Origin: Labedella gwakjiensis
GTDB lineage: Bacteria; Actinomycetota; Actinomycetes; Actinomycetales; Microbacteriaceae
Length of the DNA stretch: 64,000 bases
Assembly: GCF_003014675.1 (NCBI RefSeq)
Contig: NZ_PYAU01000001.1
Location: 1,116,001 to 1,180,000, forward strand
Direction: 5' to 3'
The notes under the pieces were generated by a model. The model was not told the DNA's origin, did no database searches, and was given only the letters and a program-made list of their open reading frames with translations. Both the position numbers and the translations under genes were made by a program. Shown here piece by piece: positions 1 to 64,000 of this stretch. Numbering within the stretch: position 1 is the stretch's first letter; each line of letters opens with the position of its first letter.

Positions 1-15
1 CCTGTCGCTATAGTC

Positions 16-31
16 AATGAAACGATTCATT
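16..31. promoter_or_regulatory. LacI-type operator upstream of the rhamnose operon
   Basis: AATGAAAC followed by GATTCATT forms an imperfect palindrome (7 of 8 positions pair) around a central CG step, the usual architecture of LacI-family operators. It lies 25 bases before the aldolase start and before its ribosome-binding site, so it probably controls the rhamnose genes. The regulator itself is not in the window. Seen directly: the symmetry; inferred: the family and role. Confidence 0.5.
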
Positions 32-55
32 TTTCCACCGCGCCACGAGGACCCC

Positions 56-2125
56 ATGAGCAACGACGCCACCACAGCCCTCCCGTCCGCCCCCGATCCG
101 ACCGCCGCGGAACTCATCGCCCGGAGCAATCGGCTGGGGAGCGACCCGACGAACACGAACTACGCCGGCGGCAACACGTCGGCGAAGGGCACGGCGACCG
201 ACCCCGTGACCGGTGAGGACGTCGAGCTGCTCTGGGTGAAGGGGTCCGGCGGCGACCTCGGGACGCTCACGGAGAAGGGGCTCGCGGTACTCCGCCTCGA
301 TCGCCTCCGCGCGCTCCAGGGCGTGTACGCCGGTGTCGACCGCGAGGACGAGATGGTCGCAGCGTTCGACTTCACCCTCCATGGGAAGGGTGGAGCCGCA
401 CCGTCGATCGACACGGCCATGCACGGCCTCGTGGACGCCGCCCACGTCGATCACCTCCACCCCGACTCCGGTATCGCGATCGCGACGGCCGCCGACGGCG
501 AGCGGCTGACGGCGACCATCTTCGGCGGGAAGGTCGCATGGGTTCCGTGGCGCCGTCCCGGCTTCCAGCTGGGACTCGACATCGCGGCGATCAAGGCCGA
601 GAACCCCGACGCGATCGGGTGCATCCTCGGCGGCCATGGCATCACCGCGTGGGGGGACACGTCGGACGAGGCCGAGCGGAACTCGCTGTGGATCATCCGC
701 ACCGCAGCCGACTACATCGCCGAGCACTCGGCGCCCGAGCCCTTCGGTCCGGCACTCGAGGGCTACGCCCCCCTCCCCGAGGCCGAGCGCCGGGCGAAGG
801 CCGCAGCCCTCGCCGCGACGATCCGCGGGATCGCCTCGACCGACGCTCCGGTCGTCGGTCATTTCACCGACGACGAGCGCGTCCTCGAGTTCCTCGCGAG
901 CACCGAGCACCCCCGTATCGCGGCGCTCGGCACGAGCTGCCCAGACCACTTCCTGCGCACCAAGGTGAAGCCGCTCGTGGTCGACCTGCCGTCCGAAGCG
1001 AGCGTCGAGGAGACGATCACGCGACTGCACGAGCTCCACGCGGACTACCGCGCCGACTACCAGGCCTACTACGACGCGCATGCGACCGCCGAGTCGCCGG
1101 CGATCCGCGGCGCCGATCCCCTCATCGTGCTCGTCCCCGGCGTCGGCATGTTCAGCTACGGCCGCGACGCGCAGACCGCTCGCGTCGCCGGAGAGTTCTA
1201 CCTCAACGCCATCGGCGTCATAAAGGGAGCCGAGGGACTCTCGACCTACTCGCCCATCTCGGACGCCGAGAAGTTCGCGATCGAGTACTGGGCGCTCGAG
1301 GAGGCCAAGCTCCGACGTATGCCGAAACCGAAGCCCCTCGCGACCCGAGTGGCCCTCGTCACGGGCGCGGCGTCCGGTATCGGCAAGGCCATCGCGACCC
1401 GGCTCGCCGCCGAGGGAGCGAGCGTCGTGATCGCCGATCTGTCGCTCGAGAAGGCGCAACAGGCCGCCGCCGAGATCGGCTCGACCGACGTGGCCGTGGG
1501 GATCGCGGCGGACGTCTCCGACGAGCACGCCGTCCAGGCCGCGATCGACGCGACGGTCCTCGCCTTCGGCGGCCTCGACCTCGTGGTCAACAACGCGGGA
1601 CTCTCCCTCTCGAAGTCGCTCCTCGACACGACCGTCGCCGACTGGGACCTGCAGCACAACGTCATGGCGAAGGGCTCCTTCCTCGTCTCGAAGGCGGCAG
1701 CGAAGGTCCTCATCGACCAGAAGCTCGGCGGCGACATCGTCTACATCTCGTCGAAGAACTCGGTGTTCGCCGGCCCGAACAACATCGCCTACTCCGCGAC
1801 GAAGGCTGACCAGGCCCACCAGGTGAGGCTCCTCGCGGCCGAGCTCGGCGAGCACGGCGTGAAGGTCAACGGGATCAATCCCGACGGTGTCGTCCGCGGC
1901 TCCGGCATCTTCGCCTCGGGATGGGGCGCCAACCGCGCCAAGACCTACGGCATCGAGGAGCAGGACCTCGGCGCGTTTTACGCGCAGCGCACCATCCTGA
2001 AGCGCGAGGTGGTGCCGGAGAACGTCGCCAACGCCGTCTTCGCCATCTGCACGTCCGATTTCTCCCACACCACGGGCCTGCACATCCCCGTGGATGCGGG
2101 CGTCGCGGCCGCGTTCCTGCGCTGA
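56..2125 (+). CDS. rhaEW: Bifunctional L-rhamnulose-1-phosphate aldolase / L-lactaldehyde dehydrogenase
   Basis: A 689-residue two-domain cytoplasmic enzyme. The N-terminal part (about residues 15-390) is a class II aldolase with the metal-binding histidines in DHLHPDSG (near 131) and a GGHGITAWG segment. The C-terminal part (about 430-689) is a short-chain dehydrogenase with the TGAASGIGKA nucleotide loop and the YSATK catalytic motif (near 579). Known members split rhamnulose-1-phosphate into dihydroxyacetone phosphate and L-lactaldehyde and oxidise the latter to lactate. I chose the ATG at 56 because GAGGA lies 4 bases upstream; an in-frame ATG at 17 lies inside the operator. The next gene, a rhamnulokinase 8 bases downstream, supports the assignment. 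Confidence 0.92.
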   Translation: MSNDATTALPSAPDPTAAELIARSNRLGSDPTNTNYAGGNTSAKGTATDPVTGEDVELLWVKGSGGDLGTLTEKGLAVLRLDRLRALQGVYAGVDREDEMVAAFDFTLHGKGGAAPSIDTAMHGLVDAAHVDHLHPDSGIAIATAADGERLTATIFGGKVAWVPWRRPGFQLGLDIAAIKAENPDAIGCILGGHGITAWGDTSDEAERNSLWIIRTAADYIAEHSAPEPFGPALEGYAPLPEAERRAKAAALAATIRGIASTDAPVVGHFTDDERVLEFLASTEHPRIAALGTSCPDHFLRTKVKPLVVDLPSEASVEETITRLHELHADYRADYQAYYDAHATAESPAIRGADPLIVLVPGVGMFSYGRDAQTARVAGEFYLNAIGVIKGAEGLSTYSPISDAEKFAIEYWALEEAKLRRMPKPKPLATRVALVTGAASGIGKAIATRLAAEGASVVIADLSLEKAQQAAAEIGSTDVAVGIAADVSDEHAVQAAIDATVLAFGGLDLVVNNAGLSLSKSLLDTTVADWDLQHNVMAKGSFLVSKAAAKVLIDQKLGGDIVYISSKNSVFAGPNNIAYSATKADQAHQVRLLAAELGEHGVKVNGINPDGVVRGSGIFASGWGANRAKTYGIEEQDLGAFYAQRTILKREVVPENVANAVFAICTSDFSHTTGLHIPVDAGVAAAFLR

Positions 2126-2133
2126 GCACCGCC

Positions 2134-3624
2134 ATGTCGACCAACACGCCGGGAGGCACTGCCGTCGTCGCCGCCGTGGACCTCGGCGCCACGAGCGGGC
2201 GCGTCATCCTCGGTTCGGTCGGCGAGAACGAGCTGGGCCTGCGACACGTCGCGCGATTCGCGAACGATCCCGTCGCTGTGACGGAGCAGAGGCGATCCGC
2301 GCTCCACTGGGACGTCCTCGGCCTCTACCGTGCGGTGCTCACCGGCCTCGCCGACGCCGTGCGCTCCGAACCGGAGGTCGCCTCGATCGGCGTGGACTCC
2401 TGGGCGGTCGACTACGGGCTCGTCCGCGACGGCGCACTCCTCGGTGTCCCCTACCATTACCGGGACGAGCGGAACGCTGCGGCGGTGACGGACGTCCACG
2501 CGCTGATCGCTCCGGAGGATCTCTTCGCGCGCACGGGACTGCAGCACCTCCCCTTCAACACCGTCTTCCAGCTCCAGGCCGAGGCATCCGCCGGGCGCCT
2601 CGGTCTGGCGGACACCGCCCTCCTCATCCCCGATCTGATCGGCTACTGGCTCACCGGCCACGCAGCCACCGAGGTCACCAACGCGTCGACGACCGGGTTG
2701 CTCGATCCGCGGACGCGGACGTGGGACACCGATCTGTTCGCAAGGCTCCGCATACCGACCGGACTGTTCCCCCGCCTCATCCAGCCGGGAGAACACCTCG
2801 GACCGCTCCTGCCGACGGTGGCCGCGCGCCTCGGCGCCCCGTCTCACCTCGGGGTGGCGGCTGTCGGCTCGCACGACACCGCATCCGCCGTCGTGGCCGT
2901 CCCAGCCACCGACGAGTCGAGTACCACCGCCTACATCTCGAGCGGGACGTGGTCTCTCGTCGGTGTCGAGCTGCCAGCCCCCGTGCTCTCCGAGGCCGCC
3001 TTCGCGGCGAATTTCACGAACGAGGGCGGTGTCGACGATCGCGTCCGCTTCCTCACCAACGTCTCGGGACTGTGGCTCCTGTCCGAGTCGATGCGCTCGT
3101 GGGAAGCCGGCGGGTCGACGCCCGAGCAGCGCAGCAGCGGTCTCGCCGAGCTCCTCGCGAGCGCTGCGGACGTGACGGGACCGGTTCCCGTCTTCGACGC
3201 GTCCGATGCGCGGTTCCTTCCCCCGGGCGACATGCCCGCGCGCATCGACGCGTGGTGCGCCGAGCACGGTGTCGCCGCCCCGAGAGACCGCGCGGAGTAC
3301 GTCCGCTCGATCCTCGAATCGCTCGCCGCGGCCTACGCCAGAGCGGTCGACCAGGCCGCCGCGCTCTCGGGGACGACGATCGACACGATCCACATCGTGG
3401 GCGGGGGGTCCCAGAACGAGCTCCTGTGCCAGCTGACCGCCGACGCGACGGGCAGGACGGTCCTCGCCGGCCCCGTCGAAGCGACGGCGATCGGGAACAT
3501 CCTGGTCCAAGGTCGAGCGCTCGGCCGAGTGCACGGCTCGCTGGAGTCGCTCCGGTCCCTTGTGGCTCGCACGTTCCCCCCGCGTCGCTACTCACCGCGG
3601 CTGGAGGGTCGACCGCTACCGTGA
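2134..3624 (+). CDS. rhaB: L-rhamnulokinase (FGGY family)
   Basis: A 496-residue carbohydrate kinase of the FGGY family. The N-terminal phosphate-binding segment AAVDLGATSGRVILG is the form typical of rhamnulokinases, and the second nucleotide segment is visible near the C-terminus (IVGGGSQNELLCQLTAD). It phosphorylates L-rhamnulose to the 1-phosphate that the upstream aldolase cleaves. It starts 8 bases after the aldolase stop, so the two are translated from one message. No rhamnose isomerase or importer is in view; they may lie upstream of the window. Confidence 0.92.
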   Translation: MSTNTPGGTAVVAAVDLGATSGRVILGSVGENELGLRHVARFANDPVAVTEQRRSALHWDVLGLYRAVLTGLADAVRSEPEVASIGVDSWAVDYGLVRDGALLGVPYHYRDERNAAAVTDVHALIAPEDLFARTGLQHLPFNTVFQLQAEASAGRLGLADTALLIPDLIGYWLTGHAATEVTNASTTGLLDPRTRTWDTDLFARLRIPTGLFPRLIQPGEHLGPLLPTVAARLGAPSHLGVAAVGSHDTASAVVAVPATDESSTTAYISSGTWSLVGVELPAPVLSEAAFAANFTNEGGVDDRVRFLTNVSGLWLLSESMRSWEAGGSTPEQRSSGLAELLASAADVTGPVPVFDASDARFLPPGDMPARIDAWCAEHGVAAPRDRAEYVRSILESLAAAYARAVDQAAALSGTTIDTIHIVGGGSQNELLCQLTADATGRTVLAGPVEATAIGNILVQGRALGRVHGSLESLRSLVARTFPPRRYSPRLEGRPLP

Positions 3625-3628
3625 CGAT

Positions 3629-4699
3629 GTGAGCTCTCTCGCCGATGCCATCCTCGCCGGTCCCCGTGGGCGCCGGTTGTGCCTCGAGCTGGCGGCCGGC
3701 CAGCAGGACGGAGACCCGCTTCCGACGCAGGAGTCCCTCTGGTCCCTCCTCTTCTACGCCGAGGCGGCACGATCGAAGACGGTCGTCCGCTTCGCCCGCG
3801 TCAGCACCGACGCCGGAGAGAGCGACGACGACGAATGGCCCGACCCGTCCACCGAGGAGGTCGCCGCCGCTCTCGACGCGGTCGACCCGATCGCGGTGGA
3901 CGGACTCTCTCTCATCCGCGCCCTCGCCGCCTCCGTCGACAGTGCGCGCCCGTGGCAGGATCCGGACGAAACGGACCTTCTTCTCGCCGAGGCCCCGATG
4001 GCCGCGCATCTCCGCCGTATCGCCGAGCGCATCGCCGGGTCGGACGCGGCGCGCTGGCTGACCGAACCGATCGCGGACGAGCAGTGGCTCGTCGACTTCG
4101 AGGTGCGGGACGATCTCCGCACCGAGCGGCCCTTCCCGTCGGCGCACGATGCGCTCCGCACGTGGCGGAACGAGGGTCTCGGCTCCGGGTACTGGTGGTG
4201 CACGCCGCCGTGGCCGATCCCGACGACGACGCGTGCGCTCCCCGGACTCGGACCGATCGGGCTGTGGGCCGTGGTCGACAGCTTCGGATGGCGCGGGGCG
4301 AGTGTCGCGCCCGCGTCGATCTCACCGACGGCGCGCGTCCACGAGGTGATGGACGCCGAGTCGTGGGCGGAGTTGTGCCGTCGCTATCCCTACGACCTCG
4401 CCGACACAGAGGAGGACTGGCGGCTGTCCACCGGGTGGGAGGGTCGCTGGGTGATCCCCGACTGGTCGCTCGTCGCCCACGACTTCGACGCCGTGCACGT
4501 CACCGGCGCGGCCTACCTCGCCCTCGCCGAGACCGCCATCCCCGTCTCTCCTGGCCGCGCGAGCGTCATCGCGAACTGGCCGCCCGACCACACCTACTGG
4601 CTCACCGACGAGCTCGGTCGCACCGCCGAGAGTACACGCTGGCTGCGCCCCGGCGATGACGGCGCGGCTCAGGCGGACGAGCTGTGGTCGCCCGCCTGA
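3629..4699 (+). CDS. Hypothetical protein, cytoplasmic
   Basis: A 356-residue acidic protein rich in Trp, Asp and Arg, with no signal peptide or membrane segment. I do not recognise the family. Its C-terminal half carries a conserved-looking stretch (GSGYWWCTPPWPIP, then SFGWRG and WPPDHTYWLTDELGR). The GTG at 3629 follows the rhamnulokinase stop by 4 bases, so it may be co-transcribed, but nothing ties it to rhamnose. It converges with the DUF3349 gene, leaving only 15 bases between the stops. Confidence 0.65.
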   Translation: MSSLADAILAGPRGRRLCLELAAGQQDGDPLPTQESLWSLLFYAEAARSKTVVRFARVSTDAGESDDDEWPDPSTEEVAAALDAVDPIAVDGLSLIRALAASVDSARPWQDPDETDLLLAEAPMAAHLRRIAERIAGSDAARWLTEPIADEQWLVDFEVRDDLRTERPFPSAHDALRTWRNEGLGSGYWWCTPPWPIPTTTRALPGLGPIGLWAVVDSFGWRGASVAPASISPTARVHEVMDAESWAELCRRYPYDLADTEEDWRLSTGWEGRWVIPDWSLVAHDFDAVHVTGAAYLALAETAIPVSPGRASVIANWPPDHTYWLTDELGRTAESTRWLRPGDDGAAQADELWSPA

Positions 4700-4714
4700 G
4701 ACCAGCGGCCCCGC

Positions 4715-5383
4715 TCAGACGGGGAAGTCCTCCGGCCAGCCGTGTTCCGCGAGGGAGCGGCGCACGCGGTCGATGTCCTCGTCGGAGGGCAGCTCCGAGG
4801 TGACCCTCGCGATCGCCGTCGCGACGTCGACGCGACTCACCGAGGCGTCACCCTCGGCCGCGAGCCGAGCCCCGACCTCGGCGACCTCCTCATCGCTCAG
4901 CCGACGCCGCAGCAAGGCCACGAGGGGCACGAAGTCCTGCTCGGGGAAGCCAGCGGGGTAGCCTGCGCGCAGCCACCGCACCACGCGAGTGATGAGCCCG
5001 CCGCGCTCCGCCCGGACGGCGGCATCGGCTGCCGCCTCGGCGCGCACCTCCTCGGGACCGCCGAGCGGCCAGCCCGCGCTCGCGAGCCGCGCCGAGACGC
5101 GCGTGAGATCCTCCGGGAGCGCCGGTCCGAGGAGCAGCTCCTCGACGCGCTCTCGCAGTCGGCCCGGCCCGAACGATCCCCCGCCGGCGTCGGCGCGCTC
5201 CGCATCGGACACGAGGCTGCTCACCACCTCGTCGAGCTCCTCCGGCGTGAGGCTGCGGCGCAGGATGCCGAGGAGCGGCACGTAGTCCTGCTCCGGCACA
5301 CCCGACGGGTACCCGGCGCGCAGCCACCTGACCACACGGGAGACGACGCCGATCGACGTTGCGCCCTGCTCCAGGTCCGTCAC
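4715..5383 (-). CDS. Protein with two DUF3349 domains
   Basis: A 222-residue cytoplasmic protein with an internal duplication: RVVRWLRAGYPSGVPEQDY near residue 15 and RVVRWLRAGYPAGFPEQDF near residue 137, each followed by a (L)LRR-L-x-EE helix. This matches DUF3349, a small helical domain of actinobacteria usually present once. It starts at a GTG 2 bases after the stop of the small membrane protein and is the last gene of a phosphate permease operon. The order permease / membrane protein / DUF3349 is the same as I recall for the mycobacterial pitA region. Function unknown; a role near phosphate uptake is inference. Confidence 0.8.
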   Translation of the reverse strand: MTDLEQGATSIGVVSRVVRWLRAGYPSGVPEQDYVPLLGILRRSLTPEELDEVVSSLVSDAERADAGGGSFGPGRLRERVEELLLGPALPEDLTRVSARLASAGWPLGGPEEVRAEAAADAAVRAERGGLITRVVRWLRAGYPAGFPEQDFVPLVALLRRRLSDEEVAEVGARLAAEGDASVSRVDVATAIARVTSELPSDEDIDRVRRSLAEHGWPEDFPV

Positions 5384-5385
5384 GG

Positions 5386-5697
5386 TCAGCCCTTCGGGAC
5401 GAAGGTGGGCACGATGTGCTCGAAGCTCACGACCTGGCCCAGGCCGGTGGCGATGATGATCGTGAGCCCGACCACAACGGCGATCACGACGATCGCGAAG
5501 CAGATCACACCGATCACGCGGAGCAGCGGCGCGGGCATCGCGACCGGCGTTCCCGGCCCGCCCTGCTCGGTGGTCGCGGCCCCGCCGGCGAGAGCGAAGG
5601 AGCGCACTCCGAGGGCGAAGAGGGCGGGGAGACCGGCGCCGAGGACGAGCGCGATGACGGCCACCTGGGCGGCGGCTTCGAGGAAGAGGGCGAACAT
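5386..5697 (-). CDS. Small membrane protein linked to phosphate permease
   Basis: A 103-residue protein with two strongly hydrophobic segments (about residues 5-30 and 60-88) separated by a short Gly/Thr-rich loop, so probably two transmembrane helices. It lies 13 bases after the phosphate permease and 2 bases before the DUF3349 gene, clearly within one operon. The same arrangement occurs in mycobacteria, where the equivalent is only described as a membrane protein. It could be an accessory subunit of the permease, but that is inference. Confidence 0.75.
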   Translation of the reverse strand: MFALFLEAAAQVAVIALVLGAGLPALFALGVRSFALAGGAATTEQGGPGTPVAMPAPLLRVIGVICFAIVVIAVVVGLTIIIATGLGQVVSFEHIVPTFVPKG

Positions 5698-5710
5698 GGC
5701 TCGGTGCTCC

Positions 5711-6922
5711 TTACGCTGCGGTCGTCTGCTTGGGGCGGCTGGACGCGTCCTGCCACTCGTCGTTGACGTTGTGGGATCCGACGCTGTTGCGACGCGAGCG
5801 GAGGTAGATCGCGAGGGCCACGGCGACGAGGATCACGACCATGAGGAGGCCGCCGGCCGCGCCGCCGACGAGGTGACCGAGCCACCACATCGCGGCGCCC
5901 ACGATGGCCGCCGCCGGCAGCGTGATGATCCACGCGACCACCATGCGGAGCGCCACACGCCAGCGCACCTGCGCTCCCGGGCGGCCGACACCGGAGCCGA
6001 GGATCGACCCGGTCGCGACGTGCGTCGTGGAGAGCGCGAAGCCGAGGTGGCTCGATGCGAGGATCACGGCGGCCGACGAGCTCTCCGCCGCCATGCCCTG
6101 GGGCGTGTTCAGTTCGACGATGCCCTTGCCGACCGTACGGATGATGCGCCAACCGCCGATGTACGTGCCGAGCGAGATCGCGAGGGCGCACGCGAGCTTC
6201 ACCCAGAACGGCACCGACTCGGTGTCGTTCCAGCCGCCGGCGGCGATGAGCGCGAGGGTGATGACGCCCATCGTCTTCTGCGCGTCGTTCGTGCCGTGCG
6301 CGAGGGAGACGAGGGACGCACTGCCGATCTGGCCGATCCGGAAGCCGCGGTGCAGCCGCTTCTCCGTGAGGTTGCCGATCACGCGGAAGACGAGCCACGT
6401 GCCGATCGCGGCCACGACACCCGCCAGCACCGGCGACATGAGCGCGGGGAGGATGACCTTGCCGACGACGCCGTCGAGCTTCGTGCCGTCGCCGGCCCAG
6501 TTGACCCCGTTGAGGCCGAGCCCTGCGAGCGCCGAGCCGATGAGGCCGCCGAAGAGCGCGTGCGACGAGCTGGAGGGGAGGCCGAGGAGCCACGTGAGGA
6601 GGTTCCAGATGATGCCGCCGATAAGCCCGGCCAGCACGATGAGGAGGAGCGCGGAGCCGCCGCCGTCGAGGAGAGCCGGATCGGGAGCACCCGAGGAGTC
6701 CTGGATCTTCACCACCGCGTTCGTCACGGTGAGCGCCACCTCGATGCTGAGGAACGCGCCCACGAGGTTGAGCACGGCGGAGAGGGTGACGGCGATCTTC
6801 GGTGGCAGCGCACCGGTCGCGATGGACGTGGCCATCGCGTTCGCCGTGTCGTGAAAACCGTTGGTGAAGTCGAAGGCGAGCGCCGTGACGATGACGAGCG
6901 CCAGCAGGATGATGGGGTCCAC
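5711..6922 (-). CDS. pit: Inorganic phosphate transporter, PiT family
   Basis: A 403-residue integral membrane protein with about ten hydrophobic segments and the duplicated PiT signature: FTNGFHDTANAMATSIATG near the N-terminus and SLAHGTNDAQKTMGVI in the middle. PiT proteins import phosphate (as metal phosphate) driven by the proton gradient. The start is a GTG. It heads a three-gene operon with a small membrane protein and a DUF3349 protein. A tandem 11-base repeat about 50 bases upstream resembles a PHO box, suggesting phosphate control, although PiT systems are often considered constitutive. Confidence 0.93.
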   Translation of the reverse strand: MDPIILLALVIVTALAFDFTNGFHDTANAMATSIATGALPPKIAVTLSAVLNLVGAFLSIEVALTVTNAVVKIQDSSGAPDPALLDGGGSALLLIVLAGLIGGIIWNLLTWLLGLPSSSSHALFGGLIGSALAGLGLNGVNWAGDGTKLDGVVGKVILPALMSPVLAGVVAAIGTWLVFRVIGNLTEKRLHRGFRIGQIGSASLVSLAHGTNDAQKTMGVITLALIAAGGWNDTESVPFWVKLACALAISLGTYIGGWRIIRTVGKGIVELNTPQGMAAESSSAAVILASSHLGFALSTTHVATGSILGSGVGRPGAQVRWRVALRMVVAWIITLPAAAIVGAAMWWLGHLVGGAAGGLLMVVILVAVALAIYLRSRRNSVGSHNVNDEWQDASSRPKQTTAA

Positions 6923-6972
6923 GGCGACGAGCTTGCGCCTGTCGGACCGGATCTACAATCCGGGAGCGGACG

Positions 6973-6994
6973 GATTCATCCGTTATTCACCGGA
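6973..6994 (+). promoter_or_regulatory. PHO-box-like tandem repeat upstream of the phosphate permease
   Basis: GATTCATCCGT is followed at once by TATTCACCGGA, giving two TTCAYC cores exactly 11 bases apart. Actinobacterial PhoP/RegX3 sites are tandem GTTCACC-like units with an 11-base period. The site lies 51 bases upstream of the permease start, on the opposite strand to the gene. Seen: the repeat; inferred: the regulator. Confidence 0.45.
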
Positions 6995-7090
6995 CGGGGG
7001 ACGGCCTCGATCGGCCGTATCACGTCAGCCTTGTCGGGTAAAGGGGGGACAAGGGTCGTCCCGACCCCGCTAGCCTCGACGAGGCACGCA

Positions 7091-7121
7091 AGCGACCCGA
7101 ACGCGACGCGACCCGAACGCG
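7091..7121. repeat. Tandem 15-base direct repeat in a non-coding stretch
   Basis: GCGACCCGAACGCGA occurs twice with a 16-base period (7091 and 7107), and a shortened copy (GACCCGAACGG) recurs near 7179 inside the terminator-like hairpin. The whole stretch 6923-7235 carries no credible gene. It holds the phosphate permease promoter region, these repeats and the hairpin. A TAGCCT box at 7073 could be a -10 element for a short plus-strand transcript, but this is weak. Confidence 0.5.
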
Positions 7122-7165
7122 AGGTGCCCAGAGGCCCCATACCCGACGACGTGTTTGGAACCCTA

Positions 7166-7200
7166 CGCGGCCCCCGCCGACCCGAACGGCAGGGGCCGCG
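7166..7200 (-). terminator. Hairpin downstream of the IclR gene
   Basis: CGCGGCCCC pairs perfectly with GGGGCCGCG (9 bp), with a 17-base spacer that contains a further GCC/GGC pairing. It lies 36 bases past the stop of the IclR gene, at the end of the importer operon. No clear T tract follows, which is common in high-GC actinobacteria. Confidence 0.5.
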
Positions 7201-7235
7201 TCCTCGCTTCGGCTCGGCGAGCGGCGGCGCGCTGG

Positions 7236-8054
7236 TCAGCCGCGATCGGCGATGACCGACTGGAACGTCTCCGCTCCGGCCCGCACGGCGTCGGCGATCT
7301 GCGTCTTGTGCTCGGGCGTGAGCCGGTAGTCGGGAGCGACGATCGTGAGCGCACCGGCCGAGATGCCGTTGCTGTGCACGATGGCGGCGCTCGCCCACAC
7401 GCCGCGGTCGACCTCTCCGGCACTCTCCGCGTAGCCCGTGGCGCGCAGCGGCTCGAGGTCGGACTCGAGCTTGCCCTTCTCCTTCTTCGAGAGCGCCGGG
7501 CCGAGCCGGTTGAAGTACTGCGTGAGCTTGGCGGGGGTCAGCTCGCTGAGGAGGAGCTTCGCCGCCGCGCCGCCGTACAGGGGCATGAGGTTGCCCGGCT
7601 GGAAGGAGATGGAGATGGGGTGATCCGACTCGGCGATCGCGAGGCACACGGCCGAGTCGTTCACACGGCGCAGATAGAGGGCCGTCTCGCCGGTCTCCGC
7701 GGCCATCCGGTTGAGGATCGGCTGCACCTGGGAGCGGAAGTCGATCGCCGTCTCGGCCGCACGGGCGAGCCGCAGGATCTGCGGGGAGAGGACGAACCGC
7801 CCCTTCTCGCGCTCCTCGATGAGGTCGAGCTCACGCAGGAGTGAGATGTAGCGGTACGCGCTCGGCACGGAGATGTCGTGCTTCTCGAGAACGTTGTCGA
7901 CCGTGAGCTCCGGTGTGCTCTCGCTGAACTCGAGGAGGATCTGGAGAGCCCGGCGCGCACTGTCGACGCCCTTCGTGCGCTGCGGTTCTGCGGCCACGGG
8001 CTCGGTGGCCTGGGGCTCGGACTCCTGCGCGGCGGTCTCGTCGTTGGCTTTCAT
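7236..8054 (-). CDS. IclR-family transcriptional regulator, probably of B6 catabolism
   Basis: A 272-residue regulator. After an acidic, Ala/Glu-rich tail comes the winged helix (SARRALQILLEFSE, then VPSAYRYISLLRELDLIE), followed by the IclR effector-binding domain with ETALYLRRV and a RVGVW-like VDRGVWASAA segment. I chose the second of two adjacent ATGs (8054) because GGAG lies 6 bases upstream of it. It is the last gene of the BmpA-type importer operon and sits beside pyridoxine catabolic genes, so it is the best local candidate for sensing a B6 compound or pathway intermediate. IclR proteins commonly control aromatic and heterocyclic catabolism. Effector unknown. Confidence 0.88.
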   Translation of the reverse strand: MKANDETAAQESEPQATEPVAAEPQRTKGVDSARRALQILLEFSESTPELTVDNVLEKHDISVPSAYRYISLLRELDLIEEREKGRFVLSPQILRLARAAETAIDFRSQVQPILNRMAAETGETALYLRRVNDSAVCLAIAESDHPISISFQPGNLMPLYGGAAAKLLLSELTPAKLTQYFNRLGPALSKKEKGKLESDLEPLRATGYAESAGEVDRGVWASAAIVHSNGISAGALTIVAPDYRLTPEHKTQIADAVRAGAETFQSVIADRG

Positions 8055-8100
8055 CATCGGCTCCGCTCGATTGTACCGGCGCACCACAAACCCCGGACCG

Positions 8101-9036
8101 TCACCGGGCTCCGCGCGTGTAGGGGGTTCCGAGGGCCGGAGGGACCACGGAACTGCGGGCGAACACGATGAGCATGATGATGACGATGATGAACGGCAGC
8201 ATCTTGATGAGGTCGGCCGGCACGGTGTACCCGATCACTTGGAGCGCCGGCCCGACGGCCACGGCGAGACCGTAGACGAGCGACGTGATCATGACCACGA
8301 GGATCCGACCACGCGAGAGCATCGTGATCACGATGGCGATGAAGCCGAGGCCGTTCGTGACGTGCGGACTGAACGTCGCCGTCGTGAGGAGGGCGAGGTA
8401 GGCGCCGCCGAGGCCGACGAGCGCCCCGCTCAGCACGACGGCAGCCGACCGCGTGCGGACCACGCTGCCGCCCGCCGCGTCGAGCGACGACGGCTTCTGC
8501 CCGGCGGACCGCGTGGAGAGGCCCCAGTTTGTGCGCGCGAGCGCGAACGCCAGGGCGAGCAGGAGCACGACGCACACCCAGAAGATGCCCGACTGCTGGA
8601 AGATCGACTGCCCGACGATCGGGATGTCCGAGAGCCCGGGGATGACGAGCCGTGGCTGGCTGCCGAGGCTCGAGGGCGACGACGTGTAGTTCTGCAGGTA
8701 CAGCACGGTCGTGACGCCCTCGCCGATGAGCGTGACGGCGAGACCGATGACGATCTGGTTCAGTCCGAGCCACACGTTGAGCACGAGCATCGCCCCGTTG
8801 GCCACGACGCCGCCGATCATGCCGGCGATCATCCCGATCCAGAAGTTCCCCGTCACGAGGGTGACGACGAACCCCGTGTACGCGCCGATGAGCATGACGC
8901 CCTCGATGCCGAGGTTGAGCACGCCGGCCTGCTCGCCGATCGTCTCGCCGACGGCCGCGAGCATGAGCGGCATCGCCTGCGCGATCACCGTGGCGATGAA
9001 GACCGTGATGAAAGTGGCTGACAGCATCTCGCTCAT
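8101..9036 (-). CDS. ABC importer permease, NupQ-like (BmpA-type system)
   Basis: A 311-residue inner-membrane permease with about eight hydrophobic segments and the family hallmark GEQAGVLNLGIEGVMLIGA near residue 35. It pairs with the longer permease encoded just upstream. The start ATG overlaps that gene's stop by 4 bases (ATGA), so synthesis is coupled. Characterised relatives (for example Bacillus NupP/NupQ) take up nucleosides. Here the neighbours are pyridoxine-degrading enzymes, so the likely substrate is a B6 vitamer (inference). Confidence 0.88.
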   Translation of the reverse strand: MSEMLSATFITVFIATVIAQAMPLMLAAVGETIGEQAGVLNLGIEGVMLIGAYTGFVVTLVTGNFWIGMIAGMIGGVVANGAMLVLNVWLGLNQIVIGLAVTLIGEGVTTVLYLQNYTSSPSSLGSQPRLVIPGLSDIPIVGQSIFQQSGIFWVCVVLLLALAFALARTNWGLSTRSAGQKPSSLDAAGGSVVRTRSAAVVLSGALVGLGGAYLALLTTATFSPHVTNGLGFIAIVITMLSRGRILVVMITSLVYGLAVAVGPALQVIGYTVPADLIKMLPFIIVIIMLIVFARSSVVPPALGTPYTRGAR

Positions 9037-10148
9037 GCCGACGTCCTCTCCGATGTGCGGGCGAACGGTTGGACGATGGTGCGGCGGAGGCCCGCTGGCA
9101 GGTAGCTCTGCCCGAGCCGCCGGCGCTCGCCGATGAACTCGGTGATGGTCATGAAGAGCAGGATGAGTCCGACGATCACGAGGAGGAAGTCCACGTTGAG
9201 GCCCGCCTGCTGGGAGGCGAGCGTGCCGCCCGTGGCGAGTACGGCGTAGAACGCGACGAACGGGATGGCCGCGACGGGGCGGAACCGCGCGAGGAACACG
9301 AGAGGCATGACCGCGTCTCCGTACCGGGGGTCCCAGTCGGCGCGCTGGTACGTGAACTGTCCCAGGATGTCGATCGAGCCGGCGAGCGCGATGAGTCCGC
9401 TCGACAAGGCGAAGAGGAGCACGACCATCCACGTGGAGTTGAGGCCCACGTGGCGTGCGGCCTGCGGGCTCGCGCCGAAGATGTCGATCCGGAGACCGAA
9501 GGACGTTCGGCTGAGGACGTACTGCCCGAGGAACGCGAGGGCGATGGCGATGAGGAAGCCGATGTGGATCTGCGTGCCCGGGATGTAGGGCAGCAACTCG
9601 GTGTCGCCGATCACGGTGGTCTGCGGCGTCGTCACGTTCGGGTCCTTGAAGACGCCCTTGATGAGGAGGTTCACGACGCCGACCGCGATGAACGACATGA
9701 CGAGGGAGGTGATGATCTCGTTCGTGCCGTAGCGCGCCTTGAGGATCGCGGGCACGAGCGACCAGACCGCGCCGGTCAGGATGGCGACGAGGAAGATGAT
9801 CACGGTCGCAAGCGCCGCGGGCATCGACGCGAAGAGGATCGGACCGAGGCCCGACGCGACGACCGCGCCGAGCAGGTACTGGCCGTTGTAGCCCAGGTTC
9901 CACAGCTGGCCGCGGAAGGCCACGATGATGCCGATCGCGACGATGAGCAGCGGGGCCATGAGCGCGAGGCTGCGCTGCCAGTTGCTCCCCGTGATGCCGT
10001 ACTTCCAGACGCCGGCGAAGAAGTCGAGAGGGCTCGCGCCCATCGCGAGCATGATGAGCCCCGCCACGACGAGGGCGAGGAGGACGGGGACGACGGAGCG
10101 CACGAACCCCTGGGCGAGGCGCGCGGCCGTGGTGGTCTCGGTGGTCAT
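9033..10148 (-). CDS. ABC importer permease, NupP-like (BmpA-type system)
   Basis: A 371-residue permease with about nine hydrophobic segments and the motif FRGQLWNLGYNGQYLLGA, the counterpart of the NLGIEG segment in its partner. The central part shows the conserved KARYGTNEIITSLVMSFIA stretch. Both ends overlap neighbours by 4 bases: its start with the ATPase stop and its stop with the next permease start. It forms the transmembrane channel with that permease. Confidence 0.88.
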   Translation of the reverse strand: MTTETTTAARLAQGFVRSVVPVLLALVVAGLIMLAMGASPLDFFAGVWKYGITGSNWQRSLALMAPLLIVAIGIIVAFRGQLWNLGYNGQYLLGAVVASGLGPILFASMPAALATVIIFLVAILTGAVWSLVPAILKARYGTNEIITSLVMSFIAVGVVNLLIKGVFKDPNVTTPQTTVIGDTELLPYIPGTQIHIGFLIAIALAFLGQYVLSRTSFGLRIDIFGASPQAARHVGLNSTWMVVLLFALSSGLIALAGSIDILGQFTYQRADWDPRYGDAVMPLVFLARFRPVAAIPFVAFYAVLATGGTLASQQAGLNVDFLLVIVGLILLFMTITEFIGERRRLGQSYLPAGLRRTIVQPFARTSERTSA

Positions 10149-11743
10149 CGGTCCGTGCCTTCGATCGCGCCGGTCATGTACTGGCCCACCTTCTCCGCCG
10201 TTCCGGCGCCGTCGTTGACGATGTCGCCCACGAGGCGTCCGCGGGAGATCACCTGGATGCGGTGCGAGAGCTCGATGAGTTCGTCGAGGTCGGTGGAGAG
10301 GAGGAGGACGGAGCCGCCGGCGGCGGCGAAGTCCTTGAGGATCTCGCGCACGAGGTGCACGGTCTTGAGGTCGAGTCCGTAGGTGGGCTTGTTCACCACC
10401 ACGAGTCGGGCTCCGTTCTCGAGCTCGCGCGCGAGGAGGATCTTCTGGATGTTGCCGCCGGAGAGCGTTCCGGCACGGGTCTGGGGCGAGGGCGTGCGGA
10501 TGCCGTACTCCTCGATGAGGCGATCCGCCTCTGCCTCGACCGCTTTCGGCTGGATGCGTCCGGACTTCCAGAACGGCCGCTCGCCGATGCGCTTGATGAC
10601 GAGGTTGAGGGCCACGGACATCGATCCGACGGTGCCCTCGTGGAGGCGGTCGTCCGTGACGTACCGGATGCCGAGTCGCTGTCGGCCGCGCACCCCCGAG
10701 CGCGTGATGTCGTCGCCATCGAAGACGACGGAGCCGGACACGGCGGAGCGCTGGCCCGCGACGAGTTCCGAGAGGGCGCTCTGCCCGTGTCCGTCGATGC
10801 CGGCGATCCCGAGGATCTCGCCCTCCCGGAGGACGAGGGAGACGTCCTCGACCTCGACGTCGCGGCCGAGGCCGCGGCTGGACGCCCCGCGGAGCTCGAG
10901 GCGCACGGGACGGCTCGCGAAGTCGATCGCCTCCGTCTCCCTGCTGGCCTCGGTGGCGCCGGCGATCTCGCCCGCTTCGTCCCCGACCGCGGCGAGGTCC
11001 TCGCCGAACATCGCGGCGAGGATCGCGTCCTGCGCCTGCTGCTCGCTGTAGGTGGAGAGCTCCTCGGTGGAGATGTGTCCCACGTTGCGACCGCCGCGCA
11101 GGATGGTGACGCAGTCGCCCATTGCATACGCCTCGCGGAGCTTGTGGGTGATGAGCACGACGGCGAGGCCCTGCGCCGTGACGCGCTCGATGCTCTCGCC
11201 GAGGTTCTCGATCGCTTGCGGCGTGAGCATGGAGGTGGGCTCGTCGAGCACGAGGAGCCGGCTGCCCTTCCACATCGCCTTCGCGATCTCGACCTGCTGC
11301 TGCTGGCCGAGCCCGAGGTCGCCGGTGAGGGCATGCGGGTCGATGCGTACGCCGAGGAGGTCGGCGAGCTCGTCGAGACGCTCCGTGGCCCGCTTGGTGT
11401 CGAGCATCACGCCGGTCTCGCCGAGCATGAGGTTCTCGAGCACCGTGAACGCGGGTACGAGGGTGGAGTGCTGGTGGACGACGCCGATGCCGTGGTCCAC
11501 GGCGATCTTTGGCGACGTGATGTCGACGACCGAGCCGCCGATCGCGATGGTGCCGGAGTCGGGCTGCTGCATCCCGGCGAGGATGCTGATGAGCGTGGAC
11601 TTGCCGGCCCCGTTCTCGCCGAGGAGGCAGTGCACTTGCCCCGGCACGATGTCGAGGGAGATGTCGTCGTTGGCGATGACGCCGGGGAACGCCTTCGTGA
11701 TGCCGCGCAGAGAGATGACGTCGGTCGTGGCCGTTGCCGTCAC
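10145..11743 (-). CDS. ABC importer ATP-binding protein with two ABC domains (BmpA-type system)
   Basis: A 532-residue cytoplasmic ATPase made of two tandem ABC domains. The first has a complete Walker A (GENGAGKSTL), signature and Walker B (LLVLDEPTS). The second has the degenerate Walker A typical of this subfamily (GIDGHGQSAL) and a sugar-importer-like LSGGN signature. It energises the two permeases. The GTG start has AAGGAG 5 bases upstream. Relatives are often annotated as simple-sugar or nucleoside importer ATPases; the local context points instead to vitamin B6. Confidence 0.9.
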   Translation of the reverse strand: MTATATTDVISLRGITKAFPGVIANDDISLDIVPGQVHCLLGENGAGKSTLISILAGMQQPDSGTIAIGGSVVDITSPKIAVDHGIGVVHQHSTLVPAFTVLENLMLGETGVMLDTKRATERLDELADLLGVRIDPHALTGDLGLGQQQQVEIAKAMWKGSRLLVLDEPTSMLTPQAIENLGESIERVTAQGLAVVLITHKLREAYAMGDCVTILRGGRNVGHISTEELSTYSEQQAQDAILAAMFGEDLAAVGDEAGEIAGATEASRETEAIDFASRPVRLELRGASSRGLGRDVEVEDVSLVLREGEILGIAGIDGHGQSALSELVAGQRSAVSGSVVFDGDDITRSGVRGRQRLGIRYVTDDRLHEGTVGSMSVALNLVIKRIGERPFWKSGRIQPKAVEAEADRLIEEYGIRTPSPQTRAGTLSGGNIQKILLARELENGARLVVVNKPTYGLDLKTVHLVREILKDFAAAGGSVLLLSTDLDELIELSHRIQVISRGRLVGDIVNDGAGTAEKVGQYMTGAIEGTDR

Positions 11744-11780
11744 GGGTGCTCCTTGCCTGGGGAGGGGCGGATGGAGGGGT

Positions 11781-11816
11781 GGTCGGTGCCGAGGCGGGCG
11801 GGCCCCGGCACCGACC
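11781..11816 (-). terminator. Intra-operon hairpin between binding protein and ATPase genes
   Basis: GGTCGGTGCCG pairs perfectly with CGGCACCGACC (11 bp, 14-base loop). It lies between the binding-protein gene and the membrane/ATPase genes, where many ABC operons have a partial terminator or a 3'-stabilising stem that makes the binding protein more abundant. Confidence 0.6.
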
Positions 11817-11848
11817 GGTATGGGGGTTACTCCCCCGCTACTCGACCG

Positions 11849-12946
11849 TCACTCACCCTTGGCGGCGATGACGGCGGCGACCTCGTCGGCCGATGTCGCG
11901 ATCGTCGGCGTGATGGAGCCGTCGGAGATGCTCGCCGCTGCCGCGTCGACCGCTTCGGTGATCTCGGAGGTCAGCTGGTCCGTCTCCTGAAGGTACATTC
12001 CGCCGTTCTCCACGTCGACCGCGTACGTGGTGTCGCCGAAGGTGCCGGCCTCCACGTCCTTGATCGCCTGCACGTAGGCGGGCTCATAGTTCCAGCGCAC
12101 GGAGGTGAGTAGCTTGCTCGGGTCGCTGAGGCCCGGGGTCACGTCGCCGATGTCGGCGATGTACATGACGCCCTCAGAGGCCTCGATGGCCTGCAGGTAA
12201 CCGAGGGTCGCGCCGTCGCCCATGCCGAACACGACGTCGGCGCCCGACGCGATGATCTGCTCCGTCGCGACCTTGCCGCCGGCGGCGTCCGCGTATGCGG
12301 CCGGTCCCACGGAGGTGTAGAGCACCTGGATGGTGGGGTCGACGCTGTAGACACCCTCGGCGAAGCCGGAGGACATCGCGAACCAGTTGGCGTTGTCGGC
12401 CGAGACCACGATGCCGACCTTCTTGGAGGTCGTCGCCATGGCGGCGGCGACGCCCGCGAGGTAGCCGCCCTCCTGACCTTCCGGCTTCACGGCCGCGATC
12501 TGGTCTGGCACGTTCTCCTCCTCACCGGCGTCCTGGATGAGGATGGGCACGTTCTTGGCGGCCGCAGCCGCAGCGGCGCCGACGTTGTAGCCGGACGCGT
12601 GGGCCACGATGAACTGGGCTCCGCCGTCGGCGACCTGGTTGAGGACGGTCTCGATGTTGTCGTAGCCCGCGTCGGGCACGACGGTCACGTCGATGCCGAG
12701 CTCCTCAGCCGCGGCGTTCGCGGCCTCGATGCCCGCCTGGTTGTAGCCGTAGTCCGATTCGTTCTCGGGGGCGACGAGGGCGAACTGCGTGACCTCCGTG
12801 CCGGACGACGAGGCGTCGGTGTCGTCGGAGCCGCCCCCGCGACCCGAGGAGCAGGCGCTGAGAGCCACGACGAGGCCGCTCGCAACGGTGAGAACGAGCA
12901 CGCGTGACGCTGTACCGCGGCGGGGGCCGCCGGTGAATCTGTTCAT
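11849..12946 (-). CDS. BmpA-family substrate-binding lipoprotein, candidate B6-vitamer binder
   Basis: A 365-residue lipoprotein. It has a basic N-terminus, a hydrophobic segment and the lipobox VALSAC, then a Gly/Ser/Asp linker and a periplasmic-binding fold of the BmpA/Med type (NQAGIEAANAAAEELG, then VVFGMGDGATLGYLQA). The start ATG at 12946 follows a GAGGAAG ribosome-binding site and leaves a normal signal peptide. It is the first gene of the importer operon, behind a good promoter. Known relatives bind nucleosides. Because the operon adjoins pyridoxine oxidase, pyridoxal dehydrogenase and pyridoxolactonase, I infer that it binds pyridoxine, pyridoxal or a related pyridine. Confidence 0.88.
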   Translation of the reverse strand: MNRFTGGPRRGTASRVLVLTVASGLVVALSACSSGRGGGSDDTDASSSGTEVTQFALVAPENESDYGYNQAGIEAANAAAEELGIDVTVVPDAGYDNIETVLNQVADGGAQFIVAHASGYNVGAAAAAAAKNVPILIQDAGEEENVPDQIAAVKPEGQEGGYLAGVAAAMATTSKKVGIVVSADNANWFAMSSGFAEGVYSVDPTIQVLYTSVGPAAYADAAGGKVATEQIIASGADVVFGMGDGATLGYLQAIEASEGVMYIADIGDVTPGLSDPSKLLTSVRWNYEPAYVQAIKDVEAGTFGDTTYAVDVENGGMYLQETDQLTSEITEAVDAAAASISDGSITPTIATSADEVAAVIAAKGE

Positions 12947-13026
12947 TGCCGAGATCTTCCTCTCAGGGTGATGGGCCCCTGGGACTCGAGTGCTGCAAGC
13001 GAGAAATCGTCTTACATTGTGCAGGG

Positions 13027-13063
13027 GTAGCGCTACGATATGAGAATAAGTACCGGTTGCCAA
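13027..13063 (-). promoter_or_regulatory. Promoter of the BmpA importer operon with overlapping palindrome
   Basis: Read on the minus strand, TTGGCA (-35, plus positions 13058-13063) and TATCGT (-10, 13035-13040) are exactly 17 bases apart. A perfect 10-base palindrome, GTAGCGCTAC (13027-13036), overlaps the -10 and the expected start of transcription, where a repressor would block the operon. Untranslated leader about 80 bases. Confidence 0.5.
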
Positions 13064-13077
13064 GCATGAAATTCAGT

Positions 13078-13095
13078 TGTTACACGTCGGTAACA
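13078..13095. promoter_or_regulatory. Inverted repeat TGTTAC-N6-GTAACA between divergent genes
   Basis: A perfect 6+6 inverted repeat with a 6-base spacer, lying just upstream of the -35 of the importer promoter and 35 bases before the small lipoprotein gene. It is a plausible regulator site for either gene. A degenerate relative (TGTTAC CGCGCC GTTAAC) lies near 13579, upstream of the pyridoxolactonase gene. Confidence 0.4.
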
Positions 13096-13130
13096 CTCAC
13101 GGTCGACGCTGTCCTCAGGAGGTTGCGCCC

Positions 13131-13571
13131 ATGACCCGCCCGGCCCGCATCACCCGCTTTCTGCTCGTCGCCGCGGTGGCGACGCTGCTCTCGTCCTGCG
13201 CCTCGGAACCCGGCGCGCCCGTGACGGACACCGCGACGCCCACCGCGAGCCTCTCCGCCGAGGACGCGGCGGCGCTGTCGCGATTGGCCGAGGTGGCCGG
13301 CCCCACGTCGAACGTGGATCCGGACGCCATCACGAGCACCGAGTGCTGGCTCCCCTCAGAGCATCTCATCGACGACGAGACCGTGAACGACACGACATGG
13401 CGCGTGCTCTGCCGCGCCCACTACGTCGACGACAGCGGCGACCGGTACCAGGACGCGACGTGCGTCGGCGACTTCGCCGCCGAGCCGATGATCGACCACT
13501 GCTACCGCTGGGCGTTCTACACGGGCATGCCTCACTTCGAGGATTTCCCCGGCATCACCGCCGACCGCTGA
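13131..13571 (+). CDS. Small secreted lipoprotein of unknown function
   Basis: A 146-residue protein with a short basic N-terminus, a hydrophobic core and the lipobox LLSSC at about residues 17-21. A Thr/Ala-rich linker and a compact domain with four further cysteines (ECW, LCR, TCV, HCY) follow, suggesting two disulfides. AGGAGG lies 9 bases before the ATG. I do not recognise the family. It sits between the divergent importer promoter and the pyridoxolactonase gene, but has its own promoter region, so a link with B6 is only positional. Confidence 0.7.
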   Translation: MTRPARITRFLLVAAVATLLSSCASEPGAPVTDTATPTASLSAEDAAALSRLAEVAGPTSNVDPDAITSTECWLPSEHLIDDETVNDTTWRVLCRAHYVDDSGDRYQDATCVGDFAAEPMIDHCYRWAFYTGMPHFEDFPGITADR

Positions 13572-13611
13572 CCCCGTGTTGTTACCGCGCCGTTAACTCG
13601 CGGGCGATTCC

Positions 13612-13639
13612 TTGACAGCCTTCGGAGTCTTCTCATAAC
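13612..13639 (+). promoter_or_regulatory. Promoter of the pyridoxolactonase operon
   Basis: A consensus -35 TTGACA (13612-13617) and CATAAC (13634-13639) are 16 bases apart, placing transcription start near 13646, about 43 bases before the ATG. AATTA and TAATT in the leader form a loose inverted repeat that could be an operator. Confidence 0.5.
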
Positions 13640-13688
13640 GTGATCCCCAATTAACGACGGATGATAATTCGCGGGAAGCGGGAAGCAC

Positions 13689-14447
13689 ATGACAGACCCG
13701 AAGGTGTACCTCCTCGACGGCGGCACGCTCGTGATCGACGAGTCGGACGTGCACTGGCACATCAACGCGGGCAATCCCGTGCGCTTCCCCGTCTACAGCG
13801 TGCTCATCGAGCACCCCGACGCCCTCATCCTCTTCGACACCGGGTTCGACCTCGACCACGTCAACGCCGTGCTCCCGTTCGAGCTGCCGATGCAGACGCC
13901 CGAGCAGACGATCCCCGCGCAGCTCGCGGCGTGCGGCTTCACGCCCGACGACGTCGACATCGTCGTGAACTCCCACTTCCACTTCGACCACGTCGGCGGC
14001 AACAAGCACCTCACGAAGGCGGAGACGCTCGTGCACGTGGAGGAGCTGCGGCACGCGAAGGTGCCGGAGCCGTTCGAGCGGCTCGGCTACTCGGACCTGT
14101 CCTTCGACCACAAGGACACCACCTACCGCCCCATCTCGGGCGACTTCGAGATCGTGCCGGGTGTGTGGCTCTTCGAGACCCCCGGCCACACGATCGGCCA
14201 CTACTCGCTGCTCGTGGAGCTCGAGAACGAGCGGAACATGCTGTTCTGCGGCGACGCCGCGTATACGCGCACGACCCTCGAGAAGGAGTGGATCGCCGGC
14301 TTCCACCTCGACCCCGCGAAGTCGGTGCAGGCGATCCGCCGCCTCAACTACCTCGCCCGCACGAAGAACGCCGACATCTACCCGTCGCACGAGCTCGCGT
14401 CCTTCGAGCAGTGGAAGCTCGCGCCCGACTTCTACGGCGGGCAGTAG
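13689..14447 (+). CDS. 4-Pyridoxolactonase (metallo-beta-lactamase fold)
   Basis: A 252-residue zinc hydrolase that opens 4-pyridoxolactone to 4-pyridoxic acid. The metal site NSHFHFDHVGG puts His96, His98, Asp100 and His101 at the same positions I recall for the Mesorhizobium loti enzyme. The N-terminus (KVYLLDGGTLVID), the GYSDLSF and PGHTIGHYSLLVE segments and the total length also agree with it. Generic annotation would call it an N-acyl-homoserine lactonase. The next two genes encode the enzymes that make its substrate, which decides the matter. GGAAG lies 4-5 bases before the ATG. Confidence 0.9.
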   Translation: MTDPKVYLLDGGTLVIDESDVHWHINAGNPVRFPVYSVLIEHPDALILFDTGFDLDHVNAVLPFELPMQTPEQTIPAQLAACGFTPDDVDIVVNSHFHFDHVGGNKHLTKAETLVHVEELRHAKVPEPFERLGYSDLSFDHKDTTYRPISGDFEIVPGVWLFETPGHTIGHYSLLVELENERNMLFCGDAAYTRTTLEKEWIAGFHLDPAKSVQAIRRLNYLARTKNADIYPSHELASFEQWKLAPDFYGGQ

Positions 14448-14537
14448 CCTCCGCCCACCCAGCGCTCCGCCCGACACCGCATCGCCCCAGCACGTCACCA
14501 CCCGAGAACGTCACCCGAGAACAGAGGACCGAAAGAC

Positions 14538-15272
14538 ATGCCCCACACCGACCAGCGCGTCGCCCTCATCACCGGCGCGGCCCAGGGCATCGGCGCCGCG
14601 ATCGCCGACGAGCTCGCCTCCGACGGCCTGCTCGTCGTCGTGGCCGACGTGAACCAGGAGGGCGCCGAGGCAGTGGCCGCGCGCAACGGCGGCGTCGCGA
14701 AGGTGCTCGACGTGAGCGACCCGGCGCGCGTCGCCGCAGTGGTCGCCGAGGTCGTGGAGGAGTTCGGGCGGATCGACGTGCTCGTGAACAACGCGGCCCT
14801 CGTGCCGCTCACCCCCTGGGCGGACATCTCGTTCGAGGAGTGGCGGCGCGTCATGTCCGTGAACCTCGACGGCATCTACCTCATGACCCACGCCGTCACA
14901 CCCATCATGGGGAAGGCCGGCTACGGCCGCATCGTCAACATCGCCTCGAACACCTTCGTGGCCGGAACGCCGAACTGCGCGCACTACGTCGCCACGAAGG
15001 GCGCGTCGATCGGTCTCGTCCGCGGCCTCGCCGGCGAGCTCGGCCCCCTCGGCATCACGATCAACGCCGTGGCCCCCGGCATCATCGCGAGCGAGGGCGT
15101 TCTCGGCGGCCCGCACGAGTCCGGCTTCGACTACGTCGTGCCCATGCAGGCCTTCGACCGCCGTGGTCTCCCCCAGGACGTCGCCCCCGCCGTCGCGTTC
15201 CTCGCCTCCGAGAAGGCTGGCTGGGTCACCGGCCAGACCCTCGTGGTCGACGCCGGCCACACCCGCAACTGA
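14538..15272 (+). CDS. Pyridoxal 4-dehydrogenase (short-chain dehydrogenase)
   Basis: A 244-residue NAD-dependent dehydrogenase that oxidises pyridoxal (as the hemiacetal) to 4-pyridoxolactone. It has the nucleotide loop TGAAQGIG (12-19), NNAA, and the catalytic set Ser137 / Tyr150 / Lys154 in ASNTF and YVATK. The run NIASNTFVAGTPN is very close to the M. loti pyridoxal dehydrogenase as I recall it, and the end WVTGQTLVVDAG is typical of the family. It lies between the lactonase and the pyridoxine oxidase. The enzyme purified from Microbacterium luteolum is, as I recall, an aldo-keto reductase, so this strain would use the rhizobial type. Confidence 0.88.
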   Translation: MPHTDQRVALITGAAQGIGAAIADELASDGLLVVVADVNQEGAEAVAARNGGVAKVLDVSDPARVAAVVAEVVEEFGRIDVLVNNAALVPLTPWADISFEEWRRVMSVNLDGIYLMTHAVTPIMGKAGYGRIVNIASNTFVAGTPNCAHYVATKGASIGLVRGLAGELGPLGITINAVAPGIIASEGVLGGPHESGFDYVVPMQAFDRRGLPQDVAPAVAFLASEKAGWVTGQTLVVDAGHTRN

Positions 15273-15280
15273 GCCCGGCC

Positions 15281-16822
15281 ATGGCCTCCGACGTCCTCAT
15301 CATCGGGGCGGGGTCGGCGGGGAGCGTCGTCGCGAACCGCCTGAGCGCCGACCCGTCCCGCACGGTGACCGTGCTCGAATCCGGCGAGCGCGTGACGGAT
15401 CCGGAGATGCGGCGGCCCGAGCTGTGGCCGTTCATCCACGGACGCTCCTACGACTGGGCGTATCGGACGACGCCGCAGAAGGGACTCGCCGGGCGCTCGC
15501 TCGACTGGGCTCGCGGCCGCGGTCCGGGCGGCTCGAGCCTCGTGCACGCGATGGCTCACATGCGTGGCTGCCGCGCCGACTTCGCCCGCTGGGTGGAGGC
15601 GACGGGTGACGAGCGCTGGTCGTGGGATTCTCTCCTCCCCTCCTTCATCCGTTCGGAGTCGTTCTCCGGCGGAGCGAGCGACGTGCACGGCGATTCCGGT
15701 CCCCTCCCCGTGCTGCTTCCGGGCCCGGATCTGTCGAGCCCGCTCGTGCTCGACTACCTCGCGGCGTGGGAGGCGCTCGGCGTGCAACGGATCCCCGACC
15801 ACAACGGCGGGGAGATGCTCGGCGCCACCCCCAACTCGCTGACCACCCGCGACGGTGAGCGCGTGACCGTGTCCGACGTCTACCTCGACCCGGTGCTGGG
15901 CCGCCCGAACCTCACGCTGCTCACCGGGGTGACCGTGCACCGGCTGATCGTGTCGCGCGGCCGGGTCACCGGTGCGGCCGTCACGCGCGACGGCCGCGAC
16001 GAGATCATCGAGGCCGACACCGTGATCCTCTGCGGAGGGTCGATCGGCGATCCCCTTCTTCTCATGCGTTCGGGCATCGGCGACCCGGAGGTGCTCGGCG
16101 CCGCCGGAGTCGAGACGGTGCTCGAGTCGCCCGAGGTGGGCCGCAACCTCCACGACCACCTGCTCGGCGCCGGCAACCTCTACTCCTCTCGCATCCCCGT
16201 TCCGCCGAGCCGACTGCAGCTGTCGGAGTCGATGACGTACCTGTCGAAGGACGGCTGGGAGCGCACGAGCGGAGCGGCGGACATCGTGGTGGGCTGCGTC
16301 GTCGGCCCGAGTGCGTCCGAGTCGTTCACGGCGGAGGCCGCGCACGTCGCGCCGGGCGCTGGCTACACGCTCCTCTTCGGCGTCACGAACCCGACGAGCC
16401 GCGGCTCACTCCGCATCTCCGGGCCGGACATCGGAGACGAGCCGATCATCGACCCCAACTACCTCGACACCGAGCACGACCGCGAGATGTTCCGCCTCGC
16501 CCTCGAGCACGCGCGCATGGTCGGCCGATCGGACGAGCTCGCCCGCTGGCGCGACTCGGAGGTCCTGCCCGGCCCCTCGGTCTCGACGCCGGAGGAGGCC
16601 GACGCCTTCATCGCGCGAGCCGCGATCACGCACCACCACCCCGTCGGCACCCTGCGGATGGGCCACACGGACGACGCCCCAGTGACCCCCGACCTGCGCT
16701 TCCGCGGCGTCGACGGGCTCCACGTCGTTGACGCGTCCGTGATCCCGTCGATCACGGCCGGCCCGGTGCACGCCTCGGTGCTCGCGATCGCGGAGTCGTT
16801 CTCGGCGGCGGCGTCCTACTGA
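15281..16822 (+). CDS. Pyridoxine 4-oxidase (GMC flavoprotein)
   Basis: A 513-residue FAD enzyme of the glucose-methanol-choline family that oxidises pyridoxine to pyridoxal with O2. It shows the Rossmann start LIIGAGSAGSVVANRLS, the GMC segment WARGRGPGGSS, NLHDHLLGAGNLY, the active-site region ITHHHPVGTLRMG and the end DASVIPSITAGPVHASVLAIAE. Several of these runs (GRSYDW, VPPSRLQ-SES, HLLGAGNLY) match the structurally known M. loti pyridoxine 4-oxidase as I remember it. It starts 8 bases after the dehydrogenase stop. It is the only GMC gene in the window, so it cannot also supply a separate 4-pyridoxate dehydrogenase unless it is promiscuous. Confidence 0.92.
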   Translation: MASDVLIIGAGSAGSVVANRLSADPSRTVTVLESGERVTDPEMRRPELWPFIHGRSYDWAYRTTPQKGLAGRSLDWARGRGPGGSSLVHAMAHMRGCRADFARWVEATGDERWSWDSLLPSFIRSESFSGGASDVHGDSGPLPVLLPGPDLSSPLVLDYLAAWEALGVQRIPDHNGGEMLGATPNSLTTRDGERVTVSDVYLDPVLGRPNLTLLTGVTVHRLIVSRGRVTGAAVTRDGRDEIIEADTVILCGGSIGDPLLLMRSGIGDPEVLGAAGVETVLESPEVGRNLHDHLLGAGNLYSSRIPVPPSRLQLSESMTYLSKDGWERTSGAADIVVGCVVGPSASESFTAEAAHVAPGAGYTLLFGVTNPTSRGSLRISGPDIGDEPIIDPNYLDTEHDREMFRLALEHARMVGRSDELARWRDSEVLPGPSVSTPEEADAFIARAAITHHHPVGTLRMGHTDDAPVTPDLRFRGVDGLHVVDASVIPSITAGPVHASVLAIAESFSAAASY

Positions 16823-16829
16823 TGAGCCC

Positions 16830-16844
16830 GCTCCTACCAGGAGC
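16830..16844 (+). terminator. Short hairpin after the pyridoxine oxidase gene
   Basis: GCTCCT and AGGAGC pair perfectly around a 3-base loop, 7 bases after the stop of the upper B6 operon. A second inverted repeat (GGTCAG at 16925, CTGACC at 16942) lies downstream of the convergent FRG gene. The 156 bases between the two genes contain nothing else I can identify. Confidence 0.4.
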
Positions 16845-16978
16845 CCTAAGTGCATCTCACCCGACTTGAGCGCCCGCTGCCGCACGACTGCAGCTCCCGA
16901 TCGTTGAAAAAGCCTGCACGCGGGGGTCAGGGAAGCAACCGCTGACCACTTCTTAGCCATGTTCCGACTCCGTTTTCC

Positions 16979-17869
16979 TTACCCCCGGAAGTTCTCTCCG
17001 TACTGCCGGTATCCCTCGTAGTCCGGAAAGAGGACGCGCGCGGAGCGGTTGTACGTTCCCTCGAGGTACTTCCTGAGCTTGACCTTTAGCTGCGCGTTGA
17101 TCAGAATCGCGACGAAAGGCAGGGCTGCGGGCGCCCCGGCACCGCGAGGTTCAGCTAGTCGTCGCTCCAGCTGCTCTTGATCGATGCGCTTCCATGTCAC
17201 ACGTATTGAGTCGAACGGCGTGGGGGAAATCAGGGTAATGCCTGAGCCAAGGGCTTTGTCCTGCACTGGAGGAACCGCACCTGCAACAAAGAACCCCTCT
17301 TGAGCCCGAAGTCGAGCGTTTGGCGCAGCTGACTCCAGGATGAATGGGGTCCCTTGCAGGAGAGTTTGTTTGAGCCGCGCCGACTGCGGATCCGACACGG
17401 TCCCCCAGGTCGCTACTGAAGTGACAGTTGAGAGCCGATCCCAATTCGTGACGTTTAGGGCCAGAAGCAACCCGCTCTTGGCCGTACCTTCGACCGACGG
17501 CTGACACGCAAACCAAAGTGCCGTCATTGGGTTACTGGTTACGTCGATGAGACGTGTTGGGACGCCGAAATGCTGCAGATCGGACAACAACTGTAGGTCG
17601 TCGACACGTCCAGTGGCATGCACTCCGAGGCCCCATTCTCGTGCTTCACGAAGTATCTCAAGCTCGGCCCGCCGAACATCATCCTCAGTTGGACCAGCTA
17701 TGCGCTGCAATGAAGAGCTGACACTGTAATCGGCGCTACTCATCCCCCGCCAAGCAAAGCGCTGACCAGTGCTATAAACGCCGATCGAGCCTATGAAGTT
17801 CATGACGTCCCGAGCGCTTGCTGGCTTTACCCAATGCCGGGTACTTTTCCACTTCCAACCAACGTCCAT
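16979..17869 (-). CDS. FRG-domain protein
   Basis: A 296-residue cytoplasmic protein. The FRG domain is clear: FAWRGMSSADYSVSSSLQR near residue 40, then the hallmark LQHFGVPTRLIDVTSNPMTA near 100. Biochemical function of the domain is not established to my knowledge; such genes are frequent in mobile and defence islands. The start is uncertain: the ATG at 17869 begins just before the conserved part, while a GTG at 17953 would add 28 residues and leave only 27 bases to the divergent nuclease gene. The gene is clearly less GC-rich than its neighbours, a sign of transfer. It is transcribed divergently from an OLD-type nuclease. Confidence 0.82.
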   Translation of the reverse strand: MDVGWKWKSTRHWVKPASARDVMNFIGSIGVYSTGQRFAWRGMSSADYSVSSSLQRIAGPTEDDVRRAELEILREAREWGLGVHATGRVDDLQLLSDLQHFGVPTRLIDVTSNPMTALWFACQPSVEGTAKSGLLLALNVTNWDRLSTVTSVATWGTVSDPQSARLKQTLLQGTPFILESAAPNARLRAQEGFFVAGAVPPVQDKALGSGITLISPTPFDSIRVTWKRIDQEQLERRLAEPRGAGAPAALPFVAILINAQLKVKLRKYLEGTYNRSARVLFPDYEGYRQYGENFRG

Positions 17870-17980
17870 GGGGGGAGAGTAGCGCTCATTCGAGGAACAG
17901 TTAACAGAGGATCTATGCGCGACGCAGGCAGACTGGTCTAGCCTCCGTAACACGTCCGATTCGTGCTGGGAGTCCCGTCA

Positions 17981-20395
17981 ATGAAGCTAACCCGTGTCGA
18001 TATCCGGTTCTATAAGTCGTTCAACTTTGACTTCGAACTGAAAGCGCATCCGAAGGCCAAGCGCGAGGCTTGGGAGGATCAAGATGGCCCTTGGTTCCCG
18101 TTCGTACGAGTTCCGATCGACGGGGACATCACCGCAGTGGTTGGTGCAAATGAGTCAGGCAAGAGTCATCTGCTCGGTGCAATCAAGGCAGCGCTCGGCG
18201 TCACGCCAATCGATCGAGCCGATTTTTGCCGGTACTCCGCGCAATACTCGGTACAGCTTGAGCAATTGCGGCACCCAGAGTTTGGCGCATGGTTTGAACT
18301 CGAGCCCGAGGAGGAACGCGTCAATCTTCCTGCTCTAAAGAACGCGAGCCAATTCGCGCTGTTTCGCCCAGGTGCAGAAACCCCGTTCCTCGTCGTTGAT
18401 GGCGAGCGTGTCCCGATCACCGCCGAGGAACTGAAAGTGCTGCAGTTGCGACTTCCAGGCGTATTCGTCATGGAAACAGATCTCGCAATTCCCGACAGCG
18501 TGTCCATCCGCCGCCTTGCGGGAATGACCCGTCCTACGCTTCGACGGCCCCAGCGGAGCGAACTTCTTGAGGAACTCGAGACGTCCGACCGATCCGAAAG
18601 TTCGCTCGGCACGCTCCTCGTCAAGTTACTCAGCCAATCCAGGCCAGTTAAGGGTGCGAGCGCTGATGAGGAGGCCGAGTTCAACCTCGCTCGCAAACTC
18701 CTTCTAGACGCCGCGAGGATCGCCCCCTCCGCGTTCCAGGAACTACATCGTGGGCTCGCAGAGGGCAAGGAAGGCTGGGTGGAAGGGCTAGTCGGTCGCA
18801 TGAACGCCGCAATAAAGGAGAATCTGAACATCCAGCGTTGGTGGACTCAGGATAAGCAGTTCGATCTCCTCGTAGAAGCTCGTGAACATGAAATCGCGCT
18901 GACCATCCAAGATCGGACCACATCTACCTATTCGTTTAAGGAACGAAGCCAGGGCCTACGTTTCTTCCTAAGCTATTTTGTTCAGCTCATCGCACACCGC
19001 CTTGCCGGGAACGGCCGTGAAATTCTCTTGTTGGATGAACCCGACGCCTACCTCTCGAGCGTCGGACAGCAGGATCTTCTCCGCATCCTCCACGACTACG
19101 CGCGCCCCGAAGATGGCAGCCTCGGGGGACAGGTCGTGTACGTCACGCATTCACCCTTCCTCATCGACAAGAACGCACCCCAGCGGATACGGGTACTTGA
19201 TAAGGGTGTGGACGAGGACGGCACCCGCGTAGTCAAGGATGCTGCAAACAATCGGTATGAGCCCCTCCGCTCCTCACTGGGCGCCTACATTTCCGAGACC
19301 GCCTTCATCGGAGGTCAGAACCTCTTCGTTGAAGGCGCTGGCGACCAGGTCATACTCGCTGGGCTCTCCGCCCATATTGCTCACGTTGAAGAATCCACCA
19401 CGTCAGTGATGGACCTGAACCAAGTCACAATTGTCGGAAGCGGTGGCGCGGACGGGGTCCCTTACATGGTCTATCTCGCTCGGGGCCGAGACACAGTTAA
19501 ACCCGCATGCGTCGCTCTATTAGACGGTGATGACGCTGGCCACCGCGCTGAACGCGTCCTTCGCCGAGGTGCTGACACACGGAGACAACGCATACTCGAC
19601 GACGACTTCATCGTCAGAATCGATACCTGGGCCGACGGGCACAGCCTGCAAACCGATTGGGGAACCACCCCGATTGAAATTGAAGACCTCATCCCTGTGC
19701 CCATTGCACGCCGAGCGGCACTAAATCACATCGCTCGGTTCACCGACCTCACCGAGATAGCTGGCGCTAGCTTCTCCGCCGACTCCATCCTTGCTTCCGC
19801 CCAGGAACACAACAACATGTGGGCTGCCCTGGGGGCCTGCGTGAATGACACGTTCCCCGACGAGCATTTGGAGAAGGCAGGGTTCGCCAGAGAAGTGGTG
19901 AAGTTGCTAGAGCTGACCCCCAATGTCGAAGCCGCAGATGAGATCCGCCGCCGATTCGCCCTCCTGCTGGGTGATCTCGCTCGCCTACTGGAGGACGCTT
20001 CGGACAGGGAAACAAATGAGCGATCGAGTGACCAACTCGCCCGGCACATCCATTCGTTCCTCACCGACCACCCCTCCGGTATGCGGAAGTACGACGCGGG
20101 CCGACTCCTTCGCCAACTCGAGCTCGCCACGCCACAAGACTCACGCGCCGACGACACCCGCCTCGCACTGACATCAATCCGGCGCCGCTACGAGCTTGAC
20201 GACCGAAGTCACCCTGCTGTCCCGCGATTCGAAGAGTTTCGGGACGCGATTCGAGCCCTCGGCCAACTGGAACGCCTTCAGTATCAGGAGGAAACCGAGA
20301 CCGATCCCTCGGCCGCTGTCTCTCGCACTCCGGCTGACCCAGAACAGGGAACGAACACGCCCAGCGCGCCAGATCAGACAGATACGCCAGGCTGA
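17981..20395 (+). CDS. OLD-family ATP-dependent endonuclease (ATPase + TOPRIM)
   Basis: An 804-residue protein. The SMC/RecF-like ATPase has Walker A GANESGKS (55-62), a signature-like segment KERSQGLRFFLSYF, Walker B ILLLDEP (about 347-353) and the switch YVTHSPFLID. A TOPRIM domain follows with NLFVEGAGD (about 447) and ALLDGDDAG (about 511). A helical tail ends in a Pro/Thr/Asp-rich, probably disordered region. This is the domain order of OLD nucleases, which include GajA of the Gabija system, but no UvrD-like helicase (GajB) is nearby. GGGAG lies 8 bases before the chosen ATG. GC content is lower than in flanking genes. Together with the divergent FRG gene it looks like a defence module. 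Confidence 0.85.
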   Translation: MKLTRVDIRFYKSFNFDFELKAHPKAKREAWEDQDGPWFPFVRVPIDGDITAVVGANESGKSHLLGAIKAALGVTPIDRADFCRYSAQYSVQLEQLRHPEFGAWFELEPEEERVNLPALKNASQFALFRPGAETPFLVVDGERVPITAEELKVLQLRLPGVFVMETDLAIPDSVSIRRLAGMTRPTLRRPQRSELLEELETSDRSESSLGTLLVKLLSQSRPVKGASADEEAEFNLARKLLLDAARIAPSAFQELHRGLAEGKEGWVEGLVGRMNAAIKENLNIQRWWTQDKQFDLLVEAREHEIALTIQDRTTSTYSFKERSQGLRFFLSYFVQLIAHRLAGNGREILLLDEPDAYLSSVGQQDLLRILHDYARPEDGSLGGQVVYVTHSPFLIDKNAPQRIRVLDKGVDEDGTRVVKDAANNRYEPLRSSLGAYISETAFIGGQNLFVEGAGDQVILAGLSAHIAHVEESTTSVMDLNQVTIVGSGGADGVPYMVYLARGRDTVKPACVALLDGDDAGHRAERVLRRGADTRRQRILDDDFIVRIDTWADGHSLQTDWGTTPIEIEDLIPVPIARRAALNHIARFTDLTEIAGASFSADSILASAQEHNNMWAALGACVNDTFPDEHLEKAGFAREVVKLLELTPNVEAADEIRRRFALLLGDLARLLEDASDRETNERSSDQLARHIHSFLTDHPSGMRKYDAGRLLRQLELATPQDSRADDTRLALTSIRRRYELDDRSHPAVPRFEEFRDAIRALGQLERLQYQEETETDPSAAVSRTPADPEQGTNTPSAPDQTDTPG

Positions 20396-20515
20396 TTCGC
20401 CATGTCGAATTGCGACTAATTGACTGAGTTGCGGCCCGGAGAACGTCGGGACTGGGCTACGCGAAGCGCCATGCTGAGCGGTGCATCACCGGCCTAGTGC
20501 CGGACGGCCGACGCT

Positions 20516-21379
20516 CTATGGCCTTTCATCGATCGCGCAGTCCGCGATGAACCCCATGAGCGACGTCGCGTCGTCGTCCGTGAACAGGACGTCGAGGGCC
20601 TTGTTGAACTCGAACTGGCGGGCGAACGGGATGTTGACCACCTCGTACCCGTCGGCCATGAGGATTCCGGACATCATGAGTCGCGCTGTGCGCTTGTTGC
20701 CGTCGAAATAGAACTGCGCGCGCGTGGCCGCAGCGAAGTAGGCGAGCGCCCGTTCCCGTGCGTCGTCGAGCGTGTCGAGGAAGTCGACGGTGTCGGTGAA
20801 GCGGGCCTGCAGCTCCTCTTGCGGGACCCCGGCGACGATGCCGCCGCTTGCCAGGAGCACGTTTCCACCGCCGCCCGTCGGCCCCTCGCCCCGGAACGCA
20901 CCGGACTCGATCGCCTCGTGCGTGGCGACCCGTCCGTGCAGGTCGTCCGACACCGCCTTCGTGAGGGCGAACCGGCCGGCTCCCACGAGGTCGTCGAGTC
21001 GGGAGTAGCCGTCCACGAGCGCGAGGACTTGTTTCTCCTCCTCGATCCTGCGGCCACCGACGGTGACGCCATCGAGGAGCGTGCGGACCTCCGGCAGCGT
21101 GAACGTGTTCCCCTCGAGAGCAGCTGCGTTCCACACGAGATCCGGGAGCGACTTCTCGAACCGGAACCGCGCGCGGGACGTCGACGACATCGCTATGCGC
21201 TCGAAATCGATCCTCGACGCGTCCCAGCGGATGCCGGTCGCGGCGAACGACTCGGCTCCCGCCGTGGACCGAGCCGGAACCTCGGGTGTCTTGTCCGCGA
21301 GCGGACGGCTGCCCTCCGGGCGGCCGGGCCGTCTCACATATGCATTGAGGCCGTCGCCCCACCCATTCGTCTCCGTCAT
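20516..21379 (-). CDS. Fic-domain protein with altered catalytic motif
   Basis: A 287-residue protein. An N-terminal AALEGNTFTLPEV segment corresponds to the inhibitory helix ((S/T)xxxEGN type), and the Fic core motif appears as AQFYFDGNKRTAR near residue 221. In active AMP-transferases the motif is HPFx(D/E)GN(G/K)R. Here the histidine position is Gln while the FDGNKR phosphate loop is intact. The protein may therefore not be a standard AMPylator. Its ATG overlaps the stop of the HTH gene by 4 bases, so the two are co-translated like a toxin and antitoxin. GC content is close to that of the core genome. Confidence 0.82.
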   Translation of the reverse strand: MTETNGWGDGLNAYVRRPGRPEGSRPLADKTPEVPARSTAGAESFAATGIRWDASRIDFERIAMSSTSRARFRFEKSLPDLVWNAAALEGNTFTLPEVRTLLDGVTVGGRRIEEEKQVLALVDGYSRLDDLVGAGRFALTKAVSDDLHGRVATHEAIESGAFRGEGPTGGGGNVLLASGGIVAGVPQEELQARFTDTVDFLDTLDDARERALAYFAAATRAQFYFDGNKRTARLMMSGILMADGYEVVNIPFARQFEFNKALDVLFTDDDATSLMGFIADCAIDERP

Positions 21380-22125
21380 CGCGTCCGCCCGAGGTGAGCG
21401 AGCGCCTGGTCTCGTGCGTCGTCGCCGAGACCGGCTGCGTCGATGTGAGCCTGAAGAGGCGAGACGAGCTCCACGTCCTCGATGGCCCCTCCCCCGGCGA
21501 AAACCGACGGATGCGCCGGCACGACTATGAGGTCGCACCGCTCCACGCGCCCCGGGCGGAAGCTGTCACCGAGGAGCTGGGCGATCTTCCGGGCGTCCTC
21601 CACCCAGAGGATCGTCGGAGCGTCGACCTCGATGCCGAGCGCGTCGAGCGCCGCCCACCCTGATAAAGCCCAACGCCCCTGCGATGACCGGCCAGCCGAA
21701 ACAAGGCGATCCACTCGCCGGTGATCGCCACGGAGGTGGACGGCGTCCGGTCGGTGCGTCGGCGACGATGCGCGGCCCGCCTCATCGATGATCGCGACCT
21801 CTCGGTCGACGCCAGCGGTCCCGGCGGCGAAACGCTCAAGGCGGTCGCGCCACTCGGCCGAGGTCTCGGCCCACTCGTCGACCGATCGATCACCCAGGAT
21901 CGTGCGAGCCGCGGCGGCGGCAAGCGGGTCACTCAGGGGAACGAGGCTCGCATCGATGTCGAACCCGGCGGCGATGGCCAGTTCGCGGAGATCGTCTGTG
22001 CGCGGAACGGCACCGTTGAGCAGACGGTAGAGCGTGGGCCGGCTGACGCCCGAGCGCTGGGCGACCGATGACACGCTGAGCGGCGCCGCCTCGCGGACGG
22101 CCCCGACTACTTCTTCGATGCGCAC
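21376..22125 (-). CDS. HTH DNA-binding protein, antitoxin-like, partner of Fic
   Basis: A 249-residue protein. The N-terminal helix-turn-helix (VSSVAQRSGVSRPTLYRLLNG, about residues 17-37) is of the Xre/LacI kind. The C-terminal half (WALSGWAALDALGIEVDAP, then LVSPLQAHIDAAGLG) resembles the C-terminal part of AbiEi-type antitoxins as I know them; this is a tentative match. It starts at a GTG only 10 bases from a long inverted repeat, the expected layout for an autorepressor, and is translationally coupled to the Fic gene. Interpretation as a regulator/antitoxin is inference. Confidence 0.75.
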   Translation of the reverse strand: MRIEEVVGAVREAAPLSVSSVAQRSGVSRPTLYRLLNGAVPRTDDLRELAIAAGFDIDASLVPLSDPLAAAAARTILGDRSVDEWAETSAEWRDRLERFAAGTAGVDREVAIIDEAGRASSPTHRPDAVHLRGDHRRVDRLVSAGRSSQGRWALSGWAALDALGIEVDAPTILWVEDARKIAQLLGDSFRPGRVERCDLIVVPAHPSVFAGGGAIEDVELVSPLQAHIDAAGLGDDARDQALAHLGRTR

Positions 22126-22134
22126 AAGTAAAGC

Positions 22135-22179
22135 GTATCAATTGTGAGACATAATTCTAGATTGCCTCATAATTGATAC
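22135..22179 (-). promoter_or_regulatory. Long inverted-repeat operator upstream of the HTH-Fic operon
   Basis: GTATCAATTGTGAG (22135-22148) and CTCATAATTGATAC (22166-22179) are inverted copies matching at 13 of 14 positions, with centres 31 bases apart (three helical turns). The element is AT-rich in GC-rich surroundings and sits directly before the GTG of the HTH gene, so it overlaps the promoter. Very probably the binding site of the HTH protein itself. Confidence 0.65.
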
Positions 22180-22353
22180 TTAAACTCAAGTTGCCGTTCG
22201 TATCGACGAAATGCGGACGAGTCGCCTGGCATTGCCGAGGATGAAGAATGACGTGAGCGACGGCGAAGGAAATGGGTATCCGACGGAGTTCACGTGACGA
22301 TGTCCCCCGAAGGGAGAAGAGCGTTTCGCTTTTCCGCCTTATTCCTCGCGCGG

Positions 22354-22959
22354 CTACTGGTTTCGGATGCTGGCTGTTGGGCTGCCCGATGAGCACAGGG
22401 TGGAGGTTGTCAGGACGCTCCCACCAGCCACCGCGTTTTTGAACGCTCCCAAAGCGGCCTCGACGCTGATATTGCGGGTGGCCTTCCACGTCTGACTTCC
22501 CCAGGTGGCAAGTCCCGTGAACGAGTAGCTCTCCGCGTCCCACGGTGACGTGACGGCAACGTTCCAGGTCTGGCTCACTGGCTGGCCCTTGTTCGAGAAG
22601 ATCGTGTAGCCGGTGCGGATCTGAGTTGTGCTGTTGAAGTACACCCAGGAGTCGCCGCAGGTGCCATGCGCCGTGTTGTTCGTCCCAACGGTCCCCTTCT
22701 TGGGAAGGGCGACGGCGTGAGAGAAGTCGCCATCTGGTGTGCCCGGTGCGACGATGAATTCTGTGCCGGCGGAGTTTTTGCGAACCTCGTAGCCATTCGC
22801 GATCGCGTTTGCTTTCGTCAGAGGGATGCTGGTCAGTTCAACCTTGACGTACTCGCCGATAGGCACTTCGTCGGCGATAGCTGGCGTGGCAGCGCTCCCG
22901 ACAATCAGTGCTCCCAATACGGCTACCCCAGCGCCCCAGGTGCGAATTCCGTGCTTCAT
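22354..22959 (-). CDS. Secreted protein of unknown function
   Basis: A 201-residue protein with a classical Sec signal peptide (basic start, hydrophobic core, likely cleavage after ATPAIA near residue 29). The mature part is rich in Thr, Ser, Asn and Gly, contains two cysteines (HGTCGDS and STLCSSG) that could form one disulfide, and has no membrane segment or lipobox. I do not recognise the family. A purine-rich GGGGAAG precedes the ATG. Its base composition is lower in GC than the core genes and it lies in the accessory block. The 228 bases between its stop and the HTH gene contain only the operator described separately. Confidence 0.7.
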   Translation of the reverse strand: MKHGIRTWGAGVAVLGALIVGSAATPAIADEVPIGEYVKVELTSIPLTKANAIANGYEVRKNSAGTEFIVAPGTPDGDFSHAVALPKKGTVGTNNTAHGTCGDSWVYFNSTTQIRTGYTIFSNKGQPVSQTWNVAVTSPWDAESYSFTGLATWGSQTWKATRNISVEAALGAFKNAVAGGSVLTTSTLCSSGSPTASIRNQ

Positions 22960-23047
22960 TGCTTCCCCTCTCGGCCAGGCCGAAGAAGGCCGGGTGCTCG
23001 CAGCCTAAACCCGAGGTACGGCCACCTGAGGCCCCCAGTGCGGGGCG

Positions 23048-23362
23048 TTAGGAGGGGGTCGGCTCAACCAAGAAGACGTGGGTATCGTCGTCCAGAGGCC
23101 GCGCAGCTTCGGCGTCTGTCGTTCCTGCCAGACGCAGTCCGACTCGTGCGAGAAGACCGTCGAGGTGTGCGCCGAGCGTGATCCGGTCGACGAACTCGAG
23201 GGAGGAGAAAGCGTCTTCAGCGATCGGCTCGTCGCTGGAGAGGCTCGTAACCCGAATGTCCCAGCTCTCCGCCCAATCGGCGGCACCAGCCACGCGCTTT
23301 GCTTGCACGCGCTGGGCGCGAGCGACGTCCTGAGCACTCATGGCGTAGATGGGCTGCGTCAT
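23048..23362 (-). CDS. Small hypothetical protein
   Basis: A 104-residue soluble, acidic protein with no recognisable domain. It is a credible gene because AAGGAGG lies 5 bases before its ATG and codon use is normal for the region. The 249 bases upstream of it hold two hairpins that end the neighbouring operon and otherwise nothing I can identify. Confidence 0.6.
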   Translation of the reverse strand: MTQPIYAMSAQDVARAQRVQAKRVAGAADWAESWDIRVTSLSSDEPIAEDAFSSLEFVDRITLGAHLDGLLARVGLRLAGTTDAEAARPLDDDTHVFLVEPTPS

Positions 23363-23511
23363 CGACCCTCCTTGGATATGGCGATGACACTACCTTCACG
23401 AAGTTGAGGTGCGCTGATATTCGCCAGGTTGAACCGAAGGTCGATCCGCTCGCCGACGTGCTCGTGAACGCAGACGACTGAAACTCCGCTCTACGGGATG
23501 TCGTTCGGCCC

Positions 23512-23573
23512 GCGACCATTGGTCGCCGGACCGCGTCGACGTGCGGACTTCCGCCCTCGAACCCCGTTCGAGG
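23512..23573 (-). terminator. Two hairpins downstream of the lower B6 operon
   Basis: CCTCGAAC and GTTCGAGG (23555-23573, 8 bp, 3-base loop) and GCGACC and GGTCGC (23512-23526, 6 bp, 3-base loop) lie in tandem 39-100 bases after the last gene of the minus-strand operon. They are plausible tandem terminators marking the border of the accessory block. Confidence 0.5.
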
Positions 23574-23611
23574 AGACGATAGCCCGCACGTCGCGGGGGT
23601 GGGGCGGACCG

Positions 23612-24067
23612 TCAGGGACGGCTGAAGGTGCCGATGAAACGCGCCTGCTCGGCGATGTTGCCGGCGTAGGTCGTGAGGAAACCCTCGCGGGACGGCTCGC
23701 CCTCCACCTTCGTCTGCAGCGCGTAGACCCAGAAGTAGTAGTGGTGCTCGCCGTGGCCGGCCGGCGGCTGCGGGCCGAACCAGCTCGACTCGCCGAGGGT
23801 GTTCGGCCCCACGCGCACGCCGTCCGCCTCGAGGTCGAGGGTCGTGGCGTCGGGCGCGACGCCGTAGACCACCCAGTGCGTGAAGCCGTTGGGCAGCGGG
23901 GCGTCGGGGTCGTGCACGATGACCGCGAGCTCGACGGTGCCCTCGGGGGCGCCCGAGAACGAGACGGAGGGCGTGTCGTTGCCTCCGTCGGCGCTGAAGT
24001 TCTCCGGGATGCGCTCGAGGTTCTGGATGTCGGCGCTCGAGATGGCGAGGTCGGCGAAGAGGGGCAT
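23612..24067 (-). CDS. YbhB/YbcL-like protein (PEBP family)
   Basis: A 151-residue protein of the phosphatidylethanolamine-binding / Raf-kinase-inhibitor-like family. The ligand-site segments are present: VIVHDPDAPLPNGFTHWVVY near residue 50 and PPAGHGEHHYYFWVYAL near 100. Bacterial members have no settled function. It is the last gene of the B6 lower-pathway operon, 18 bases after the hydrolase, so it is co-transcribed. A role in B6 breakdown is not known and may be coincidental. Confidence 0.85.
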   Translation of the reverse strand: MPLFADLAISSADIQNLERIPENFSADGGNDTPSVSFSGAPEGTVELAVIVHDPDAPLPNGFTHWVVYGVAPDATTLDLEADGVRVGPNTLGESSWFGPQPPAGHGEHHYYFWVYALQTKVEGEPSREGFLTTYAGNIAEQARFIGTFSRP

Positions 24068-24085
24068 GGGTGTGGTTCCTTTCGG

Positions 24086-24925
24086 TCAGATGCCGAGAGC
24101 GCGAGCGATCTCGGCGGCAACGATGTCGGGGTTCTCTTCGGGAATGTAATGGTCGGCCGCGGGCACGTCGACCCACCGGTCCTCGGGGCGATCCTGTGCT
24201 GCACGTTCCCACGCGGCCTCGCTCACGATCGCACTCGCGCTGCCGCGGAGGTGCGTCATGGCGGTGGGAACGGAGCGAAACTCCTCGTCGAACGGCGTGC
24301 GGAAGCCGTCGATGAGCTGTGCCATCGCGGACGGAGAGGCGAGGGGTGCCCAGCCCCCGTCGGCCGTGGGCTGGTAGCCCCAGCGGGCCCGGCGCGAGAC
24401 GGCCCCCGGCAGGATCTTCGGGTAGCGGGCGGCGAGGTACGCCTCGATCTCGGCGACATCCGCGAACTCACGGAACCCGCCGGCCACGCGCACCGCGAGC
24501 TCGTCGAGCACGTCCGCCTCGACGTACGGCGTGTAGTCCACGACGACGGCTCCCGAGACGCGGTCGGGATGCAGCGCCGCCGCGAGCCACGCGTTCCGCC
24601 CGCCGAGCGAGTGACCGGCCACGAGGGCGTGCTCGATGCCGAGGGCGTCGAGGACGGTGACGACGTCGGTCACGAAGTCGTCACCCGCGTAGCCGTGATC
24701 CGGCTTGTCGCTGCGGCCGTGACCGCGCTGGTCGAGCGCGATGACGGTCGCCCGGTCGGCGAGCAGGTCGCCGACCGGCTCCCACACGGCGTGGTTCGCC
24801 GACGTGCCGTGCAGGAGCACGACGGCCGGGCCGGCCCCCCGCACCCGGAACGCCAGCTCTATGCCGGCGCCCCGGGTGCGGGAGAGGCCGTCGCCGATGT
24901 CGACGACGGAGGGCGTCAGGGCCAT
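24086..24925 (-). CDS. (E)-2-(acetamidomethylene)succinate hydrolase (alpha/beta hydrolase)
   Basis: A 279-residue hydrolase for the last step of B6 degradation, releasing succinic semialdehyde, acetate, ammonia and CO2. The nucleophile elbow GHSLGG puts Ser106, and the acid is Asp130 in VVVDYTPYVEADVL. These are the very numbers I recall for the M. loti enzyme, with the histidine in AADHYIPEENP near 259. The oxyanion HGTSAN segment and DQRGHGRSDKPDHGY also fit. Its ATG overlaps the preceding stop by one base (TGATG). Without context it would be annotated as a generic alpha/beta hydrolase. Confidence 0.9.
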   Translation of the reverse strand: MALTPSVVDIGDGLSRTRGAGIELAFRVRGAGPAVVLLHGTSANHAVWEPVGDLLADRATVIALDQRGHGRSDKPDHGYAGDDFVTDVVTVLDALGIEHALVAGHSLGGRNAWLAAALHPDRVSGAVVVDYTPYVEADVLDELAVRVAGGFREFADVAEIEAYLAARYPKILPGAVSRRARWGYQPTADGGWAPLASPSAMAQLIDGFRTPFDEEFRSVPTAMTHLRGSASAIVSEAAWERAAQDRPEDRWVDVPAADHYIPEENPDIVAAEIARALGI

Positions 24926-25860
24926 CAGACGTTCGGGATCGAGGCCAGCGTCTTCCGCGCGGCGATGAGGCCCGTGATGATCTCCTTGCGCTTGGCGTCC
25001 ACGTCGCCCTCGCCGTACTCGTACATTCCGCCGTTCGACTTGAAGCCGAGCTGGCCGGCGGCGATCTTGTCCTTGATGAACTCCGGGGTGTCCGTGCTGT
25101 TGTCGAGGTCCTTGTTGAGGTAGCTCGAGACCGCCTGGTAGATGTCGAGGCCGGCCATGTCGAGCAGGCGCGTAGGGCCGACGACGGAGAGCTTGTAGCC
25201 GATGCCCCATTTCACGCACGCGTCGAGGCCCTCTGGCGTGACGATGCCCTCTTCGAGGAGCGCCATGCACTCGCGGAGGATCGCGTAGAGCACGCGGTTC
25301 TCCACGAAGCCGGGGATCTCCTTCTCGAGAACGGGCACGTAGTTGAACGCCTTCACGATCTCGATGAGCCGGTCGACGTGCTCCGGAGCGGTCGCGTTGC
25401 CGGGGATCACCTCGATCATGGGGATGAGGTGCGGCGGGTTCGACCAGTGCATGCCGATGAGGCGCGCGGGCACCGTCATCGACTCCGCCATCGTGCTGAT
25501 GGGGATGCCGGACGTGTTCGTGGCGATGATGACGTCGTCGCCGATGCGCGCCTCGAGGTCGGCGAGAACCGAGCGCTTGAGCTCGAGCTTCTCGGGGACG
25601 GCCTCGATGATGAGCTCGGTGTCGGCGAGCGCCGCGTCGAGGTCGGTGCCGAACGTGACGGATCCGCCGGGGGCCGACGGGGAGTCGACGGCCTCGAGGA
25701 CGCCGCGCACCATGTCGTACGCAGCCTCGGCGCGCGTGATGGCGTCGGCGGAGATGTCGTACAGGCGCACGGTGGCGCCGGCGCGGGCGAGGGTGGCGGC
25801 GATGCCCGGGCCCATGGTGCCCGAACCGATGACGGTGGCGATCGTGGGGAGACTGCTCAT
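24925..25860 (-). CDS. 5-Formyl-3-hydroxy-2-methylpyridine-4-carboxylate 5-dehydrogenase (3-hydroxyacyl-CoA-dehydrogenase fold)
   Basis: A 311-residue NAD enzyme that oxidises the 5-formyl group of the pyridine intermediate to the dicarboxylate. The Rossmann loop is IGSGTMGPGIAATLARAG (11-28). The active site GMHWSNPPHLIPMIEVI carries His138 and Glu150, one off from the His137/Glu149 pair I recall in the M. loti enzyme. The GFVENRVLYAILRE and SWGIGYK-like KWGIGYKLSVVGP segments follow. M. loti FHMPC dehydrogenase is described as a dismutase that can also interconvert FHMPC and 4-pyridoxate. That matters here because no separate 4-pyridoxate dehydrogenase is visible. Without context it would be mistaken for a fatty-acid enzyme. 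Confidence 0.9.
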   Translation of the reverse strand: MSSLPTIATVIGSGTMGPGIAATLARAGATVRLYDISADAITRAEAAYDMVRGVLEAVDSPSAPGGSVTFGTDLDAALADTELIIEAVPEKLELKRSVLADLEARIGDDVIIATNTSGIPISTMAESMTVPARLIGMHWSNPPHLIPMIEVIPGNATAPEHVDRLIEIVKAFNYVPVLEKEIPGFVENRVLYAILRECMALLEEGIVTPEGLDACVKWGIGYKLSVVGPTRLLDMAGLDIYQAVSSYLNKDLDNSTDTPEFIKDKIAAGQLGFKSNGGMYEYGEGDVDAKRKEIITGLIAARKTLASIPNV

Positions 25861-25913
25861 GACGTGGCTCTCTTTCGCGGGTGGGGACTGGTGGAGTGGT
25901 CTGGCGGGACGGG

Positions 25914-26693
25914 TCAGATGCCCGGCGGGAGGGCGATCGGCGAGATGCCGAGGCCGAACGCGGCCTCCACCCGATCGAGGCGGCGGTTGAAGAAGGTCCA
26001 GAAGTTGTGCTGGGCCTTCGCCGGGTAGATGCGGTCGAACTTCTCCTTCGTCTCCTCGGCGTCCGGCTCGAGGGGCGAGAAGCCCGATGCCTTGAGGTCG
26101 ACCTGGAAGCGCGCGGCCTTCTCGAGGAAGATGCCCGTGAGCGTCACCTCGGCCACGGTGCTGCCGACGAAGGCGACGCCGTGGTTGGCGAGGAGGAGCG
26201 CCTGCGCGTCGCCGAGCGCCTGCGCGGCCGAGACACCGAGCGGCACGGTCGTGATGATGTGGCTCGTCTCGGCGAAGCGCGGAACACCCTCGTACGCGAA
26301 CCACACGCCGTGGTTGTTGTACGGCTTGAGGGTCTCGTCCGATGCGCCGAGCACCGTCGAGTAGTGGGCGTGCGAGTGACCGACGAAGTTGACGTCGGGG
26401 CGCGCCTTCATGATCTCGGCGTGCAGCGGCCACTCGAGGTGGCGCAGGCCGGTGCCCTCGAGAACGGCACCGTCGAAGTCGATGAGGATGAAGTCGTCGC
26501 CCTCCACCTCGCTGAGCGCGAGGTTGCCGCGCTTCAGCCAGAGGCCGCGGCCGAACGGGTCCCGGAACGAGAGGTGGCCCATCGACATGTCGCCGTGGCC
26601 CTCCAGCTCGAGGATCCGGTGCGCCCGCGCGACGTCCGCGAGGATGCTGGCGATGGACTGGTCTTCGAAGTACGGGTTGTGCGAGTAGGTCAC
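25914..26693 (-). CDS. 3-Hydroxy-2-methylpyridine-4,5-dicarboxylate 4-decarboxylase (class II aldolase fold)
   Basis: A 259-residue metal enzyme of the class II aldolase/adducin family. The metal ligands are visible as Glu87 (HLEWPLHAE), His106 and His108 (GHSHAHYS) and His171 (LANHGVAFVG). In M. loti the equivalent gene product is a Mn-dependent decarboxylase that removes the 4-carboxylate of the pyridine dicarboxylate. Assignment rests on the fold plus its place between the FHMPC dehydrogenase and the ring-cleaving oxygenase; a sugar-phosphate aldolase role is unlikely here. GTG start with AGGAG 5 bases upstream. Confidence 0.85.
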   Translation of the reverse strand: MTYSHNPYFEDQSIASILADVARAHRILELEGHGDMSMGHLSFRDPFGRGLWLKRGNLALSEVEGDDFILIDFDGAVLEGTGLRHLEWPLHAEIMKARPDVNFVGHSHAHYSTVLGASDETLKPYNNHGVWFAYEGVPRFAETSHIITTVPLGVSAAQALGDAQALLLANHGVAFVGSTVAEVTLTGIFLEKAARFQVDLKASGFSPLEPDAEETKEKFDRIYPAKAQHNFWTFFNRRLDRVEAAFGLGISPIALPPGI

Positions 26694-26734
26694 GGGACTC
26701 CTCTTATCTGTCGGGTGTGCGAGCGGTCGGCGGG

Positions 26735-27313
26735 TCAGGCGCCGGTCACGTCGGCCACGGTCATACCGCCGACGCGGGCGTTCACCCGGCCGCCGGTGGC
26801 CACGGCAGCGATGACGACGATCTCGTCCGGGCGCGGGGCGTCCGGGAGCGTGATCGTGATCGCGTCGTAGTGCGACCGCACGTAGACCTCATCCTTGTAC
26901 GCGAGCGGCACATCGATCGAGGTCCCCGTGCCTGCGACCTTCGTGGCGGAGGAGATCCAGGCCTCTCCACCGCCGACGGCTGCACGGAGGGCGTTGCCGA
27001 ACACGGTCGTGACGCAGGCCACGATGTGCTCCTGCTCGCCGTTGACTCCGACGAGGCCGCCCTTGCCGTAGCTCTCCACGGGACGACCGCCGAGCAGGGC
27101 GACGGCGCGTTCGCCGAGCTCGCGCCCGAGGCCCTCGCTCGCGTCGGTGAGGGGCGAGAGGTCCTCCACCCAGCGCCCGGCGAACGGGTTGCGGAACACG
27201 ACCGCGACGGCCGCCTTCACGAGGGGCTGCTCGGGGGCCGGACCGAGCTCGTGCACGGTCTCCTGGACGAAGGAGTGCCAGGCGCGGACGGCGTAGATCG
27301 AATCGATGGTCAT
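26735..27313 (-). CDS. AA_synth-family protein (PF06684/DUF1185) in the B6 operon
   Basis: A 192-residue cytoplasmic protein of the so-called amino acid synthesis family, with the typical segments YGKGGLVGVNGEQEHIVACVTTVFGNALR and GGEAWISSATKVAGTGTSIDVPLAYKDEVYVRSHYD in part. Despite its name, no reaction is established for the family to my knowledge. It overlaps the oxygenase gene by 4 bases, so it is made together with it. That argues for a role in the pathway, perhaps handling an unstable ring-opened intermediate (inference). Confidence 0.85.
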   Translation of the reverse strand: MTIDSIYAVRAWHSFVQETVHELGPAPEQPLVKAAVAVVFRNPFAGRWVEDLSPLTDASEGLGRELGERAVALLGGRPVESYGKGGLVGVNGEQEHIVACVTTVFGNALRAAVGGGEAWISSATKVAGTGTSIDVPLAYKDEVYVRSHYDAITITLPDAPRPDEIVVIAAVATGGRVNARVGGMTVADVTGA

Positions 27314-28449
27314 GGGGTCGTCACCTCGTGTCGCTGGGGGTCGGTCGGGTTGTAGAGGGCCGTGCGGATGCTGTCGCCGACGAACTGGTTGCCCTTCGCC
27401 ATCTCGCGGGTGTCGGCGTACCACTGCGAGCGGTCCTGGGCGAGGTCGGTGATGGGGCGCTCGAGGCGCTCCCACTCACGGAGGGCTTCCGGCATGTCGT
27501 CGGTCGCGGCTGTGGCCGCGGCGGCGAGGGTCCACGCGTTCTGCATCGCGGTGCCGGCACCCTGCGCGAGCGCGGGACACATCGCGTGGGCGGAGTCGCC
27601 GATGAGCGCGACCTTGCCCTCCGTCCAGCGGTCGAGGCGCGTGGTCTGGTAGCCGTAGTAGCGGCCGGGGATGCGGGCGGCGTCCTCGAGGACGGGGGCG
27701 AGCTGCGGGAACACGGACGTCCACAGCTCGAGGTCGATCGGCACGCGCGAACCATCGGCGTCGGCGGACGGCGACATGAGCGCGATGTAGAGCTCCTCGT
27801 CGTTCGCCGGCGTGTAGAGGATGCGGAGCACGCGGGGGTCGAGGTTCCAGAAGTCGATGACGTTGTCCCACTCGGTGTCCGGTTCGAGCGCCTGCAGCTC
27901 GGCCTTGCGGCGAGGGACGAGGAAGCGCGTGATGCCGTCGCCCGACCGCTCGCGCTTGAGGGGGATCCCGAGCGAATCGCGCACGGCCGAGCCGACGCCG
28001 TCCGCACCGACCACGAGGTCGGCCTCGGCCGTCTCCCCCGAGGCGAACGTGACCGTGCCGTCGGCGGTGGCGCCGACCACCTCCGATCCGGCGATGACCT
28101 CGACGCCCGACTCGCGCGCCGCCGTGAGCAGGCTCGCGTGGAGGTGGGGCCGCGTCATGGTGCGCCAGCGCACGCCCTCGAGCGTCTCCTGCGACTGGAT
28201 GACGTTGTTCATCCGCGTCTCATACGCCGGCGGGGTCATCGAGCGCGAGGCGAGATCGGGTCCGGCGCCGATGCGATCGAGCACCTGGAGGCTGTTGTTC
28301 CAGAGCACGATGCCGGCGCCCTCGGCGCGCAGCTCGCGCGCACGCTCGTGCACCCGCACGCTCCAGCCCATCTGGGCGAGGGCCGTGGCCACGGTCAATC
28401 CGGCGAAACCCCCGCCGGAGATCTCGGCACGTCGTCGGCTGTCGGTCAT
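27310..28449 (-). CDS. 2-Methyl-3-hydroxypyridine-5-carboxylate oxygenase (FAD, ring-cleaving)
   Basis: A 379-residue flavin monooxygenase, the same length as the M. loti enzyme (MHPCO). The FAD loop is ISGGGFAGLTVATALAQMGW (about 10-29). The DG motif is VVGADGVGSAVRDSLG, and the GD motif is KVALIGDSAHAMCPALAQGAG in part. Runs such as GAGI-LW-N, MTRPHLHA-L and WNLDPRVLRILY match what I recall of MHPCO. It adds both oxygen atoms to the pyridine ring and opens it to acetamidomethylene succinate. A generic annotation would be salicylate hydroxylase-like, but the neighbours fix the substrate. Confidence 0.92.
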   Translation of the reverse strand: MTDSRRRAEISGGGFAGLTVATALAQMGWSVRVHERARELRAEGAGIVLWNNSLQVLDRIGAGPDLASRSMTPPAYETRMNNVIQSQETLEGVRWRTMTRPHLHASLLTAARESGVEVIAGSEVVGATADGTVTFASGETAEADLVVGADGVGSAVRDSLGIPLKRERSGDGITRFLVPRRKAELQALEPDTEWDNVIDFWNLDPRVLRILYTPANDEELYIALMSPSADADGSRVPIDLELWTSVFPQLAPVLEDAARIPGRYYGYQTTRLDRWTEGKVALIGDSAHAMCPALAQGAGTAMQNAWTLAAAATAATDDMPEALREWERLERPITDLAQDRSQWYADTREMAKGNQFVGDSIRTALYNPTDPQRHEVTTP

Positions 28450-28510
28450 GTGGTGATCCCATCTGTTCTGTGCATGGCGTGCTGTCGTCCTGTGTGTTCC
28501 GGCGCCGGTC

Positions 28511-29647
28511 CTAGCCGGCGGCGCCCGCGCCGAGTCGGATGACCGAGAGCCCGAGGACCTCCGCGGTCGTCACGGCGCAGTCCTTGCCGGCCGGGCCCGC
28601 GAACTCCTCCGCTCCCTGCGGCGTGTGGTACCGCCAGCCGTCGCCGCGGCCGACCCCCACGATCGCCGCGCGGGCGACCTGTGAGACGTTGCCGAAGTCG
28701 GTGGCGAAGCCGAGTGGCGGCGGGTCGGCGATGAAGGTGCGTCCGGCCGCCGTGAAGGCGTCGCCCACGACGGCGGTTACGGCGGCGTCGGGGCGCACCG
28801 GCAGGATGGCTGCCGAGCTCGTCCAGGTCGCGGGTCCGAGGCGGTCGTGGAGTTCCGCGACACGGGACTCGAGCTCGTCCTCGGTCCAGGCGAACACGAG
28901 GAACTCAGCCGTGAAGGTCATGCCGGCCGACTCCTCCACGTCGCCGTCCATCGAGACGGACTCGATGATGAGCGTGGCCGGGTCCATGGCCTCGGAGATC
29001 CCCGAGACGGCGGCGAGGGCGGCGAGCGGGGTCGAGACGACGTCGCGGCGCAGGGTGCGGATGCCGACGACCGTCGCGGTCTCCCGGCGCATCCAGAGGG
29101 AGGCGGGCCACACGGTGTCGATGAACTCGGGGTGCGGGTAGAGGACCACGTCGATGTCGTCGAAGACGCCGCGATCGGCGGCGAGCGCCTTGCCGCTGCC
29201 GAGCTCGCGCGTTCGGGGCGAGTGGATCTCGTCGGCCGGGCAGCCCACGATCACGACGGTGCCGGTGAGCTGCTCGCGGACGGCGGCGAGCGCGAGGGCC
29301 GCGCCGATCACGCCACCGGCCTGCGGACCGTGTCCGCATGAGTGGACGGGTTCGACCGCACCGGCATCGTTCTTCGAGGCGGGCGCGTCGTACACCGCGA
29401 TGAGGCCGACCGTCGTGCCGGGCGACCCGAGCTGGAGCTCGGCCCGGAAGGCCGTGGGCATGCCGACGATCCCCTCGCTGACGGTGTAACCCGCGTCGCG
29501 GAGACGGGCGGTCAGATGGCCGGCGCTCTCGGTCTCCTCGTGGGCGAGCTCGGCGTGCGCGGTGATCGCGTCGACGATCTCGTGGATCGTCGGGGTCGCG
29601 GCGACCACCGCGTCCCTGAAGCGCCCGTCGTGCGATTCGACAGCCAT
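28511..29647 (-). CDS. M20-family amidohydrolase, first gene of the lower B6 operon
   Basis: A 378-residue zinc peptidase-like hydrolase of the AbgB/M20D kind. Visible are the Glu-rich N-terminus (HAELAHEETESAGHL), the metal-binding HSCGHG, GCPADE with the catalytic acid, and a dimerisation insert in the middle. It heads the minus-strand operon, 61 bases before the oxygenase. The published B6 pathway has no step that needs a second amidase. It may act on AAMS or a side product, or on an amide-linked or conjugated B6 form (inference). Confidence 0.82.
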   Translation of the reverse strand: MAVESHDGRFRDAVVAATPTIHEIVDAITAHAELAHEETESAGHLTARLRDAGYTVSEGIVGMPTAFRAELQLGSPGTTVGLIAVYDAPASKNDAGAVEPVHSCGHGPQAGGVIGAALALAAVREQLTGTVVIVGCPADEIHSPRTRELGSGKALAADRGVFDDIDVVLYPHPEFIDTVWPASLWMRRETATVVGIRTLRRDVVSTPLAALAAVSGISEAMDPATLIIESVSMDGDVEESAGMTFTAEFLVFAWTEDELESRVAELHDRLGPATWTSSAAILPVRPDAAVTAVVGDAFTAAGRTFIADPPPLGFATDFGNVSQVARAAIVGVGRGDGWRYHTPQGAEEFAGPAGKDCAVTTAEVLGLSVIRLGAGAAG

Positions 29648-29670
29648 GGGCGGCCCCTCCCCGTCAGTTG

Positions 29671-29708
29671 ATTATTACTATGTAGATCGGATTGTCATCA
29701 TATGATGA
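29671..29708 (-). promoter_or_regulatory. Promoter and palindromic operator of the lower B6 operon
   Basis: On the minus strand, ATGACA (-35; plus 29693-29698) and AATAAT (-10; 29671-29676) are 16 bases apart. A perfect 14-base palindrome, TCATCATATGATGA (29695-29708), covers the -35 box, so binding of a repressor there would block the operon. The IclR protein at 7.2-8.1 kb is one candidate; the divergent BLUF gene begins 158 bases away and could share the region. Confidence 0.55.
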
Positions 29709-29865
29709 ACCATCGACGATTCTTCAACACGGCGGGAAATGTAACAAGCCCTTAATAGACGCCGGCCTGACCCGCACGGCGACCCGACGCAAGGGGTTCG
29801 CCCGTACCCGCGCGGGTGCGAAGCTGTCCGAGGATGAGGGCCACCGACCCGACCGGAGGAGATCG

Positions 29866-30285
29866 ATGCTGTCGATCGTTTACTCGAGCAAGGCCACCGA
29901 GGCGTTCGAGGAAGCGCACCTCGTCGACGTGCTCCTGCGCAGCCGCCGGAACAACCGCAGGCTCGCCCTCTCCGGCATGCTCATCTACCGCGACGGCTAC
30001 TTCCTCCAGGCCATCGAAGGCCCCGAGGCGGAACTCCGCGAGCGGATGACCCGGATCGCCGCCGACCCGCGCCACTCCGACATCGCCGTCCTCCTCGAGG
30101 AGACGATCGATGAGCGCATGTTCCCCGCCTGGACGATGGGCTTCCAGGAGACCGACGCGCAAGCCGGTGACCCCGCGCCCGGACTGCAGGCCGTGTTCGA
30201 CGACATCGCCGCCGGGCGTGACCCCGTCGAGACCGTTCCGTCGCTGCGCGAGGTGATCCGGAGGTTCCAGAGCGACTCACGCTGA
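29866..30285 (+). CDS. BLUF-domain blue-light sensor
   Basis: A 139-residue protein that is almost entirely one BLUF domain, which binds FAD and signals blue light through a hydrogen-bond switch. The photocycle residues are present: Tyr6 (SIVYSS), Asn30, Gln48 (GYFLQAIEG) and Trp89 (FPAWTMGF). There is no output domain, so it must act by protein contact. GGAGGA lies 5 bases before the ATG. It is divergent from the lower B6 operon; its target is unknown. Confidence 0.9.
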   Translation: MLSIVYSSKATEAFEEAHLVDVLLRSRRNNRRLALSGMLIYRDGYFLQAIEGPEAELRERMTRIAADPRHSDIAVLLEETIDERMFPAWTMGFQETDAQAGDPAPGLQAVFDDIAAGRDPVETVPSLREVIRRFQSDSR

Positions 30286-30305
30286 CACGCCCTGCCCTGT
30301 ATCAG

Positions 30306-30323
30306 CCCGCCGCTCGCGGCGGG
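30306..30323 (+). terminator. Hairpin after the BLUF gene
   Basis: CCCGCCG and CGGCGGG pair perfectly (7 bp) around a CTCG loop, 20 bases after the BLUF stop and 62 bases before the next gene. Confidence 0.5.
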
Positions 30324-30385
30324 GGTGGTGGCGTCCCGGTCGATCGTCCTGTTTGCTGGACGGACACCGATCGAGGAGCGCGCGC

Positions 30386-31528
30386 ATGGGGTTGTTCAAC
30401 AGTAAAGACACTCAGGTGACGAGGGACGATGCGCCACCGAGCGTCACGAAACCTCCGGCGACGCTCTGGAGCGACGGCTTCGGCAAGCTCGCGACGCGGT
30501 GCGTGCAGATCATCGCGATCCTCATCGTCGTGATCGGCATCGTCTTCGCGATCACACAGCTCTCGCTCGTGTTCATCCCCGTCGCGATCGCCCTCATCCT
30601 CGCGGCGGCGTTCCACCCGGTGATGCACGCGATGCGGAAGAAGATCCCCTCGATCCTCGCCACGTGGATCGCGCTCATCGGCATCGTCATCGTGCTGGGC
30701 GGCGTGGGCTGGCTCATCGTCACGGCCGTGCGGAACCAGCTCGACGAGCTCATCGACTCCGCGGCCGAGGGCATCGACAAGCTGCACGACTACATCCTCA
30801 CGCTGCCGTTCTCCATCAGCGAGGAGCAGATCACGGGCTTCCGCGACAGCGCGGTCGACTTCCTCACGAGCAGCCAGTTCGGCAGCGGAGCGCTCGCCGG
30901 CGTGGGGGCCGCGAGCAACTTCTTCGTGGGCCTGTTCCTCATGATCGTGCTGCTGTTCTTCTTCCTGAAGGACGGACCGAAGATCTGGGAGTTCCTGCTG
31001 CGGCCGTTCACGGGCGAGCAGTACGAGCGCGCTCGTCGCATCGGCGACAAGTCCGTCACGACGCTCGGCGGGTACGTGCGCGGCACCGCGGCCGTCGCGG
31101 CGGTCGACGCGATCGGCATCGGCCTCGTGCTCTTCTTCCTGGGTGTGCCGCTCGCGCTCCCGCTCGCCGTGATGGTGTTCGTTCTCGCGTTCATCCCCCT
31201 CGTGGGTGCGACGCTCGCCGGAGCGCTCGCGGTGCTCGTGGCCCTCGTGGCGAACGACCCGATCACCGCCGTCTGGGTGCTCGTGGCCGTGATCGCGGTG
31301 AACCAGCTGGAGGGCAACTTCCTGCAGCCGATCCTCATGGGCCGCTCGCTCAAGCTGCACCCGCTCGTCATCCTGGTGGCGCTGACCGCCGGAACGATCC
31401 TCGGCGGCATCGTCGGCGCGGTGCTGTCGGTGCCGATCGCCGCGGTGGCGTGGGGCATCATCTCGGTGTGGAACGGCGAGAACGAACCGGCCTGGCCCGC
31501 GAAGCAGAAGCGCCCAGAGCCCTCCTGA
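30386..31528 (+). CDS. AI-2E family transporter (permease)
   Basis: A 380-residue membrane protein with about seven to eight hydrophobic segments and the family pattern: a double helix near the start (IIAILIVVIGIVFAITQLS), a soluble middle (about 125-195) and the conserved C-terminal ISL-like region NQLEGNFLQPILMGRSLKLHPL. Family members export autoinducer-2 or exchange ions and small molecules; the substrate cannot be told. GAGGAG precedes the ATG. It ends at a long perfect hairpin shared with the convergent TetR gene. Confidence 0.88.
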   Translation: MGLFNSKDTQVTRDDAPPSVTKPPATLWSDGFGKLATRCVQIIAILIVVIGIVFAITQLSLVFIPVAIALILAAAFHPVMHAMRKKIPSILATWIALIGIVIVLGGVGWLIVTAVRNQLDELIDSAAEGIDKLHDYILTLPFSISEEQITGFRDSAVDFLTSSQFGSGALAGVGAASNFFVGLFLMIVLLFFFLKDGPKIWEFLLRPFTGEQYERARRIGDKSVTTLGGYVRGTAAVAAVDAIGIGLVLFFLGVPLALPLAVMVFVLAFIPLVGATLAGALAVLVALVANDPITAVWVLVAVIAVNQLEGNFLQPILMGRSLKLHPLVILVALTAGTILGGIVGAVLSVPIAAVAWGIISVWNGENEPAWPAKQKRPEPS

Positions 31529-31539
31529 CCCCTCCCCCA

Positions 31540-31597
31540 CCCCAAAAAGATCGCGATACAGCCCCAAATTTCGGGCTGTATCGCGATCTTTTTGGGG
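31540..31597. repeat. 25-bp perfect-stem hairpin between convergent genes
   Basis: Positions 31540-31564 (CCCCAAAAAGATCGCGATAC...) are the exact inverse of 31573-31597, with an 8-base loop CAAATTTC. The element lies 12 bases after the AI-2E permease stop and 25 before the TetR stop. With A/T runs at both outer ends it can act as an intrinsic terminator in both directions. The unusual length and perfection of the stem suggest a mobile or repeated element rather than a simple terminator. Confidence 0.85.
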
Positions 31598-31621
31598 TCT
31601 TGGGGGGTGTGGGGAGGGGGG

Positions 31622-32329
31622 TCAGGCGGGGAGGGGGAGGATGAGGGCGAGGTAGTCGCGGAGGGCCGCAGCCATGTCGACGGCGTCCGCGTCGTACAAC
31701 CACTGCAACTGGATGCCGTCCCACAACGCGATGATCGTCGCGGCGGCGATCGCCGGGTCCACGCCGTCGCGGAGCAGACCCAGGTCGCGCAAGCGCTCGA
31801 GGTCCACGACGTAGCCCGCCCGCATGCGCGCGAATCGCTCCGCGAAGTAGTCGCGCCCCGGATGATCGTCCGTGACCCCTTCCCCCACGAGCACCGCATA
31901 CAGCTGGATGACGCCGGGGACCCCCTCGTTGAACGATGCCTGCGTCGTGATGAGGTCCGCGAAGCGCACGGCCGGGATCCGTGGATCCTCCGCCGCGAGC
32001 CCCCGGAGTGCGTCAGGGGCGAGCACGGGTTCGACCGCATCCCGGCTCGCGATGACGGCGAGGAACAGCTCCTCCTTCGACGGGAAGTGATGGAGCAGGG
32101 TCGTCTGGCTCATCCCCACCCGTTCCGCGACCTCGCGGAGAGAGGCGGCTCGGAACCCGCGGGTCGCGAACACGTCGAACGCCGCCGCGACGATCGCGCG
32201 GCGGCGCTCCGCCGACTTGGCATACGGGCCGCGGCGACGACGAACCGCGGGCACCTCGGCGGGCGGGTCCGCGGGCGCCTCGGCGGGCGGCTCCGCCACG
32301 CGCAGGGCGCCGTCATCGGGTGCACTCAT
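31622..32329 (-). CDS. TetR/AcrR-family repressor
   Basis: A 235-residue regulator. A Pro/Ala/Glu-rich leader is followed by the HTH (AIVAAAFDVFATRGFRAASL, then VAERVGMSQTTLLHHFPSKEEL), and the C-terminal ligand domain is typical of AcrR-like proteins. The ATG at 32329 was chosen because upstream sequence is low-complexity and contains the operator. It is divergent from the sugar importer / beta-galactosidase operon and a matching palindrome lies between them, so it is the likely repressor of that operon. Confidence 0.88.
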   Translation of the reverse strand: MSAPDDGALRVAEPPAEAPADPPAEVPAVRRRRGPYAKSAERRRAIVAAAFDVFATRGFRAASLREVAERVGMSQTTLLHHFPSKEELFLAVIASRDAVEPVLAPDALRGLAAEDPRIPAVRFADLITTQASFNEGVPGVIQLYAVLVGEGVTDDHPGRDYFAERFARMRAGYVVDLERLRDLGLLRDGVDPAIAAATIIALWDGIQLQWLYDADAVDMAAALRDYLALILPLPA

Positions 32330-32432
32330 GGGCGTCACCAGCCTCTCGGTTCGGGTTCCGTGGCGGTCGTTCCGGCCTGGGCGCCCCTCGTCGTCCCCGC
32401 CGGTCAGGCCGCCAGCGTAGCGCAGACGAATT

Positions 32433-32448
32433 TCGAGTGACCACTCGA
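32433..32448. promoter_or_regulatory. TetR-type operator upstream of the sugar operon
   Basis: TCGAGTG-AC-CACTCGA is a perfect 16-base palindrome, 104 bases before the TetR start and 73 bases before the binding-protein gene. It fits the size and form of TetR-family operators. Confidence 0.6.
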
Positions 32449-32520
32449 TTTCCGTGTTAGCGTGAGCGTACTCCGGCGGACCAGCGTCCGTCACGCCACC
32501 ACGATGAAGTGAAGAGGCAG

Positions 32521-33869
32521 ATGAGACAGTTCACTCGACGCCAAGCGCTGAGCCTCGGGCTCGGCGCCGGAGCGGCCGCGGTCCTCGCCGGTTGCGCCAC
32601 TCCGGGCACCACCTCCGTCAACTCCGCGCCCACCATCGGCGCGGCATCCGCCGGCGAGAAGATCCGCATCACCTACTGGGCCTGGCTCAAGGACCTGCAG
32701 AAGGTCGCGGACATCTGGAACGCGAAGAACCCGAACGTCCAGGTGGACGTGGTCTGGATCCCCGGGGGCAACTCCGGCGGCTACCAGAAGATGTACTCGG
32801 CGCTCGCGGCGGGCAGCGGCCCCGACATCGCGCAGGTCGAGATGCGGACCGTCCCGGAGTTCCTGCTCGTCAACGGCCTCGTCGACCTGTCCCGCTACGG
32901 GGCCGACCAGTACAAGGACCTCTACGACGAGACGCTCTGGAACCAGGTGACCTTCACCGACAGCGTCTACGCGATCCCCCAGGACTCCGGCCCGATGGGC
33001 TTCTACTACCAGCCGGAGATCCTCGACTCGGTGGGTGCCGAACCGCCCGCGACGTGGGACGAGTGGGCGGACATCGCCCGAGAGCTCCGTTCCGCCGGCG
33101 GCGTGTACCTCGAGAGCTTCCCGGTCTCCGACGCGTCCGTGTTCACCGCCTACGCGACGCAGGCGGGCGCCTCCTGGCTCACGGCGGAGGAGGACGGCTG
33201 GGTCATCGACATGACCGACGACGCCACCCTCGAGGTCGCGCGCTTCTTCGACGCCGCGATCGACGACGACCTCGTCGACACCGCGTCGACGCCCTACTCC
33301 CCCGGCTGGTTCGCGGCCGCGGCGAAGGGCGGGATCGGCGCGTGCACGAGCGCGAGCTGGGGCGACGCCCTCATCGAGGGCATCAGCGGCGGCGAGGGGA
33401 AGTGGCGCGTCGCGCCGATGCAGCGCTGGGCAGACCTGCCCGACAGCTTCGGCTCGAGCTTCCTCGGTGGGTCGACCGCTGCGATCCTCGCGAACTCGAA
33501 GCACCCGAAGGAGGCTCTCGATTTCGCCGTCTGGATGACCACATCGCCCGAGGGCATCGACGCCCTCATCAAGAACAGCGGCATCGGCTGGTCACCGGCG
33601 AAGGGCGAGATCGGCTCGGTCCGCGAAGGCGCCGGGAGTGACTTCTTCGGCGGCCAGGCGTACAACACGGAAGTCTTCGAGCCGGCGACGCTCGAGCAGA
33701 ACCCCGACTGGTCGTGGTGGCCCATCACGCAGCAGTCGTTCAACATCCTCTCGGACGGGTTCCGCCGCAAGGCGGCGGGCGTCAGCCTCGTCGACTCGGT
33801 CGCGACGGCCGAGTCGCAGATCATCCAGGCCTTCCGCGACAAGGGCCTCACCATCCGGAAGGCCGACTC

Positions 33870-33873
<4 letters not shown>
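32521..33873 (+). CDS. Sugar ABC importer substrate-binding lipoprotein (family 1)
   Basis: A 450-residue protein with a twin-arginine-like lipoprotein signal (RRQALSLGLGAGAA, lipobox LAGC at about residues 22-25). The bacterial sugar-binding fold follows (ITYWAWLKDLQKVADIWNAK, DIAQVEMRTVPEFLLVNGL). It delivers a sugar or oligosaccharide to the two permeases encoded downstream. The in-frame GTG at 32509 is an alternative start with a poorer ribosome-binding site. The beta-galactosidase at the end of the operon suggests a galactoside. Confidence 0.9.
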
Positions 33874-39084
<5,211 letters not shown>

Positions 39085-39092
39085 GCCGATGG

Positions 39093-39121
39093 GCGCCGCG
39101 TCCGATGTCAGGGCGCGGCGC
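39093..39121. terminator. Hairpin between beta-galactosidase and the convergent orphan
   Basis: GCGCCGCG and CGCGGCGC pair perfectly (8 bp, 13-base loop). The element lies just after the beta-galactosidase stop and overlaps the last codons of the convergent gene, so it can end transcription from both sides. Confidence 0.45.
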
Positions 39122-39719
39122 GGAGGGCGCGTCGATAGAGGGCCGGGTCGTGCCGCGTTGCGTGGGAGACCACCAGGTGTGTCGAACCGACCCGGTCGGC
39201 GAAGAAGCCACGGAGCGGCAGCTCGACGATGGTGCGAAGGCCTGATCGCCAGGCGGGGACGAGGGCGTCGAGGCACACGCGCTCCGGGTGCTCGGCGAGC
39301 GGCAGGCGGTGATCCTTCCTCTGGCTCGACCGCCATGCACCGAAATCGGCGGAGTCGCCGTCGCGCACCCACGGCTCCGATGCGCCGGACGCCCACTCCC
39401 ACAGCTCCTCGTCGGTCAACTCGGCGAGCGCGCGCGCCGTCTCGTCGTCGGGCTCGCGGACCACGGTCGAGGGCGGCGCGAACCGCTCCCACGCCCGCGC
39501 CCAGTCCCGTCGCCACCGTCGTTCGACGTCGCTCCGCTCGCCGTCGTCGACCGGGTCGACCGGGGCATCCGGCACCGGATCGATCGGGGGGAGGTCGTCG
39601 ACGTGGAGGCCGCGCACGTGCCGCGCGTACAACAGAGCCACGAGGTCGAACGGCTGGTCGATGCCGATCTGCATGTCGTGAGGCCACGGGTTGCCCGGAT
39701 CGGGCGACGAACTGCGCAT
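39108..39719 (-). CDS. Hypothetical protein
   Basis: A 203-residue soluble, acidic protein, rich in Arg, Asp and Trp, with no signal peptide. The ATG at 39719 has GGAGG 9 bases upstream and was preferred over a later ATG at 39674. Features are an Asp/Pro-rich stretch (residues 40-65) and TDEELWEWASGASEPWV. I do not recognise the family; it resembles in style, but not clearly in sequence, the orphan at 3.6-4.7 kb. Confidence 0.6.
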   Translation of the reverse strand: MRSSSPDPGNPWPHDMQIGIDQPFDLVALLYARHVRGLHVDDLPPIDPVPDAPVDPVDDGERSDVERRWRRDWARAWERFAPPSTVVREPDDETARALAELTDEELWEWASGASEPWVRDGDSADFGAWRSSQRKDHRLPLAEHPERVCLDALVPAWRSGLRTIVELPLRGFFADRVGSTHLVVSHATRHDPALYRRALRAAP

Positions 39720-39900
39720 GTGCGGATCCCTCCGTCGTCTCACCAGTCCACCAGACCCGGAGATGTGCCGCAATGCGTCACCACTCCATGTCGATCACGG
39801 GGCGGGGTGTCAAGGGGGCCCGTTCTCACAAACCGCCTCGAGACGGTGAGCGAACCCCCTCAGGACGCGCTGCGACCGTCGGCGCGGAAAGGAACGAACG

Positions 39901-40737
39901 ATGACCGAGATCACCGCACACCACGGCCTCTTCAAGGACACGAACCTCCACGTCGACGACACCGGCGGCAACGGACGCCCCGTCGTCCTCATCCACGGCT
40001 GGCCCCTCTCGGGCGCCTCCTGGTCGGAGCAGGTGCCCGCCTTCTCCTCGGCCGGCTACCGCGTGGTCACTTACGACCGCCGCGGCTTCGGCCGTAGCGA
40101 CAAGCCGCTCACCGGCTACACCTACGACACCCTCACCGAGGACCTCCACACCCTCCTCGAGGAGCTCGACCTCCGCGACGTGACGCTCGTCGGCTTCTCG
40201 ATGGGCGGCGGCGAGGTGGCCCGCTACTTCTCGAAATACGGCACGGACCGCATCCACAGCGTCGTCTTCGCTGCAGCGGTGCCGCCGTACCTCATGAAGA
40301 CGGGCGACAACCCCGACGGCCCCCTCGAGGCTGGCCAGGCGGCGCAGATGACGGCCGGCCTCACCGCCGACCAGGAGAAGTTCTACGACGGGTTCACGAC
40401 GGACTTCTTCTCCGCCAACGGGAAGCTCGTCGTCACCGAGGAGCAGCGCCAGGAGGCGCTCGCGCTCGCGCTGCAGTCGTCGAAGGTCGCGGCCCTCGCA
40501 TGCATGACGGCGTTCGCGACCACCGACTTCCGCGAGGACCTGCCGAAGGTCACCGTGCCGACGCTCGTCATCCACGGCGACGCCGACGGAACGGTGCCGT
40601 TCGAGGGATCGGGCGCGCGCACGCACGCCGCGATCGCCGGTTCCGAGCTCCACGTGATCGCGGGAGGCCCCCACGGCATCAACGTGAGCCACGCGGACGA
40701 GTTCAACCGCGTCGTCCTCGACTTCCTCCAGAAGTAA
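39901..40737 (+). CDS. Alpha/beta hydrolase, cofactor-free chloroperoxidase type
   Basis: A 278-residue hydrolase close to bacterial non-heme chloroperoxidases and esterases. The oxyanion segment HGWPLSG, the DRRGFGRSDKP turn, the nucleophile elbow GFSMGGGEVARYFSKYG, the acid in VIHGDADGTVPFEGSG and the histidine in GGPHGINVSH are all present. Physiological substrate unknown. It is a single gene with its own ribosome-binding site (GGAAAGG) and is followed by a long hairpin. Confidence 0.88.
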   Translation: MTEITAHHGLFKDTNLHVDDTGGNGRPVVLIHGWPLSGASWSEQVPAFSSAGYRVVTYDRRGFGRSDKPLTGYTYDTLTEDLHTLLEELDLRDVTLVGFSMGGGEVARYFSKYGTDRIHSVVFAAAVPPYLMKTGDNPDGPLEAGQAAQMTAGLTADQEKFYDGFTTDFFSANGKLVVTEEQRQEALALALQSSKVAALACMTAFATTDFREDLPKVTVPTLVIHGDADGTVPFEGSGARTHAAIAGSELHVIAGGPHGINVSHADEFNRVVLDFLQK

Positions 40738-40753
40738 CCTCGGCCCCTCACCC

Positions 40754-40817
40754 ACGTCGAGCGTTTGCGCCGATACCGTGCGGTACACCGCCGCGTATCG
40801 GCGCAAACGCTCGACGT
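40754..40817. repeat. 23-bp perfect-stem hairpin with CGGTACACCG apex
   Basis: Positions 40754-40776 (ACGTCGAGCGTTTGCGCCGA...) are the exact inverse of 40795-40817. The 18-base loop contains a second small stem, CGGT-AC-ACCG (40781-40790). It follows the hydrolase gene by 16 bases. The element at 47324-47381 has a similar but not identical stem with compensated changes and the apex CGGT-GT-ACCG, so the two are members of one family. Confidence 0.85.
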
Positions 40818-40897
40818 CGTGGGGTGGTGCGAGGGTTCGGGGCGCTTGCCGCGGGACGTCCCCACACGGATCACGTCCGGTCTGGCAGGATCGGCGG

Positions 40898-41251
40898 GTG
40901 ACTTCGCAGCTCCCCTCCCTCCACGACCGCACCTTCGCCATGGTCTCGTCGACCACATCGGCCGTCGACCCTGACGCCCCGAGCGTCTTCCGCTACTTCG
41001 AGGCCGACGGCATGATCTGGGGCGACTACACGGGCGACACGGTGACGATCGGCCGCTTCGTCGGCACCCGCACGGACGACACGATCTGGGTCTCCTTCGT
41101 GCACGTGCTCGCGTCGGACGGCACCGTCGTGACGGGCGACGGGGAGAGCGAGATCGAACTCACCGACGACGGGCTGCTCCGCCTCGTCGAGCACTACGAG
41201 ATGCACGGGGCCCCGCAGCTCAGCATCTGCGTCGAGGTGCCCGCGGCCTGA
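40898..41251 (+). CDS. Small protein of the misnamed n-acetylglutamate synthase-like family
   Basis: A 117-residue soluble protein. The core (VFRYFEADGMIWGDYTGDTV, then GRFVGTRTDDTIWVSFVHV) resembles a small bacterial family usually labelled n-acetylglutamate synthase without evidence. It is a beta-rich domain with regularly spaced Tyr/Trp/Asp residues. The GTG start follows AGGA by about 9 bases. No real function can be given. Confidence 0.65.
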   Translation: MTSQLPSLHDRTFAMVSSTTSAVDPDAPSVFRYFEADGMIWGDYTGDTVTIGRFVGTRTDDTIWVSFVHVLASDGTVVTGDGESEIELTDDGLLRLVEHYEMHGAPQLSICVEVPAA

Positions 41252-41282
41252 GTGCGGGCGGGTCGGCTCGACCGACCGCAGA

Positions 41283-41870
41283 TCAGGGCCGGGCGGCCAT
41301 CGCGTCCCTGCCCTCGGCGGCCGGTGTCCAGCGCGTCATGCCGAGCCGGGCCGTCTCCGGGCGCTCGGGGATGTCCGTCGGCAGCACGAACGGCTTCCGC
41401 ACGAACTCGTCGAGCACGACGACGCTCACGACCGTGCGCACCTCCGGCAGCATCGCGATCACCCCGGTCGCGAACGCGTGCACGCCACCCACGTCGGTGG
41501 CGCGGATGAGCACCATCGCGTCGTGCTCGCCCGTCGTGATGACGCAGTACTCCACGTCGGGCATCTCCACGACCTTCTCGCGGAACGAGACCCACGACTG
41601 CGGCAGCACCGTCACGAAGACGAGCGCGCAGATCGACAGGCCGGCCTTCGCCGGATCCACCCGCGCGGAGAACCCCGTGATCACGCCGTCGCGCACGAGC
41701 GCCTCGACGCGGCTGTACGCGCTGGCCCGCGAGATGCCCACCTGATCCGCGAGCGCAGCGATCGAGATGCGACCGTTATCACGCAGCACGGTGAGAATCT
41801 TGTAGCTCACGTCGTCGAGAGCGGCACTTCGTCCAGTCGAGGCTCCGCTATCCGAGGGTTTGATGGACAT
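41283..41870 (-). CDS. Lrp/AsnC-family regulator
   Basis: A 195-residue regulator: winged helix at about residues 19-60 (LDDVSYKILTVLRDNGRISI, then QVGISRASAYSRVEAL) and the RAM ligand-binding domain (SARVDPAKAGLSICALVFV, GEHDAMVLIRATDV). Lrp-type proteins sense amino acids. It is divergent from a peptide importer operon, 158 bases apart, and is the probable local regulator of peptide or amino-acid uptake. The ATG at 41870 was chosen over an upstream in-frame start that lacks family similarity. Confidence 0.9.
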   Translation of the reverse strand: MSIKPSDSGASTGRSAALDDVSYKILTVLRDNGRISIAALADQVGISRASAYSRVEALVRDGVITGFSARVDPAKAGLSICALVFVTVLPQSWVSFREKVVEMPDVEYCVITTGEHDAMVLIRATDVGGVHAFATGVIAMLPEVRTVVSVVVLDEFVRKPFVLPTDIPERPETARLGMTRWTPAAEGRDAMAARP

Positions 41871-42028
41871 TCTGTTCTCCGATCGGAGGATCGACACGGC
41901 TGTGTGCTGAGGGCGTCTGGGATGGCTGGACAGATCGTCGCCGTCCGTGCCAATCTGATCACGGTCGTCCACAGCACTCAAGACGCAAATTCCCGATTCG
42001 TCCTCTCTCGCCCCCCCCTGGAGTCCCC

Positions 42029-43615
42029 ATGATCGCTCCGCGCCGCCTCGCCCCCATCGCCCTCGGCACCGCCGCCCTCTTCGCCCTCGCCGGCTGCTCC
42101 GGAGGCAACTCCGCGAACACCGACGACGGCCCCTCGAGCGGCGGGTCCCTCGTCATCGACACGGCGTTCTCGATCGAGACGACCGACCCGGGCCACACCT
42201 ACGACCCCACGGGCAACATGGTCGCGAAGGCGCTCTACGAGACACTCGTCGACTTCGAGGGCTCCGACGTCACGACGCCCGTCCCCGGACTTGCCTCGTG
42301 GGAGCAGAACGACGACGCGACCGAGTTCACCTTCACGCTCGAGGACGGCCGCACGTTCTCCGACGGCAGCGAGATCACCGCCGACGACGTGGTCTTCTCG
42401 CTCCAGCGCATCCAGGGCATGGTCGACGCCAAGCCGAACTTCCTGCTCGCCGGCCTCACGATCGAGAAGACGGACGACAGCACCGTCACCATCACGAGCG
42501 AGACGCCGATCCTGCAGCTCCCCGCGATCCTCGCGAACCCCGCCCTCGGCATCGTGAACGCCGACGTGGTGGAAGAGAACGGCGGCACCACCGACGGCTC
42601 CGACTCCGCGCAGTCCTTCCTCGACGGCGAGTCCGCCGGCTCCGGCCCCTTCGTGCTCGACACGCTCGACCTCACGTCGCAGGTCGTCCTCACGAAGAAC
42701 CCGGAGTACACGGGCGACGAGGAGCCCGCATACGACCGCGTCGTCATCCGCAACGTGACCGAGAGCGCCACGCAGCTCATCAACCTCCAAGGCGGCGACA
42801 CGATGGTCGCGATGGACCTCAACGGCGACCAGGTCGAGGGCCTCGACGACGGCTTCACCGTCGACTCCGTTCCCTCCGGTCAGACGATCTTCCTCCTGCT
42901 CAACCAGTCGGCCGACGTCGCGGGTGACCTCGCGAACGTCGACATCGCCGAGGCCGTGCGTTACGGCCTCGACTACGACGCACTCCTCGAGCTCGCCGGC
43001 GCCGGCGCCACCCAGGCGACGGGCGTCATCCCCACGGGCTTCGAGGGCGCGCTCGGCGAGGGCGTCACGCAGGACCTCGACCGCGCGAAGGCGGCCCTCG
43101 AGGCCTCCGGCTACGACGGCCAGACACTCCGCCTGCAGTTCCCGAACGACTACCCCGTCGGCGGCGTCGAGTTCACCCCGCTCGCGGAGCGCATCCAGTC
43201 GCAGCTCGCGGAGATCGGCCTGAACGTCGAACTCGCGCCCGCACCGTTCGCCACCGAACTCGACGCCTACGTGAACGGCACCGAGGGCTTCGGCCTCTGG
43301 TTCTGGGGACCGGACTACGCGGACTCCGCGAACTTCCTCCCGTTCGCTCCCGGACTGAAGGTCGGCCTGCGCGCCGGCTGGGACGCCGCCGCGAACCCGG
43401 AGATCGCCGACCTCGCCGCCTCCGCCGCGAGCGCGACGGATGTCGACGAGCGCACCGCCGACTTCACCGCCTTCGCCGAGGCGATGCAGGAGGAGGGCCC
43501 CTTCGTGCCGCTCATCGTCCCCGGCCGCAACATCGCCACCGCCGACTCCGTGACCGGCGCGGTCTACAACTCGGTGTGGGACGTCGACATCGCCGAGATC
43601 ACGCCAGCCGGCTGA
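42029..43615 (+). CDS. Peptide ABC importer substrate-binding lipoprotein (family 5)
   Basis: A 528-residue lipoprotein: signal with lipobox ALAGC near residue 23, then the SBP family 5 fold with the conserved start GGSLVIDTAFSIETTDPGHT and SDGSEITADDVVFSLQRI. It binds oligopeptides or similar molecules outside the membrane. GGAG lies 5 bases before the ATG. First gene of a five-gene importer operon. Confidence 0.9.
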   Translation: MIAPRRLAPIALGTAALFALAGCSGGNSANTDDGPSSGGSLVIDTAFSIETTDPGHTYDPTGNMVAKALYETLVDFEGSDVTTPVPGLASWEQNDDATEFTFTLEDGRTFSDGSEITADDVVFSLQRIQGMVDAKPNFLLAGLTIEKTDDSTVTITSETPILQLPAILANPALGIVNADVVEENGGTTDGSDSAQSFLDGESAGSGPFVLDTLDLTSQVVLTKNPEYTGDEEPAYDRVVIRNVTESATQLINLQGGDTMVAMDLNGDQVEGLDDGFTVDSVPSGQTIFLLLNQSADVAGDLANVDIAEAVRYGLDYDALLELAGAGATQATGVIPTGFEGALGEGVTQDLDRAKAALEASGYDGQTLRLQFPNDYPVGGVEFTPLAERIQSQLAEIGLNVELAPAPFATELDAYVNGTEGFGLWFWGPDYADSANFLPFAPGLKVGLRAGWDAAANPEIADLAASAASATDVDERTADFTAFAEAMQEEGPFVPLIVPGRNIATADSVTGAVYNSVWDVDIAEITPAG

Positions 43616-43619
43616 TCGC

Positions 43620-44678
43620 GTGACCACCACGACACCACGACTCCGGGCGAGGGCGAGGTCCCCCCTCGCCCGGTACCTCCTCCGACGGGCGGGCACCTCC
43701 GTTCTGCTGCTCATCGGCGTGACGATCGTCACGTTCACGCTGACGAACCTCGTGCCGGGCGACCCGGTCTCCGCTGCTCTCGGTGAGGGCGCGGCGCAGA
43801 ACCCGGAGACCCGCGAGGCCTTCATCAAGGCGCAGGGTCTCGACCAGCCCTTCTTCGTGCAGTACGTGGTCTACATGGGGAATCTCCTGCGCGGCGACCT
43901 CGGCACGTCGCTCGTCACGGGTCGCGCCGTCACCGCCGACCTCTCGTCCGCGGTGCCCGCGACCGTCGAGATCGCACTCGCGGCGATCATCGTGAGCCTC
44001 GCGGTGAGCATCGTGCTCGGAACCCTCGCCGCGTACCGCCGCGGACTCGTCGCCGACCAGGTGGTGCGCGTCGTCACCCTCGTCGGTCTCAGCGTCCCGA
44101 CGTTCTGGCTCGCCCTCGTGAGCTTCTACCTCTTCTTCCTGCAGCTGCGCATCGCCCCCGGCTCCGGCCGCATCTCGGCGTCGATCACACCGCCGCCGCC
44201 CGTCACGGGCATGTACACGATCGACTACCTCCTGAACGGCGACGGCGTGGGATTCGTGGATGCCGCGGCCCACCTCGCCCTGCCCGTCATGGTGCTCTCG
44301 CTCGTGACGATCGGTCTCCTCACGCGCTTCATCCGCACCTCGGTGCTCGAGGTGCTCGCGAGCGACTACGTGCGCGCGGCCCGCGCGAAAGGTCTCAGCG
44401 GACTCCGCGTCGTGCTCGACTACGTGCTCCGCGGCGCCTCGCTGCCGATCCTCACGATCGTCGGCGTCGCGTTCGGTGCGCTCCTCTCCGGAACGGTCCT
44501 CGTCGAATCCGTCTTCTCCTGGCCGGGCCTCGGCACCTACGCCTACAACTCAGCGCGGAACCTCGACCTGCCCGGCATCATGGGCGTCGGCCTCGTGGTG
44601 GGCGTCATCTACCTCGTCATCAACTTCGTCGTCGACCTCCTCTACGGTGTGCTCGACCCGCGGGTGAGGCTCGCATGA
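43620..44678 (+). CDS. Peptide ABC importer permease, DppB-like
   Basis: A 352-residue permease with six helices. The N-terminal helix VLLLIGVTIVTFTLTNLVPGDP is the DppB/OppB hallmark, and the EAA-type loop is VRAARAKGLSGLRVVLDYVLR. It starts at a GTG 4 bases after the binding-protein stop and ends in an ATGA overlap with the next permease. Confidence 0.92.
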   Translation: MTTTTPRLRARARSPLARYLLRRAGTSVLLLIGVTIVTFTLTNLVPGDPVSAALGEGAAQNPETREAFIKAQGLDQPFFVQYVVYMGNLLRGDLGTSLVTGRAVTADLSSAVPATVEIALAAIIVSLAVSIVLGTLAAYRRGLVADQVVRVVTLVGLSVPTFWLALVSFYLFFLQLRIAPGSGRISASITPPPPVTGMYTIDYLLNGDGVGFVDAAAHLALPVMVLSLVTIGLLTRFIRTSVLEVLASDYVRAARAKGLSGLRVVLDYVLRGASLPILTIVGVAFGALLSGTVLVESVFSWPGLGTYAYNSARNLDLPGIMGVGLVVGVIYLVINFVVDLLYGVLDPRVRLA

Positions 44679-45610
44679 GCGCGCGGCTCCCTGCACAGCG
44701 TCCCGGCGACGCTCTCGCCGCGGGCGGATGGCGCACGCGGCTGCGCTGGCCGCGCGCGTGGCGCTCGCCCCTCGGCATCATCGGCGCCGTCATCGCGCTC
44801 GCGTGGATCGTCGTGGCGTTCACGGCCTCCTGGTGGGTGCCGTTCGACCCACTCGCGCAGAACCTCCCCCGACTCCAGGAGCCGGGGATCGACACTCTCC
44901 TCGGAACCGACGGCAACGGACGAGACATCTTCTCGCGCCTCATGACGGGAGCGACGGTCACCATCCCGCTGGCGCTCATGCTCGTGGTCGCCGCCATGGT
45001 GATCGGGACGATCATGGGCGCGGTCGCCGGCTACGTCGGGAAATGGGTCGACGAGACGCTCATGCGCCTCACCGACCTCGTCATGGCGTTCCCCACCGTG
45101 ATCCTCGCGATGGTCATCGCCGCGTCGCTCGGCCCGTCGCTCTTCAACGCGGTCATCGCCGCGATCGTCGTCTCGTGGCCGCAGTACGCGCGCGTCACCC
45201 GCAGCCTCGTGCTCGGACTGCGCGGCCAGAACTACGTGATCGCGGGACGGCTGCTCGGGCGCTCCCCGATCAAGAGCCTGCTCGTCGACATCCTCCCGAA
45301 CATCGTCGGACCGATGCTCGTGCTCGCGACGCTCGACATCGGCGCCGCGATCCTCCTGCTCTCGGGCCTGTCGTTCCTCGGCCTCGGCGCCCAGCCGCCG
45401 ACCGCGGAGTGGGGCTCGATGATCTCCTCGGCGATCCAGAACTTCGACGCGTGGTGGCTCGGCGTCTTCCCGGGACTCGCGATCCTCACGGTCGTCGCGG
45501 CGTTCAACTTCCTCGGCGACGCCTTGCGCGACGTGCTCGACCCCACGGCGGAGGTCGCTCGCGAGAACCAGGCAGACCGCGCGGCCTCGGCGACGGGAGC
45601 GGCGGCATGA
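44675..45610 (+). CDS. Peptide ABC importer permease, DppC-like
   Basis: A 311-residue permease. The DppC-type segment GTDGNGRDIFSRLMTGATV follows the first helix, and the C-terminal LSFLGLGAQPPTAEWGSMIS motif is typical. It is coupled to both neighbours by ATGA overlaps. Confidence 0.92.
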   Translation: MSARLPAQRPGDALAAGGWRTRLRWPRAWRSPLGIIGAVIALAWIVVAFTASWWVPFDPLAQNLPRLQEPGIDTLLGTDGNGRDIFSRLMTGATVTIPLALMLVVAAMVIGTIMGAVAGYVGKWVDETLMRLTDLVMAFPTVILAMVIAASLGPSLFNAVIAAIVVSWPQYARVTRSLVLGLRGQNYVIAGRLLGRSPIKSLLVDILPNIVGPMLVLATLDIGAAILLLSGLSFLGLGAQPPTAEWGSMISSAIQNFDAWWLGVFPGLAILTVVAAFNFLGDALRDVLDPTAEVARENQADRAASATGAAA

Positions 45611-46431
45611 CGGCCATCCTCTCGATCGACGATCTCACCGTCGACATCGGGCGTCCCCTCGTGAAGGGCGTCTCGCTCGAGCTCCACCCCGGCCGCATCC
45701 AGGGCCTCGCGGGCGAATCGGGTTCGGGCAAGACCCTCACGTCGCTCGCGGTCCTCGGGTTGCTTCCGCGCCAGGCGCGTACCGGCGGGTCCATCCGGCT
45801 CGGTGACACGGAGATCCTCGGGAAGCGCCGGCGCGAGCTCAACCGCATCCGTGGGCGCCGCATCGCGATGGTGTTCCAGGACCCGTCGTCGGCCCTCCAC
45901 CCGCAGCTCACCGTCGGCCACCAGCTCACCGATCACATGCGCACGCACCTCGGGCTGAACCGCGCGGATGCCCGGGCGCGTGCCGTGGAGATGCTCGAAC
46001 GCGTCGCCGTCCCGGGCGCCTCCGATGCGCTGGGCCGCTACCCCCACCAGTTCTCCGGCGGTCAGCGCCAGCGCATCTCGATCGCGATCGCCCTCGCGTG
46101 CGACCCCGACGTGCTGCTCGCCGATGAGCCGACCACCGCACTCGACGTGACCGTGCAGGCCGGCATCCTCCAGCTGCTGCGCGAGCTCGCGACCGAGCGC
46201 GAGCTCGCCGTGCTGCTCGTGACCCACGATCTCGGCGTCATGAGCGCCGTCGCCGACGAGGTCGCCGTGATGCGCGACGGACGCATCGTGGAGGCCGCCG
46301 ACCGTGCGACGCTGTTCGCGTCCCCGCAGCACGACTACACGCGCGGGCTGCTCGCGGCACTGCCGGGATCGCGGATCGAGCCGGAGGCCCGCACCGACGC
46401 GGAGACGCGCACCGAGGGGGACGACGCATGA
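45607..46431 (+). CDS. Peptide ABC importer ATPase, DppD-like
   Basis: A 274-residue ATPase with Walker [12 protein letters not shown]-loop [10 protein letters not shown], signature [12 protein letters not shown], Walker [13 protein letters not shown] and the C-terminal [16 protein letters not shown] peptide-importer motif. It forms a heterodimer with the next gene product. Confidence 0.92.
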
Positions 46432-47267
46432 GTGAGCGGATCGTGTTGGACGCGCGCGACATCGTCGTCCGCTACCCGGGTTCGCCGCCCGTCGTCGCCG
46501 TGGACGGAGTCTCGCTGCGCATCGCGGCGGGCGAGACCGTCGCCCTCGTGGGCGAGAGCGGCAGCGGCAAGTCGAGCGTCGCGCGCGCCGTCGCCGGGAT
46601 CGACAAGCCGGCCGAGGGCGAGATCCGCTTCGACGGCGGGGCGGTCTCCCCGCTCGGCATGCGTCGCCGCGAGCGCTCCCTCACGGCGATCCAGATGGTG
46701 TTCCAGGACCCGTCGACGTCGCTCAACCCGCGGCGTCGCGTGGGTGACCAGGTGTCGGACGGGATCGCCGCCGCGCGCGCCCGCGGTCTCGAGGGCTCGC
46801 GACCAGAGGAATGGTTCGAGCGCGTCGGCCTCGACGCCTCGTGGGTGTCGCGCTTCCCCCACCAGTTCTCGGGAGGCCAGAAGCAGCGCATCGCGATCGC
46901 GCGCGCGCTCGCCGCGCGGCCGCATCTGCTCGTGGCGGACGAGCCCATCTCGGCGCTCGACGCGTCCACGCAGTCGAGCGTCGCAGGACTCATGCGCGAC
47001 CTCGTCGCGGAGCTCGGCGCCGGGATGCTCTTCATCTCCCACGACCTCGCCGTGGTGCAGCGCATCGCCGACCGCACCCTCGTGATGTACGCGGGTCGCG
47101 TGATGGAGTCGGGCGACACGGCGGCGATGTGGGCGGCCCCGCAGCACCCGTACACGCGGTCGCTGCTCGCGGCGATCCCGAAGCCGGACGGCGCCGGCCG
47201 CATCCCCGCGTCGCCCACGGCTGAGGAACGCGCCTCCTGGACCGCCATCCCGCCGATCACCGCTTGA
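46428..47267 (+). CDS. Peptide ABC importer ATPase, DppF-like
   Basis: A 279-residue ATPase with Walker [28 protein letters not shown], signature FSGGQKQRIAIA, Walker B LLVADEPISALD and the terminal APQHPYTRSLLAAIP motif. Overlaps the preceding ATPase gene by 4 bases. Last gene of the operon; a long hairpin follows 57 bases downstream. Confidence 0.92.
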   Translation: MSERIVLDARDIVVRYPGSPPVVAVDGVSLRIAAGETVALVGESGSGKSSVARAVAGIDKPAEGEIRFDGGAVSPLGMRRRERSLTAIQMVFQDPSTSLNPRRRVGDQVSDGIAAARARGLEGSRPEEWFERVGLDASWVSRFPHQFSGGQKQRIAIARALAARPHLLVADEPISALDASTQSSVAGLMRDLVAELGAGMLFISHDLAVVQRIADRTLVMYAGRVMESGDTAAMWAAPQHPYTRSLLAAIPKPDGAGRIPASPTAEERASWTAIPPITA

Positions 47268-47323
47268 CCCACACCCCCGCACCCCACACCCCACCGTCCC
47301 TCACGCCCCCCACCCCACCCACG

Positions 47324-47381
47324 TGCAGCTTTTGAGCGCATATCCCCCGGTGTACCGCAGGATGTGCGCTCAAAAGCTGCA
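47324..47381. repeat. Long hairpin with CGGTGTACCG apex
   Basis: TGCAGCTTTTGAGCGCA (47324-47340) is the exact inverse of 47365-47381, and five further pairs (one G-T) extend the stem to 22. The apex is CGGT-GT-ACCG (47348-47357). It lies between the peptide importer and the convergent DoxX gene. Same architecture as the element at 40754-40817; see findings. Confidence 0.8.
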
Positions 47382-47424
47382 TCTTGCGGGCGCGGGGGGG
47401 GGTGCGGTGCGGTGTGGGGCGGGG

Positions 47425-47877
47425 TCAGCGGCGGGTGCGGAAGGCGTGCCAGGCGCCCGTGGACCAGAGGGCCCACAGCACGAGGACCGGCTGGAAGATC
47501 AGGCGGATGCCGCGGGCCGTGTCGGACGTGAGACCGAACGCGTCGACCTTGTTGACGAACTGCGAGATGTTGCCGGGGAAGATCGCCACGAAGAAGGCCG
47601 CGACGGCCCAGCCCACGAGCGTCCGCTTCTTCTTCGCGAGAAGGAGCGCGCTCCCGAGTGTGATCTCCACGACACCGGATGCGAGCACCGTCGTGTCCTC
47701 GCTGAGCGGCACGAAGTCCGGGACCTGGGCCGTGAACTCGTCGCGAGCGAAGGTCAGGTGGCTGATCCCCGCGAAGGCGAGGAACGAACCGAGGACGATC
47801 CGCCCGATCGTGCGTCGCGTGCGCGACCCGCTCGAGATCGATCGGTTCCTGCGCGAGTACTTTTTCCGTGCCGACAT
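47425..47877 (-). CDS. DoxX-like membrane protein
   Basis: A 150-residue protein with a very basic N-terminal tail and four hydrophobic segments (IGRIVLGSFLAFAGISHLTF, GVVEITLGSALLL, GWAVAAFFVAIFPGNISQFV, PVLVLWALW). The pattern, including GISHL and PGN, fits the DoxX/MauE-like group. GGAGG lies 5 bases before the ATG. Function in this organism unknown. The 169 bases between it and the GntR gene show nothing recognisable. Confidence 0.75.
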   Translation of the reverse strand: MSARKKYSRRNRSISSGSRTRRTIGRIVLGSFLAFAGISHLTFARDEFTAQVPDFVPLSEDTTVLASGVVEITLGSALLLAKKKRTLVGWAVAAFFVAIFPGNISQFVNKVDAFGLTSDTARGIRLIFQPVLVLWALWSTGAWHAFRTRR

Positions 47878-48046
47878 GTGCACCTCCGCGCGCCAGCCTA
47901 AGCGCGGTTCCCGACCACGACCTGCCGGTTGACCAAACGTGCGCCGGTTGATGAAGGACGGCCGTCGCAGCACCCTCGACGACCCGAAGGACCGTCGCCC
48001 GGCCGGTGCGGGTGACCAGCGCTCGACGGACCCTGACCTGCCCCGG

Positions 48047-48751
48047 TCAGTGGGCGTCGCGGTCGCGGCGGGCGTAGGCCGCGAGGAGGGTGCGCTCCGA
48101 CTGGACGAGGTACGCGTCGAGATCGTCGGCCGCCTCGTCCGAACGGCCATCCGTGTAGGAGCGCAGCACGCTCACGTTGCGGTCCACGTACGGCGCGTGC
48201 AGGTACTCGGGGTCGTCGACGAGACCGAAGGCGAGCCGCAGCTCCGCTGAGACGTTCGCGTAGACGCGGTCGAGCCGCGCACTGTCGGCGAGGGACACGA
48301 TCGCACGGTGAAACTCCATGTTCGCGGTGCCCACCGTGGCCCAGTCACCCGCTTCGCGCGCGGCGAGCGCCGAATCGACCGCGGCGGAGAGGGCGCGTCC
48401 GGCCGGGTGACGAGACGGCGCGGACCGCAGCGCCTGCACCTCGATCATGCGGCGCACCCGATAGATGTCGATGATCGAGGCGAGCGACGGCACCGCCACG
48501 ATCACGCCGGCGTGCGGCCTCCGCACGAGCAGCCCCTCCTGCGTCAGCATGCGGAGCGCCTCGCGCAGCGTGTTCCGCGAGACACCGAAGTCCTCGACGA
48601 GAGCCGCCTCGGAGAGGCGCGAACCGGGCGTGTACTCGCCCGAGATGATCGCCGCGCGGATGCCCGCCGCCACCGTCTCGGCGCGATCGAGGACCTCGTC
48701 GTCGGACGAGGGGGGCACGACGGCGCGGGATGCCGCGGGGCGCTGAGTCAT
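48047..48751 (-). CDS. GntR-family regulator (FadR/FCD type)
   Basis: A 234-residue regulator: N-terminal winged helix (IRAAIISGEYTPGSRLSEAA, then FGVSRNTLREALRMLTQEGL) and an all-helical FCD effector domain with the metal-site histidine context NMEFHRAIVSLAD. It is divergent from the 5-oxoproline operon, 198 bases away, and is the likely regulator of it, probably responding to a carboxylic acid. Confidence 0.9.
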   Translation of the reverse strand: MTQRPAASRAVVPPSSDDEVLDRAETVAAGIRAAIISGEYTPGSRLSEAALVEDFGVSRNTLREALRMLTQEGLLVRRPHAGVIVAVPSLASIIDIYRVRRMIEVQALRSAPSRHPAGRALSAAVDSALAAREAGDWATVGTANMEFHRAIVSLADSARLDRVYANVSAELRLAFGLVDDPEYLHAPYVDRNVSVLRSYTDGRSDEAADDLDAYLVQSERTLLAAYARRDRDAH

Positions 48752-48949
48752 GCTCGGAGCCTACCCGGCACCACCCCCACGGGATCGAGGAACGAAACAT
48801 CGACGTAACGAACTCTTTACACGAAAGATCGTTCAACAACTTCCCTTCACGTGTTCGACAGTTCTAGTCTGGGTCGCACCCCCGGCCGGCATTGCCCCGT
48901 TCCGTCTTCGGCCACCATCGGCACCATCTCTTCGAACAGGATCTGGACA

Positions 48950-50200
48950 ATGACCGAATCGACCACACCGGCCGCGGCGACGCCCGAGGACCTCAAGGCC
49001 TTCGCGAAGTCGCGCCGCCGCTCCCTCCTCGGAGCCCTCTTCCTCATGGCCACGTCAGCCATCGGCCCCGGCTTCATCACGCAGACCGCCACCTTCACGG
49101 CCCAGCTCGGTGCGGCGTTCGCGTTCGGAATCCTCGCGTCGGTGCTCATCGACCTCGCCGTGCAGCTCAACATCTGGCGCATGGTCACGGTGACGGGCAA
49201 GCGCGCGAGCGTGCTCGCTAACGAGGCGCTCGTCGGCAGCGGCTACGTGCTCGCCGTCCTCATCGTTCTCGGCGGGCTCGTTTTCAACATCGGGAACATC
49301 GCCGGCGCCGGCCTCGGACTCAACACGCTCTTCGGCATCGACCCGAAGATCGGCGGCATCATCAGCGCGGCGATCGGCATCGCGATCTTCCTCGTGAAGC
49401 GCGCGGGTGTCGTCGTCGATCGCGTGGTCGTGATCGCCGGCATCGTGATGATCGTCCTCACCGTGATCGTCGCCGTGATCTCGCAGCCGCCCATGGGCGA
49501 CGCGATCCGCCAGACCGTGTGGCCCGACGAGATCAACTTCGCCACCATCACCACGATCGTGGGCGGCACGGTCGGCGGCTACATCACCTACGCCGGCGCT
49601 CACAAGCTCCTCGACAGCGGCACGGCCGGCGTCGAGAACATCAAGGAGGTCAACCGCGCGGCCCTCAGCGGCATCCTCGTGACCGGCGTGATGCGCTACG
49701 TCCTCTTCCTCGCGATCCTCGGCGTCGTGGCGAGCGGCGTGGTCCTCGACACCACCGGAAACCCCGGCGCTCAGGCCTTCGAGTCCGCGGCCGGCGAGGC
49801 CGGGCTGCGCATCTTCGGCGCGATCTTCTGGATCGCCGCGATCACGAGCGTCATCGGCGCCGCGTACACCTCGGTGTCGTTCCTCCCCGTGTTCTCGAAG
49901 AAGATCGTCGGCCGCGTGGCCGACTACTGGACCGTCGGCTTCATCGTCGTCTCGCTCGCCGTGTACCTGGCGCTCGGCACGGCGCCGGCCACGCTGCTCG
50001 TCTTCGTCGGCGGACTCAACGGCCTCATCCTGCCGATCGGCCTCACCCTCTTCATGTACATCGGCTGGTTCCGACCGAAGGTGCTCGGTGGGTACCGTTA
50101 CCCGAAGTGGCTCCTGATCATCGGGACGCTCGCCGCGGCGGTCACGTGGTACATGGCCGTGAACGCGGTCGGCCCGATCTTCGCCCTCATCACGGGCTGA
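48950..50200 (+). CDS. NRAMP-like transporter of the 5-oxoproline operon
   Basis: A 416-residue membrane protein with about eleven helices, similar to divalent-metal (NRAMP) transporters: TSAIGPGFITQTATFTAQLG near the start, then NIGNIAGAGLGLN. The canonical metal-binding DPGN and MPH motifs of true Mn transporters are not evident. Bacillus ycsG, an NRAMP relative, occupies the same place in the ycsF/kip region, so this group probably moves 5-oxoproline or a related substrate rather than metal (inference). It is followed by pxpA. Confidence 0.8.
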   Translation: MTESTTPAAATPEDLKAFAKSRRRSLLGALFLMATSAIGPGFITQTATFTAQLGAAFAFGILASVLIDLAVQLNIWRMVTVTGKRASVLANEALVGSGYVLAVLIVLGGLVFNIGNIAGAGLGLNTLFGIDPKIGGIISAAIGIAIFLVKRAGVVVDRVVVIAGIVMIVLTVIVAVISQPPMGDAIRQTVWPDEINFATITTIVGGTVGGYITYAGAHKLLDSGTAGVENIKEVNRAALSGILVTGVMRYVLFLAILGVVASGVVLDTTGNPGAQAFESAAGEAGLRIFGAIFWIAAITSVIGAAYTSVSFLPVFSKKIVGRVADYWTVGFIVVSLAVYLALGTAPATLLVFVGGLNGLILPIGLTLFMYIGWFRPKVLGGYRYPKWLLIIGTLAAAVTWYMAVNAVGPIFALITG

Positions 50201-50248
50201 TCCCCGCCACCCGCACCACCGAAGCACGACAGGACAACGGAGGACACC

Positions 50249-51073
50249 ATGACCGTCGACCTCAACAGCGACCTCGGCGAAGGCTTCGGGCGCTGGTCGC
50301 TCGGCGACGACGCCCGCATGCTCGAGATCGTGTCGAGCGCGAACATCGCCTGCGGCTTCCACGCGGGCGACCCCGTGGGCATCCGCGAGACGGTGCGCGG
50401 CGCGGTCGCGTCGGGCGTGACCATCGGCGCGCACGTGGGTTACCGCGATCTGGCGGGCTTCGGACGGCGGAACATGGATGTGGCGAGCGCCGACCTCGTG
50501 GCCGACGTGATCTACCAGATCGGGGCGCTGCAGGCGATCACACGAGCGGAGGGCGGCGAGGTCACGTACGTGAAGCCGCATGGTGCGCTCTACAACATGA
50601 TCGCGCACGACGAGCGGCAGGCGCGGGACGTCGTCGAGGCCGTGGCCGCCGTCGACGCACGGCTCGTGCTCCTCGGCCTGCCGGGCAGCGTCGTGCTGCG
50701 CGAGGCGGAGGCGCGGGGTCTGCCGACGGCCACCGAGGCCTTCGCCGATCGCGCCTACACGCCCGAGGGCACGCTCGTGTCCCGGCGCGAGCCGGGCTCG
50801 GTGCTGCACGACGCGGACGACATCGCCCGCCGCATGGTGACACTCGTGACCGAGGGCACCGTCACCGCGATCGACGGCAGCGTCGTCTCCGTGCGCGCCG
50901 ACTCGCTGTGCGTGCACGGAGACAGCCCCGGTGCGACCGAGATGGCGGCGCGCGTGCGCGAGGCGCTCACGGAGGCCGGGATCGGGATCGAGTCGTTCGC
51001 TCCCACCCTCGGCGGGAGCGGGCTCAGCGGCGACGGACGGGCGTCGGCGACGGGGAGCGTCGTCCCCTCGTGA
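50249..51073 (+). CDS. pxpA: 5-Oxoprolinase subunit A (LamB/YcsF family)
   Basis: A 274-residue protein with the family start [14 protein letters not shown], the [13 protein letters not shown] segment, [16 protein letters not shown] and VKPHGALYN. It works with PxpB and PxpC to hydrolyse 5-oxoproline to glutamate with ATP. GGAGG lies upstream of the ATG. Overlaps the PxpBC gene by 4 bases (GTGA). Confidence 0.93.
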
Positions 51074-52722
51074 CCGTCCGCGTGCTCCCGGTCCGCGACG
51101 ACGCGGTCCTCGTCGAACTCGCCGACCTCGACGAGACGCTCGCCCTCGCGGCGTCGCTCGAGGCCGAGCCGATCGACGGGATCGTCGACGTGGTGCCGGG
51201 CGCCCGCACTCTCCTCATCATCTTCCGCCCGAGCGCCGTGTCGGCCGCGCGGATCGCCGACGAGGTGCGGACGCGACCGCTCGACGCCGTCCGTGCGGGC
51301 GACGCCCCGCTGCGACGCGTCCCCGTGCGGTACGACGGGGAGGATCTCGCGGAGGTCGCCGAGCTGCTCGGCGTCTCGCCCGCCGAAATCGTCCGTCGGC
51401 ACACGGAGTCGGAGTACACCGTGGCGTTCGTGGGCTTCGCGCCCGGGTTCGCCTACCTCACGGGCGGCGACCCGCTGCTCGACGTTCCCCGCCGATCGTC
51501 GCCGCGCACCCGCATCCCCGCCGGGTCCGTGGCTCTCGCCGGCACCTACAGCGGCGTGTATCCGCGGGAGAGCCCGGGCGGCTGGCAGCTCATCGGCACG
51601 ACCGACCTGCCCATGTGGGACCTCGGACGCGAACGCCCCGCGTTCCTCGAACCGGGCGACCGCGTCCGCTTCGACCTCGTGGACGCGTCGCGCGCGAGCG
51701 ACGTCACCGAGATCGTCACATCGAGCGCCGAGCGTCGCGAACAGGCGACGCCCAGCGCTCACCGTGACGCGGAGAGGGAGGTACGCGGACTCGAGGTGGT
51801 GAACTCCGGGTTGCAGACGGTGTTCCAGGACCTCGGCCGCACGGGGTTCACGAGCATGGGGGTGTCGGCGTCGGGGGCGCTCGATCCCGTCTCGCTCCGC
51901 GCGGCGAATCGGATCGTCGGGAACGACGCCGCGGCGGCCGCACTCGAGGTCGTGGTCGGCGGACTGCAGGTGCGGGCGCACGGCGCCCAGGTCGTCGCCG
52001 TCGCGGGCGCAGCCGTCCCTCTCACCGTCGTCCGCTCGGGCGGCGAGCGCCGTCCCGCCGCGTTCCACTCCCCGATCGCGCTCGACGACGGCGACGAGCT
52101 CCGCCTCGGGATGGCGACGGAGGGCGTGCGCTCCTACCTCGCTGTGCGCGGCGGCTTCGCGGAGGACCCCGTGCTCGGCAGCCTCGCGACCGACGCGCTC
52201 TCGGGTGTCGGCCCTGACCCGATCGCCGCCGGCCGTGTCCTCGGCGTGCGGCCCGCGTCCGCCGGCTCCATCGTCACGACAGAGACCGCGCCGGATCGAC
52301 CACTGCCCCGCGCAGGCGAGGAGACGGTGCTCGACATCGTGCTCGGTCCGCGCACCGACTGGCTGAGCGCCGACGCCGTCGACGCCCTCACGGGTCAGAC
52401 GTGGGATGTCACGCCCCAGTCGAATCGCGTCGGCGTGCGCCTCGCCGGCGACCCGGTCGAGCGCAAACGCACGGACGAGCTCCCGAGCGAAGGCTGCGTC
52501 GCGGGCGCCCTGCAGATCCCACCCAACGGGCAGCCGGTCCTCTTCCTCGCCGACCACCCGCTCACCGGCGGCTACCCCGTGATCGGAGCCGTCGTGGCCG
52601 AGCAGGTCGCGCTCGCCGGCCAGCTGCCCGTGGGCTCTCGTGTGCGCTTCCGCGTCCGCTCTCCGTTCGCCGAGATCGGCGACGCCACCTTCCCCGACAC
52701 CGAACCAAGGGACCCCCGATGA
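51070..52722 (+). CDS. pxpBC: 5-Oxoprolinase subunits B and C fused (KipI-KipA)
   Basis: A 550-residue fusion. Residues about 1-215 are the PxpB/KipI part ([21 protein letters not shown] in part, [16 protein letters not shown]). Residues about 235-545 are the PxpC/KipA part ([40 protein letters not shown]). In many bacteria these are separate genes. GTG start overlapping the pxpA stop. Confidence 0.93.
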
Positions 52723-54485
52723 CCGCTCACGCCCCCCGCAAGGTCCTCATCGCGAACCGGGGCGAGATCGCCGTGCGCATCGCCCGCGCCTGCGCCGACC
52801 ACGGCTACACGTCCGTCGCGGTCTACGCCGACGGAGACGCCGACGCGCTGCATGTGCGCCTCGCCGACGAGGCCCACGGGCTCGGCGGCGTCACCGGCGC
52901 GGAGACCTACCTCGACGCGGACAAGATCATCGAGGCGGCGCGCGCGTCCGGCGCCACCCTCGTGCACCCCGGCTACGGCTTCCTCAGCGAGAGCGCCGAC
53001 TTCGCCCGAGCCGTGCGCGATGCCGGACTCACGTGGGTGGGCCCGAGCCCCGAGAGCATCGAGCTTCTCGGCGACAAGATCTCGGCCCGCAAGCTCGCGG
53101 AGTCCGTGGGCGCACCGCTCATCGCCGGCACGACCGATCCCGTCGCGAGCGCCGCCGAGGCCATCGCCTTCGCGGAGGAGCACGGCCTCCCCATCGCGAT
53201 CAAGGCCGCGTTCGGCGGCGGCGGACGCGGGATGCGCGTGGCGCGGCGCCTCGACGAGGTGGCCGAGCTCTTCGAGGCCGCCGGCCGCGAGGCCGTCGCG
53301 GCGTTCGGCCGGGGCGAGTGCTTCATCGAGCGCTACCTCGAACGCCCCCGCCACGTGGAGGCTCAGGTGCTCGCGGACGATCACGGCAACGTCGTCGCGC
53401 TCGGCACGCGCGACTGCTCGCTCCAGCGCCGCAGCCAGAAGCTCGTGGAGGAGGCACCGGCCCCGTTCCTGACGGACGAGCAGCGCGACCGCGTGCTCTC
53501 GTCCGCTCGCGACATCTGCGCAGCCGCCGACTACCGCGGCGCCGCGACCGTCGAGTTCCTCCTCGGCGCCGACGGCCTCCTCTCGTTCCTCGAGGTGAAC
53601 ACGCGCCTGCAGGTGGAGCACCCCGTGACGGAGGAGACCACGGGCGTCGACATCGTGGGCGAGCAGCTGCGGATCGCCGCGGGGCTCCCGCTGTCCATCA
53701 CGGAGACCCCGTCCGTGCGCGGGCACTCGATCGAGTTCCGCATCAACGCCGAGGACCCGGCGCGCGGATTCCTGCCCACACCCGGCACCATCACGACCTT
53801 TGCGCCGCCCACCGGTCCCGGCGTCCGCCTCGACACGGGAGTGGAATCCGGTTCCGAGGTGTCCGGACGCTTCGACTCGATGATGGCGAAGCTCATCGTC
53901 ATCGGAGTGGATCGCGACGCGGCCCTCGCTCGCGCGCGACGCGCCCTCGCGGAGTTCCGCATCGAAGGCGTCGCGAGCGTGCTGCCGTTCCACCGCGCCG
54001 TGCTCGACGACGCCGACTTCACCGCGGAAGACGGCTTCGCCGTGCACACGCAGTGGATCGAGACGACGTTCGCCGACCGCACGCCCCCGCAGTCTCTCGC
54101 GGAGGAACCTGCCGAACCCGACGTGGTGTCGTCGTGGATCGAAGTAGACGGGCGACGGCTCGGGCTGCGACTCCCCGCGGCCCTGGCCGGGTCGTTCGCG
54201 AGCGGCGTCGGCACGGCGTCCGCCTTCGCTCCGGGGGCGACGGGGGCCGCCGCCTCTCAGGACGGAGACGTCCTCGCGCCGATGGCCGGCACCCTCGTGC
54301 GCTGGGCCGTCGAGGACGGCGCGGCCGTGGACCAGGGCGACACGATCGCCGTCGTCGAGGCGATGAAGATGGAGACGACCGTCGTCGCTCCCGTCGCCGG
54401 GACCGTCCGTCTCACGGACGACGCCCCGTCACCCGGCGACCCCGTCTCCCCCACCACGGTGCTCGCGCGCATCACCGCCGACTGA
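52719..54485 (+). CDS. Biotin carboxylase fused to biotin carboxyl carrier domain
   Basis: A 588-residue protein. Biotin carboxylase domain at about 1-450 ([28 protein letters not shown], the ATP-grasp [27 protein letters not shown]). A linker and a C-terminal biotinyl domain follow, with the biotin lysine in [11 protein letters not shown]. It overlaps the PxpBC stop (ATGA). No carboxyltransferase subunit is nearby. Biotin carboxylase/BCCP genes often sit with pxp genes, but what they carboxylate there is not settled. Could alternatively serve acyl-CoA carboxylation with a distant subunit. Confidence 0.9.
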
Positions 54486-54519
54486 AGACGTAGCCCCTTC
54501 CGGAGCGGTCGGCAGCCGA

Positions 54520-55557
54520 TCAGACCATCGGGATGACGACGCTCTCCGTGCGACCGGACGCCGCCGAGCGCGCCGCCGCCTCCATGAGGGCGAGGCTCCC
54601 GAGGTTGCCGGCTCCGGCGGTCTCCGGCACGGTGCCCGCGGCGATCGCCTGCGCGAAGTGCTGCAGGCCGGCGGACCGCCCCCAGAGCGGCATGTCCTCG
54701 AGGTCGACCGCGACGGGCTTCCCCTCGGGACGACGGAGCGACACCCGGTCGCCGGCGGGGTTGTCCCCGAGCCGGCTCGTGAACTCGATCTGGCCCTTCT
54801 CACCGTCGATGGCCCATTCGCCGGCCCACGCCGTGGGCGTGCCACGGCTCACCCAGCTGCCGCGGTAGCTCACCACGAGGCCCGATTCCAGCTCGATGAC
54901 GATGACGGCGGAGGCCTCTTCGTCGAACTTGCTGAAGGACGGGTCGCCCACCTTCGCGTAGACGCTCACCGCCTCCTGACCGGTCACCTTGCGGAGAAGG
55001 TCGAAGTGGTGGATCGCCATGTCGTTGATGAGCGGGTGCGGGAACTTGTAGTGCCGATTCGCCGCGTAGGCGGCGTCGTTGTCCCACTGGCGGAAGTCGA
55101 TGTTGATCGCGGAGAGCTCGCCGAGTTCGCCGGCCGCCAGCAGCCGCTGCACCGCGCGCGGCGCCGGGTAGAAGCGGTAGTTCTGGCTGACCTGCATCAC
55201 GAGGTTCTTCTCCGCCGCACGTCGGACCGCGACGGCGGCCTCCTCCGCGGTGTTGGCGAAGGGCTTCTCGACGAGCACATGCTTCCCGGCGTCGAGCGCC
55301 TCGAGGGCGAGCGGAACGTGGGTCACCGCCGGCGCCGTGATGACGACGGCGTCGGCGTCGACGACGGCGAGCGCCTCGCCGAGTGACGCGAAGCCCGGCA
55401 GCTCCGGACGCTTGATCGCCTTCAGGACACTCGTGCGCGTGTCCGCATCGATGTCGACGACGCCGACGACCTCGACGTCCGGCACCCTCGGGATGGCGAT
55501 CTGCGCCCAGTTGCCTCCCCAACCACCGAGGCCGACATGGATGACGTTGAGTGGCAC
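54520..55557 (-). CDS. Gfo/Idh/MocA-family oxidoreductase
   Basis: A 345-residue NAD(P)-dependent oxidoreductase. Rossmann start VIHVGLGGWGGNWAQIAIPR, the EKP motif in VLVEKPFANTAEEA, and the NDMAIHHFDLLRKVTG substrate-site segment. It probably acts on a sugar or polyol. The GTG start has AGGAG 7 bases upstream. It is convergent with the biotin carboxylase gene and divergent from the AAA ATPase, and stands alone, so its substrate cannot be deduced. Confidence 0.9.
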   Translation of the reverse strand: MPLNVIHVGLGGWGGNWAQIAIPRVPDVEVVGVVDIDADTRTSVLKAIKRPELPGFASLGEALAVVDADAVVITAPAVTHVPLALEALDAGKHVLVEKPFANTAEEAAVAVRRAAEKNLVMQVSQNYRFYPAPRAVQRLLAAGELGELSAINIDFRQWDNDAAYAANRHYKFPHPLINDMAIHHFDLLRKVTGQEAVSVYAKVGDPSFSKFDEEASAVIVIELESGLVVSYRGSWVSRGTPTAWAGEWAIDGEKGQIEFTSRLGDNPAGDRVSLRRPEGKPVAVDLEDMPLWGRSAGLQHFAQAIAAGTVPETAGAGNLGSLALMEAAARSAASGRTESVVIPMV

Positions 55558-55717
55558 GAAGAAGCTCCTGTGATTCGGCGGCTGCGGCACCCCGACAGAC
55601 TCACCTGACCGCCCGTGCGGTCGGCTTCGAGGCCGCACCATCAACGCTAACACCGGAGCGGATGACTCGTGATCGAGCTAAAGTAAATAAAATAAATACG
55701 ATTTTGACGAGGTGCTC

Positions 55718-56917
55718 ATGACGAATACAGCGCAGGAACACTACAACAGCCCGTTCAATCCAGGCTACGGCAAACAGCCGCTCGTCTTCGGCGGGCATGA
55801 GAAGGACATCGAAGAGCTGACTGACGTCTTCACGACGATGGATTTCGGTGAGAACCACTCCGTGCTGGTGGCAGGTCTGAGGGGTGCGGGCAAGACCTCC
55901 ATGCTGACGCTTCTCAAAGATGCCGCTGCGGAAAAGGGCTGGCTCGTCATCAGCGATGATGCGAGCAGCGGCCTGATGGAACGCGTCATGGAGACCACAA
56001 TCCCTCAGCTGATCAACACTCTCGACTCCGGCGCCAAGGCGCATCTCACGTCCCTCGGTATCTGGCAATTCAATGCGGCTTGGGAGTACGAGAGCCGCCA
56101 GCGCGAGGTGAAGCCGCAGCTGCGTCATGATCTGGTGGCGTTGTCGAACGCCGTCGATCAGCGAGGGATTCTCATCACCATCGACGAGGTCTCGTCGGGA
56201 AAAGTCCGACTTCGCGAACTGTCGAAGTTCGCGCTTCAGGTCTCACATGCCCTTTCAGACGGGGCGAACATCATGATCGTGTTCGCCGGGATCAAGGTGA
56301 ATCTCGACGAACTGCTCAAGCAGGAGCACACGACGTTCCTCCGACGCTCTCGTGACGTCGACTTCCGTCGGCTTGACCCGGAGCAGACCATGAGGGTGCT
56401 CAAGGAAACCATACGTATCGGTGGACGCTCGATCACCGACGATGCACTGCGGCGGCTGGCCCAGATCTCACAGGGATACCCGTACCTCATCCAACTCGTC
56501 GGAGACTACGCATGGCGTGCTCGCCCGAGCGAACCAACGATAGAGATGAGCGATGCCGAGGTGGCATTCGAACGAGCGATTCGAGCCATCAACAGTCGAG
56601 TGATCAGCAAGGTGTACCTCGACCTGTCCGATGTCGACAAGGAGTTCGTGAAGGCGATGACGATGGCGCTGGACAATGGCCGAGCGAAGATGGAGAACAT
56701 CGTCCAGAACATGGGTGTCTCTGCTCAATACGTTCAGGTGTACAAGAACAGGCTCATCGACTCGGGCTACGTCCAGAAGGCCGGACATGGATATGTCGAG
56801 TTCTCACTCCCGTATCTCGATCAGTACATTCGAACGATCATTTCGGACGATCTCGCGCCCGATGGCGACGAGCAGGCGCCCGACGAATGGGCGGACTTTC
56901 CGGCTCCGAAGCTCTGA
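55718..56917 (+). CDS. AAA ATPase with winged-helix C-terminus, orphan
   Basis: A 399-residue protein of the AAA_16/STAND-like kind. Walker A GLRGAGKTS (53-61), Walker B GILITIDEV (150-158), a sensor-like IMIVFAG, then a C-terminal winged-helix region (VDKEFVKAMTMALDNGRAKM, VSAQYVQVYKNRLIDSGYVQ). Such proteins bind ATP and DNA or partner proteins, but its role is unknown. The gene and its leader (an A/T-rich tract around 55678-55705) are less GC-rich than both neighbours, pointing to recent transfer. I chose the ATG with GAGG upstream over a GTG 6 bases earlier. Confidence 0.8.
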   Translation: MTNTAQEHYNSPFNPGYGKQPLVFGGHEKDIEELTDVFTTMDFGENHSVLVAGLRGAGKTSMLTLLKDAAAEKGWLVISDDASSGLMERVMETTIPQLINTLDSGAKAHLTSLGIWQFNAAWEYESRQREVKPQLRHDLVALSNAVDQRGILITIDEVSSGKVRLRELSKFALQVSHALSDGANIMIVFAGIKVNLDELLKQEHTTFLRRSRDVDFRRLDPEQTMRVLKETIRIGGRSITDDALRRLAQISQGYPYLIQLVGDYAWRARPSEPTIEMSDAEVAFERAIRAINSRVISKVYLDLSDVDKEFVKAMTMALDNGRAKMENIVQNMGVSAQYVQVYKNRLIDSGYVQKAGHGYVEFSLPYLDQYIRTIISDDLAPDGDEQAPDEWADFPAPKL

Positions 56918-56973
56918 CTCCACACGGCTCGACGCTGAGCAAGTACGGGCACCCTCTCCCCTATCCTGAGCAC

Positions 56974-57996
56974 ATGGCAGGAATGGCGCGGGCGACGATG
57001 AAGGACGTCGCCGCCCTCGCGGGCGTGTCGCCGAAGACCGTCTCGAACGTCGTCACCGGCACCGTGTTCGTCCGACCGGAGACCGTCGAGCGGGTCCAGG
57101 CCGCGATGGCGGAGCTGCGCTTCGTCCCCAACCTCAGCGCCCGGGGTCTGCGCAACGGCCGCTCGGGCACGATCGCCGTCGCCCTGCCCGACCTCGCCAC
57201 CCCGTTCTCCGCCGACCTCCTGCACCACATCGTGGAGGTCGCCCACGAACGCGGCTTCGCCGTGCAGGTGGAGGAGACGGCCGCCGAACCGGGTCGCGAG
57301 GAGGAGCTGCTCTCCCGGGCGCGGGCCCACCTCATCGACGGGCTCATCCTCAACCCGATCCGGCTCGAGGACAGCGTCGTCGAGCACACCGAGCACCTGC
57401 CTCCCGTCGTGCTCATCGGCGAGGTCGAACAGCAGCTCACGGACCGCGTCCTCATCGACAGCCGGCGAGCATCCCGCGACATCGCTCGTCACCTGATCGC
57501 TCGGGGCGCACGGCGAATCGCCGTGGTGGGCGGCGACACCGAGCGGGCCGAGGTCGCGACGGCGACGAGCCGTGTGAGGCTCGCCGGTCACCTCGACGGA
57601 CTCGCCGAGGCCGGCATCGTCCGGGACCAGGCCCTCGAGATCGACCCCTTCCCGTGGACCACGGCCGCCGGGGCGGCAGCCGTGGACGAGCTCATCGGAC
57701 GCGGAGTGCGCTTCGACGCCGTCGTCGCCTTCACCGACTCCCTGGCCATCGGGGTGCTCCACGCCCTCCACGCGCGAGGCGTGCGCGTGCCCGAGGACGT
57801 GCTCGTCACGGGCTTCGACGACGTGGAGCTCTCCGCCTACGCCTCCCCGGCGCTCACCACCGTGCGCCTCGACCGCCGCGCCTTCGCCGAGGAGGCGCTG
57901 CGCCTGCTCGAGGACCGCATGTCTGCCCGTACGGCCCCGCCGCGAGCCGTGACGGTGCCGTACGAGATCATCGTCCGCGCCAGTACCGAAGTCTGA
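56974..57996 (+). CDS. LacI-family regulator (first of two)
   Basis: A 340-residue regulator: HTH and hinge at the N-terminus (TMKDVAALAGVSPKTVSNVV, LSARGLRNGRSGTIAVALPD) and a periplasmic-binding-like effector domain ending in VTGFDDVELSAYASPALTTV. An in-frame ATG three codons later is an alternative start. It is convergent with the GH1 gene of the neighbouring sugar operon and probably responds to a related sugar. Confidence 0.9.
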   Translation: MAGMARATMKDVAALAGVSPKTVSNVVTGTVFVRPETVERVQAAMAELRFVPNLSARGLRNGRSGTIAVALPDLATPFSADLLHHIVEVAHERGFAVQVEETAAEPGREEELLSRARAHLIDGLILNPIRLEDSVVEHTEHLPPVVLIGEVEQQLTDRVLIDSRRASRDIARHLIARGARRIAVVGGDTERAEVATATSRVRLAGHLDGLAEAGIVRDQALEIDPFPWTTAAGAAAVDELIGRGVRFDAVVAFTDSLAIGVLHALHARGVRVPEDVLVTGFDDVELSAYASPALTTVRLDRRAFAEEALRLLEDRMSARTAPPRAVTVPYEIIVRASTEV

Positions 57997-58011
57997 CCGG
58001 GACCTTCCCGG
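57997..58011. terminator. Hairpin between convergent LacI and GH1 genes
   Basis: CCGGGA and TCCCGG pair perfectly around a CCT loop, starting right after the LacI stop and 30 bases before the GH1 stop. Confidence 0.45.
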
Positions 58012-58040
58012 GCGATCACCTCAGGCCCTGTGGACTCCGA

Positions 58041-59276
58041 TCAGGCGCCGTCGCCGGTGTCGTCGCCGAGGGCGGCGACCACCTCCTGGAAGCGAGCGAA
58101 GGCCGGCGTCTTCCGGCGTGCGAGGTTGCGGTCGGGTTCGCGCTCCAGGTCGACGAGACCCATGTGGATGAACCACTCGTCCGCCGGCTTCAGGTCGTGA
58201 CGGTACAGCCAGTCCACGAGGGTCATGAAGGGGAACCACGTGTAGCCGACGATGTCCATGCCTCCGTCGCGCAGCGACTCGATCTCGGCGATCGATTCCT
58301 CGAGCCACTGCACCCGCGACGGCACGTCGCCTCCGCGTGAGGTCTCGGTGACCGCGACCGGCAACCCGTATCGGTCGACGTGCAGTTGCAGCAGATCGCG
58401 CAGCCCCACGACCCCCGCCTCGACGGGCTCGGTCTTGCCGTCGACGTAACGCACCGTCGTGAAACCCGGGTAGTAGTTCACGCCGATGACGTCGGGGAAC
58501 ACGGGGTTGTCACGGAACCAGGCCAGCTGCTCCTCGGTGACGCCGTGCCCGGTGAGATAGGGGTGCAGTGCGTGGTCGTCTCCCACCCGGCCCATCGTGA
58601 GATCGAGCGAGAGGAACCGTCGCTCCTCCATGAGGTCGAGTGGCAGCGGCGTCCCGTCGCCCTCCCAGCGGAAGCCCGCGTCGACCGAGACGATGCGAGC
58701 GTCCGGGTTGACCGCGAGGATCTCCTGCTGCGTCCGCACCATGCCCCGCGCGAGTGCGACCATGATCTTCACCCAGCCGTCCTGGCCGGAGAGGTAGGGC
58801 GGCCAGATCCCGCGCTCGCCGCAGTACTCCGCATTGATCGCGGGCTCGTTGAGCGGCGTGAAGTCGTCCCACACGCCGCGGTACCGCTCGGCGACCGCAC
58901 GACCGTAGGCCGCGACCCTCTCGGGGTAGTCGGTGTTGAGGAACTGGTTGTCGAGCCACAGCGGCGTGCCGTAGTGCATGAGGTCCACGACCACCCGCAG
59001 CCCGAGGGAGCGCGTGTGCTCCGCGACCTCGTCGATCCACCGCCAGTCGAACTCTCCGGGCCTCGGCTCCACGAGGTACCACGGGATGCCCCACCGCAGG
59101 TACTCGGCTCCGGCCTCCGCCGCGAGCGAGAGGTCCTCTCGCCAGTGCATGTAGTGCTGGGTGAGCTCGTACTCGTCGATGCCCCTCGCCCCCATCCGCT
59201 CCTGCGGGACGAAGGTGTCCTCGATCCCCACTCCGATGTGGAGGCGGCCGTCGGTCATCCAGTTGTGCGTCGACAC
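58041..59276 (-). CDS. Glycoside hydrolase family 1-like enzyme
   Basis: A 411-residue cytoplasmic glycosidase, somewhat shorter than the usual 440-470 of GH1 beta-glucosidases. The acid/base glutamate is in FTPLNEPAINAEY (Glu144) and the nucleophile in PVAVTETSRGG (Glu311). The N-terminal GVGIEDTFV and RWGIPWYLVEP segments are variant forms of the usual GH1 start. The GTG at 59276 has AAGGA 5 bases upstream; an ATG six codons later is an alternative. It follows the importer genes in the operon, so it probably cleaves the imported glycoside. Confidence 0.82.
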   Translation of the reverse strand: MSTHNWMTDGRLHIGVGIEDTFVPQERMGARGIDEYELTQHYMHWREDLSLAAEAGAEYLRWGIPWYLVEPRPGEFDWRWIDEVAEHTRSLGLRVVVDLMHYGTPLWLDNQFLNTDYPERVAAYGRAVAERYRGVWDDFTPLNEPAINAEYCGERGIWPPYLSGQDGWVKIMVALARGMVRTQQEILAVNPDARIVSVDAGFRWEGDGTPLPLDLMEERRFLSLDLTMGRVGDDHALHPYLTGHGVTEEQLAWFRDNPVFPDVIGVNYYPGFTTVRYVDGKTEPVEAGVVGLRDLLQLHVDRYGLPVAVTETSRGGDVPSRVQWLEESIAEIESLRDGGMDIVGYTWFPFMTLVDWLYRHDLKPADEWFIHMGLVDLEREPDRNLARRKTPAFARFQEVVAALGDDTGDGA

Positions 59277-59305
59277 GATGTCCTTGCTGTCCTTACTGTT
59301 GCGGG

Positions 59306-60202
59306 TCACTTGAGCCCGGTGGTGGCGATCCCCGCGACGAAGCTGCGCTGGATCAGGAGGAAGAAGACGATGACGGGGAGGAGCGCGAGCAGCGATCCCG
59401 CCATCAGCAGGCCGTACTCCACGACGTGCTGTCCCATGAAGAGCGACAAACCGGCCGGGAGGGTCGCGGAGGCGACGTCTGACGACATGATGAGCGGCCA
59501 CAGCAGGTCGTTCCAGTTGTACTGGAAGTGGAACAACCCGAGTGTGAGCAGGGCGGGCCGCGCGAGGGGCATGATGACGCCCCAGTAGATGCGCCACTCG
59601 CTGGCCCCGTCGACACGCGCCGCCTCCTCCAGGTCCTTCGGCAGTGAGAGGAAGAACTGCCGGAGGAAGAAGATGCCGAACGCGTTGGTCATGCGCGGGA
59701 TGATCATGCCGGGCAGGGTGTTCGTGAGCCCGAGGCTGTTGAGGAAGTCGTACAGCGGGATGAGCGTCACCTGGAACGGCAGCATGAGCAGCAGCAGGAT
59801 GAGCACGAGCACGAACCCCCGACCGCGGAAGTCGATACGCGCGAGCGCATACGCCGCCATCGAGTCGAGGAAGAGCGAGATGATCGTGACCGATCCCGCG
59901 AAGACGATCGTGTTGACGTAGAGGCGCGCGAAGGGGATGCGGTCCCAGACGTTGACGAAGTGCTCGATCGTCAGCTCCCGCGGCCAGAGCGTGGGCGGGA
60001 AGCTCACGATGTCCGATTCGGGCTTGAAGGCCGTGAAGACCATCCAGATGATCGGCAGGAGCATGCCGAGCGCGATGACGATGCCGGCGATGGCGGTCAC
60101 CCACGTCCAGATGCTCTTGGTGCTCATGTAGGACGGGCCACGACGTCGCGGCGGACGGTCCCGGTGGATCGTCACGGGGATCTTCTCGATCGTCGTAGCC
60201 AT
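59306..60202 (-). CDS. Sugar ABC importer permease, MalG-like
   Basis: A 298-residue permease with six helices and the EAA motif LEEAARVDGASEWRIYWGVIMPLARP in part. Its ATG overlaps the stop of the upstream permease by one base (TGATG). No ATPase gene accompanies the operon. Confidence 0.92.
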   Translation of the reverse strand: MATTIEKIPVTIHRDRPPRRRGPSYMSTKSIWTWVTAIAGIVIALGMLLPIIWMVFTAFKPESDIVSFPPTLWPRELTIEHFVNVWDRIPFARLYVNTIVFAGSVTIISLFLDSMAAYALARIDFRGRGFVLVLILLLLMLPFQVTLIPLYDFLNSLGLTNTLPGMIIPRMTNAFGIFFLRQFFLSLPKDLEEAARVDGASEWRIYWGVIMPLARPALLTLGLFHFQYNWNDLLWPLIMSSDVASATLPAGLSLFMGQHVVEYGLLMAGSLLALLPVIVFFLLIQRSFVAGIATTGLK

Positions 60203-61149
60203 CAGAACCTCACCTGTCGACGCTGGAAGAAGCCGTACTGGATCATGGAGAGCAGGAAGACGAAGAGCAGGAGCACCCACGAGATCGCGGCGCCGTAGCC
60301 GAACCGCAGCTCCTGGAAGCCTTCGCGGTAGATCAGCATGACGAGTGTCTCCGTCTTGAAGTACGGGCCGCCGTGCGTCATCACGTAGATCTGATCGAAG
60401 GCCTGCAGCGTCGCGATGAGGGCCATGACGGACACGAGCATCGTCTGGTTCGACAGCAGCGGCAGGGTGACGTGGCGGAAGCGCTGCCAGGCACCGGCGC
60501 CGTCGAGACGTGCCGCCTCGCGCAGTTCTTGCGGGATGGACTGCAGTCCCGCGAGGTAGATGACCATGTAGAAGCCCACGTTCTTCCACACGCCTACGAA
60601 CATCACGGCCGGCATGGCCCAGTTCGGGTCGCTCAGGATGCCCTGGGAGGAGACCACTCCCACCTGGGAGAGCCAGTAGGTCACGAGACCGATGTTCGGG
60701 TCCATGAGGAACGCCCAGGCGATCGCGATGATGCCGAGCGACACGATGAACGGCAGGAAGATGGCGGTGCGCACGAACGCCCGCCCCACGAACTGCCGGT
60801 CGAGGAATATCGCGAGGGCGAGGGCGAGCACCACCGTGATGGGTGTCACGACGACGGCGTAGAGCACCGTGTTCCAGAACGCGTTCCAGAACGAGGCGTC
60901 CTGGAAGAGCTCGACGTAGTTGTCGAGACCCACCCATTCCGCGGCGCGGATGAGGTTGTAGTCCGTCATCGACAGGTACGCCGCTTGGATCATGGGGTAG
61001 ACCATGAACGCGGCGAGGACCGCGAGGGACGGAGCCAGGAACAGCCATGCCGTGACCGACCGCCGTTTGGAGGGCTTCAAGCTCCGCCGCGTCGGCGGTA
61101 CGGGGCGTTCACGCCCGGTGGCCGGCGGCGCCTCGTCCAGAATCGTCAT
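60202..61149 (-). CDS. Sugar ABC importer permease, MalF-like
   Basis: A 315-residue permease. Typical features are AWLFLAPSLAVLAAFMVYPM, WVGLDNYVELFQDASFWNAF and the EAA loop LREAARLDGAGAWQRFRHVTLP in part. It is separated from the binding-protein gene by a 79-base gap that holds a perfect hairpin. Confidence 0.92.
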   Translation of the reverse strand: MTILDEAPPATGRERPVPPTRRSLKPSKRRSVTAWLFLAPSLAVLAAFMVYPMIQAAYLSMTDYNLIRAAEWVGLDNYVELFQDASFWNAFWNTVLYAVVVTPITVVLALALAIFLDRQFVGRAFVRTAIFLPFIVSLGIIAIAWAFLMDPNIGLVTYWLSQVGVVSSQGILSDPNWAMPAVMFVGVWKNVGFYMVIYLAGLQSIPQELREAARLDGAGAWQRFRHVTLPLLSNQTMLVSVMALIATLQAFDQIYVMTHGGPYFKTETLVMLIYREGFQELRFGYGAAISWVLLLFVFLLSMIQYGFFQRRQVRF

Positions 61150-61165
61150 CAATCCTTCTCCTCCA

Positions 61166-61209
61166 GGGTGTGGGGTGGCGGCACCTCGCGGCGCCTCCAC
61201 CCCACACCC
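61166..61209 (-). terminator. Intra-operon hairpin after the sugar-binding protein gene
   Basis: GGGTGTGGGGTGG and CCACCCCACACCC pair perfectly (13 bp, 18-base loop). As in the BmpA operon, a strong stem follows the binding-protein gene and precedes the permeases, consistent with higher expression of the binding protein. Confidence 0.6.
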
Positions 61210-61228
61210 GTGGTCTTCTTCGACCGTG

Positions 61229-62563
61229 TTACTTGTCGAGCTCCGCCTGGACCTGCTCCGATGCGGCGGTGAAGAGCTCGTCGACCGTGCCCTCACCGTT
61301 GAGCGCCTTCTGCAGCGTCGGGTAGAAGATCGTGTCGTTGATGGTCGTTCCCGCGGCGATCCCGGGCATGAGGGTCCGCGAGTTGTCGATGACCGACGGG
61401 TCGCCGAAGATCGCGGGGTAGGGATTCGAGGTGACCTGCGACGAGACGTCGGAACGCGTCGGCGGGAAGCCGGACCCCTCCGCCCACGTCTTCTGGCCCT
61501 CCTCGGAGTTCCAGTAGGCGAAGAACTCGTATGCCGCCTGCTTGGTGGTCTCGTCGGCCGATGCCGGCACCGACATGGACACGACGTCGGCCAGACTCAC
61601 GTCGTCGGACGGTCCGGCGAAGGCGGGTGCGAGACCGAAGTCGAGACCGGCGTCCTCGAAGCCCGTCGTCATCCACGGTCCGACGATCTCGATCGCCGCC
61701 TTGCCGGTGGTGAACAGCTTGTCGGCGTCGGCGCCCGCGAGCCCGATCGGCGAGGCCTTCTGATCCTTGACGAGGTCGACCCAGAAGTTGAGCGCCTCGA
61801 GCGATCCGTCCGAGGCGAGCTCCGACGTCGTGCCGTCCTCGGAGACGAGTCCGCCGCCGGCGTTCCAGAGGAAGGGCTGGAACATGGGGACCGTCTCGTG
61901 GTCGGCGAGGGCGATGGCGTACTGCTCCGGCTTGCCGTCGCCGTTGTCGTCGACGGTGAGCTTCGGCACCATCGCCGCGAACTCGTCCCACGTGGTCGGC
62001 GGCTTCTCGGGGTCGAGGCCGGCCTTCGTGAAGAGGTCCTTGTTGTAGTACATGAGCATCGTCGCGATGTTGACGGGGACGCCGTAGTTCTGGCCGTCGA
62101 AGACGGAGGCGTCGACGGCGGCCTGGGCGAGGGCGTCCGAATCGAAGTCGGCGTTCTCGTAGTAGTCGTCGAGGGGCTGGAAGAGTCCCTCGTCGGCGTA
62201 CTGCGGGATGCGGCCGGCGGACATCGCGACGATGTCGGGGCCGTCGTTCCCCGCGGCGGCGGTGAGCACCTTCGAGTAGAGGGTGTCCCACGGCATGATG
62301 TTCGTCTCGACCGTGATGCGGTCCTGCGAGGCGTTGAAGTCGTCGACGACCTGCTGCAGCGCGGGGCCGTCCGGGCCGGTGAATCCGTTCCAGAACGACA
62401 GCGTCACCTTGGCGTTCGGGTCGTTCTCCGTGTTCTGCTGCGCGCCCTGGCCGGCGCAACCGCTGACGGCGAGAGTCGCCGCCGTGGCGACGACGGCCGC
62501 GGCGATGAGGCTCGGCCGGCGCCGGGACGATCCGGTCCGGGCGCTGCCGTGGTGCTTCCGCAT
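61229..62563 (-). CDS. Sugar ABC importer substrate-binding lipoprotein (family 1)
   Basis: A 444-residue lipoprotein: basic start, hydrophobic segment, lipobox AVSGC near residue 36, then the sugar-binding fold (VTLSFWNGFTGPDGPALQQV, PVNIATMLMYYNKDLFTKAG in part). AAGGAG lies 7 bases before the ATG. First gene of the operon, divergent from a LacI regulator with palindromic operators between. Confidence 0.92.
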   Translation of the reverse strand: MRKHHGSARTGSSRRRPSLIAAAVVATAATLAVSGCAGQGAQQNTENDPNAKVTLSFWNGFTGPDGPALQQVVDDFNASQDRITVETNIMPWDTLYSKVLTAAAGNDGPDIVAMSAGRIPQYADEGLFQPLDDYYENADFDSDALAQAAVDASVFDGQNYGVPVNIATMLMYYNKDLFTKAGLDPEKPPTTWDEFAAMVPKLTVDDNGDGKPEQYAIALADHETVPMFQPFLWNAGGGLVSEDGTTSELASDGSLEALNFWVDLVKDQKASPIGLAGADADKLFTTGKAAIEIVGPWMTTGFEDAGLDFGLAPAFAGPSDDVSLADVVSMSVPASADETTKQAAYEFFAYWNSEEGQKTWAEGSGFPPTRSDVSSQVTSNPYPAIFGDPSVIDNSRTLMPGIAAGTTINDTIFYPTLQKALNGEGTVDELFTAASEQVQAELDK

Positions 62564-62585
62564 GACATCTCCTTCGATAGTTCTA

Positions 62586-62597
62586 TTCAACGTTGAA
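62586..62597. promoter_or_regulatory. LacI-type operator, TTCAACGTTGAA
   Basis: A perfect 12-base palindrome with central CG, 22 bases upstream of the binding-protein start on the minus strand and in the region shared with the divergent LacI gene. Very likely bound by that LacI protein. Confidence 0.6.
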
Positions 62598-62629
62598 CAG
62601 ACGTGCGTAGGAACCAGTTATACACGGCC

Positions 62630-62675
62630 GGTAATCGTTGGACAAGAGAGAACGGGTCTGGCATGGTAATCGTTG
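62630..62675. promoter_or_regulatory. Direct repeat of LacI half-site-like element GGTAATCGTTG
   Basis: GGTAATCGTTG occurs at 62630-62640 and again at 62665-62675. Both contain CGTTG as in the nearby palindrome, and AATCGTT is an approximate LacI core. They lie ahead of the LacI gene at 62709, so may be secondary sites for autoregulation. Confidence 0.45.
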
Positions 62676-62708
62676 AAGAACAGGATCCGCCGCGGAGAGA
62701 GGTCGCTG

Positions 62709-63710
62709 ATGAGCCGCATCACCCTGAAGGACGTCGGCGAGCACGTCGGCGTCTCCGCGAAGACCGTCTCCAACGTCGTCAACGACACCGGCTGGGTGAC
62801 CGAGGAGCTCAAAGCCCGTGTCCGCAGCGCCATCAAGGAACTCGGTTACCGGCCCAACGCCGCGGCTCGTCAGCTCCGAAGCGGGCGGAGCGGGATGATC
62901 GCTGTGGCCCTGCCCGACCTCGCGCAGCCGTACTTCGCGGAGCTCGCATCCGCACTGGTGCGCGCAGCGGAGGCTCGATCCATCACGGTGCTCGTCAATC
63001 AGACCAACGGCCAGGCGGAGGCCGAACGCCGCATCAGCAACGGGGTCGGCATCCCCGTCATGGACGGCCTCATCCTGAGCGCGCTCGCGCTCACCGCCGA
63101 GGACCTGTCGGACCGCCTCGACACGACGCCCATCGTGCTGCTCGGCGAGCACATCGGGGTCAGCCCCTTCCCCCACGTCGCGGTGGACTCCATCGCGGCC
63201 GCGCAGGCCGCGACCGCGCATCTGATCGCCTCCGGGCGTCGGCGGATCGCCGCGATCGGCGCGCAGACGGGACAGGCCACCGAGACCGCCGATCTGCGCC
63301 TCGAGGGGTACAAGGCCGCCCTCGACGCCGCCGGCATCCCCCTCGACGAGTCCCTCGTCTGTACGGTCGACCAGTTCGTGCGGGCCGACGGCGCCGCAGC
63401 CGCGTCCTCCCTCCTGGACGCCGGCGCGGAGTTCGACGCGGTCTTCGCCTTCAACGACCTCCTCGCCCTGGGCGCGATGCACGAGTTCACGGAACGCGGG
63501 CTGCGCATCCCCGACGACGTTGCCGTCATGGGATTCGACGACATCGAGGAGGCCCGCTTCAGCTCGCCGGCCCTCAGCACCGTCTCTCCCGACACGGACG
63601 CGATCGCGCGCTGCGCGCTCGACCTCCTCCTGAACGAGGCCTCCGACGCGGAGAACCGAGACATCGAGATGACCATCCCCTTCGAGATCGTGAAGCGAGC
63701 GAGCACATGA
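62709..63710 (+). CDS. LacI-family regulator (second), of the adjacent sugar operon
   Basis: A 333-residue regulator: HTH ITLKDVGEHVGVSAKTVSNV, hinge NAAARQLRSGRSGMIAVALP, and an effector domain ending in VMGFDDIEEARFSSPALSTV. The ATG at 62709 has GAGAGAGG upstream; a TTG 36 bases earlier is unlikely. It is divergent from the sugar importer and overlaps the following GH2 gene by 4 bases, so it probably controls both. Confidence 0.92.
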   Translation: MSRITLKDVGEHVGVSAKTVSNVVNDTGWVTEELKARVRSAIKELGYRPNAAARQLRSGRSGMIAVALPDLAQPYFAELASALVRAAEARSITVLVNQTNGQAEAERRISNGVGIPVMDGLILSALALTAEDLSDRLDTTPIVLLGEHIGVSPFPHVAVDSIAAAQAATAHLIASGRRRIAAIGAQTGQATETADLRLEGYKAALDAAGIPLDESLVCTVDQFVRADGAAAASSLLDAGAEFDAVFAFNDLLALGAMHEFTERGLRIPDDVAVMGFDDIEEARFSSPALSTVSPDTDAIARCALDLLLNEASDAENRDIEMTIPFEIVKRAST

Positions 63711-64000
63711 CCACGCCCCCTCCCCCTGCATCGCGGCAGGACGGCACCCACCCGCGCCCCCAGCTCCTGCGATCCTCCTGGCAGAGCCTCGACGGCGACT
63801 GGGACTTCGCCTTCGGCGACGACCCCGCGGCATTCCCCGACTCCGTGGAGTTCGACCGCACGATCGTCGTGCCGTATCCGCCGGAGTCACCGGCGTCCGG
63901 GATCGACGACAAGGGGTTCCACCTGGTCGCCTGGTACCGACGCCGATTCGACCAGTCCGACCTCTCGGCCGCCGGGTACTCCGGCTCGGGTCGGGCGCTT
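63707..64000 (+). CDS. Glycoside hydrolase family 2 enzyme, N-terminal part (cut by window end)
   Basis: The first 98 residues of a GH2 enzyme: a Pro-rich start, RSSWQSLDGDWDFAFGDDP, then IVVPYPPESPASGI and FHLVAWYRRRF, which is the GH2 sugar-binding domain as in beta-galactosidases and beta-glucuronidases. It overlaps the LacI stop (ATGA). No stop codon before the window ends; the catalytic domain is outside. Confidence 0.8.
   Translation, partial: MTTPPPPASRQDGTHPRPQLLRSSWQSLDGDWDFAFGDDPAAFPDSVEFDRTIVVPYPPESPASGIDDKGFHLVAWYRRRFDQSDLSAAGYSGSGRAL

Follow-up and report, generated by a model that had tools for sequence, protein, structure and literature searches.

Which compound is carried by a BmpA-type ABC importer that is encoded beside genes for vitamin B6 breakdown? 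The question arises from a 64,000-nucleotide stretch of Labedella gwakjiensis DNA (contig NZ_PYAU01000001.1, positions 1,116,001 to 1,180,000), which was analysed as a whole and is called the window here. Judging from sequence comparisons, the system would import vitamin B6 in unphosphorylated form for catabolism, a reading of substrate and direction to which we give a probability of roughly 0.87. The importer and its regulator occupy five genes:

7236 to 8057, minus strand: iclR, IclR-family regulator of 273 aa (Pfam IclR_C and HTH_IclR)
8101 to 9036, minus strand: permease 1 (Pfam BPD_transp_2; NF047928, 326.1 bits, below the cut-off of 465)
9033 to 10148, minus strand: permease 2 (Pfam BPD_transp_2; NF047929, 487.1 bits, cut-off 400)
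10145 to 11743, minus strand: double ATPase of 532 aa (Pfam ABC_tran in two stretches; NF047930, 784.9 bits, cut-off 670)
11849 to 12946, minus strand: bmpA, BmpA-type substrate-binding lipoprotein of 365 aa (Pfam Bmp; NF047927, 436.9 bits, cut-off 400)

All five open reading frames are uninterrupted and lie on the minus strand exactly where the preliminary description had placed a complete five-gene importer operon, with ATGA overlaps at the ATPase/permease and permease/permease junctions. The layout is that of a BMP/Nup-type system, in which a PF02608 binding protein, a double ATPase and two PF02653 permeases form a single operon. NCBIfam holds a "putative B6 ABC transporter" composed of NF047927 (binding protein), NF047930 (ATPase), NF047929 (permease 2) and NF047928 (permease 1). 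Three of the four window subunits (binding protein, ATPase and permease 2) pass these cut-offs; for permease 1, NF047928 is by far the top-scoring model, yet its score stays under the threshold.

The system had also been proposed as a possible new substrate class on the ground that no characterised ABC importer for pyridoxine or pyridoxal was known. As worded, this proposal does not stand, because the NCBIfam entry already exists and the literature describes importers of PLP and pyridoxamine. As the available portions of the sources describe, PLP is taken up by P5PA of Actinobacillus, a characterised ABC importer with a binding protein (PMC8427247), and pyridoxamine by the ECF importer HmpT (PMC4860826); the two fall into COG1840/PF13531 and, with PdxU, COG4720, respectively (PMC9997740). 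P5PA and HmpT/PdxU share with our reading of the window importer a proven or proposed role in B6 import, but neither is a BMP protein, and unlike the window importer, neither is tied to B6 breakdown in the available portions of the literature examined. The accessible text of PMC5320631 mentions a BenE-family putative pyridoxine transporter; in that text and the accessible part of PMC7093131, nothing on a BMP-type B6 importer was found. RfuA, a riboflavin-binding protein (PDB 4IIL), has a BMP-like fold for a vitamin, as proposed here for the window BmpA, but the two are 19% identical by fold alignment and differ in ligand class. Our literature search found no assay of this importer subclade.

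The B6 degradation enzymes of the window are encoded in an upper and a lower operon:

13689 to 14447, plus strand: 4-pyridoxolactonase (NF047925, 426 bits, cut-off 325; best PDB match 3AJ3, 259 bits, next 118)
14538 to 15272, plus strand: pyridoxal 4-dehydrogenase, SDR type (NF047923, 382 bits, cut-off 325; PDB 3NDR, 243 bits, next 184)
15281 to 16822, plus strand: pyridoxine 4-oxidase, GMC family (PDB 4HA6, 573 bits, next different protein 257)
23612 to 24067, minus strand: PEBP (YbhB-like) protein of the lower operon (PF01161)
24086 to 24925, minus strand: N-acetylaminomethylene-succinate (AAMS) hydrolase, lower pathway (PDB 3KXP, 223 bits, the sole match at <=1e-25)
24925 to 25860, minus strand: 5-formyl-3-hydroxy-2-methylpyridine 4-carboxylate (FHMPC) 5-dehydrogenase (PDB 4OM8, 298 bits, next 154)
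25914 to 26693, minus strand: class II aldolase-fold protein, weakly assigned as a possible lower-pathway decarboxylase (PDB match, kept in relatives)
27310 to 28449, minus strand: 2-methyl-3-hydroxypyridine-5-carboxylate oxygenase, ring opening (PDB 3ALJ, 402 bits, next different protein 108)

For six of these enzymes the best PDB match is a solved B6-degradation enzyme, and we take the matched entries to be those of the Mesorhizobium-type pathway; the window thus has the oxidase, dehydrogenase, lactonase, FHMPC dehydrogenase, ring-opening oxygenase and AAMS hydrolase of that pathway, for which the literature search returned no published transporter. For the aldolase-fold protein, 2Z7B (Mlr6791) ranks fourth, with 64 bits against 80 for the top aldolase. 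Copies of the PEBP protein, 53 to 75% identical, occur in the B6 stretches of relatives. The upper operon, reported earlier as divergent from the importer, is indeed present at 13689-16822, but the divergent series starts with an overlooked gene for a small lipoprotein at 13131-13571 and not with the lactonase. Since the host genome encodes PdxS, the cell probably does not depend on import for its cofactor, and import looks catabolic. No match to pyridoxamine-pyruvate aminotransferase (PPAT) in this genome exceeds 42.3 bits, the cut-off being 600. B6 pathway enzymes use free vitamers as substrates, which counts against import of a phosphorylated form.

If the importer serves this pathway, the two should travel together, and co-occurrence with B6 genes, as had been predicted, is what we found. 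With 4-pyridoxolactonase as the B6 marker, 398 Microbacteriaceae genomes yielded the binding protein in 25, the lactonase in 24 and both in 23; the lactonase is thus found in 23/25 importer genomes vs 1/373 others (Fisher p ~6e-34, not corrected for shared ancestry), and the pair occurs together in 14 genera. One genome (G397, locus L142) has the importer and the lipoprotein; there, the genome search returned no lactonase, and B6 enzymes are absent from the neighbourhood. An order-level sample of 396 genomes was uninformative: 338 had some weak BMP match, while the NF047927 cut-off was passed, and a lactonase match at E 1e-60 obtained, in the host only.

The local neighbourhoods agree with this picture. 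Among the 19 fetched importer stretches, 17 carry the lactonase (one as a fragment at a contig end), whereas it is missing from all 20 control stretches, which surround other BMP genes. The co-occurrence anticipated for pyridoxine 4-oxidase was also seen (13/19 vs 0/20 control stretches), but this link is looser than that of the lactonase, the oxidase being absent from six stretches (L142, L143 at a contig end, L144, L145, the 4.2-kb L147 and L149). Of 20 fetched stretches, 13 have a PPAT homologue immediately 3' of permease 2; the homologues stay under the NCBIfam cut-off in all six cases scanned at full length. In 80 further loci, for which the marker thresholds were chosen after the scores were known, a lactonase homologue is present in 49, and counting PPAT homologues as well brings the number with either marker to 60; 16 lack any marker, and six of these 16 lie on stretches of at least 15 kb, the pdxS-pdxT locus among them. 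The subclade ranges over actinobacteria and alphaproteobacteria, and the association with B6 genes is seen again in alphaproteobacteria and other actinobacteria. On plasmids, a search with bmpA returned 5 records, 41-42% identical, and on three of these plasmids (L034, L035, L036) bmpA stands together with lactonase-like, PPAT and 4HPA-hydroxylase genes; on the other two, from Thioclava, its company is the 4HPA-hydroxylase cluster alone. The corresponding lactonase search matched 101 records, of which the 40 listed share 29.6-30.2% identity and are annotated almost without exception as N-acyl homoserine lactonase.

It could be argued that the cargo is a B6 breakdown product or a related pyridine (4-pyridoxate, a B6 glucoside or another hydroxypyridine) and not the free vitamer, since these compounds would enter the same pathway. 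Consistent with this, L081, L088 and two Thioclava plasmids (L033, L037) have subclade members beside a 4HPA-hydroxylase cluster, with neither lactonase nor PPAT, which suggests that the subclade may also transport another pyridine. However, the importer is linked to enzymes upstream of 4-pyridoxate (lactonase, dehydrogenase, oxidase and PPAT homologues), and a breakdown product as cargo would not explain the locus with PLP synthesis genes (L098), where pdxS-pdxT lie immediately ahead of bmpA. We therefore consider this explanation unlikely.

The binding pocket bears on a second explanation, an ordinary BMP-type nucleoside importer that lies beside B6 genes by chance. PnrA, BmpA and BmpD share with the window importer the fold, the double ATPase and two BPD_transp_2 permeases, and the AlphaFold2 model of the window BmpA (pLDDT 88) has Streptococcus pneumoniae PnrA, Lbp and AtzT as top fold matches, which places it in the family of nucleoside-binding proteins. 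According to the available text of PMC13325309, the nucleoside-binding BMP pocket comprises two stacking Phe, the ribose-side Asp98, Asp225 and Lys242 (BmpA numbering). Mapped by sequence alignment, without coordinates, these positions hold Tyr68, Tyr218, Asp139, Ala264 and Trp285 in the window BmpA, so that Asp98 alone is kept and the nucleoside-type set is not present. All 50 aligned subclade members have Trp at the Lys242 position and Tyr at that of Phe176, with Trp or Tyr at Phe27, and so differ from PnrA, BmpA and BmpD at all three. Aromatic swaps alone are weak evidence, because Borrelia BmpC has them too, with Tyr in place of the first Phe and Leu in place of the other (PMC13325309, available part). 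Among the control BMPs, 5/31 were dropped by a filter that demanded no internal stop and the motif [FYW]N[QDE], which means that Phe27 and Asn28 look conserved in the controls partly through selection; in a quick tree the subclade is set apart from the 26 other BMPs with support 100. An Asp is still found at the Asp98 position in 42/50 members and at the Asp225 position in 40/50, as nucleoside binding would lead one to expect. Nevertheless, the exchange of the pocket Lys in every member, the pairing with the lactonase across 14 genera and its recurrence outside the family all speak against a chance neighbour. In addition, the host genome has two other, lower-scoring BMP genes, one with a pyrimidine nucleoside phosphorylase ~4.5 kb and an adenosine deaminase ~6 kb downstream, indicating that a nucleoside importer exists elsewhere in this genome. 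A nucleoside as cargo is thus very unlikely. Import of PLP, for which P5PA provides a published precedent among binding-protein ABC importers (PMC8427247, available part), is hardly credible, as P5PA belongs to a different family and the columns conserved at >=90% in the 50-member alignment include no Lys or Arg.

B6-specific import, as first suggested, is well supported by the co-occurrence, the NCBIfam models, the linked enzymes and the pocket changes, all of them genomic evidence. In the proposed mechanism, lipid-anchored BmpA, on the extracellular side, would bind pyridoxine or pyridoxal and pass the ligand to the two permeases, both powered by the one double ATPase. Inside the cell, pyridoxine 4-oxidase, pyridoxal 4-dehydrogenase and 4-pyridoxolactonase would begin the breakdown, and the lower operon would open the ring, making vitamin B6 a carbon and nitrogen source.

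The region between importer and lactonase holds three further features:

13009 to 13046, no strand: candidate operator in the intergenic region of bmpA and the lipoprotein gene (two arms 30 bp apart, a degenerate one at 13009-13016 and the exact TATGAGAA at 13039-13046)
13131 to 13571, plus strand: small lipoprotein (146 aa) from an unnamed family, with a lipobox and, by alignment, four cysteines conserved in the mature protein
13630 to 13637, plus strand: second operator half-site, TTCTCATA, whose end is 52 bp ahead of the lactonase start

The NCBIfam putative B6 transporter has its four genes in the same order on Thioclava and Rhizobium plasmids, whereas the Microbacteriaceae version has the small lipoprotein and the IclR gene in addition; tblastn found neither in the fetched loci from outside Microbacteriaceae. 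Comparison revealed candidate operator sites TTCTCAYA/TATGAGAA ahead of the importer, the lipoprotein and the lactonase. The half-site occurs 2 times in the window vs 0.15 expected; for a longer degenerate pattern allowing two mismatches, the window is not enriched (4 found vs 6.9 expected). Genome-wide, TTCTCAYANNNTG has two copies, one ahead of the lactonase and one at 789651; the latter was set aside as an operator, having no partner arm within the 200 bases examined. An IclR homologue (at least 189 bits) is kept in 17/20 fetched relative stretches. The linked IclR probably controls the importer and the upper-pathway genes via these sites, a predicted pairing.

The lipoprotein occurs in 26/398 Microbacteriaceae genomes, exactly those with the importer or the lactonase. 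It has no NCBIfam or Pfam match at E 0.01, no PDB relative at E 1 and no plasmid match, and its structure model is poor (pLDDT 64). These distributions tie it to the B6 system, and, as a lipoprotein, it probably acts on the outward-facing side of the membrane. We tentatively propose, at a little under even odds, that the Microbacteriaceae importer has a dedicated sixth part, in which the lipoprotein would capture, deliver or process B6 compounds for BmpA; to our knowledge, no BMP-type importer has been described with an accessory lipoprotein. In rearranged loci it remains beside the lactonase and not bmpA, which lowers the odds of such a dedicated role.

Knowledge of B6 transport in bacteria has an acknowledged gap: in the available text of a 2023 survey (PMC9997740), three are characterised across prokaryotes, with substrates verified for two. 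The subclade described here has linked enzymes with known substrates and a pocket change from Lys to Trp that its aligned members share; meanwhile, the unnamed lipoprotein family gains a clear place in a pathway and a role that can be tested.

A complete BMP-type ABC importer and an IclR regulator occupy 12946 to 7236 on the minus strand, in the order bmpA, double ATPase, two permeases, iclR, which bears out the five-gene operon of the preliminary description. Overlapping ATGA occurs at both the ATPase/permease and permease/permease junctions, and a lipobox can be read at the close of the BmpA N-terminal signal peptide. The importer was also said to lie divergent from the upper B6 operon; the operon is indeed on the other strand, but the first divergent gene, which encodes a small lipoprotein, had been missed. 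The features of the window are as follows.

7236-8057, minus strand: iclR
11849-12946, minus strand: bmpA, binding protein
13131-13571, plus strand: lipoprotein of 146 residues
13689-16822, strand opposite to the importer: 4-pyridoxolactonase (lactonase), SDR pyridoxal 4-dehydrogenase and pyridoxine 4-oxidase (NCBIfam/PDB matches)
16979-22959: block of lower GC content that separates the upper from the lower B6 operon
23612 to about 29647: lower operon with ring-opening oxygenase, 5-formyl-3-hydroxy-2-methylpyridine 4-carboxylate (FHMPC) dehydrogenase, N-acetylaminomethylene-succinate hydrolase and others (PDB matches)

Six window enzymes have as their top PDB match a solved B6-degradation enzyme, presumably from Mesorhizobium loti. 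The assignment of a seventh, a class II aldolase-fold protein, is uncertain, with Mlr6791 (2Z7B) standing fourth among the PDB matches. No separate 4-pyridoxate dehydrogenase was recognised among the B6 genes at 13689-16822 and 24086-28449, so this step may be missing from the pathway here or be the work of another enzyme. The lower B6 operon also keeps two further genes in relatives, namely a PEBP (YbhB-like) gene (23612-24067; across Microbacteriaceae and also in Jiella, L103) and a PF06684 (AA_synth) gene (26735-27313). Possibly a defence-type insertion, the block between the operons encodes an FRG-domain protein that matches PADLOC PDC-S15 models, an ATPase resembling OLD/GajA, a Fic-like protein that stays under the Pfam cut-off, and an HTH protein. 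No homologues of it occur in the fetched loci, and L156, L157 and L159 have the two operons side by side. L146, the other Labedella-like locus, has no lower operon within its stretch.

All four importer subunits are covered by NCBIfam models named "putative B6 ABC transporter" (NF047927, NF047930, NF047929 and NF047928). Three window subunits exceed the cut-offs, while one permease falls below (326 versus 465 bits); therefore, the idea of a B6 importer is already in the database, labelled putative. Among the openly licensed PMC papers searched, which cannot prove absence, we found no study assaying a BMP-type B6 importer. The earlier view that B6 has no known ABC importer needs correction, because P5PA imports PLP (PMC8427247) and HmpT imports pyridoxamine (PMC4860826). 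A survey from 2023 lists three B6 transporters as characterised in prokaryotes (PMC9997740).

The AlphaFold2 model of BmpA is good (pLDDT 88), and its fold is matched best by PnrA, Lbp and AtzT. The nucleoside contacts of Borrelia BmpA include Phe27, Phe176, Asp98, Asp225 and Lys242 (PMC13325309). These positions were mapped by alignment and spacing, not by coordinates, onto 50 B6-type and 26 other BMPs. In the B6-type proteins, the Phe27 position is Trp (46/50) or Tyr (4/50), those of Phe176 and Lys242 are Tyr and Trp, respectively, in all 50, and that of Phe151 is Gln (27), Met (21) or His (2). The Asp98 position keeps Asp in 42 of the 50, the window among them, and the Asp225 position in 40, with Ala in the window. 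Borrelia BmpC is an example of variation at the aromatic positions (PMC13325309). No Lys or Arg reaches 90% conservation in the B6-type alignment, which speaks against a phosphate ligand; a small neutral pyridine could fit such an aromatic pocket lacking the ribose-side lysine. A quick tree sets the subclade apart from the 26 controls with support of 100, and 41 of its 50 members reach the E-value equivalent to the NCBIfam cut-off.

The association with B6 genes raised in the preliminary description is supported by a sample of 398 Microbacteriaceae genomes (E 1e-60 or better). The binding protein is present in 25 and the lactonase in 24, with 23 genomes from 14 genera sharing importer and lactonase (Fisher p ~6e-34, uncorrected for ancestry). 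The importer lacks a lactonase match only in genomes G397 and G562, the latter having a lactonase fragment that runs off a contig end, and the lactonase lacks the importer only in G713, a 79% complete genome. The host's genus is represented by four listed genomes, of which two carry both genes and two carry neither.

We fetched 20 stretches from 19 genomes, with bmpA in 19. The lactonase was matched in 17 of these 19 (one a contig-end fragment), whereas the pyridoxine 4-oxidase accompanied bmpA in 13 and was missing from the other six. None of 20 control stretches around other BMP genes had a match above 60 bits to lactonase, oxidase, oxygenase, hydrolase, FHMPC dehydrogenase or pyridoxamine-pyruvate aminotransferase (PPAT); a single generic SDR match reached 91 bits (L163). 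One host control BMP system has pyrimidine nucleoside phosphorylase about 4.5 kb and adenosine deaminase about 6 kb downstream, as expected for a nucleoside importer. The two bmpA stretches without lactonase are L147, a 4.2-kb contig whose genome carries the lactonase on a separate contig (L148), and L142 (G397), with importer and lipoprotein, no B6 enzyme nearby and no iclR match, which would reflect either a use in salvage or a cluster in decay.

Of the 20 Microbacteriaceae stretches, 13 have a PPAT homologue after the second permease. Full-length scans of six of them gave PPAT as the top NCBIfam model (406-439 bits, below the cut-off of 600), and one of the six has 2Z9U as top PDB match (347 bits; next 144), an entry labelled aspartate aminotransferase that we take to be the Mesorhizobium PPAT. 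Because a search of the host genome (3.84 Mb, one contig) found no PPAT, the substrates in the host are probably pyridoxine and pyridoxal.

From a scan of the genome collection, we kept the best 80 of 263 tblastn relatives by likeness to the window, with marker thresholds chosen after the scores were seen; a lactonase homologue occurs in 49 of these loci, lactonase or PPAT in 60, and any marker in 64. Ten of the 16 others are on stretches shorter than 15 kb, and the remaining six are L052, L064, L085, L098, L113 and L114. In L098 (8089-14922), pdxS and pdxT lie immediately upstream of bmpA, ATPase and two permeases in one direction, a single case of a subclade importer associated with B6 (PLP) synthesis independently of breakdown. 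Since a cluster of 4HPA-hydroxylase and amidases takes the place of the usual B6 markers in some alphaproteobacterial loci, a broader pyridine specificity is conceivable there. L034 (3418-11128), L073, L082, L089, L092 and L101 have PPAT, a 4HPA 3-hydroxylase-like protein and amidases beside the importer, in L034 also a distant lactonase, apparently a different B6 or pyridine breakdown route.

Between bmpA and the lipoprotein gene stands an inverted pair of sites, TTCTCAYA...TATGAGAA, whose spacing is exactly 30 bp in eight loci (L143, L150, L151, L153, L154, L155, L160 and L161); the window pair has an exact arm at 13039-13046 and a degenerate arm at 13009-13016, and another TTCTCATA half-site ends 52 bp before the lactonase. 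Half-sites number 40 in 348 kb (18 B6 stretches) versus 2 in 398 kb (20 control stretches), descriptive counts, as the pattern derives partly from the same loci. L142 and L149 have no half-sites, and a longer degenerate pattern showed no enrichment in the window. The shared sites could be promoter elements, and IclR is the obvious candidate reader, because its homologue is retained in 17 of the 20 fetched stretches.

The lipoprotein has no match in NCBIfam, Pfam or, by profile, PDB at E 1, and its model is poor (pLDDT 64, nine sequences). It occurs once per genome in 26 of the 398 genomes, precisely those with importer, lactonase or both, and in none of the remaining 372; it was undetected in fetched loci outside Microbacteriaceae and in the 20 control stretches. 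The mature part contains four cysteines in all 24 aligned copies; the lipobox pattern missed L142 and L144, although a cysteine occupies the equivalent position there, and the CW motif is absent from L148 and L149. Where importer and lactonase are apart, the lipoprotein lies upstream of lactonase in L145, L149, L148 (short contig) and L144 (about 2.2 kb). G713 has lipoprotein and lactonase with no importer detected, while in G397, whose enzymes are absent, it lies upstream of bmpA. Its genomic distribution thus links the lipoprotein to the B6 system in its entirety, with mixed signals as to importer or enzymes; the lipid anchor favours a role at the membrane surface.

Gene content, family matches, co-occurrence and the DNA sites are direct observations; the substrate, the direction of transport, the pairing of IclR with the sites and the part played by the lipoprotein are inferred. 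Taken together, BmpA most likely captures pyridoxine or pyridoxal, which would then be imported at the expense of ATP and oxidized by the enzymes of the divergent strand. PdxS is present in the host genome, so the host probably makes its own PLP, and import probably serves as food, with B6 used as a nutrient.
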